A stretch of DNA of 25,385 nucleotides. Source: a virus. Positions 1 through 25,385 of this stretch are shown here, one piece after another. Both the position numbers and the translations under genes were made by a program. Below the pieces are notes generated by a model. It had not been told where the DNA came from and searched no databases. It saw only the letters and a list, made by a program, of their open reading frames with translations. Numbering within the stretch: the stretch's first letter is position 1; every line of letters begins with the position of its first letter. The stretch lies in IMG/VR virus record IMGVR_UViG_3300017917_003774, positions 1-25,385 of that record, one strand, 5' to 3'.

Positions 1-73
1 AGTTTATATCTTGTACCTCATAATTTTGTGAAGTAAAACTTTCAATATCTATTTGAGTAATCTCTGCAGCCAT
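1..73 (-). CDS. Partial gene, N-terminus only (probable virion protein)
   Basis: The first 24 codons of a gene that runs off the left edge, beginning MAAEITQIDIES. The ATG shares one base with the TAA stop of the upstream gene (TAATG), the same tight coupling seen between other virion genes here, so it is probably translationally coupled and part of the tail/baseplate operon. Too little is present to assign a function. Confidence 0.7.
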   Translation of the reverse strand, partial: MAAEITQIDIESFTSQNYEVQDIN

Positions 74-435
74 TATTGAGGGTTAGCTAATGTATTTTCA
101 GTTTGAGATAAAGCTAATTGTTGCTGAGTTTCTAAGAGTTCGATTCTTAATTGAGCAATTTCATTTTGAAGAGCTAAAATTAATTCTTGATTAGCTTCAA
201 AATTTATATATTCACCGCTTTTTGTGACTAAATATTCATGTGAATTAGTATTACCTAATTCAGGTATATCATAAAATAAATTATTATAAAGATTAAAAAA
301 ATCACTTACTGTAGGTTGAGTTTCAATTTGTTGTTGTATTGTAGGTACTCCTAATTGGGTAAACTCAGTATTAATTATTTTAGAATAATCTCCTTTATTA
401 AATACTTGTTTATTTAAATTTATATTTTCACTCAT
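73..435 (-). CDS. Small virion-operon protein with C-terminal coiled coil
   Basis: A 120-residue protein I do not recognise. The last third (about residues 82-115) is rich in Leu, Gln, Glu and Ile in a heptad-like pattern (ALQNEIAQLRIELLETQQQL), which predicts a coiled coil and therefore oligomerisation or attachment to another virion part. The start overlaps the stop of the 402-aa upstream gene by 4 nt (ATGA), and its own stop overlaps the next start by 1 nt. Position at the end of the baseplate cluster suggests a minor tail or baseplate component; this is inference from context only. Confidence 0.8.
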   Translation of the reverse strand: MSENINLNKQVFNKGDYSKIINTEFTQLGVPTIQQQIETQPTVSDFFNLYNNLFYDIPELGNTNSHEYLVTKSGEYINFEANQELILALQNEIAQLRIELLETQQQLALSQTENTLANPQ

Positions 436-1640
436 CCGTTCACAACTTTAAAATAGTAATTATCATCATAAATGATAGTTGACCCATTAACATTAGATTT
501 AATTAAAATTTGATAATATCTTTCAGGTTCTAATCCACTCATATAAACATTAAAATAATTTCCATACATATCAGAACTTATTTGAGTATAAAGATCATCA
601 AAATTAATAACAAATTCATTAGTAGCCAAGTCTTTTACAGCGTAATATGAAGAAGTTGGTAGATAATTTAAATTAGTAAATAATGAAGATGTTTGATATA
701 TTCTAGGTGGATATAATGGACTTATATTTATGTAAAATCTATTTTTACTAGTAGGATAAAATATGCCTGGGTTTTCAGATAAAGACATTTTTAAATCAAC
801 TGTGTTTATAATACTTCCAGTAGCAGATCCTGTTAATACAGTTGAATAATCTCTCCATCTAAATTCTAAACATGGAGGATAAATTGTATTAGTATCAATA
901 CTATAATATTTTAATATAGGTTGAACATATGGGTTAGAATTAAATTCTTGAGAACCAGTTAATTTAACTATAAACCCGTAATTTGGTATTGATCCTGAAT
1001 ACCAAGCATTGATGGTTTTTGTTACATTAGCTTCAATATCTTTAGTATCTCGTAATTGGAAATTAATTTTATTAGAACCACTGAAAGGTGAATTACCAGC
1101 GTAAAGTACTGAGTTGGGTGTGATATAATTTGCAACTACATATAAACTTCCTGAAGTATCATAAAACCAATTCCCACCTCCAGCAGGGCCATAATTAAGA
1201 TTAAAAGAACTAGTATAATTAAAAGAACTACTTAAAGCAGAATATGAACCAGATGGGCTCCAAGGATTTGAACCAGAATAATAAGAATAAATCCAAGAAG
1301 CTCCATCTTGTTCTTGAGGATTGTCTAGATAATATCCAGTACCATTATTCCAAGATTGAGCTATAGGTAAAACTTCTAAAAATGTATTTTGATTTAAACC
1401 TTGAGTTTCAGCTATAAAATTTTTTAAATATACATTATAAGTATTTCCTTGAAGTTTATTATTAAAAATTTCTTGAATTTCTTGATTATCAAATTGAACA
1501 AGATATCTAGCTACAGAAGGATTATTATTAGGATTTAATTTATTAGATACTTCTAATATAGCATCTAATCCAGTATTCATTAAAGGATACTCAGAATATA
1601 AAGTGGTATCTTGAGTAGGAAATATCTTATAAACAGCCAT
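432..1640 (-). CDS. DNRLRE-like virion protein (tail/baseplate surface)
   Basis: A 402-residue protein rich in Ser, Tyr, Asn and Gly, consistent with a beta-structured secreted or virion surface protein. The N-terminus (KIFPTQDTTLYSEYP, then an N-x-G and an L-E-V strand) resembles the opening of DNRLRE-type beta-sandwich domains, which occur in extracellular and phage structural proteins. No transmembrane segment or signal peptide is visible. It follows the gp6-like wedge gene and has its own late-type promoter 14-24 nt upstream. In T4-like clusters this position holds peripheral baseplate or fibre-attachment proteins, so adsorption or baseplate periphery is a reasonable guess. The DNRLRE match is by eye and should be treated as tentative. 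Confidence 0.75.
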   Translation of the reverse strand: MAVYKIFPTQDTTLYSEYPLMNTGLDAILEVSNKLNPNNNPSVARYLVQFDNQEIQEIFNNKLQGNTYNVYLKNFIAETQGLNQNTFLEVLPIAQSWNNGTGYYLDNPQEQDGASWIYSYYSGSNPWSPSGSYSALSSSFNYTSSFNLNYGPAGGGNWFYDTSGSLYVVANYITPNSVLYAGNSPFSGSNKINFQLRDTKDIEANVTKTINAWYSGSIPNYGFIVKLTGSQEFNSNPYVQPILKYYSIDTNTIYPPCLEFRWRDYSTVLTGSATGSIINTVDLKMSLSENPGIFYPTSKNRFYINISPLYPPRIYQTSSLFTNLNYLPTSSYYAVKDLATNEFVINFDDLYTQISSDMYGNYFNVYMSGLEPERYYQILIKSNVNGSTIIYDDNYYFKVVNG

Positions 1641-1653
1641 TTATAATGTTTTA

Positions 1654-1664
1654 TTATAAATATA
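1654..1664 (-). promoter_or_regulatory. Late-type promoter TATATTTATAA
   Basis: On the minus strand TATATTTATAA ends 13 nt before the ATG at 1640. The same 11-mer stands before the genes starting at 4272 and 7980. No GGA box lies at the spacing used in the right half. The match to the T4 late TATAAATA concept (a core element with no -35) is by analogy. Confidence 0.55.
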
Positions 1665-1667
1665 ATA

Positions 1668-3512
1668 TTATAAAGGAACTACTTTACCTTTAATATCATT
1701 ACTAGGATATCTTACTTCAAATATACTTGGATCTAATGAAGGATATATAACTTGATTTTGAGTAGCTCCAGCTATATCATAAGCGTATTGAGAATACCCA
1801 GAAGAAATTCCTGCTTTATTAGTTATATTAATAGTTTTAACTGTTTGAACTCCTTTAATTTTATCTAATAAAATATAAAGATCTCTTAACATTATAGGTT
1901 GATTAATTTGCCAATTAGAAATGTTAAAATAGTTTTGTAAAGCAGCAATACAAGCTAATAAAACTTCATTATTATTATATTCAGGGTAAACTATAATTTC
2001 AAATGTGACTGCTATATTAATAATAAAAGCATCTCTAATTTCAACATTATCCCCAATCATTCTGTATTGGGATATATATGTTCTAAGATTATTTTTTAAA
2101 GTTTTAGAAGCATAATCTAATTGTCCATTTGAATTTTGTGATAAAACATATAAATTTAATGTTTCAATAGTAGAAACTTGTTCATCAGTTAATTTTGGTT
2201 GTTCAATATGAGCTTTAGTTATTGAACCATAATCTGATGGCATGCTTAAAGCTCTAATTAAATAATCATCTGCTGTTACTGAACGTTGTTGAGCTGCAAT
2301 AGCTGCTAAAGAATTTTGACGAATTTGTTCTATAGTGTCTCCTCCACTTCCTCCTTTAGCTGCTTCATTATTATTAGAAGCTAATGAATTGAAAATATAA
2401 TTAGCGACAGTAGAATTTAAATTAGCGTTGTTAAATTTAATATTACCAACATTTAAATTAGTTAAAGTATTAGCATTTACATTTGATAATACTCCTCCTC
2501 CAGTTAAATATCTAACTGTTAAAGATGTATTAGAAGGTGCTATACCGTATGTTCCAGTATAAAGAAAATTTACAGGAGAATAAGCTGTAGTTAATTTATC
2601 TTTTTTAAAAGGTAAACCTAAACCAACGTTATCAGCATTAGGAATTATTTCTTCAGTTATATCAGAAGGTGACCCGGCACCAAATTGTAGTTGAATTGAA
2701 GTAGGAGATATTACTCTTGTAGCGAAACGTCTTGCTACTTTTCTAAGTCGTAATAAATAAGGAGTATCATCAGTTTTATTAGGATCATTTATATTAGTAT
2801 TCTTAATAGAATCTAAAACCATTTCTTGGCCTAAATGATCTACTTCATACCATCTATTCCCATCAGTATCAATAACATCTAAAATTTTAATAAAATTATT
2901 AGCAGATAAAGTAATAGTGTTATAAGGAATAGGTTCAGTAAAAATAAAAGTTTCTGTAGCAATAGTTGATGAAATAGCTTTTCTAGTTTTCTTTAAAAGA
3001 AAATATTGAGGTATATTATTAGCTACTTGATAAATAGTTATTTCTGTTGGGTCTTGAGAACTAGATATAGAAAAATCAATTTTATCTTCAATTATAAAAG
3101 ATACTCCATTAGGTGAATTTATAGGGGTATTTTCACCAATAGTTAAAGCATATGTAAAATCAGGAAAATATTCTGCACCTATTTGTATAGCTGGGAGTTG
3201 TTGGTAAAAGTCAAGGTTTACTTGGGCTGCTCCTGTTAATTTTGGTTTATACCCAAACATATAAGCTAATTCATAAACATTATTTGTTTGTTGGGCGTAT
3301 TGAATAAAAGTTTCTTGAAATTGATTATCTAAATAAAAGCTTAAAACATCACCTACATAAGCTACTTGTTCCATAAACATCATACCAGGAGATGCCTCTG
3401 TAAAATCATTATATGTTTGAGGGAAATATGTTTTACTAAATTCAATTAATCGTTGTCTAAAATCAGAAAAATCACGATTAATATATTTTATATCTCTATT
3501 TACTGTAGCCAT
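1668..3512 (-). CDS. Baseplate wedge protein, gp6 / baseplate J-like
   Basis: A 614-residue protein with hallmarks of the baseplate_J / T4 gp6 family. The N-terminal part (about 1-90) contains a D-F...P...F/Y region typical of the wedge. The central part (about 390-425) has the diagnostic stretch in which an N-S-L-A-A-I helix precedes R-S-V-T-A-D-D-Y, the conserved 'R-x-V-T-x-x-D-Y' signature of J-like proteins. In contractile injection systems this protein forms the ring that transmits the sheath contraction signal. The start shares one base with the stop of the gp25-like gene upstream (TAATG). The gp25-gp6 order is the usual one in T4-like and related contractile tails, which supports the call. 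Length is close to T4 gp6 (about 660 residues). Confidence 0.92.
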   Translation of the reverse strand: MATVNRDIKYINRDFSDFRQRLIEFSKTYFPQTYNDFTEASPGMMFMEQVAYVGDVLSFYLDNQFQETFIQYAQQTNNVYELAYMFGYKPKLTGAAQVNLDFYQQLPAIQIGAEYFPDFTYALTIGENTPINSPNGVSFIIEDKIDFSISSSQDPTEITIYQVANNIPQYFLLKKTRKAISSTIATETFIFTEPIPYNTITLSANNFIKILDVIDTDGNRWYEVDHLGQEMVLDSIKNTNINDPNKTDDTPYLLRLRKVARRFATRVISPTSIQLQFGAGSPSDITEEIIPNADNVGLGLPFKKDKLTTAYSPVNFLYTGTYGIAPSNTSLTVRYLTGGGVLSNVNANTLTNLNVGNIKFNNANLNSTVANYIFNSLASNNNEAAKGGSGGDTIEQIRQNSLAAIAAQQRSVTADDYLIRALSMPSDYGSITKAHIEQPKLTDEQVSTIETLNLYVLSQNSNGQLDYASKTLKNNLRTYISQYRMIGDNVEIRDAFIINIAVTFEIIVYPEYNNNEVLLACIAALQNYFNISNWQINQPIMLRDLYILLDKIKGVQTVKTINITNKAGISSGYSQYAYDIAGATQNQVIYPSLDPSIFEVRYPSNDIKGKVVPL

Positions 3513-3937
3513 TATAAAGTTATTGGTTCATTATTTATATCAATTTCTAAAGTGTCAGTGATATTAGTATTTAATACACTATATTTTAAAATTACATTTA
3601 TTTGATTATTATCATTATCTCCAGTCACTGTAAGATTTTCAACAATAATATTAGAAAAATATAATTGAAGTTTTTCATTAATATTTTCTCTTAAAAAAGT
3701 TAAATTATCTAATGTAATTTGTTCAAATATAAAAGCTCGTAAACCACCACCAAATAAAGGATTTAATGGTCTTTCTCCTGGATTGGTAAGAAAAAAGTTA
3801 ATTAGGTTATTTTTTATAGCATCTTTAGTTTGATAATTTGATATAAAAACAGCAGGGCCACTTAAAGGAATATTTACCCCGACCGCTGTACTTGGGTCAA
3901 AATCAATAGGAGCTATTTGTTGAGGGCTAAAAGCCAT
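3512..3937 (-). CDS. Baseplate wedge protein, gp25-like (GPW/gp25 family)
   Basis: A 141-residue protein of the GPW_gp25 family, the most conserved baseplate protein of contractile tails. Visible landmarks are an I-x-F-x-T/D start, the N-L-I-N-F-F-L-T-N-P-G-E-R segment (about 43-57), then P-L-F-G-G-G-L (about 60-66), which is the family signature, and an acidic C-terminal beta region. It sits at the inner baseplate and anchors the wedge to the first sheath ring. It starts one base into the stop of the 111-aa gene and ends one base into the start of the gp6-like gene, so the three are one transcriptional unit. Confidence 0.95.
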   Translation of the reverse strand: MAFSPQQIAPIDFDPSTAVGVNIPLSGPAVFISNYQTKDAIKNNLINFFLTNPGERPLNPLFGGGLRAFIFEQITLDNLTFLRENINEKLQLYFSNIIVENLTVTGDNDNNQINVILKYSVLNTNITDTLEIDINNEPITL

Positions 3938-4272
3938 TATTTAGAATTCATTAAAGCCATAATTTGATCCATTCCTATTTCACCAGAACCTAAATTACCA
4001 TTTATAGGATCACTTATTTGAGGTCTAAATGGAGTTTGAGCATCATGTGAGGTAAAATTTAAAGCAGTTTCGTTCATGATATCCATATATGCTTTTCTTG
4101 TATCCATTGTAGGGGGAATAAATGTAGGTTTTGGAGTATCTATTGTTTGAATAGATTCTTTTACAATTGTCTTTGGTGAACGGACAGCTTCTAAGAGAAT
4201 ATCTTTTAATTCTTCTTGAATTGCTTCCCGTACAGCTTCTTTAATTAATTTTTTTAATCCATCAGTTTTCAT
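3937..4272 (-). CDS. Small tail-operon protein, amphipathic N-terminal helix
   Basis: A 111-residue protein I cannot name. Residues 1-40 form a strongly amphipathic, charged helix (repeating L-K-K-L-I-K-E-A-V pattern), followed by a Pro/Thr-rich linker (about 48-58) and a less structured C-terminus. Such architecture suits a short peptide-like capping or linker protein in the virion. It begins a late unit: a TATATTTATAA element lies 4-14 nt before its ATG, and the gp25-like gene overlaps its stop. No catalytic motif is visible. Confidence 0.8.
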   Translation of the reverse strand: MKTDGLKKLIKEAVREAIQEELKDILLEAVRSPKTIVKESIQTIDTPKPTFIPPTMDTRKAYMDIMNETALNFTSHDAQTPFRPQISDPINGNLGSGEIGMDQIMALMNSK

Positions 4273-4276
4273 ATGA

Positions 4277-4287
4277 TTATAAATATA
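4277..4287 (-). promoter_or_regulatory. Late-type promoter TATATTTATAA
   Basis: The exact 11-mer lies only 4 nt upstream of the ATG at 4272, which would give an almost leaderless message. It would drive the 4272-to-1668 unit (small protein, gp25-like, gp6-like). Confidence 0.5.
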
Positions 4288-4290
4288 GGG

Positions 4291-5397
4291 TTAATCAGTT
4301 TTTAAATTATTTTGTTGAATATAAAATATAAGTTCATCAATTAATATTTGATCAATAGAACTAAATGACCATTCTCCTTTTAACATAACAATATTTTGTT
4401 TATTAGTTGCTATTGCTCTTCTACGTTTTAAAGATTTATCAGTTACTTCAGTTTCAACACTTATTTTAAATCCTCTTACATTTGTAACTATTGGAGATTG
4501 TTGTTGGGACTGTTGGTTAGTTAATTCAGTTAATTCAATTGAAATTGGTTCTTGTCCTGCTGCATTAGGATAACAATGTTCGATAAGTTTATCAAGTAAA
4601 TTTAATAACCCAACAGCTTGAGAAAGAGCTAAAGAAAAAATAAATAAAGTAGATGTTATACCAGAACTAATATGAGTTAATTTTTTTATTAATGTTTTAT
4701 TATTATCTTTAGTATCATCAATCCCAGTAATTGTTCCTACAGGAACTCCAGGAACACCAGGTACACCGGTTGATGTAGGTGTAACTGAAAGGGTTATATT
4801 TTGGGTTAAAAGGGCTTTATCTAAAATATTTACTATGTTAGCTGTAACTCCTAATGCTGCTGTAGTGGTATTTATTGTTTGGTAAGAAATATTTAATTTT
4901 TTAACTAATTTATTTTTTTTATCAATTAAATCAGTTAATTCAGCTGGAGATGGGCATTTAGATTTATTTTTTATAGTGTTTATAATTTTATCTTGATTTT
5001 TAGCTATTAAAAGAGAAGCTCCAGTTATTCCAAAAGACGCTATCATAGTTAATATAGCGGGTGTTAAAGTTTTTTTAATATCTGAAATTTGGTTTGAAAG
5101 TTGTTCTTGGATAAAATAATCAGCTCCTTTATTTTCTTTAGTAAGTTCTTTAATTTGTTTTGTATTTAATTGAGATGCTTTTATTTTGTCTTTTTCTAAA
5201 GCAACTGTTAATGGAGTTAAAGGGACTACTCCTAAATCAGTTTTTAAAGTACCGTCACCTTTATAAGGAATTATTTCTACAGATTCATATCCTGGAGAGG
5301 ATATTTCAATAGCTGGAAAAGAAGATTGGGTTAGGGAAGAGGATGAAGTATTATCTATAGAAGAAGGTAAATTAATTTTAAATTGTCCGTTACTCAT
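4291..5397 (-). CDS. Virion-associated protein with hydrophobic segments
   Basis: A 368-residue protein of unrecognised family. Hydrophobic stretches near residues 112-132 (A-I-L-T-M-I-A-S-F-G...), 178-195 and 240-268 could be membrane-spanning or buried helices. A low-complexity Val/Pro/Gly run (G-V-P-G-V-P-G-V-P) lies near 215-223. The C-terminal 60 residues are more ordered, with a basic K-R-R-R motif and a predicted beta/helix segment ending in an amphipathic helix. The gene lies between the muralytic enzyme and the wedge genes, so a hub or injected tail component is plausible. The hydrophobic segments could serve inner-membrane passage of DNA, but that is inference. Confidence 0.75.
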   Translation of the reverse strand: MSNGQFKINLPSSIDNTSSSSLTQSSFPAIEISSPGYESVEIIPYKGDGTLKTDLGVVPLTPLTVALEKDKIKASQLNTKQIKELTKENKGADYFIQEQLSNQISDIKKTLTPAILTMIASFGITGASLLIAKNQDKIINTIKNKSKCPSPAELTDLIDKKNKLVKKLNISYQTINTTTAALGVTANIVNILDKALLTQNITLSVTPTSTGVPGVPGVPVGTITGIDDTKDNNKTLIKKLTHISSGITSTLFIFSLALSQAVGLLNLLDKLIEHCYPNAAGQEPISIELTELTNQQSQQQSPIVTNVRGFKISVETEVTDKSLKRRRAIATNKQNIVMLKGEWSFSSIDQILIDELIFYIQQNNLKTD

Positions 5398-5403
5398 AAT
5401 ATA

Positions 5404-6372
5404 TTAATTAGAAGGTTCTGGTGGGGGTGGGATAGAATTTTCTAATTCTATCATTTCTTCTTCAGTTGGAGGAATATAAATAATTTTAGGAATTGGAGCT
5501 ATAAGACCTTCTATTTCTTCTTCAGTTGGAGGAATATATTCTATTTTTTTAATTATTACTTCTTCAACAGGTATATTAGTTTCAGCATTAATAACAGTTA
5601 CTTTAGTTTCAGGTGTAGTAAATAATCCATCAGCAAAAACTTTAAATTCTTGAATAGCTTGTTTTAAAATTTTAAGCCATGTATTATATTGAATATTAAT
5701 AAAAGGTGCATCTTTTACATTTCCAACTCTTTTTCTTGCTAATTGAAGATCCCCTTTAAGAACACTAGAAAAAACACCTCTAGCTATACAATATTCAACA
5801 GCTACATTATAACTATTTATAGGTATAAATATTTTTTCAGGGTCATTTAAAAGATCTATTTTAATTCTTTTACCAAATGTATCATAATTTTCAGCTAATG
5901 TTATCTGAATAAAACCACGACCAAAATAAGGAAGACCTCTTTTATCTGTTATTTCTCCGTTTTTATTTATTAAATCCTTATACCCTGGTGAATGTTGGGG
6001 GTCATAATAATTTTTTTTACCACCTTTTGTACTGCGATAATAATTTAAAGCCTCTTGACAAGGTCCCTCAGGCCCATATTTAATCCCTGTAAGATTACGA
6101 AGTACACCTTTACTATCTCTATATTTACATTGATAATCAGATTCCCATCTTTCTAAAGAATATGCGCTTTCTTTTGCTCCTGTAGCTAATAAATAAGCAA
6201 TTTCCCTAACATCTTTAAAACGTTCATCCTCTATAATTTTTCTTAATACAAAACGTAAAGATTTTTCAAATTGAAGTTTCCTCTCAGATTCAATAATTAT
6301 AGTAAGAGCTTTTGAAGCTTCTGAGTTATAATAAAGTTCAATTACTCGATCTATATCAAATAAAAATGCCAT
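5404..6372 (-). CDS. GH19-like muralytic enzyme (tail lysozyme or endolysin)
   Basis: A 322-residue protein whose core (about 55-215) resembles glycoside hydrolase family 19 / chitinase-like phage lysozymes. The diagnostic stretch is F-G-R-G-F-I-Q-I-T at about 150-158, followed by E-N-Y and a D-L-L-N-D-P substrate-wall segment. E68, in A-K-E-S, is the likely catalytic acid, equivalent to the Glu of the usual H-E-T/S motif. These enzymes cut the glycan strands of peptidoglycan. No signal peptide is present. The C-terminal 60 residues are a Pro/Glu-rich tail containing two copies of Y-I-P-P-T-E-E-E. Location inside the baseplate cluster, next to the hub gene, favours a virion-borne enzyme over a free endolysin, but both remain possible. 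Confidence 0.8.
   Translation of the reverse strand: MAFLFDIDRVIELYYNSEASKALTIIIESERKLQFEKSLRFVLRKIIEDERFKDVREIAYLLATGAKESAYSLERWESDYQCKYRDSKGVLRNLTGIKYGPEGPCQEALNYYRSTKGGKKNYYDPQHSPGYKDLINKNGEITDKRGLPYFGRGFIQITLAENYDTFGKRIKIDLLNDPEKIFIPINSYNVAVEYCIARGVFSSVLKGDLQLARKRVGNVKDAPFINIQYNTWLKILKQAIQEFKVFADGLFTTPETKVTVINAETNIPVEEVIIKKIEYIPPTEEEIEGLIAPIPKIIYIPPTEEEMIELENSIPPPPEPSN
5453..5538 (-). repeat. 26-bp direct repeat, period 60 bp, inside the muralytic gene
   Basis: Positions 5453-5478 and 5513-5538 are identical over 26 bp. They encode the repeated P-P-T-E-E-E segments of the C-terminal tail of the GH19-like protein. The exact nucleotide identity points to recent tandem duplication of a 60-bp unit. 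Confidence 0.9.
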
Positions 6373-6382
6373 TTTAATAAAA

Positions 6383-7642
6383 TTATATTACTTTTACAAA
6401 ATTAGATTTAATATTATCAATATTATTATAAACATCTTCAAATACTTTTTGAGAAGAATCAGCTACTGTTAACATTACTGAGTTAGGTACTGGTGTTCCT
6501 GCTGGCCAGTCTTGAAGGGCTTTTAAAGCTTCTGTTAAATTTTTTAATTCAGTTAAGATTATTTTTAAATAATCTACAGTATCATTGCCTTTTAAAACTG
6601 CTTGAGATGCTGTTTTTCTTCCTAACCTTATATCAATCCCATCAAGGTATACTTGTTTAGCTTCTATATTAATACTATTATTTGAAGATAGACCTACTGA
6701 TTTTTCTCCGCTAATTAAAATATTATCAGAATCAGCATTTAAAATAATCCTACTAGATTTTAGAGCTATTTGAGGTTTATTATAAGAAGCTGGGGTTGTT
6801 GGGGGTGTAGTATAAGAAATAAAATTTTCATTAGCTAAATTAAGATTTTCTATCTGTTGGGTTGAAGTTAAGTAAATAGAAGAAAGATCTTTTTTTATAT
6901 TTTCAATTATAGGTTCAGCCCCAAAATCACTTGATTTAGGATCTTGCCCATTTCTAATAATAGTAATAGGATCTCCATTTGTTCCTGATTTTGACCATGG
7001 GTTTTTAGGTTTAGTTGTACTTCCAAATCTAAGACTACTCCCCCATCTACTTTCATAAATTATATCTCCTTCAAAAGGTAATAATGGATGAATATTGCTG
7101 CGTTCTTTAAATGTAGAATCTAATTGATTATTAGAATTATAATTTAATTCAACATTTTCATTTGATACTATATTAGTAGCCCCAGTAAATGATTGAAAAT
7201 AATTTACATTTTGTGAGTCAGGTTTAGGATTTATATAAGGTGAAGGTGAAGGGTTAACATTTATAGCTGATATTCCATATAATGAAATAGGGGAAGTATA
7301 AACAAATTGTCCTGACATAGCATTAGGGGCTATAACGTATTGGATTAGAACGAATTCATTAATTAAAGGAATAATTTTTTTATAAGGATCTAATGGGCGT
7401 ATATTAGTAATGATTTGTCCTGTTAAAATTCCTTGGCTGCTAATTCTTTCTCCTTCAATAGATCCTATAGTAGTAAAATTTTCAGTTCCTGGGTCTCCAG
7501 ATATAGGGGTTAAATAAACTTTAGTTACTCTTACTATAAAAGCACTATTTCCAGATTTATTATTATTGCTTGAAGATTTATTACCTAAAGCATTGTTAAC
7601 CATTGAAGGAAAACCAAATCTTCCATATTGGTTAGCTCCCAT
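6383..7642 (-). CDS. Baseplate hub / spike protein (gp5-like)
   Basis: A 419-residue protein with the layout of hub/spike proteins. An N-terminal beta-rich domain (about 30-130) has the pattern of an OB-like fold. The central E-S-R-W-G-S-S-L-R-F-G segment (about 197-207) with G-D-P-I-T-I-I-R-N-G is the stretch that lines up hub proteins of many environmental T4-like phages. Around 285-350 there are short beta repeats (I-I-L-N-A-D, I-N-I-E-A-K-Q-V-Y-L-D-G) suggestive of a beta-helical spike, then a helical C-terminus. I see no lysozyme domain, unlike T4 gp5; the muralytic activity may be supplied by the neighbouring GH19-like protein. Start shares one base with the upstream stop region by tight coupling. 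Confidence 0.8.
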   Translation of the reverse strand: MGANQYGRFGFPSMVNNALGNKSSSNNNKSGNSAFIVRVTKVYLTPISGDPGTENFTTIGSIEGERISSQGILTGQIITNIRPLDPYKKIIPLINEFVLIQYVIAPNAMSGQFVYTSPISLYGISAINVNPSPSPYINPKPDSQNVNYFQSFTGATNIVSNENVELNYNSNNQLDSTFKERSNIHPLLPFEGDIIYESRWGSSLRFGSTTKPKNPWSKSGTNGDPITIIRNGQDPKSSDFGAEPIIENIKKDLSSIYLTSTQQIENLNLANENFISYTTPPTTPASYNKPQIALKSSRIILNADSDNILISGEKSVGLSSNNSINIEAKQVYLDGIDIRLGRKTASQAVLKGNDTVDYLKIILTELKNLTEALKALQDWPAGTPVPNSVMLTVADSSQKVFEDVYNNIDNIKSNFVKVI

Positions 7643-7980
7643 TAATTTTTAGGATTAAATTTTTTAACTTCAGATAATAATTGTGTTTTTTCTTCTTCTG
7701 TCATTCCAAATGCTTCTTCTTCAGATTTTCCTGAGGCTAAAGCACGTTGTATGATAGTAGCCATTTTAATCAATTGTTCATCATTTTTAATCCCTAATTC
7801 CATATATTCTTTAATTAAGGGGACTATTAAAGTAGCATCACCAATATCGTTAATAAGCGGTTTTAATTCACCTATTAAAGCTGTGATTTGTTGTTCTTTT
7901 TTCTTTTGGTTATCGTAAATTTCTTTAAGAAGATCTGAGAATTTTTTCTTGCCAAATACATTAGATTCTAAATTACTCAT
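7642..7980 (-). CDS. Small helical virion-operon protein
   Basis: A 112-residue, Lys/Glu-rich protein predicted to be almost entirely helical, with possible coiled coil around residues 12-45. Family not recognised. It is the first gene of the late unit that continues into the hub gene (1-nt TAATG overlap). A TATATTTATAA element lies 12-22 nt before its start. It may be a chaperone or a structural adaptor for the hub; nothing in the sequence decides this. Confidence 0.8.
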   Translation of the reverse strand: MSNLESNVFGKKKFSDLLKEIYDNQKKKEQQITALIGELKPLINDIGDATLIVPLIKEYMELGIKNDEQLIKMATIIQRALASGKSEEEAFGMTEEEKTQLLSEVKKFNPKN

Positions 7981-7992
7981 AATTATTTTTAT

Positions 7993-8003
7993 TTATAAAT
8001 ATA
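7993..8003 (-). promoter_or_regulatory. Late-type promoter TATATTTATAA
   Basis: Third exact copy of the 11-mer, 12 nt before the ATG at 7980. The overlapping minus-strand octamer TATAAATA (7990-7997) is a perfect match to the T4 late promoter consensus, though it would leave only a few bases of leader. Confidence 0.6.
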
Positions 8004-8011
8004 GATATCTG

Positions 8012-8746
8012 TTAAAATTGAAATTCTATATATCCTTGTTCAAGGTAAAATAAATAATTCTTTTTAAACACATTATATAATACTCCAGCTATTTTAGTAA
8101 TTTTAGGAGTTTTAACATCTGGGATCATTTCATGGATATAGATATAAAGAGCTTTTTTATTAAATACATCTATATTGTCTCGTTTTCTAAAAAGTTCTAA
8201 TATAGCATCTGCTATTTTAGCATCATTACTTTTAGGAAAAATAATATAAATATTAATACTTACAAAATCAACATATTGATTCATAAAAAAAGATAACTTA
8301 TCATCTAATTCAGAAGATTCTAAAGTATATGAGTATGTATCATCTTTAGCTAATTCATCTACAGATGTTTTACTTGTTTTATTTTTATAATTTTTTTCAT
8401 TATATAAAATACACCAACGTTTTACTATAGTACCAAAATAAGAATAAGCTTTAGCCCCATTATCTGGGTTAAATAAGTGGATTTTAGAAAGTAAAAATAC
8501 GATTATCTCGTGTTGTAAATGTTCTAAATTTTCTACTTCAGTATGGTAGAATTTAAATGTATGGATTATATTTTGAGTTAATTTAAAAAAAGCATAATGA
8601 ATTTTATCTTCATATATTTTGCTTTTTAATACAGGATTAGTAATGCTATTATATAACACAATAGCATTTTCAGTTTCTTGAGTGAAATAATTTTTACTAG
8701 GACCCTTTTTAACTTTTTTAATCGAATTTTCTAAGGTTGAATTCAT
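8012..8746 (-). CDS. Late-transcription sigma factor, gp55-like
   Basis: A 244-residue protein resembling the gp55 family of phage sigma factors that redirect host RNA polymerase to late promoters. The best evidence is the region-2-like helix at about 92-113, F-N-P-D-N-G-A-K-A-Y-S-Y-F-G-T-I-V-K-R-W: the F-x-P-x-x-x-x-x-x-x-x-Y-F motif followed by an aromatic/basic helix is typical of the family. Helices at 45-90 fit region 1.2/2. T4 gp55 is about 185 residues, so this protein has an extra C-terminal helical part (about 150-244). It begins inside the last 29 nt of the membrane-protein gene. It is the obvious candidate to recognise the TATATTTATAA elements in front of the virion units. Confidence 0.8.
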   Translation of the reverse strand: MNSTLENSIKKVKKGPSKNYFTQETENAIVLYNSITNPVLKSKIYEDKIHYAFFKLTQNIIHTFKFYHTEVENLEHLQHEIIVFLLSKIHLFNPDNGAKAYSYFGTIVKRWCILYNEKNYKNKTSKTSVDELAKDDTYSYTLESSELDDKLSFFMNQYVDFVSINIYIIFPKSNDAKIADAILELFRKRDNIDVFNKKALYIYIHEMIPDVKTPKITKIAGVLYNVFKKNYLFYLEQGYIEFQF

Positions 8747-9005
8747 TTAAGATATCTTGAATTTGGAGAATAGATTTAAATATAACCCCAACTTCATCAT
8801 CAGCTTGGAATACACCACCTCGATCAAGTTCTTTTAATTTTTTATCTGAGATTTCAATTGTACGAGATATTCGGTCAAGGTATATTAAATACCCTGCTAA
8901 AATATCTTCTTGTTTCTCATTTTTCTTTAGTAAGTTAAAAGTCGTGAATCCTAAAATCACGACTAAAACTGCTAAAACACAGCAAATAATTATTAAAGCT
9001 ATCAT
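8718..9005 (-). CDS. Small single-pass membrane protein
   Basis: A 95-residue protein with one clear N-terminal transmembrane segment (residues 2-26, ALIIICCVLAVLVVILGF core) followed by K-K-N-E-K and a charged helical cytoplasmic part with likely coiled coil (about 45-90). Topology by the positive-inside rule is N-out, C-in. It overlaps the HD gene start by 4 nt and the sigma factor start by 29 nt, so it is made together with them. Function unknown; it has no catalytic motif. The strong overlaps show that it is a real gene. Confidence 0.8.
   Translation of the reverse strand: MIALIIICCVLAVLVVILGFTTFNLLKKNEKQEDILAGYLIYLDRISRTIEISDKKLKELDRGGVFQADDEVGVIFKSILQIQDILNEFNLRKFD
8940..8964 (-). other. 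Terminator-like hairpin inside the membrane-protein gene
   Basis: An 8-bp perfect stem (AGTCGTGA / TCACGACT, 9-nt loop) followed by TTTT on the minus strand, lying in the codons of the transmembrane segment. It could attenuate transcription between the HD gene and the sigma gene, or be chance. Confidence 0.35.
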
Positions 9006-9796
9006 AAGTTATCTAACATATTTTTTAAACCATCACTTTTAAACGAGCCTAAAGCTTTAGTTTTAGTTGATAATTTTTTAGATGTGTTGGGTTTAGTTCC
9101 CAATGTAAAATTTTCTTTCCCATTCTCCAAGGACTTTTTTTCCCCTCTTAATTTAGGTAACCATTCACGTTCAAATTCAATACGTGATGCCATTAAATCA
9201 ACTTGATGTAATATATAAGGCAAACTAGTTCTTGGTTTTTGTCCTGGAATAAATGAAACAAGATATTTTTTATTTCCTTCATCATATAAGCCATCATGTG
9301 TTTGAATAGCTAACATTTCATTAAAAGTATAAAAAATCCCGTGTGACTGTAATAAATATAATGCCCTATCAGGAACTGAAGAGAATGGTACTTTTTCATT
9401 AAACATATAATCTTCTCCTAATTTATCTTTTCTCCATTGATCAGTTTGGGGGATATATGATTCTTCATTTTCATCTCCCATTTTACCTAAGTCATGATTT
9501 AGAGCTGAAAATACAAGTTCTTCAATAGTAAAAGTAGACATATCACATCCTTCACCTTTCCATAAATTAGCTTGTTTTATAGCACATCGAATAACACGTA
9601 AAACATGTTCAACATAACCACCTGGGAATGCATTGTGATATTCTTTTTTATGTGAAGCAGGCATTAGCATTAAACGATCAGCATATTGCTCATAAAATTC
9701 AATTAATTTTTCTTTACGAGGTTCAGAAATATAATCATTAATGTATCCTATTAATTCATCCCAATTATCTTGGATTTGTTCAGCTGTTAATTTCAT
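9002..9796 (-). CDS. HD-domain metal-dependent phosphohydrolase
   Basis: A 264-residue protein with a full set of HD-superfamily metal ligands: H64 (G-Y-V-E-H), H101-D102 (N-H-D-L-G-K-M), H167-D168 and D200 (H-Q-V-D-L-M). These bind one or two divalent ions and hydrolyse phosphoester bonds in nucleotides or nucleic acids; the substrate cannot be told from sequence. Residues 215-264 are a basic, low-complexity tail. The gene is followed with overlap by the membrane protein and the sigma factor, so it may act in nucleotide metabolism or RNA turnover during late infection. That role is inference; the fold assignment is strong. Confidence 0.88.
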   Translation of the reverse strand: MKLTAEQIQDNWDELIGYINDYISEPRKEKLIEFYEQYADRLMLMPASHKKEYHNAFPGGYVEHVLRVIRCAIKQANLWKGEGCDMSTFTIEELVFSALNHDLGKMGDENEESYIPQTDQWRKDKLGEDYMFNEKVPFSSVPDRALYLLQSHGIFYTFNEMLAIQTHDGLYDEGNKKYLVSFIPGQKPRTSLPYILHQVDLMASRIEFEREWLPKLRGEKKSLENGKENFTLGTKPNTSKKLSTKTKALGSFKSDGLKNMLDNL

Positions 9797-9812
9797 AACT
9801 TATTTATTTAGA

Positions 9813-9980
9813 TTAATTTTCTCGTTCAATAATAGCTTGAAGATCTTCTCTTATTTCTAGTAATTCTTGTAAAATTTGACGAGCCGTTTCTACATCTCGT
9901 TCATTTAAAGAATTTCTCATTCTTTTCATTTTACCCTCTAAAGATTCTAATCGTCTTAAAGCTAATTCTTTATTTTTCAT
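9813..9980 (-). CDS. 55-aa basic/acidic helical protein
   Basis: A short reading frame, MKNKELALRRLESLEG..., 55 residues, almost entirely charged and Leu-rich with heptad spacing, so a small coiled coil. It ends 16 nt before the HD gene start and shares its orientation. The family is not recognised; T4 encodes small helical proteins next to recombination and baseplate genes, but I cannot align it to any of them. Continuous coding character and operon position make it a likely real gene. Confidence 0.7.
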   Translation of the reverse strand: MKNKELALRRLESLEGKMKRMRNSLNERDVETARQILQELLEIREDLQAIIEREN

Positions 9981-10131
9981 CTAGGATTTTTGGTTTTTAA
10001 TATTAATATTATCTTATATTATTTTTTATATTTATTATATTATATTATTTATTATTAAATTTTTATATTTAATTTTTTATATAAAATAATAACAATTATT
10101 GAAGATAATAAATTTTTTTTGGGGAGCCAAA
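9981..10131. other. Extremely AT-rich 150-bp spacer
   Basis: No gene. From about 9998 to 10119 nearly every base is A or T, with long A and T runs, ending in a short G/C block (GGGGAGCC at 10122-10129). It divides the HD/sigma/baseplate unit from the small-gene cluster. It may hold a promoter for 9980, but none of the motif types seen elsewhere is exact here. Confidence 0.6.
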
Positions 10132-10587
10132 TTATTTTTTAAGTTCTAAAACTTTTAAATTTTTTTCTACAATATCTTGTATCTTTTTTAAATGAGCACA
10201 TTTTTCATATTCTTCACAATCTTGAAAATATTTTATTGCCCATTTTAAAATTTTAATAAACTCTTCATCTGAATGATTATAAAAGGCTTCTTTCCATTCT
10301 TTACTTCTAAATTTACATTTTTCAATCCAGAAATAAGCCCTTGTAAACATCATATATTCTCCAGCTTCATCTATACCTTTAATATCAAGAGCAGCATCAG
10401 AACTACTTAAAAATTTTACTACTTGACTTTTAAATAAAGTCCCATTCCTAATCAGTTTTTTAAACATACCGATTTTAAAATAAGCAGTTTTTTGAAAATC
10501 CTCTAAATCTTTTTTTTGTTGTTCCCATTTATCATTTTTATCTTCAGGGAACCCAAATAAAGCAAACACACCTGTTAAATTCATCAA
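10132..10587 (-). CDS. Hypothetical helical protein, UVR-like C-terminus
   Basis: A 151-residue protein, mostly helical, with several aromatic residues. The C-terminal helix pair (about 118-145: F-Q-D-C-E-E-Y-E-K-C-A-H-L-K-K-I) resembles the short UVR motif that mediates protein contacts in UvrB/UvrC and other proteins; this is a loose match. A late-like AATATTTATAA lies 35-45 nt upstream. Function unknown. Confidence 0.7.
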   Translation of the reverse strand: MMNLTGVFALFGFPEDKNDKWEQQKKDLEDFQKTAYFKIGMFKKLIRNGTLFKSQVVKFLSSSDAALDIKGIDEAGEYMMFTRAYFWIEKCKFRSKEWKEAFYNHSDEEFIKILKWAIKYFQDCEEYEKCAHLKKIQDIVEKNLKVLELKK

Positions 10588-10621
10588 TCTATACTTATAT
10601 ACGCTTTATACGCGTCATTTA

Positions 10622-10632
10622 TTATAAATATT
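10622..10632 (-). promoter_or_regulatory. Possible late promoter AATATTTATAA
   Basis: One mismatch from the 11-mer that precedes virion genes. It overlaps the stop of the 81-aa gene and stands 34 nt before the ATG at 10587. Between them are two copies of GCGTATA. Confidence 0.4.
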
Positions 10633-10876
10633 AAAATCGAGCTTTAGCATTTGCCCCTTTATACCAAGGTAAACCTTCTCTATTCTTTAAAGCTTCTTTC
10701 CATTGAGCTTCAGTTTTTTTAATCCCATTAAGATAATACTCGCGTTTTCTAGTATTTCCTTGGGGGATTAACGCCGGTCCATCCCAATTATGCAATTTAT
10801 TATCAAACATATACATAATCGTTCCATCCGCCGTTCTAATTTTTCTACTTGGTTGGTATTTTTCGTTTTCTTTCAT
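10631..10876 (-). CDS. Small hypothetical phage protein
   Basis: An 81-residue protein. Its middle resembles small phage proteins built on a W-D-G-P-A...Y-Y-L-N-G-x-x-x-x-x-x-x-W pattern (residues about 31-58), reminiscent of MORN-like beta-hairpin repeats in which W-x-G-P-A and Y-x-x-G recur. Function unknown. It lies between the late-like promoter and a membrane microprotein. Confidence 0.75.
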   Translation of the reverse strand: MKENEKYQPSRKIRTADGTIMYMFDNKLHNWDGPALIPQGNTRKREYYLNGIKKTEAQWKEALKNREGLPWYKGANAKARF

Positions 10877-10896
10877 GATTTAAATTTAATTAATTT

Positions 10897-11037
10897 TTAT
10901 AAAATTTCCATTAAAATTTCCCCAACAAGACAACCAGCCATAAAAGCTAGTCCAAACAACCCAGTAAAACTGAATGCTACAAATAATCCAATAATAGCTA
11001 AGATTTTAATTTCTTTGTTTTTTACTTGACTTAACAT
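10897..11037 (-). CDS. 46-aa membrane microprotein
   Basis: I start this gene at 11037 (MLSQVKNKEIKIL...) rather than at an in-frame ATG 54 nt upstream, because a promoter module (TATATTCA at 11061-11068) ends just before it and the leader GGTTATG matches other genes. The product has a basic N-terminus and one or two hydrophobic segments (about 10-42, rich in Gly, Phe, Ala, Leu). Likely inner-membrane; function unknown. Confidence 0.65.
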   Translation of the reverse strand: MLSQVKNKEIKILAIIGLFVAFSFTGLFGLAFMAGCLVGEILMEIL

Positions 11038-11060
11038 AACCTTAATTTTTAAATTTACTC

Positions 11061-11092
11061 TGAATATACTAAATTTAAATTTAAAGGCCAAA
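11061..11092 (-). promoter_or_regulatory. TTTGG-type promoter for the gene at 11037
   Basis: Core TATATTCA, then 19 bp upstream the pentamer TTTGG (11088-11092) instead of the GGA box. TTTG with about 20 bp to a TAnnTTTG-like core is the known Bacteroidota housekeeping arrangement. The same variant is used at 12615-12646. Confidence 0.6.
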
Positions 11093-11100
11093 TAAAGAAT

Positions 11101-11448
11101 TTAAGGAGTTATAGTTAAATCAAACATCCCGGTTCCTCTTAAATAAAGAGTAGTTCCGGTAACGTTATTAGTTGGGGTAAATCTAAAAGCAGATACACCA
11201 CTAGGGACTTCAAAGCCTGCTATATAAGATGAAGTTGAAAAATTCATAGAGGAAGAAACTATGAAAGCCCCATTAATATTATTTGGAGAAGCAGATGTAT
11301 AGAAACCATTCGTATCACGAACAGTTTCCATAACAAAATAAGATGAACCGCTTGGGTTTGAGAATCTAAATTGATAAGTGGTAGCGGCTGTTAAATTTTG
11401 GCTTAATGTACCGCTACCATATAATTGAGTGTACGTATATACTGCCAT
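11101..11448 (-). CDS. Beta-rich putative virion decoration protein
   Basis: A 115-residue protein rich in Ser, Thr, Gly, Tyr and Phe with alternating strand patterns and almost no Lys, Glu or Asp, unlike its neighbours. This composition is typical of a small beta-sandwich on the virion surface (head decoration or fibre accessory). No Ig or lectin motif is certain. Its ATG overlaps the stop of the 34-aa gene by one base, placing it last in a four-gene unit that starts at 11791. Confidence 0.75.
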   Translation of the reverse strand: MAVYTYTQLYGSGTLSQNLTAATTYQFRFSNPSGSSYFVMETVRDTNGFYTSASPNNINGAFIVSSSMNFSTSSYIAGFEVPSGVSAFRFTPTNNVTGTTLYLRGTGMFDLTITP

Positions 11449-11552
11449 TATTTAAGAGTAAATATTTCATAAAAAGAAACACAACCACAAATAATAATTG
11501 CAATATAACCTATTGTTAAATGAATAGGAATCATTAAAATGTTCTTAATCAT
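11448..11552 (-). CDS. 34-aa membrane microprotein
   Basis: A short frame, MIKNILMIPIHLTIGYIA..., 34 residues, with one hydrophobic span (about 5-28). Its ATG overlaps the upstream stop by 4 nt (ATGA) and its stop overlaps the next ATG by 1 nt (TAATG). This double coupling is strong evidence that it is translated. A role in the cell envelope, such as holin-like or exclusion, cannot be inferred from sequence alone. Confidence 0.7.
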   Translation of the reverse strand: MIKNILMIPIHLTIGYIAIIICGCVSFYEIFTLK

Positions 11553-11791
11553 TTTTTAACATTCCAACTAAAGAAATTATTGAGCCACTTTTTACGTGCG
11601 GTACAATTACATTCTTGTAAGTTAAACCACTCTTTATAACGTTCTTGGGTAATACCAAATTTATTTAGCATACCTTCAACTACGTCACCTAATCCCCTTC
11701 TTTCAAGTTCTTCTTTTGTCATTGAAGGGTCAATTCCTTTCTTTTGTAATTCATTAATTACTTGATCCATTTCTTGTCTTGTGTCACTCAT
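11549..11791 (-). CDS. Small phage protein with C-terminal C-x-C motif
   Basis: An 80-residue helical protein. The C-terminus, N-L-Q-E-C-N-C-T-A-R-K-K-W-L-N-N-F-F, matches a recurring ending of small phage proteins (Cys-x-Cys then basic W-L-N-x-x-F), which I have seen as 'hypothetical' in several phage groups. The two Cys could bind metal as part of a dimer. First gene of the unit running to 11101. Confidence 0.78.
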   Translation of the reverse strand: MSDTRQEMDQVINELQKKGIDPSMTKEELERRGLGDVVEGMLNKFGITQERYKEWFNLQECNCTARKKWLNNFFSWNVKK

Positions 11792-11806
11792 AGTTTTGAT
11801 TTTTGT

Positions 11807-11817
11807 TGATAAATATT
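11807..11817 (-). promoter_or_regulatory. Possible late promoter AATATTTATCA
   Basis: Two mismatches from the virion-gene 11-mer; 15 nt before the ATG at 11791. It lies in a 6-bp inverted repeat (GTTGAT/ATCAAC). Weak by itself; supported by its place before a virion-like unit. Confidence 0.35.
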
Positions 11818-11857
11818 AGCAATCAACAAACTTTTTTTAAAGTAACCAAGTTTTCTT

Positions 11858-12055
11858 TTATTTTCTTAACCTGTTATATTCTATTAGGACCATTATACCT
11901 GATAGTAAAATAAAAAGAGCTATAGGGATCCAAATAGGAGATGTTACCCACCACCAACTCCAATTAATAGTGTTGGTTAGTTTTAAAACTAAAAATATTA
12001 GGAATAATACTGTTCCTATTCCTATTCCGTTTGATATGTTTTTACTTTGGCTCAT
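11858..12055 (-). CDS. Membrane protein, 'transmembrane Fragile-X-F' type
   Basis: Chosen start 12055 (MSQSKNISNG...), one base after the stop of the upstream gene; a longer frame to 12145 exists but would overlap the real upstream gene by 89 nt. The 65 residues carry two transmembrane segments with the strongly conserved centre F-L-V-L-K-L-T-N-T-I-N-W-S-W-W-W-V-T-S-P, typical of the small phage proteins often labelled 'transmembrane Fragile-X-F'. The label is historical; function is unknown. Confidence 0.85.
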   Translation of the reverse strand: MSQSKNISNGIGIGTVLFLIFLVLKLTNTINWSWWWVTSPIWIPIALFILLSGIMVLIEYNRLRK

Positions 12056-12273
12056 CTTATTCTGATTTAAAGGTTGTATTGTAATACAATTCTGCTCTGC
12101 CCATGTTAGGGTCAAAATTTGTTCCCATAGAGTCATACACCGCATTCATTATTTGTTGCTTCTCCATTTCTTTGGCTTCATTTAGTATTCTTTCTGGGAT
12201 TTGAGATTCAAGTATTGGCCATTGTTCAATCAGCCACTCTATTGCTGTTTGTTTCATCTTATTCTGATTTAAA
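12052..12273 (-). repeat. 20-bp direct repeat at two gene junctions
   Basis: Positions 12052-12071 and 12254-12273 are identical (minus TTTAAATCAGAATAAGATGA). Each covers the last codons, the TAA stop and the ATG of the next gene, so both upstream proteins end in F-K-S-E. The copied unit probably spreads a working coupling/ribosome-binding junction. Confidence 0.85.
12057..12257 (-). CDS. Conserved small phage protein (AIEWLxEQ...YYNxTF type)
   Basis: A 66-residue protein beginning M-K-Q-T-A-I-E-W-L-I-E-Q and ending E-L-Y-Y-N-T-T-F-K-S-E. This start and end, with the E-A-K-E-M-E-K-Q-Q middle, recur in many environmental phages as a conserved hypothetical. Mostly helical. It sits between two genes with 1-nt gaps and shares a C-terminal TFKSE with the gene upstream because of a junction repeat. 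Confidence 0.85.
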   Translation of the reverse strand: MKQTAIEWLIEQWPILESQIPERILNEAKEMEKQQIMNAVYDSMGTNFDPNMGRAELYYNTTFKSE

Positions 12274-12450
12274 AGTTAAATCTAATTCATGTTCATAAAA
12301 GTATGGGCAACACCACTTTGGGTTATCACATTTTAATTTGACCATTTTACCACCGTAACATCCAACTTGAATTACGGTTGCCATACCTGAAAATAGAGTT
12401 TTAACTCTATCCCCTACTTTTAATTGAGTTATGTTTTTGTTTGATTTCAT
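12259..12450 (-). CDS. Small SH3/KOW-like beta protein
   Basis: A 63-residue protein with the pattern L-K-V-G-D-R-V-K-T-L-F-S-G-M-A-T-V-I-Q-V (about 10-29), the usual opening of SH3-like/KOW barrels, then a Cys-rich segment (C-D-N-P-K-W-C-C-P-Y-F-Y). The barrel could bind nucleic acid or protein. Its start lies inside the last 44 nt of the preceding gene. Confidence 0.75.
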   Translation of the reverse strand: MKSNKNITQLKVGDRVKTLFSGMATVIQVGCYGGKMVKLKCDNPKWCCPYFYEHELDLTFKSE

Positions 12451-12607
12451 CTAGCATATTTGTTAAAATGCCTTTTTTAAACGCGTTATAGTCTTCTTGG
12501 TTTTGTCTAGGAAAAGCTACTAGATAAAAATCCCTTTCATCTTTGGGATAAAAGTAAAATCCTTTTCTTATTTTCTTTTTTGTTTTTCTTGGTAGTCTGA
12601 ATTTCAT
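12407..12607 (-). CDS. Basic small phage protein
   Basis: A 66-residue protein with a very basic N-terminus (K-F-R-L-P-R-K-T-K-K-K-I-R-K-G) followed by an aromatic segment and V-A-F-P-R-Q-N-Q-E-D-Y-N-A-F. The lysine-rich start suggests nucleic-acid binding. It overlaps the next gene by 44 nt and ends in TAG, one of few amber stops here. It follows a TTTGG-type promoter. Confidence 0.7.
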   Translation of the reverse strand: MKFRLPRKTKKKIRKGFYFYPKDERDFYLVAFPRQNQEDYNAFKKGILTNMLDEIKQKHNSIKSRG

Positions 12608-12614
12608 AATATTT

Positions 12615-12646
12615 TAAATATACATATATATTTTATCGATGCCAAA
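12615..12646 (-). promoter_or_regulatory. TTTGG-type promoter for the gene at 12607
   Basis: TATATTTA (12615-12622), 19 bp, then TTTGG (12642-12646). Only 7 nt separate the core from the ATG, so the message would be nearly leaderless. Confidence 0.55.
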
Positions 12647-12872
12647 AATTTTTTAAAAAAGAAGATTTTGGATTTTATGGTTGTTTGTAAGAATGTGTAA
12701 AATAGAAATATATAGTTATATATTGGGTCGATTGGAAAGGGTATTTTTGAAGCTGGCTTTTACTCTAAGTCCCTTTATCCTACTATCCCGCGTATATTGA
12801 TATCAACGTACGTGGTACCTAGGTGATACTATTCCCGTACTATATATGTACCGTATACCATATGACTTAATC
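12647..12872. other. Gene-free junction with a cluster of short palindromes
   Basis: No convincing reading frame. Between 12797 and 12864 the sequence packs TTGATATCAA (12797-12806), ACGTACGT (12806-12813), GGTACC (12814-12819), ACCTAGGT (12817-12824), an almost perfect GTAC-7-GTAC dyad (12837-12851), GTATAC (12853-12858) and CATATG (12859-12864). Base composition is less AT-rich than the flanks. It could be an origin, a protein-binding array or a recombination scar between the late and early halves. Confidence 0.55.
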
Positions 12873-13031
12873 CTAACATTTTTGCTTTTTTGATCCTGTG
12901 ATAACTCCATCTTTAAAATAATAAAATTCCAAACCGTCGTCTCCCATGATGGTAAGATTACCGTCATCTAAATTACCATCAAAATTAATAATACGGTCTT
13001 CATTCTACTGCAGAAATTCTATTACTCTCAT
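12873..13031 (-). pseudogene. Small reading frame interrupted by an in-frame amber
   Basis: From ATG at 13031 the frame reads MRVIEFLQ, then TAG (13005-13007), then 43 more residues without interruption (N-E-D-R-I-I-N-F-D-G-N-L-D-D-G-N-L-T-I-M-...) to a TAG at 12873. The part after the first stop looks like real acidic protein with a D-G-N / D-D-G hairpin pattern, and no other start serves it. Likely a gene inactivated by one substitution; amber readthrough or a suppressed codon is the alternative. No promoter module precedes it, only a terminator. Confidence 0.5.
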
Positions 13032-13041
13032 CGACACCGAA

Positions 13042-13059
13042 AGCCCGATCACTCGGGCT
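13042..13059 (-). terminator. Terminator hairpin closing the right-hand region
   Basis: A 7-bp GC-rich perfect stem (AGCCCGA/TCGGGCT, 4-nt loop) 19 nt after the stop of the gene at 13079. On the minus strand it is followed by TTTCGG, a short U-tract, so it is a moderate intrinsic terminator and the last signal of the promoter-array region. Confidence 0.65.
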
Positions 13060-13078
13060 CTAATTTAACTAATTAAAC

Positions 13079-13273
13079 TTAATCATTGAAATGCTGCTCA
13101 CATGTTGCTTGCCATGCTGTCAAGTCATTAATTGATTGCTCAATATCATATTTTACTTTAGCTACATCTAATAATGTTATTTGTTCACTATTATAACCTA
13201 ACGCTTTAATCATTTCAAATACAGCATCAAACTGATCAACTATATTTACATCTTTAATTTTTTCTACTTTCAT
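13079..13273 (-). CDS. Hypothetical 64-aa helical protein
   Basis: MKVEKIKDVNIVDQFDAV..., 64 residues, acidic, predicted mostly helical, ending in a W-Q-A-T-C-E-Q-H-F-N-D segment. Not recognised. Own promoter module upstream and a strong hairpin downstream make it a single-gene unit, the last of the array. Confidence 0.75.
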   Translation of the reverse strand: MKVEKIKDVNIVDQFDAVFEMIKALGYNSEQITLLDVAKVKYDIEQSINDLTAWQATCEQHFND

Positions 13274-13295
13274 ATTACTTTTTTTTAATTATAAC

Positions 13296-13330
13296 TAAAT
13301 ATACGAATTAAATTATATTTGTTATTATCC
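13296..13330 (-). promoter_or_regulatory. GGA-type promoter for the gene at 13273
   Basis: Reference entry for the repeated module. On the minus strand: 8-mer upstream box (here GGATAATA), exactly 19 bp, core TATATTTA, then an A-rich leader to the ATG (22 nt here). If the core is a -7 element like TAnnTTTG, the box lies near -41 to -34. The usual Bacteroidota TTTG is absent. Confidence 0.75.
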
Positions 13331-13415
13331 CATATACAACAAAACTAATCATACCACCTATAACTAAGATACTAATTACTACTTGTTTTGCGTTTTCAAA
13401 TCCTAATTTTTTCAT
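13308..13415 (-). CDS. 35-aa membrane microprotein (paralog of 13954-14082)
   Basis: MKKLGFENAKQVVISILVIG..., 35 residues, one transmembrane segment (about 12-33) after a basic start. It resembles the 42-aa product of 13954-14082: both have a short charged start, then I-x-x-x-L-I/V-x-G-G-x-I-x-F. It has its own module upstream, and its 3' end overlaps the next module. Function unknown. Confidence 0.6.
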   Translation of the reverse strand: MKKLGFENAKQVVISILVIGGMISFVVYGIITNII

Positions 13416-13435
13416 ATTATCTTTTTAATTATAAC

Positions 13436-13470
13436 TAAATATACGAAGTAAAAAAGTGGTAACTTATTCC
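13436..13470 (-). promoter_or_regulatory. GGA-type promoter for the gene at 13415
   Basis: Box GGAATAAG, core TATATTTA, leader 20 nt. The box sits in the loop of the terminator hairpin 13455-13482. Confidence 0.75.
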
Positions 13471-13482
13471 TAAATTACCACT
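13455..13482 (-). terminator. Terminator of the AT-hook gene 13507-13914
   Basis: Stem AGTGGTAA/TTACCACT (8 bp), 12-nt loop, followed on the minus strand by TTTTTT. The loop and downstream arm lie in the promoter of the next gene. Closely similar to the hairpin after the paralogous gene at 17197. Confidence 0.8.
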
Positions 13483-13506
13483 CTACTTATTACTTATTTA
13501 TTAACC

Positions 13507-13914
13507 CTATTCTTCTGTCTTAATTACTTTTGGTCGTCCTAATTTAAATGTTCCATTTAACTTTCTCTCTTCTATTTCTTTCAACCTCATTTGTCTAACA
13601 CTATTCTCATTTATTGGGCGTCCTTTTCTTAACTCACCATTCACTCTCTTCATTTCTAATTCTACTAACCTCTTCTGTCTATTACTCTCATTATTAACTG
13701 GTCGTCCTCGTTTTAACTCACCATTCATTCTTTTAATTTCTAACTCTTTTAACCTTTGTTGTCTTACACTATTTTCATTTACTGGGCGTCCTCTTTTACC
13801 TGTCTCTTTCACTTCCATCCCTTTTAACATTTCTTCTAATACTACACTCTTCATAGTATTCGCTTTAGTAATTCCTGATTCTAACGCTTTTTTAACTAAT
13901 TCATTTCTGTTCAT
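13507..13914 (-). CDS. Tandem AT-hook-like repeat protein (copy 1)
   Basis: A 135-residue basic protein. After an N-terminal helical region (1-40) come three 28-residue repeats of the form G-R-P-[VI]-N-x-x-S-x-R-Q-x-R-L-x-E-[LI]-E-x-[KR]-x-x-N-G-x-x-x-x and a fourth G-R-P at the C-terminal end. The G-R-P core flanked by Lys/Arg is the AT-hook that inserts in the minor groove of AT-rich DNA; the rest of each repeat is a charged helix. Four spaced hooks should give avid binding to A/T tracts, possibly as a nucleoid-like or promoter-binding protein. No other catalytic motif. Paralog at 17197-17529 lacks the N-terminal domain. Confidence 0.85.
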   Translation of the reverse strand: MNRNELVKKALESGITKANTMKSVVLEEMLKGMEVKETGKRGRPVNENSVRQQRLKELEIKRMNGELKRGRPVNNESNRQKRLVELEMKRVNGELRKGRPINENSVRQMRLKEIEERKLNGTFKLGRPKVIKTEE

Positions 13915-13939
13915 AACTTTTATTTTTTTAATTATACAC

Positions 13940-13974
13940 TAAATATACTAACTTTAAATTGAACTATTTATTCC
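13940..13974 (-). promoter_or_regulatory. GGA-type promoter for the gene at 13914
   Basis: Box GGAATAAA, core TATATTTA, leader 25 nt. The box and spacer overlap the last codons of the 42-aa membrane gene. Any product binding AT-rich DNA could act on its own promoter here. Confidence 0.75.
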
Positions 13975-14082
13975 ATTAACAAATACATTATAAATTATTA
14001 AACTAATAAACCCAATTAACCCACCTATTAATAAAATAATTTCAACATTACCTTTTACTAAATTTAAAACTTTACTTTTCAT
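13954..14082 (-). CDS. 42-aa membrane microprotein (paralog of 13308-13415)
   Basis: MKSKVLNLVKGNVEIILLIG..., 42 residues, one transmembrane segment (about 13-35) with G-G-L-I-G-F centre. Paired with the similar microprotein at 13308-13415; the AT-hook gene lies between them. Too short for standard gene calling, but it has a complete promoter module and a proper leader. Confidence 0.6.
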   Translation of the reverse strand: MKSKVLNLVKGNVEIILLIGGLIGFISLIIYNVFVNGINSSI

Positions 14083-14105
14083 CTTTTTATTTTTTAATTA
14101 TACAC

Positions 14106-14140
14106 TAAATATACTAACTATTACTTAATTAATTTATTCC
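14106..14140 (-). promoter_or_regulatory. GGA-type promoter for the gene at 14082
   Basis: Box GGAATAAA immediately follows the stop of the 46-aa gene; core TATATTTA; leader 23 nt. Confidence 0.75.
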
Positions 14141-14281
14141 TTAATAATAACAATCAATAAACTTTTTACAAATATCTTTATCATAAAAATCAAACCTATT
14201 ACCTCTAAAATCATAAAAGAACCACCCAATTAAATTATCAAATTTAATTAACATGCCTCTATACACAAAACTATTATTCAT
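14141..14281 (-). CDS. 46-aa aromatic microprotein
   Basis: MNNSFVYRGMLIKFDNLIGW..., 46 residues, rich in Phe, Tyr, Asp and Lys, no transmembrane span. Alternating strands suggest a small beta structure. It is flanked on both sides by promoter modules, the downstream box starting right after its TAA. Not recognised. Confidence 0.6.
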   Translation of the reverse strand: MNNSFVYRGMLIKFDNLIGWFFYDFRGNRFDFYDKDICKKFIDCYY

Positions 14282-14304
14282 ATTTTTCTTTTTTTAATTA
14301 TAAC

Positions 14305-14339
14305 TAAATATACTAATTATTACTTATTATTTTTATTCC
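14305..14339 (-). promoter_or_regulatory. GGA-type promoter for the gene at 14281
   Basis: Box GGAATAAA one base after the stop of the gene at 14341, core TATATTTA, leader 23 nt. The spacer is nearly identical to that at 14557-14591. Confidence 0.75.
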
Positions 14340-14340
14340 T

Positions 14341-14532
14341 TTAACAATTATTTATCATTAAAGTTAATAAATATTCATATTGTTCTTTTGCTTCAATATT
14401 ACATTCATTTAATCTTTTTTGAATAATTTCAATAGATTTAAAAAAGTCTTTTACTTCATTTTCATTAATAAGTTTATCAATTGTTTCATAACGTTCATCA
14501 TTTAGTTCTTGTACATTAATTAAATTTTCCAT
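14341..14532 (-). CDS. Hypothetical 63-aa acidic helical protein
   Basis: MENLINVQELNDERYETIDK..., 63 residues, Glu/Asn/Ile/Leu-rich and predicted to be two long helices. No recognisable motif. Two Cys residues (one at the very C-terminus) are isolated. Single-gene unit with its own promoter. Confidence 0.75.
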   Translation of the reverse strand: MENLINVQELNDERYETIDKLINENEVKDFFKSIEIIQKRLNECNIEAKEQYEYLLTLMINNC

Positions 14533-14556
14533 CTTTTTCTTTTTTTAATTATACAT

Positions 14557-14591
14557 TAAATATATTAATTATTACTTATTATTTTTATTCC
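14557..14591 (-). promoter_or_regulatory. GGA-type promoter for the gene at 14532
   Basis: Box GGAATAAA, core TATATTTA, leader 24 nt. The box and most of the spacer are read as the last codons (R-N-K-N-N-K) of the next upstream frame. Confidence 0.7.
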
Positions 14592-14667
14592 TTGATTTAC
14601 TAATTAATTTCATAATTAATATTACGTTTAATAATAAACTTAAATAAATAATTTTACCTATTATCAT
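14572..14667 (-). CDS. 31-aa hydrophobic microprotein
   Basis: MIIGKIIYLSLLLNVILIMK..., 31 residues: one hydrophobic segment (about 1-20) then a basic tail. The tail is encoded by promoter bases, so the frame may have lost an earlier stop. Presence of a promoter and leader favours a real gene, but confidence is limited by length. Confidence 0.45.
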   Translation of the reverse strand: MIIGKIIYLSLLLNVILIMKLISKSRNKNNK

Positions 14668-14690
14668 ATTTTTATTTTTTAATTATACAT

Positions 14691-14725
14691 TAAATATATT
14701 AAATCAATTTCATTAAAATTACGCC
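14691..14725 (-). promoter_or_regulatory. GGA-type promoter (degenerate box) for the gene at 14667
   Basis: Box GGCGTAAT, the only one with GGC; core TATATTTA; leader 23 nt. The box lies in the last codons of the gene 14719-14925. Confidence 0.6.
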
Positions 14726-14925
14726 TCCATATTTTCAATCCACACCTCATCCTTTTCACTAACATAATAAATACAAACCCCTTTATAATCAAATCTATAA
14801 TTTAATTTTAAATATTTAATCTCCATATCATCAAACTCATCTAATGTACACTCAATCACTTCACTACACCCTAGATTATTAAATTCGTTAAAATTTAAAT
14901 CAACATAATTTTTTAAGCTCTCCAT
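14719..14925 (-). CDS. Hypothetical 68-aa acidic protein
   Basis: MESLKNYVDLNFNEFNNLGC..., 68 residues, strongly acidic with many Tyr and Asn and mixed strand/helix prediction. No Pro, His or Gln, reflecting few cytosines in the coding strand. No family recognised. Confidence 0.72.
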   Translation of the reverse strand: MESLKNYVDLNFNEFNNLGCSEVIECTLDEFDDMEIKYLKLNYRFDYKGVCIYYVSEKDEVWIENMEA

Positions 14926-14950
14926 ATTTTTATATTTTTTAATTATACAT

Positions 14951-14985
14951 TAAATATACTAAATCAGAGTCACACTTTTATATCC
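14951..14985 (-). promoter_or_regulatory. GGA-type promoter for the gene at 14925
   Basis: Box GGATATAA, core TATATTTA, leader 25 nt. It follows the tandem hairpins at 14994-15063. Confidence 0.7.
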
Positions 14986-14993
14986 CACATTGA

Positions 14994-15013
14994 AAGCCCA
15001 CTTACGTGAGCCT
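14994..15013 (-). terminator. Hairpin, second of a tandem pair
   Basis: Arms of 8 bp with two G-U pairs on the minus-strand RNA (AGGCTCAC / GTGGGCTT, loop GTAA), followed by TTC. It lies directly upstream of the promoter for 14925 and insulates it from 15073-15342. Confidence 0.55.
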
Positions 15014-15041
15014 CCAACGCGTATAATTAAAAAAAAGAAAT

Positions 15042-15063
15042 GGGTTGTTTTCCGGTACAACCC
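15042..15063 (-). terminator. Terminator of the gene 15073-15342
   Basis: Stem GGGTTGT/ACAACCC (7 bp), 8-nt loop, then ATTTCTTTTTTTT on the minus strand: a canonical intrinsic terminator starting 10 nt after the TGA stop. Confidence 0.8.
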
Positions 15064-15072
15064 TAAACCATA

Positions 15073-15342
15073 TCATTCCTGTGTTAACAGTTGTTTATAT
15101 TGTTCCAATGTTTCTGAAATTTTAACCGCATCTCCTTTCACTCCAAAATACCATTTCACATCACTTATCTTCCAGTTACGATGTGGTTTAATTCCTTTAC
15201 TATATAACTTACAATCACGAATTGATATAATCAAATTCCAATACCCAACCGGCATCGCTCCTCCATTCACATTAATAGTTTCACCTAAGTCATTTTGGAA
15301 TTTTGTTCCGTTAATCGATTTAATCATTTGTTCTAATTTCAT
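15073..15342 (-). CDS. Hypothetical 89-aa protein
   Basis: MKLEQMIKSINGTKFQNDLG..., 89 residues. The second half (W-K-I-S-D-V-K-W-Y-F-G-V-K-G-D, then a helix with L-E-Q-Y-K-Q-L-L) looks like a small alpha/beta domain seen in phage accessory proteins, but I cannot name it. Less cytosine-poor than its left neighbours. Followed by two terminators. Confidence 0.75.
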   Translation of the reverse strand: MKLEQMIKSINGTKFQNDLGETINVNGGAMPVGYWNLIISIRDCKLYSKGIKPHRNWKISDVKWYFGVKGDAVKISETLEQYKQLLTQE

Positions 15343-15368
15343 AACCTTTATTTTTTTAATTTATACTT

Positions 15369-15403
15369 TAAATATACTAAATTACTTTAACTGTTTTTGT
15401 TCC
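15369..15403 (-). promoter_or_regulatory. GGA-type promoter for the gene at 15342
   Basis: Box GGAACAAA, which contains GGAAC, the classical ECF-sigma -35 pentamer; core TATATTTA; leader 26 nt. It overlaps the last codons of the gene at 15382. Confidence 0.75.
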
Positions 15404-15600
15404 TCTAAAACTTTCAAACACTCAACACAACCCACTTCTTCTATACCTTCATTACGGGCGTGATTAGTACTTAAAGCGGGCGTACCACAAATATTACCTA
15501 CACCTGACTTATAAGCGTGTGCTGTCCCTGACCAAACATTTCCTTTATTACCAAAAATAGAATAATTTGGTCCTAATTCTTTAATACTAACTTTTTTCAT
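15382..15600 (-). CDS. Small putative zinc-binding protein
   Basis: A 72-residue protein with possible metal ligands: H28, C38 (N-I-C-G-T-P), H47 (S-T-N-H-A-R) and a C-V-E-C knuckle at about 58-61. The pattern C-x-n-H...C-x-x-C in about 25 residues matches small phage zinc-ribbon-like proteins. It may bind nucleic acid or protein; role unknown. Ends in a K/Q-rich tail partly encoded by promoter bases. Confidence 0.75.
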   Translation of the reverse strand: MKKVSIKELGPNYSIFGNKGNVWSGTAHAYKSGVGNICGTPALSTNHARNEGIEEVGCVECLKVLEEQKQLK

Positions 15601-15626
15601 AACATTTATTTTTTTAATTTATACTT

Positions 15627-15661
15627 TAAATATACTAAATAAAAAAATGAAAAAGTCGTCC
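15627..15661 (-). promoter_or_regulatory. GGA-type promoter for the gene at 15600
   Basis: Box GGACGACT, core TATATTTA, leader 26 nt. The box is the 3' arm of the terminator 15653-15672, so one sequence serves both signals. Confidence 0.7.
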
Positions 15662-15672
15662 TTAGACGACTT
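15653..15672 (-). terminator. Terminator of the gene 15677-15985
   Basis: Stem AAGTCGTC/GACGACTT (8 bp, loop TAAG on the minus strand) then TTTC and a T-rich run. Confidence 0.85.
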
Positions 15673-15676
15673 ATTT

Positions 15677-15985
15677 TTAAAACACTAATTTATCAAATGT
15701 AACAGCCTTTGATACTATATTTTCTAAATAATTAGTATCTTCTTCATCATCTTCCCAACTATCACTTATTAAAACTATACCATTCATTTGTTTTTCATTC
15801 CTACATTCATAAAATGTAAAATAATTATACTCTGAATCTGTTTTAATCTTCATTAAATCTTCTTCACTTTCATATAATTCTAAGAATTTTTTATCAAATT
15901 CATCTTCATTAGAACAAGAAATACAATTCATATTTCCTAATTCATCATCTAAACCTTCAAAAATAACTACAACTAAATACTTCAT
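15677..15985 (-). CDS. Hypothetical 102-aa acidic protein
   Basis: MKYLVVVIFEGLDDELGNMN..., 102 residues, very acidic, with a beta-alpha-beta feel (hydrophobic strand 2-9, helix 27-45, strands 55-77). The C-terminus turns basic. Not recognised. Its 5' end lies at the edge of the cytosine-free tract that starts at 15919. Confidence 0.75.
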   Translation of the reverse strand: MKYLVVVIFEGLDDELGNMNCISCSNEDEFDKKFLELYESEEDLMKIKTDSEYNYFTFYECRNEKQMNGIVLISDSWEDDEEDTNYLENIVSKAVTFDKLVF

Positions 15986-16009
15986 AACTTTTATTTTTTA
16001 ATTATACTT

Positions 16010-16044
16010 TAAATATACTAATCAATTTTAATTAAATTTATTCC
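16010..16044 (-). promoter_or_regulatory. GGA-type promoter for the gene at 15985
   Basis: Box GGAATAAA supplies the stop codon (GGAATAA) of the gene at 16038; core TATATTTA; leader 24 nt. Its spacer is nearly identical to that at 16821-16855. Confidence 0.78.
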
Positions 16045-16310
16045 TCATTTATATTAAAATACATATTAATATTTCTACTCATCCTCATCCCCCAACCACT
16101 ATGTCCTTCAATAAACTCAATATTATTTTTACTTAATATATTTTTACACTTTACCCAATTCACTCTACTTCCAATCTCACAATCTCTATAAATCCTAAAA
16201 CTTTCTTTACCACCCCACAATCCCATATAACATAATTTTAAACCATTTCCACAACCATTAAATATCACCTCTAATTCCTCTAATTTTTCTTTTACATTTT
16301 TTTCTTCCAT
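16038..16310 (-). CDS. Hypothetical 90-aa protein in cytosine-free tract
   Basis: A 90-residue protein of unknown family with G-W-G-x-R-x-S and W-x-x-C segments. The coding strand has one C in 273 nt. As a result the protein has no Pro, Gln, Thr or Ala and one His. It ends in E-E because its stop codon is part of the next promoter box. The presence of structured Gly/Trp/Cys positions argues that it is still a folded protein, not junk. Confidence 0.75.
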   Translation of the reverse strand: MEEKNVKEKLEELEVIFNGCGNGLKLCYMGLWGGKESFRIYRDCEIGSRVNWVKCKNILSKNNIEFIEGHSGWGMRMSRNINMYFNINEE

Positions 16311-16332
16311 AATATTTTTTTTAATTATAATT

Positions 16333-16367
16333 TAAATATATTAAATATTATTAAATTTCTTTTATCT
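16333..16367 (-). promoter_or_regulatory. GGA-type promoter (box AGATAAAA) for the gene at 16310
   Basis: The only complete module whose box lacks GG; spacing to TATATTTA is still 19 bp; leader 22 nt. The box is inside the last codons of the next upstream gene. Confidence 0.6.
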
Positions 16368-16797
16368 TCTCTTCAAATATTTCACCAACACTCTCTCTTA
16401 CATCCGTATCTAAATCATACCAATAATCCCAAACCACACCATAACAAGTCAAATCCTCTCCATTATTTTTATCTTTTAAATTCCAACTTTCATCATCTTC
16501 ATCATACTCATAACCTAATTTAATTAAATTCTCTCCAAATCTTTTTCCAAATCTATACATTAATTCTCTATCAATACTATCTCCTAATATCATATTAATA
16601 AAACTATCATCATCTTCATCATTATAATTTTCCTCTAATTCATTAATACATTTAATCCAATAATCATTATCATTTTCTAATTCATTAATTACATCAAATA
16701 CTCCCTCATACATCTCACTACCATTCTCTTTAATTAATTCATTAATTTCTTCTTTAATTCCTTCAATACATTCTTTAACTAAATCTAATCTTTTCAT
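16351..16797 (-). CDS. Hypothetical 148-aa acidic protein in cytosine-free tract
   Basis: A 148-residue, very acidic, mostly helical protein. The coding strand has only 2 C against about 109 G in 447 nt (hand count). The protein contains no Pro, His, Gln or Ala and two Thr. Helices at 1-57 (Glu/Ile/Leu-rich) and 118-148, with a Y-G-V-V-W-D-Y-W-Y-D aromatic patch at 118-127. Acidic helical proteins in phage early regions often mimic DNA or bind host enzymes, but there is no direct evidence here. Confidence 0.75.
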   Translation of the reverse strand: MKRLDLVKECIEGIKEEINELIKENGSEMYEGVFDVINELENDNDYWIKCINELEENYNDEDDDSFINMILGDSIDRELMYRFGKRFGENLIKLGYEYDEDDESWNLKDKNNGEDLTCYGVVWDYWYDLDTDVRESVGEIFEEKIKEI

Positions 16798-16820
16798 TTT
16801 TTCTTTTTTTAATTATACTT

Positions 16821-16855
16821 TAAATATACTAATCAATTTTAATTAAATTTATTCC
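16821..16855 (-). promoter_or_regulatory. GGA-type promoter for the gene at 16797
   Basis: Box GGAATAAA, core TATATTTA, leader 23 nt. Box and start of the spacer are read as the codons R-N-K-F-N and stop of the next upstream gene. Confidence 0.75.
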
Positions 16856-17105
16856 TTATTAAATCTACACAATATTTCTCCCCTAAATTTAAACACCATA
16901 TACTCCTAACCCATTTTCTTTTATTACCCTTAACCCCTACAACCTTACTAATCCCTTCTTTTCCATTAAACCCTTTACATCCTTCTTTTCTTCTCCAATA
17001 ATATAAAGTAATAATAATATCATCTATAATCATATCTTTTTCCCAATATTGATTTATACAATATTCTGTAGTTGAGTTAAGTTGTTCTTCTCTAAAATTT
17101 TTCAT
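16839..17105 (-). CDS. Hypothetical 88-aa basic protein
   Basis: MKNFREEQLNSTTEYCINQY..., 88 residues, basic, with many Trp, Cys and Gly and the run Y-Y-W-R-R-K-E-G-C-K-G-F-N-G. After residue 33 the coding strand has no C at all, so the start of the cytosine-free tract falls inside this gene. The last five codons lie in promoter bases, which suggests that its original stop was lost. Function unknown. Confidence 0.7.
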   Translation of the reverse strand: MKNFREEQLNSTTEYCINQYWEKDMIIDDIIITLYYWRRKEGCKGFNGKEGISKVVGVKGNKRKWVRSIWCLNLGEKYCVDLIRNKFN

Positions 17106-17129
17106 ATTTTTCTTTTTTTAATTATACAC

Positions 17130-17164
17130 TAAATATACAAAAAAAAAGAGTGATAATTTATTCC
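17130..17164 (-). promoter_or_regulatory. GGA-type promoter for the gene at 17105
   Basis: Box GGAATAAA lies in the loop of hairpin 17146-17179; core TATATTTA; leader 24 nt. Confidence 0.75.
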
Positions 17165-17179
17165 TAAACTACCACTCTT
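17146..17179 (-). terminator. Terminator of the AT-hook gene 17197-17529
   Basis: 10-bp stem (AAGAGTGGTA / TATCACTCTT, one G-U pair), 14-nt loop with AGGAATAAA, then nine T. Similar in arms and loop to the hairpin after the paralog at 13507. Confidence 0.85.
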
Positions 17180-17196
17180 TCACCCTTAATTTATCT

Positions 17197-17529
17197 TTAT
17201 CCCGCTATTTCATTTCCATCAATTTTCATCTTTGGTCTCCCTAATTTAAAAGTTCCATTTAATTTTCTTTCTTCTATCTCTCTCATCCTAATTTGTCTTT
17301 TACTTTCTCCATTAATTGGTCTTCCTTTCTTTAACTCTCCATTATTTCTTTTCTCTTCTAACTCTTTTAATCTCATTTGTCTAACACTATCTTCTTTAAT
17401 AGGTCTTCCTTTTTTAACTTCCCCCTTCAATCTTCTTTCTTCTAATTCTTTAATCCTATTTTGTCTTACACTTTCAGGATTAACTGGTCTTCCTAATTTT
17501 TTTACTTCAATAATTTCTTCTTTTTTCAT
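17197..17529 (-). CDS. Tandem AT-hook-like repeat protein (copy 2)
   Basis: A 110-residue basic protein made of three 28-residue repeats (each G-R-P-x-x-x-x-S-x-R-Q-x-R-x-x-E-[LI]-E-x-[KR]...G-x-x-K-K) after a short M-K-K-E-E start, closed by a fourth G-R-P. Same design as the product of 13507-13914, and the last 15 residues of the array (E-E-R-K-L-N-G-T-F-K-L-G-R-P-K) are identical. All four GRP arginines use AGA here, but CGN in copy 1, in line with the cytosine avoidance of this neighbourhood. Expected to bind AT-rich DNA in the minor groove; target unknown. Confidence 0.85.
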   Translation of the reverse strand: MKKEEIIEVKKLGRPVNPESVRQNRIKELEERRLKGEVKKGRPIKEDSVRQMRLKELEEKRNNGELKKGRPINGESKRQIRMREIEERKLNGTFKLGRPKMKIDGNEIAG

Positions 17530-17553
17530 AACTTTTAATTTTTAATTATACAC

Positions 17554-17588
17554 TAAATATATTAATAATTTTTTAATTAAAACATTCC
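17554..17588 (-). promoter_or_regulatory. GGA-type promoter for the gene at 17529
   Basis: Box GGAATGTT, in the last codons of the gene at 17577; core TATATTTA; leader 24 nt. Confidence 0.7.
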
Positions 17589-17804
17589 CCCATCAATAAC
17601 AAATACTTTGGTTTGATCATCATCATCTTCATCCTCATCTACTTCAATTAATCCTTCACCTTCAATCATTACACAATAAATTTGTTCTGTGTATTCAATA
17701 TCATTCAAGTATACCCAATCATCTGGTCCGGTTCCTCTAATTACTATTTCAATGTCTTGATTTTCTACTTTTTGTAATTCCTCGATTAATTCTTTTACTG
17801 TCAT
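17577..17804 (-). CDS. Small phage protein of the MTVKELIEEL type
   Basis: A 75-residue acidic protein starting M-T-V-K-E-L-I-E-E-L, an opening shared by a widespread group of small phage and mobile-element proteins in which the helix is followed by strands D-I-E-I-V-I-R and later V-F-V-I-D-G-G. The Asp/Glu run near 56-64 is unusual. Function unknown. Own promoter upstream. Confidence 0.78.
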   Translation of the reverse strand: MTVKELIEELQKVENQDIEIVIRGTGPDDWVYLNDIEYTEQIYCVMIEGEGLIEVDEDEDDDDQTKVFVIDGGMF

Positions 17805-17828
17805 AACTTTTAATTTTTAATTATACTT

Positions 17829-17863
17829 TAAATATACTATTTATACTCTAACAATTTTCATCC
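17829..17863 (-). promoter_or_regulatory. GGA-type promoter for the gene at 17804
   Basis: Box GGATGAAA directly after the stop of the 47-aa gene, core TATATTTA, leader 24 nt. Confidence 0.75.
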
Positions 17864-17864
17864 T

Positions 17865-18008
17865 TTAAAAATCATTTTTAATCATCTCATCTATTTTATC
17901 TCTTAATTCCTTTAATACTTCAGATGTTAGATCTTCTGATGATAATCCTTCATTCATTATATTAATTAATTCCTGAAATACAAGTTGTTTTTCTTCCTTT
18001 AAATTCAT
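17865..18008 (-). CDS. 47-aa acidic helical microprotein
   Basis: MNLKEEKQLVFQELINIMNE..., 47 residues, two amphipathic helices split by a G-L-S-S-E-D turn. Good coding character, ATG after AAAAAAGTT leader, complete promoter upstream and box immediately after the stop. Not recognised; may dimerise as a helical hairpin. Confidence 0.65.
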   Translation of the reverse strand: MNLKEEKQLVFQELINIMNEGLSSEDLTSEVLKELRDKIDEMIKNDF

Positions 18009-18021
18009 AACTTTTTTATTT

Positions 18022-18056
18022 TAAATATACAATTTTTATTTTAACAATTTTTATCC
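18022..18056 (-). promoter_or_regulatory. GGA-type promoter for the gene at 18008
   Basis: Box GGATAAAA, core TATATTTA, short leader of 13 nt. Confidence 0.72.
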
Positions 18057-18058
18057 TG

Positions 18059-18187
18059 TTAATTATTTCTAATTATACAATCCATACCTACCAATTCAAA
18101 TTTGAATAGGTAACCTTGATGGTAATAAATGATTTGACTGGTTCTCTCCTGTAACCAAAGAAATTCTAAATAACTAATTTTATTCAT
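18059..18187 (-). CDS. 42-aa microprotein
   Basis: MNKISYLEFLWLQERTSQII..., 42 residues, aromatic and with a strand-like second half (Y-L-F-K-F-E-L-V-G-M-D). Unlike its neighbours it uses more C, with W, Q and H codons. Family unknown; supported by promoter, leader and tight spacing to the next module. Confidence 0.6.
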   Translation of the reverse strand: MNKISYLEFLWLQERTSQIIYYHQGYLFKFELVGMDCIIRNN

Positions 18188-18209
18188 AACCTTTATTTTT
18201 AATTTTCTT

Positions 18210-18244
18210 TAAATATACTAATCAGTTTTCATTGAAAATTTTCC
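18210..18244 (-). promoter_or_regulatory. GGA-type promoter for the gene at 18187
   Basis: Box GGAAAATT inside the last codons of the 40-aa gene, core TATATTTA, leader 22 nt. Confidence 0.7.
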
Positions 18245-18344
18245 CCTTGTATTTTTCTTTTCTTGTGTATTTCTTTTTATTTTTATACACATTTGGCCTT
18301 GTCGCCATTTTAATTTCCTGAATTGTTACTTCAATTGTTTTCAT
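18222..18344 (-). CDS. 40-aa very basic microprotein
   Basis: MKTIEVTIQEIKMATRPNVY..., 40 residues. The basic run N-V-Y-K-N-K-K-K-Y-T-R-K-E-K-Y-K resembles endings of several small phage proteins and suggests nucleic-acid or ribosome contact. An internal start (MATRPNVYK) is possible. Function unknown. Confidence 0.6.
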   Translation of the reverse strand: MKTIEVTIQEIKMATRPNVYKNKKKYTRKEKYKGKIFNEN

Positions 18345-18353
18345 TTTTTATTT

Positions 18354-18388
18354 TAAATATACTAAGAAAATTTCATTACCATTTATCC
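18354..18388 (-). promoter_or_regulatory. GGA-type promoter for the gene at 18344
   Basis: Box GGATAAAT, core TATATTTA, leader only 9 nt, the shortest. An imperfect dyad (18366-18402) flanks the box. Confidence 0.68.
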
Positions 18389-18428
18389 TGGTGATGATTT
18401 TCTTTTGACAATTAAAATTTCCTGTTAA

Positions 18429-18473
18429 TTATTTTTTTGGCCTTCCACAGCCACATCCGCCTCCGTTGTTCAT
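18429..18473 (-). CDS. Possible 14-aa Gly/Cys microprotein
   Basis: MNNGGGCGCGRPKK, with ATG after an A-rich AATAAAAAAATG leader and a TAA stop. C-G-C plus G-R-P-K-K (an AT-hook-like end) is striking for random AT-rich DNA, and GC content jumps in these 45 bp. No standard promoter module lies upstream. Could be the end of a degraded gene. Confidence 0.35.
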   Translation of the reverse strand: MNNGGGCGCGRPKK

Positions 18474-18687
18474 TTTTTTATTATACATATGTGGTTTTGT
18501 TGTGTTTTGTATATATTTTTGGAATGTTTTAAGAGTGTTTGGGGCGAAACATGAATGGGTTAGATACCAATTTTTTTCATACCACCCTTATCAATTTTCA
18601 TTTTCCACATACTATTAACAATTTTCATTTTATGTCAATTTTCTATCAATTTTCTTAGTCCACCGTTTTCATTTCAGTCCACATATG
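18474..18687. other. 214-bp gene-free region bounded by 10-bp inverted repeats
   Basis: No gene visible. The ends carry ACATATGTGG (18485-18494) and its inverse CCACATATGT (18679-18688). Inside are repeated CAATTTTCAT-like units (about 18592-18654). There is no promoter of the repeated type. It may be a regulatory or structured RNA region, or a remnant of an insertion. Confidence 0.5.
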
Positions 18688-18882
18688 TCAATCTTCATCT
18701 TTCATTTCTAATCGAGATAATAACTCATCCATCACCAACCATTGTGTACAACATCTTTTTGTACCTTTATCAGTTGAACCATATTCATTCATCATTTCAA
18801 CATAATCATCATGTAATTCCTTTTCATATCTAACTATGATTTTGATGATTTCTTCCTTTGTTATATCTTCGTTATTTTTCAT
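18688..18882 (-). CDS. Small conserved phage protein (YGS-D-K-x-T-K-R type)
   Basis: A 64-residue helical protein. The centre N-E-Y-G-S-T-D-K-G-T-K-R-C-C-T-Q-W matches small phage proteins in which Y-G-S/D-D and T-K-R-x-R/C-x-x-W are conserved, followed by a helix L-L-x-x-L. No promoter precedes it: its ATG is 1 nt past the stop of the 51-aa gene, so both form a unit from the module at 19061. Confidence 0.75.
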   Translation of the reverse strand: MKNNEDITKEEIIKIIVRYEKELHDDYVEMMNEYGSTDKGTKRCCTQWLVMDELLSRLEMKDED

Positions 18883-18883
18883 T

Positions 18884-19039
18884 TTACATTTGTATTAAAT
18901 CAATCATCATTTCCCCTGTTGGTTTTCCATCTTTAGTTATTTCATAATTTGGATCCATTCCACTTATCATAACATGTGATATCAAGTCACCAATTGATTT
19001 GAATTCTGCTTTGTAATAACTACATTTTAAACTATACAT
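18884..19039 (-). CDS. 51-aa hypothetical protein
   Basis: MYSLKCSYYKAEFKSIGDLI..., 51 residues, a helix then a D-P-N-Y-E-I-T-K-D-G-K-P-T-G-E segment that reads like a small alpha/beta domain. First gene of a two-gene unit with 18688-18882. Not recognised. Confidence 0.7.
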   Translation of the reverse strand: MYSLKCSYYKAEFKSIGDLISHVMISGMDPNYEITKDGKPTGEMMIDLIQM

Positions 19040-19060
19040 AATCTTTTTCTTTAATTTACT

Positions 19061-19095
19061 TAAATATACTAATATTATTTTATATTTTCTATTCC
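19061..19095 (-). promoter_or_regulatory. GGA-type promoter for the unit starting at 19039
   Basis: Box GGAATAGA in the last codons of the 50-aa gene, core TATATTTA, leader 21 nt. Confidence 0.72.
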
Positions 19096-19227
19096 CTCAG
19101 TTAATTCATCTACATAAAACCTTACATCTTCTATTTGGGTTTTATTTTTGAATACTATTACTTTTTCCTCTCTAACCATAACAAAGTATTCATTACCTTG
19201 TTCATCTGTGAAATGTATGTCTTTCAT
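19075..19227 (-). CDS. 50-aa hypothetical protein
   Basis: MKDIHFTDEQGNEYFVMVRE..., 50 residues, three to four predicted strands (Y-F-V-M-V, K-V-I-V-F-K) and a C-terminal helix. Acidic. Not recognised. Flanked by modules on both sides; the plus-strand frame across it is a shadow. Confidence 0.68.
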   Translation of the reverse strand: MKDIHFTDEQGNEYFVMVREEKVIVFKNKTQIEDVRFYVDELTEGIENIK

Positions 19228-19250
19228 AATTTTCTTTTTTTATTATACAC

Positions 19251-19285
19251 TGAATATACTATCTATCTCTCTATCAATTTATTCC
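19251..19285 (-). promoter_or_regulatory. GGA-type promoter for the gene at 19227
   Basis: Box GGAATAAA right after the TGA of the gene at 19286; core TATATTCA (one change); leader 23 nt. Confidence 0.72.
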
Positions 19286-19471
19286 TCACCATTCTTCTTC
19301 TTTGGTGATTATTTCTGTTTCCCAATTGATATTTTCTCTCAATATAATACCTTCGTCTCTATGTTCTCCAGTTTGTAATTGTTCAAGTGCTTCCTCTAAT
19401 GTATCTGCTTCAATGAAATACTCTACTACAACGGTTTGTTCCACTTCTGTTTCGAATCTAAATGTTCCCAT
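19286..19471 (-). CDS. DpnD/PcfM-like small protein
   Basis: A 61-residue acidic protein. The pattern Y-F-I-E-A-D-T-L-E-E-A-L-E-Q-L, preceded by a strand V-V-V-E and followed by an acidic I-L-x-E-N-I-x-W-E, is that of the DpnD/PcfM-like small proteins found on phages and plasmids. Their function is not known. Ends in W, close to the promoter box. Confidence 0.7.
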   Translation of the reverse strand: MGTFRFETEVEQTVVVEYFIEADTLEEALEQLQTGEHRDEGIILRENINWETEIITKEEEW

Positions 19472-19490
19472 AACTTTTATTTTTATACTT

Positions 19491-19525
19491 TAAATATACT
19501 AATGTTATTTTAAAATTTATTTTCC
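19491..19525 (-). promoter_or_regulatory. GGA-type promoter for the gene at 19471
   Basis: Box GGAAAATA formed by the stop region of the 53-aa gene, core TATATTTA, leader 19 nt. Confidence 0.72.
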
Positions 19526-19678
19526 TTTACATTTTCTATTTTTAATTATCTCAACATAACTAGTTCCACTATAACCATTTCCAGACCATTTATTTAATTC
19601 TTCAGTTGTTAATGTGTAAGCTAGTTCTTCAATTTCTTCAATTGACATTTTATCGATTTGTTTCGCTGTGTAATTCAT
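19517..19678 (-). CDS. 53-aa hypothetical protein
   Basis: MNYTAKQIDKMSIEEIEELA..., 53 residues: acidic N-terminal helix, then N-K-W-S-G-N-G-Y-S-G-T-S-Y-V-E-I-I, and a basic end K-N-R-K-C-K-G-K. Family unknown. Promoter upstream overlaps a terminator. Confidence 0.68.
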   Translation of the reverse strand: MNYTAKQIDKMSIEEIEELAYTLTTEELNKWSGNGYSGTSYVEIIKNRKCKGK

Positions 19679-19704
19679 AACCTTTATCTTTTTAAATTAA
19701 TACT

Positions 19705-19739
19705 TAAATATACAAAAGCCCTCTTAATAGAGGGCATCC
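19705..19739 (-). promoter_or_regulatory. GGA-type promoter for the gene at 19678
   Basis: Box GGATGCCC, core TATATTTA, leader 26 nt. The terminator 19718-19735 fills box and spacer. Confidence 0.72.
19718..19735 (-). terminator. Terminator of the gene 19742-20062, inside a promoter
   Basis: Stem GCCCTCT/AGAGGGC (7 bp, loop ATTA on the minus strand) then TTTTG and directly TATATTTA. Confidence 0.88.
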
Positions 19740-19741
19740 TT

Positions 19742-20062
19742 TTAAAATTTATCTTTAAACATCAATTTCAATTTATCTTCTATTCCTGAATCTATTAATT
19801 CTTGTTCTTTTTCCATAATTAATTGATCTAAATCAATTCCTAATTCTGATAAGTGTTTTACAAATTTTCTATATTCATCATATCCATTATCAATCTCAAT
19901 TCCTAAAAATTTAACATTTATAACATCCGAACTTAAATCAATATCAATACTATTCCCAGTTATAAATGCTTGATGTACTAATGTTAACTCAATTGCATCG
20001 TTGTTTCCTACTTTTACTTCTGTTTCGAAGTTTACCATTAATGTTTTGCTTGTAATTTTCAT
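19742..20062 (-). CDS. Hypothetical 106-aa protein
   Basis: MKITSKTLMVNFETEVKVGN..., 106 residues; beta-rich first half (L-M-V-N-F-E-T-E-V-K-V, A-I-E-L-T-L-V-H-Q-A-F) and a helical acidic second half (about 60-106). Family unknown. Single-gene unit closed by a strong terminator. Confidence 0.75.
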   Translation of the reverse strand: MKITSKTLMVNFETEVKVGNNDAIELTLVHQAFITGNSIDIDLSSDVINVKFLGIEIDNGYDEYRKFVKHLSELGIDLDQLIMEKEQELIDSGIEDKLKLMFKDKF

Positions 20063-20089
20063 AACCTTTATCTTTTTAAATTTATACTT

Positions 20090-20124
20090 TAAATATACTA
20101 ATTAATTTTTAATAATTTTTATCC
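20090..20124 (-). promoter_or_regulatory. GGA-type promoter for the gene at 20062
   Basis: Box GGATAAAA one base after the stop of the gene at 20125, core TATATTTA, leader 27 nt. Confidence 0.75.
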
Positions 20125-20421
20125 TTATCTACTTGTTACTGATTCAACTTTTGCTGTTCCTGAGTTAATCATCGCTATAACTCCACTCCACATATTTTCA
20201 TCTGCTTCCCATTCAATTTCATGTTTTGGGTGTTTCATTTGCCAATTTGATATTGCGAATCCCATTCCATCTAATTTAAAATCACCCTCTTCATTTTTCT
20301 TAAATCTTAAATAATGAACATTATCACACATACATGATATTGTTTTAAATATTACTTCTCTAGCCCCTTCTTTAATAGTTAATTTTGGTGGGTTCATTAT
20401 CAATTCTCTATATTTACTCAT
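20125..20421 (-). CDS. Hypothetical 98-aa protein
   Basis: MSKYRELIMNPPKLTIKEGA..., 98 residues, alternating strands and helices with C-M-C near residue 31 and W-Q-M-K-H-P-K-H in the middle. No family recognised. The helix at the N-terminus and the hydrophobic strands suggest a small globular cytoplasmic protein. Confidence 0.75.
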   Translation of the reverse strand: MSKYRELIMNPPKLTIKEGAREVIFKTISCMCDNVHYLRFKKNEEGDFKLDGMGFAISNWQMKHPKHEIEWEADENMWSGVIAMINSGTAKVESVTSR

Positions 20422-20442
20422 ATTTTATCTTTTTAATTTATT

Positions 20443-20477
20443 TAAATATACTAAGTTCATTTTATTAAATTTATTCC
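20443..20477 (-). promoter_or_regulatory. GGA-type promoter for the gene at 20421
   Basis: Box GGAATAAA gives the stop codon of the gene at 20471 (GAG GAA TAA); core TATATTTA; leader 21 nt. Confidence 0.78.
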
Positions 20478-20680
20478 TCTATTACTTCAAATAAATCAAA
20501 ATCAATGAAACTTATATCACCATTACCAAATTGTACTTCGGCTATATCTTTAAATGTAGGTATTACATATTGTACTTCATATAAATCACCTTTATTTATT
20601 TCTTCTATTTCCGGGGGCATTATGTCACTACCATCAACATAAACAGCTATTGAACAGTCTTTAATAAATTTTATTTTCAT
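20471..20680 (-). CDS. Small beta-barrel phage protein
   Basis: A 69-residue acidic protein with the order M-K-I-K-F-I-K-D-C ... N-K-G-D-L-Y-E-V ... A-E-V-Q-F-G-N-G ... F-E-V-I. This 'K-x-I-K-D-C then K-G-D' layout is common in small phage proteins with SH3-like barrels. Role unknown. It ends in E-E because its stop is part of the following promoter box. Confidence 0.75.
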   Translation of the reverse strand: MKIKFIKDCSIAVYVDGSDIMPPEIEEINKGDLYEVQYVIPTFKDIAEVQFGNGDISFIDFDLFEVIEE

Positions 20681-20692
20681 CTTTTTTTATTT

Positions 20693-20727
20693 TAAATATA
20701 CGATTTTAATTTTAATAAACTTATTCC
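20693..20727 (-). promoter_or_regulatory. GGA-type promoter for the gene at 20680
   Basis: Box GGAATAAG contains the stop of the gene at 20721; core TATATTTA; leader 12 nt. Confidence 0.75.
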
Positions 20728-21185
20728 TCTACTTTAAGTGCAAACAATATCTTTGCTTTTAATCGGTCACCATCATTTTTATTTCCTATTACAACCCCAT
20801 CAATAACTGAAAATGCATGTCGTTTAACTAAAACAAAATACTTACCTTTAGGGAATCGTTCTAGAAATAAACGTAATGGGATATTAACTGGTTCTTTACC
20901 TTTCTTTTGGTGTATATCTGAACCTGGATAGAGTAGATTTAATTTTGGGATAAGTTTGTATTTAATTCCTAATATGTTATCTCTATTTGATAATTTAATA
21001 GCAGTCCCAAATGTACCTTTACGTGGTTGTCTGCCAAATTCATCAGCTACAAATTTATGAGCTGTGTCGTATTTTAAATTAAATGTGGAAGCGACTGCTC
21101 TAACTACACAATCATTTCTTTCACTTTTAGCTGTTGCGCTTTCATTGTAACCAATAATATGGTCTGCAGAACAAATACTTTTCAT
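20721..21185 (-). CDS. Papain-like (C39-type) cysteine peptidase-like protein
   Basis: A 154-residue protein with a Cys-His-Asp arrangement: N-D-C26-V-V-R-A at the start of a helix and K-R-H123-A-F-S-V-I-D129-G late in the sequence. This spacing and the A-F-x-V-I-D-G-V-V strand are those of small phage proteins related to papain-like / C39 peptidases. Whether it cuts a peptide or an isopeptide bond, and the target, are unknown; a host factor is a reasonable target for an accessory phage gene. No signal peptide. Ends in V-E-E from the promoter-box stop. Confidence 0.7.
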   Translation of the reverse strand: MKSICSADHIIGYNESATAKSERNDCVVRAVASTFNLKYDTAHKFVADEFGRQPRKGTFGTAIKLSNRDNILGIKYKLIPKLNLLYPGSDIHQKKGKEPVNIPLRLFLERFPKGKYFVLVKRHAFSVIDGVVIGNKNDGDRLKAKILFALKVEE

Positions 21186-21212
21186 AACTTATTATTTTTT
21201 AAAATTATGCTT

Positions 21213-21247
21213 TAAATATACGAAAGGCTCTTTAATAAGAGCCTTCC
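21213..21247 (-). promoter_or_regulatory. GGA-type promoter for the gene at 21185
   Basis: Box GGAAGGCT, core TATATTTA, leader 27 nt; terminator 21224-21245 fills box and spacer. Confidence 0.75.
21224..21245 (-). terminator. Terminator of the gene 21266-21649, inside a promoter
   Basis: Stem AAGGCTCTT/AAGAGCCTT (9 bp, 4-nt loop) and TTTCG before the core. Confidence 0.88.
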
Positions 21248-21265
21248 TTTTTATTATTTTTTTAT

Positions 21266-21649
21266 TTATTGCTCAGCTGTTTCTTCGCCTTGCTCTAGCT
21301 CAACAATATCATCTTTATCATCCTTTTCTTCAATTTCAAATTGGCTCAATACTGCATTGATATGACTCATAATTTCATATACATTAACTCCAATACTATC
21401 TAATTCAATTGTATTATTATAGCCAATTGAAAATTCAGCACTGTCCTTATCAACTAAATCATCATAACTATTATTATCTAAACGACGTTCAATTTCATTT
21501 GATAATTCATCAATTAATTCCTCACTTAATGTTGTTACTGTTGTAACATCATCTAATGAATTAATAAGTTCAATCATTTTACTAATATCAACTTGTGATG
21601 ATAATGCTTTTGCTGCTTCTAGCTGCGCTACTAATTCTGCTTTTTTCAT
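21266..21649 (-). CDS. Hypothetical 127-aa acidic helical protein
   Basis: MKKAELVAQLEAAKALSSQV..., 127 residues: N-terminal helix (1-20), a long acidic helical middle with many Ser, Asp and Asn, and an acidic C-terminal tail (about 105-127). No motif recognised. Such acidic, helical proteins could interact with host DNA-binding proteins, but this is speculation. Confidence 0.75.
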   Translation of the reverse strand: MKKAELVAQLEAAKALSSQVDISKMIELINSLDDVTTVTTLSEELIDELSNEIERRLDNNSYDDLVDKDSAEFSIGYNNTIELDSIGVNVYEIMSHINAVLSQFEIEEKDDKDDIVELEQGEETAEQ

Positions 21650-21675
21650 AACTTTTATTTTTTTAAATTAATACT

Positions 21676-21710
21676 TAAATATACTAAATCTATTTTTAAA
21701 ACTTTATTCC
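21676..21710 (-). promoter_or_regulatory. GGA-type promoter for the gene at 21649
   Basis: Box GGAATAAA gives the stop of the gene at 21704; core TATATTTA; leader 26 nt. Confidence 0.78.
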
Positions 21711-22075
21711 TCTAATTCATCTTTTAAAACTTTAACTACATTTTGAAGAGTATATAACATCCACACACCATCTTTATTTAAATAATAAGTATATTCCTCT
21801 CCACTTCGAAAACAATTTCCAAATAAACCTTCAATGTTTAAATAATCTGTTGAATGAAAATCTTCCCCCCTATCTCTACAGTACGCCACTGTATTTTCAG
21901 TTGATTCACCTAATGATGATATATCACCTAATTCAATTAGTTTTTCTAATTTTTCCCTATCATAGTGGTTGTATAATGTTTTACCTACACCACTAACATA
22001 ACCATCAAAATGACAGTAAATTGATTTTACTATACCTGACTCAGTTTCAAGTGCGATTCTACTTCTTGTTGCCAT
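21704..22075 (-). CDS. Conserved phage protein of the MATRSRI type
   Basis: A 123-residue protein that I recognise as a widespread conserved hypothetical of phages: start M-A-T-R-S-R-I-A, then I-Y-C-H-F-D-G-Y-x-x-G-V-G-K-T-L, L-I-E-L-G-D-I-S-S-L, and a C-terminal E-Y-T-Y-Y-L. Function is not established. The G-V-G-K-T resembles a P-loop by chance, but other nucleotide-binding features are absent. Cytoplasmic. Own promoter upstream. Confidence 0.85.
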   Translation of the reverse strand: MATRSRIALETESGIVKSIYCHFDGYVSGVGKTLYNHYDREKLEKLIELGDISSLGESTENTVAYCRDRGEDFHSTDYLNIEGLFGNCFRSGEEYTYYLNKDGVWMLYTLQNVVKVLKDELEE

Positions 22076-22103
22076 AACTTTTATTTTTTTTAAATTTATA
22101 CTT

Positions 22104-22138
22104 TAAATATACTAACTTGATTTTTAAAACTTTATTCC
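22104..22138 (-). promoter_or_regulatory. GGA-type promoter for the gene at 22075
   Basis: Box GGAATAAA two bases after the stop of the gene at 22144's unit, core TATATTTA, leader 28 nt (longest). Confidence 0.75.
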
Positions 22139-22143
22139 TTTAA

Positions 22144-22443
22144 TTAAACTAATCGTTCTAAATCCTCAATAAAATCTCCTGCGTAAGTTTTTCCTCCAAC
22201 ATGAAATTCATCTAACTCATTCATGGTGTATTCTGGGTCAAATGTTTTCCAATCATAGATTGTGAATACATTTCCTTTGTATTCAATAACCCATTCTTTT
22301 TGTACTTTATCATCTCCTGATGCTTCTGGGTATGTTGGTTCTCCAAATGCTTTAACTAGTCTTGGATATGTAGTTTTAATATAACCTTTTAAACTAGATC
22401 CCCATGTTGTTTTCCCTACTTGATCTTTTTCTAATTTTTTCAT
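22144..22443 (-). CDS. Conserved phage protein, W-G-S-S-L-x-G-Y-I type
   Basis: A 99-residue protein with G-S-S-L-K-G-Y-I-K-T-T-Y-P-R-L-V-K-A-F-G-E-P and, later, S-G-D-D-K-V-Q-K-E-W-V-I-E-Y. These two stretches recur in conserved phage proteins of unknown role, often near early genes. Alpha/beta fold predicted; I propose no function. Promoter 22470 precedes it. Confidence 0.8.
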   Translation of the reverse strand: MKKLEKDQVGKTTWGSSLKGYIKTTYPRLVKAFGEPTYPEASGDDKVQKEWVIEYKGNVFTIYDWKTFDPEYTMNELDEFHVGGKTYAGDFIEDLERLV

Positions 22444-22469
22444 AACCTTTATTTTTTTAAATTAATACT

Positions 22470-22504
22470 TAAATATACTAAATTTATTTTTATAAAAATT
22501 ATCC
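22470..22504 (-). promoter_or_regulatory. GGA-type promoter for the gene at 22443
   Basis: Box GGATAATT, core TATATTTA, leader 26 nt. Confidence 0.72.
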
Positions 22505-22509
22505 CTTAA

Positions 22510-22848
22510 TTACCAATTAACAGGATATTTTTCAAGTATTTCTGTTGAATATAAATGAGAATTATCATTGTAACTAACAACATCTTCCCACCAACGAATA
22601 CCTACCATTAATCTAGGTACAGCAAATGAAGCTACATCATCATCATGAATATAAAATAACAAATCATGTCTACCACCTGTATCTTTTACTTCATTACCAT
22701 CTTCATCTAAATCAGGGTTAGTAATCACTTCCTGTTCAAATTGAATCCTAGCATTAAAATTTTCTTGAAAGAAATCTATTAAGTCTTGTGGTGTATTTTC
22801 ACCCATTACTGTTCCTGGCCAAACACATAATTGATTAAATTTACTCAT
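22510..22848 (-). CDS. Hypothetical 112-aa protein (CVWPGT type)
   Basis: A 112-residue protein starting M-S-K-F-N-Q-L-C-V-W-P-G-T, an opening that I associate with conserved phage hypotheticals, followed by a helix D-L-I-D-F-F-Q-E-N-F and a G-G-R-H-D-L-L-F-Y-I-H-D-D-D-V segment. The H-D and D-D-D could bind metal, but no known enzyme motif fits. It starts 5 nt after the 47-aa gene and shares its promoter. Confidence 0.78.
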   Translation of the reverse strand: MSKFNQLCVWPGTVMGENTPQDLIDFFQENFNARIQFEQEVITNPDLDEDGNEVKDTGGRHDLLFYIHDDDVASFAVPRLMVGIRWWEDVVSYNDNSHLYSTEILEKYPVNW

Positions 22849-22853
22849 AATTT

Positions 22854-22997
22854 TTATTTTAATTGATCCTTAAAAAACTCATTTAAACTAATTATTTCAG
22901 CATAAAACTGGTATACATCAATATGTCCTTCATTTAGGTTTTTCCTTAGTAATTCAACATCATTAATATACATTTCTAATAATTCTTTTTCGCTCAT
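22854..22997 (-). CDS. 47-aa acidic helical microprotein
   Basis: MSEKELLEMYINDVELLRKN..., 47 residues, two amphipathic helices. It is the first gene of the unit with 22510-22848; the 5-nt gap and the absence of a module between them show co-transcription. Not recognised. Confidence 0.68.
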   Translation of the reverse strand: MSEKELLEMYINDVELLRKNLNEGHIDVYQFYAEIISLNEFFKDQLK

Positions 22998-23018
22998 AAC
23001 CTTTATTTTTAATTTACT

Positions 23019-23053
23019 TAAATATACTAATCAATTTTTATTTTATTTTATCC
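23019..23053 (-). promoter_or_regulatory. GGA-type promoter for the unit starting at 22997
   Basis: Box GGATAAAA in the final codons of the 57-aa gene, core TATATTTA, leader 21 nt. Confidence 0.72.
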
Positions 23054-23216
23054 TATTAATTAAAGCTTTAAATATTCCTTCTTCCTCATAAGTGTTTTTA
23101 ACAATTGTATCATACCATTCTTTATTGTATGTATTGTAGTATCTTTTTATTTTGATTTTTAATTCGTTTAGTGTTTTAGCTGTTAAAACCACTTCCATTC
23201 TATCTTCTTCATCCAT
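23043..23216 (-). CDS. 57-aa hypothetical protein
   Basis: MDEEDRMEVVLTAKTLNELK..., 57 residues, a basic helix in the middle (K-I-K-I-K-R-Y-Y-N-T-Y-N-K-E-W-Y) and an acidic end. The ATG overlaps the stop of 23216-23734 by one base (TAATG), so it is translated with it. Function unknown. Confidence 0.7.
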   Translation of the reverse strand: MDEEDRMEVVLTAKTLNELKIKIKRYYNTYNKEWYDTIVKNTYEEEGIFKALINRIK

Positions 23217-23734
23217 TATTCAAATATAATTGTATCACCTGATAATTTGTATTGTAGTGAGTTCTCAATTTTGAATTGTCTATATTGAGTGGATTTGAGT
23301 AATGATCTAATAGCATCTTTAGCTTTGGTCAATTCACTTCTAGTATCTTCTTGTACATCACCTTCTTCAATTACTCGTTTAGATACTTTCATCCCATAAA
23401 CATATACTGTTTGAGTTTCATTATGAATTTTTAAACCATGACCTAAATGAGTATAAGCATTAGATATTCCTTCTGAACGAGTTTTAGATGGTTTAATAAA
23501 GCTATCTAATAAAGCAATCCTAGCTGTTTCTAATAATTCATCATCTAAATTACTACTCATTGTAGTAACATCTAATTGTTTTAGAAATTCAATATCTTTC
23601 TGTTTTGCTTTTTGATAATCAACTCCAACATTAAATAATGTCTGGTGTTTTTCATTTTGTTGATTAACATAAACAACAGATACAAATGATACACCTGTTA
23701 TTTCTTTTAATTTGTTAATTAATTGTTCATTCAT
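23216..23734 (-). CDS. Conserved phage protein with RQFKL-like end
   Basis: A 172-residue protein. The N-terminal part is a mixed alpha/beta domain (V-S-F-V-S-V-V-Y-V). From about 115 it reads Y-V-Y-G-M-K-V-S-K-R-V-I-E-E-G, then a helix S-E-L-T-K-A-K-D-A-I-R and Y-R-Q-F-K-I, a layout known from conserved proteins of Bacteroidota and environmental phages. Function not established. First of a two-gene unit. Confidence 0.78.
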   Translation of the reverse strand: MNEQLINKLKEITGVSFVSVVYVNQQNEKHQTLFNVGVDYQKAKQKDIEFLKQLDVTTMSSNLDDELLETARIALLDSFIKPSKTRSEGISNAYTHLGHGLKIHNETQTVYVYGMKVSKRVIEEGDVQEDTRSELTKAKDAIRSLLKSTQYRQFKIENSLQYKLSGDTIIFE

Positions 23735-23748
23735 AACTTTTTTTATTT

Positions 23749-23783
23749 TAAATATACGAAAGATATTTTTAATCTTTTATTCC
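23749..23783 (-). promoter_or_regulatory. GGA-type promoter for the unit starting at 23734
   Basis: Box GGAATAAA is read as the codons G-I-K in the last residues of the upstream gene; core TATATTTA; leader 14 nt. Confidence 0.75.
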
Positions 23784-24071
23784 TTCAGTTCTTTCTTGAA
23801 TGAAAAACGACATAATTGTATCATCATCATCCTCTAAACAAGAATCAATTAACGCTTTAAATACTTGTGATAATGTGTTAGAGAGTTCAATGTTTCTTAC
23901 TCTTTCATCATGTTCTCTTTTGGCGTAACGAAACGATTCTACTTCACTTTCAATATCATCCATATCATCTAATCCTCGAATATATTCAAGTGAATATTGT
24001 TCTGCTCTTTCAATTTCATAATTGAAATACTCTATTAATAGCTTTTTACCGTTTTCAAAATTAAATTCCAT
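23769..24071 (-). CDS. Internal gene of the fused ORF (100 aa)
   Basis: An independent start at 24071 (M-E-F-N-F-E-N-G-K-K-L-L) follows the internal promoter with a typical leader (17 nt from the core, AAAAAGAGT before ATG). The product is helical and acidic, with D-D-M-D-D-I-E-S-E-V-E-S in the middle. It probably was, and may still be, expressed by itself. Confidence 0.65.
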   Translation of the reverse strand: MEFNFENGKKLLIEYFNYEIERAEQYSLEYIRGLDDMDDIESEVESFRYAKREHDERVRNIELSNTLSQVFKALIDSCLEDDDDTIMSFFIQERTEGIKD

Positions 24072-24395
24072 ACTCTTTTTATTTTCTTTAAATATACGAT
24101 CTTCTTTTTGAGAAGATATTTCCTCTGCTTTAATAAACATACATTCAAAATATTCACCATCTTGTTGTGATCCAGATAATTCATCTCGAATCCACTTTAC
24201 TGAAACGTAATCATCTCCATCACGGCTTTTAGTGTATTGTTGGAATATTGCTTTTGCTCCTTTTTGCGCAGAATAGATACTTCTGTCTGGGTCAAATTCT
24301 AATATGTCTCCTTTTTTTAGTTTCATGTTTTGTTTTGGTTGTGGAAAATCACCATCTGATAGTTGTGGATCATCCCAAGGTGAATAACTACTCAT
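23769..24395 (-). CDS. Fused two-part ORF, hypothetical
   Basis: A 208-residue frame that appears to join two genes. Part A (1-92) has a K-K-G-D-I-L-E-F-D / A-K-A-I-F-Q-Q-Y / Y-V-S-V-K-W-I-R beta pattern, like a small barrel. Residues 91-108 are encoded by a full promoter module with hairpin. Part B (109-208) is an acidic helical protein. Part A would have ended at E91-E92: unfused neighbours end GAG GAA TAA, while here the bases are GAG GAA ATA, so the stop has been lost. It starts 2 nt after the 47-aa gene, sharing its promoter. Neither part is recognised. Confidence 0.75.
   Translation of the reverse strand: MSSYSPWDDPQLSDGDFPQPKQNMKLKKGDILEFDPDRSIYSAQKGAKAIFQQYTKSRDGDDYVSVKWIRDELSGSQQDGEYFECMFIKAEEISSQKEDRIFKENKKSMEFNFENGKKLLIEYFNYEIERAEQYSLEYIRGLDDMDDIESEVESFRYAKREHDERVRNIELSNTLSQVFKALIDSCLEDDDDTIMSFFIQERTEGIKD
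24089..24123 (-). promoter_or_regulatory. GGA-type promoter inside the fused ORF
   Basis: Box GGAAATAT (24116-24123), 19 bp, core TATATTTA (24089-24096), 17 nt to the ATG at 24071. All module parts are intact although the bases are also codons 91-102. Confidence 0.75.
24099..24117 (-). terminator. Hairpin in the internal promoter
   Basis: Stem ATCTTCT/AGAAGAT (7 bp, loop CAAAA on the minus strand) in the promoter spacer, same place as the terminators at 19718, 21224 and 24575. It is AU-rich with no U-run beyond CGTATATTT, so probably weak. Confidence 0.5.
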
Positions 24396-24397
24396 TA

Positions 24398-24541
24398 TTA
24401 AAATTCAATTTCAAAGTTTAATTTTCTACATCTCGCTTCAATAGCTTTTTTACTGCTATTTTTAATTCCTAACCACTCTGCTACTTGCATTTGGTTATCA
24501 AACCATCTTGAATTGCTTATACTTGTTTTTAGTCGTATCAT
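24398..24541 (-). CDS. 47-aa small HTH-like protein
   Basis: MIRLKTSISNSRWFDNQMQV..., 47 residues. The core Q-V-A-E-W-L-G-I-K-N-S-S-K-K-A-I-E-A-R-C-R-K-L looks like a helix-turn-helix (A-x-x-L-G-I turn, basic recognition helix). It could be a small DNA-binding regulator. First gene of the unit with the fused ORF (2-nt gap). Confidence 0.65.
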   Translation of the reverse strand: MIRLKTSISNSRWFDNQMQVAEWLGIKNSSKKAIEARCRKLNFEIEF

Positions 24542-24563
24542 AACCTTTATTTTTTAATTACTT

Positions 24564-24598
24564 GAAATATACGAAAGCCCTTTTACTTAAGGGCTTCC
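24564..24598 (-). promoter_or_regulatory. GGA-type promoter for the unit starting at 24541
   Basis: Box GGAAGCCC, core TATATTTC (one change), leader 22 nt; overlaps the terminator 24575-24596 and the last codons of 24583-25350. Confidence 0.7.
24575..24596 (-). terminator. Terminator of the gene 24583-25350, inside a promoter
   Basis: Stem AAGCCCTT/AAGGGCTT (8 bp, 6-nt loop), then TTTCG. The stop codon TAA of the gene lies in the loop region, so terminator, stop codon and next promoter share about 25 bp. Confidence 0.85.
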
Positions 24599-25350
24599 TG
24601 TTTTGAAAATTTATTTAAAACGTCAATTGCATCCATTTTATCTACTTCAGCATCAAACTTTTTATGTACAAACTCTTCATTTCTATAATCACTTAATCTG
24701 AATTGAACAAAACTACCTGATGGGAATTTAACTTCAATTACTTCATAATGGCCACCATATTTACTATATTCAGCTTTAACTTCAACTGTAGCGTTTGGAT
24801 ACAATTTTGTGTATTTGTCAATTACAGATTGTTTTAGATTTTTTCGTTTATTAAAACTTTCACAATTTCCTTTTTGTTGTTCATTGTAATAACGAAATTT
24901 TTCAAGTAATGTTTTAGGTTTGTAAAAGCGATATTGGTCTGTAATTGAACTGCATCGTAATTTATCATCTTCAATTTCAACATAGGAATTTGATGTTGTG
25001 AGTTCACCCTTGGAATGTCTAAGTACTTTTAATTTAATATCACCTGTACATTCATCAAATGTAACTTCATGATCAAAATTAGTATTGTTATAGCTATAAC
25101 CTAATGTTACCGTTTTTGTTACTATTTTCCGTTTAAAATCATTTTCAAAATCTATTCCTTTTTTAAACCCAGCTTCAATTAGTAGATTTTCAATTTTAGT
25201 AATAGCTCTTTCTTTATTTTCAGTATGAATTCTATTACGTGATATATAATTAGCTACCTGCTCTTCTTGTTCAGGTGTTAACAAAATACCTGCAAACAAA
25301 TCAAGTTGATTTGGGTTTTTAATTTGTTCTTGTTCATTTAAATTTTCCAT
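24583..25350 (-). CDS. Hypothetical 255-aa protein
   Basis: The largest product of the right region: an acidic N-terminus with Q-L-D-L-F-A-G-I-L-L-T-P-E-Q (8-28; a Q-x-x-L-D-L-F clamp-binding-like peptide lies at 14-19), a helix with R-A-I-T-K-I-E-N-L-L, then a beta-rich basic middle (70-150) and a C-terminal part with K-Y-G-G-H-Y-E-V-I-E-V. The Q-L-D-L-F sequence resembles sliding-clamp binding peptides, but no polymerase or nuclease domain is evident. Family not recognised. Confidence 0.72.
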   Translation of the reverse strand: MENLNEQEQIKNPNQLDLFAGILLTPEQEEQVANYISRNRIHTENKERAITKIENLLIEAGFKKGIDFENDFKRKIVTKTVTLGYSYNNTNFDHEVTFDECTGDIKLKVLRHSKGELTTSNSYVEIEDDKLRCSSITDQYRFYKPKTLLEKFRYYNEQQKGNCESFNKRKNLKQSVIDKYTKLYPNATVEVKAEYSKYGGHYEVIEVKFPSGSFVQFRLSDYRNEEFVHKKFDAEVDKMDAIDVLNKFSKQEALK

Positions 25351-25377
25351 AACTTTTATTTTTTTAAATTTATACTT

Positions 25378-25385
25378 TGAATATA
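25378..25385 (-). promoter_or_regulatory. Promoter core for the gene at 25350 (cut by window edge)
   Basis: TATATTCA with a 27-nt leader. The upstream box lies beyond the window; it is expected to end near 25412 if the 19-bp spacing holds. Confidence 0.6.

Follow-up and report, generated by a model that had tools for sequence, protein, structure and literature searches.

Asymmetry between the two strands of DNA is usually a mild by-product of mutation. According to two papers (PMC3016281, PMC1524935, both citing Kano-Sueoka 1999), the strand bias of bacteriophage T4 is tied to the direction of transcription. The T4 bias and the deamination gradients of mitochondria share with the locus described here a non-template strand richer in G than in C, in a manner that follows gene orientation, together with a partial A-to-G companion signal. 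However, in these phages C is not just lowered but eliminated, and this within short cassettes of a single locus; its content switches at cassette boundaries, and codons have been lost where a C-to-T change is not viable. Hypermutation by AID/APOBEC enzymes likewise changes C to T in transcribed genes, on their non-template strand, but here there is no context signature, no deaminase family was found, the state is one of equilibrium, and CGN and Gln codons have been lost. Rho termination, with its C-rich loading, and anti-Rho factors such as Psu offer a further comparison: a process of this kind would account for selection in RNA against C, and not against G, within transcribed units; however, we found no clear YC signature here. 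We know of no phage that evades Rho by stripping all C from its messages.

What sets this locus apart is that one letter falls to zero, one gene after another, over stretches of several hundred bases, and that the C-free state is kept while the proteins diverge by 25%. Our analysis points to a long-standing, transcript-bounded force against sense-strand C, most likely selection, a reading that we regard as very nearly an even call. If selection is correct, it would imply a hitherto unknown step in the conflict between phage and host, one in which C is read in the RNA (or G in the template). Should mutation be correct instead, the locus would be subject to an unusually strong and locus-specific mutational bias.

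A local tract nearly free of cytosine

The DNA that we analysed (the window) is the 25,385-base IMG/VR virus record IMGVR_UViG_3300017917_003774, a fragment of a larger genome. By its predicted genes the window is a piece of an Immutovirus-like myovirus genome: among its products are a T4-like protein of the baseplate wedge, with 45% identity to gp6 of Flavobacterium phage vB_FspM_immuto, and a syntenic HD phosphohydrolase downstream of an array of small genes. The order of small-gene array, HD phosphohydrolase and baseplate is common to the window group and immuto, homologues of the wedge protein with 75-85% identity occur in at least 80 uncultured relatives, and in relatives of 95-174 kb nearly all genes lie on the same strand. 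Genes in the relatives were taken as simple ATG-to-stop open reading frames, and the relatives sampled were few, with some redundancy among them. All window features given below lie on the minus strand.

The coding strand of 15919..17007 contains 3 C in 1089 nt. Our recount returned exactly the three plus-strand G reported in a first-pass annotation of the window, at 16103, 16406 and 16448; the longest C-free coding run is 559 nt (16449-17007), and the other runs are 302 nt and 184 nt. Where that annotation spoke of three genes the tract touches four, since it starts within 15677-15985 and stops within 16839-17105. These are an 88-aa gene (16839..17105; 3.0% C, with every C in its 5' part), a 148-aa gene for a very acidic protein (16351..16797; 0.4% C, pI ~4.05, charge -28), a 90-aa gene (16038..16310; 0.4% C, as in its L135 homologue of 82% amino acid identity) and a 102-aa gene (15677..15985; 3.6% C), into whose 5' end the C-free tract reaches. 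For the 148-aa gene, the annotation was correct both in its coding-strand counts, 109 G against 2 C, and in the complete absence of Pro, His, Gln and Ala from the product, in which Thr occurs twice. It was also right that AT content does not explain the C/G asymmetry.

The depletion reaches its maximum in the tract, within a broader C-poor zone at 13.2-17.9 kb, which is broken by two C-normal cassettes (15073..15600, ~10% C, each with its own promoter-like motif). Elsewhere in the zone lie a secondary C-poor stretch (13962..14362, with C-free runs of 257 nt and 107 nt) and a 68-aa gene (14719..14925; 2.4% C) whose homologues range from 1.4 to 8.2% C by neighbourhood. The zone is flanked by genes for KRGRP proteins, which carry repeated AT-hook-like motifs: one upstream of the tract (17197..17529; 4.5% C, nearly all of it in Pro and Gln codons) and a second at the downstream end of the zone (13507..13914; 6.9% C). 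The HD phosphohydrolase gene (9002..9796), a landmark conserved among relatives, lies 6-7 kb downstream of the tract.

In 2000 shuffles the maximum C-free run was 227 nt when the local, already C-poor 7.5 kb was shuffled and 131 nt for the whole window, and the pattern of ATG followed by 187 non-C letters had 21 matches against 0 in 100 dinucleotide shuffles. With 559 nt observed, the tract is thus not due to chance. Nor does it reflect a genome-wide bias, since genes at 73-9796, on the same strand as the tract, have 11-16% C and since the C-free zone of the 166-kb relative G019 is a single locus; the check for whole-genome skew put forward in the first-pass annotation therefore came out in favor of a local loss. 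Ordinary genome-wide strand skew and an origin or terminus effect are ruled out because the drop in C is local and switches at cassette boundaries. An assembly artefact is unlikely, since the same pattern appears in independent contigs and in four cultured immuto phage records.

Recurrence, cassette boundaries and gene families

C-free sense tracts recur ~3-10 kb upstream of the HD gene in about a dozen uncultured relatives with enough upstream sequence. Examples are runs of up to 977 nt, in L127; runs of 576 and 353 nt in L129; of 527 and 409 nt in L167; and of 355 and 324 nt in L035. A promoter-anchored scan added a sole new locus, L242, with nearly consecutive runs of 568, 301 and 702 nt. 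Among relatives bearing C-free tracts we saw no G-poor tracts; the depletion is always of C. L149, L155, L162, L198, L199 and L202 are examples of relatives with no C-free zone within their available sequence, and the more distant phages Mel-JY01 and LR756508 have none in the stretches examined. Cultured immuto resembles the window in its order of array, HD phosphohydrolase and baseplate, in its gp6 and in having a C-free gene at the same place, but it has a single such cassette, against up to several in the window and its close relatives. Exactly one C-free-type gene is found in all four immuto records. This gene, immuto26A_128 (68330-68686), has 1.4% C, with C at 0/61 synonymous Y sites, and its neighbours are C-normal (8.9% and 14.7% C), so that a single cultured phage makes the question directly testable. 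Searches of an open-access library turned up no account of phage coding genes that lack C. Genes for 7-deazaguanine DNA modification lie at 44426-51759 in G019 (oriented) and at 18607-37015 in immuto (MW353175).

Shortly 5' of most array genes we find a promoter-like motif, TTCGTATATT-N3-6-TATAA (307 cases, all of them sequence matches). In the window it precedes the 88-aa cassette at 17118..17141 (TTTTGTATATTTAGTGTATAAT, a sequence match), the 148-aa cassette at 16810..16832 (ATTAGTATATTTAAAGTATAAT, where A replaces the usual C of TTCG), the 90-aa cassette at 16322..16345 (TTTAATATATTTAAATTATAAT) and the 102-aa cassette at 16000..16022 (a sequence match). A terminator-like hairpin lies upstream of the tract at 17145..17180 (AAAGAGTG...CACTCTTT, predicted -17.1 kcal/mol) and another directly downstream of it at 15650..15672 (AAGTCGTC CTTA GACGACTT); several array genes have such a hairpin immediately ahead of the next motif. 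On the minus strand of 13000-25385 more generally, a tandem motif, TTCGTATATT-N-TATAA, stands ahead of most small genes, overlapping terminator-like hairpins or directly adjoining them.

C content switches at cassette boundaries and is set cassette by cassette. Where a C-normal cassette is followed by a C-poor one, C falls from 6.1% upstream of the motif to 1.2% over the 60 nt that open the coding sequence, and in the opposite transition it rises from 2.9% to 7.4%; the UTR-side sequence of C-poor cassettes is likewise C-poor. The C of the motif itself is retained in 47% of copies with flanks below 4% C, compared with 74-87% of copies with richer flanks. Some cassettes in the zone are C-normal despite similar promoter-like motifs, a point against the selective reading. 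We reject cumulative read-through from tandem promoters alone, because a number of the C-free genes come with terminator-like hairpins of their own. In L127, near-identical promoter-region repeats (4655-4700 and 5097-5140) lie on both sides of a KRGRP cassette, which suggests that cassettes may move by recombination at repeated promoter-like sequence.

In the 148-aa family, C stands at 0.4% for the window gene and at 7.3% and 8.4% for its homologues in two relatives. In comparison with its closest homologue (73% identical), the window gene has lost 30 C, of which 21 are now T, and at 15 of these 21 the encoded amino acid is unchanged; the loss is thus mostly synonymous, a point that the first-pass annotation had raised. 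The two residual C lie in Thr codons conserved across all three homologues. The KRGRP family, of which we counted 29 genes, spans 4.5-18% C, and its Arg codons are AGR rather than CGN by 131 : 36 in C-poor copies and by 71 : 126 in C-rich copies. Several relatives carry two KRGRP copies, usually a C-poor one upstream and a C-normal one downstream. Other families are C-free wherever they were found: two 138-aa homologues that are 75% identical both have 0.0% C, and a 66-aa family, present in four genomes, has 1.0% C. Since 75%-identical homologues are both entirely C-free, the state is stable and long held, and not the outcome of a single burst; recent hypermutation is ruled out by the same pair.

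The products of C-poor genes are small, for the most part acidic (their median pI is 4.5, that of control array genes 5.9) and of no recognised families. For the 148-aa protein, searches of Pfam, PHROG and PADLOC gave no convincingly scoring family, its predicted structure (pLDDT 79, moderate confidence) matched no PDB fold, and its family had no match in the genome contigs searched.

Codon usage and the route of cytosine loss

In genes chosen solely for C <1% at codon positions 1+2, only 15/815 (1.8%) of synonymous Y sites carry C, compared with ~20%. We also chose genes only by low third-position C and expressed their codon usage as ratios to control array genes, with a bootstrap over 31 families. 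The ratio is 0.01 (CI 0-0.03) for Arg CGN and 0.26 (CI 0.12-0.42) for Gln; the others are 0.06 for His, 0.16 for Ala, 0.18 for Leu CTN, 0.22 for Ser TCN, 0.23 for Pro and 0.24 for Thr. Ser AGY is up ~2-fold in C-poor genes, with TCN down to 0.17 in that comparison. A C-to-T change in a Gln or Arg CGN codon gives a stop or Cys/Trp. In simple codon models of our own with BLOSUM-based site profiles, neither version of which fits all codons, mutation-selection balance with only C-to-T raised predicts ratios of 0.31-0.77 for CGN and 0.52-0.90 for Gln, and removal of C whatever the product predicts 0.08 and 0.08-0.18. Since CGN and Gln are depleted like other C codons despite what C-to-T would make of them, we hold, on the strength of these models, that C-to-T deamination probably contributes but is not the sole cause of the loss.

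Some site patterns nevertheless match mutation. In pairs aligned with C-normal homologues, where independent sites are few, Gln is kept at 65% against 55% in controls and His at 29% against 64%, a pattern that C-to-T mutation predicts; in the KRGRP pairs, again with few independent sites, Gln is kept at 61% against 70%. Moreover, G3/(A+G) is higher in C-poor genes (0.17-0.24 against ~0.10-0.13), and this A-to-G trend is the expectation from deamination of single-stranded DNA. The dependence of the depletion on neighbouring bases is not sharp, with odds ratios of 0.30-0.43 by 5' base and 0.30-0.57 by 3' base. Residual C preceded by a pyrimidine is mildly under-represented (0.307 against 0.387), and CC is kept through Pro codons.

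Competing explanations and candidate agents

Of the three causes offered in the first-pass annotation, selection against C in the RNA fits best, with the annotation's C-specific nuclease as one candidate agent. The block of small cassettes sits just upstream of what would be the late structural genes, and most cassettes have their own promoter-like motif and some their own terminator-like hairpin; position, size and acidic products suggest that they are probably early host-takeover genes, and their expression may be high. A force against sense-strand C would equally be a force against template-strand G. If C in these messages costs fitness, it would be removed by any route except where a residue or promoter base is indispensable, that is, by C-to-T change, by CGN to AGR, by TCN to AGY, or by loss of Gln, His, Ala and Thr, and transcription-linked deamination probably assists. 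It is possible, with the balance tipped slightly against it, that early messages are kept C-free (or their template G-free) because the phage has adapted to some process, its own or the host's, that depends on C and acts on transcripts as they are made; Rho, an RNase that requires C, and a polymerase slowed by modified template G are examples. Our best guess for the agent, in itself unlikely, is a host process dependent on C in nascent RNA, for example Rho loading, at work before the phage controls the polymerase. Rho loading sites on RNA are C-rich (PMC6391919), so that C-free, G-containing messages could escape; the YC signature expected under such evasion is weak, and a C-dependent RNase would be equally compatible as agent.

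How far could mutation alone go? Intense early transcription of a few templates might leave the displaced non-template strand open to deamination of C, and of some A, until C reaches zero. We think this unlikely as the whole explanation, yet it accounts for much: the 21 of 30 lost C now read as T, these genes also show a higher G3/(A+G), C drops gradually along the array toward its peak of depletion in G008 and G012, the depleted strand is always the coding one with the change at cassette boundaries, Gln is retained and His lost in aligned pairs, and T4 provides a precedent for strand bias by transcription direction. However, the depletion of Gln and Arg CGN far exceeds the reach of C-to-T, which also tells against the annotation's transcription-linked deamination as the full cause. 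Moreover, the synonymous C:T counts of 15:800 and 2:523 in the lowest groups need a bias of at least 20-fold, and there is no C depletion in the late structural genes of that genome, whose expression is presumably high. A mutational process that stripped C in all directions would lead to the same equilibrium as selection would. A selective cost of a different kind, the nucleotide cost of transcription, is ruled out, since a model of it has selection favouring U and C at synonymous sites (PMC4844684), the opposite of what we see.

Avoidance of template guanine, whereby DNA G modified to 7-deazaguanine would slow the unmodified host polymerase unless early cassettes were poor in template G, is improbable. 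DpdA, QueC, QueD, QueE and FolE homologues are encoded in G019, G017 and G020 and annotated in immuto, and the force is specific to C, spares coding-strand G and shows no path dependence; but G020 has these genes without a C-free zone, the modification genes fall outside the coverage of the window fragment, and we found no report of a slowed polymerase (PMC6884629 covers effects on DNA-binding proteins only). An AID/APOBEC-like C deaminase of phage or host acting on the transcribed cassettes is very improbable: the extreme non-template C-to-T bias resembles AID-type targeting, but there is no sharp sequence context, the shifts from CGN to AGR and TCN to AGY are not C-to-T, the C-free state is stable over deep divergence, and PF00383 had no match in five large phage relatives (G019, G020, G008, G011 and G012), although a host enzyme is possible. 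As a sole cause, a deaminase is disfavoured by the codon result. The annotation's remaining cause, by which cassettes would have come by horizontal transfer out of some C-poor genome, is scarcely credible. Cassettes are indeed shuffled among genomes and the gene content of the zone varies, but elsewhere, in another genome or at another position, members of these families are C-normal, C follows cassette and neighbourhood within families, as the ranges of the 148-aa and KRGRP families indicate, and no outside source was found, the small-gene families probed being unmatched in the phage and bacterial collections searched.

Apart from the force against sense-strand C that we favor, two features of the relatives deserve mention. 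In L127, a hairpin, GTGAGCCCGAGCAATCGGGCTTTCGGGG, is repeated at 5060-5090 and 5440-5475, within the C-rich stretch that separates the array from the HD gene. Finally, tRNA matches of 126-129 nt, longer than a normal tRNA and perhaps containing an insert or intron, occur at L170:6391-6519 and L129:6564-6689.
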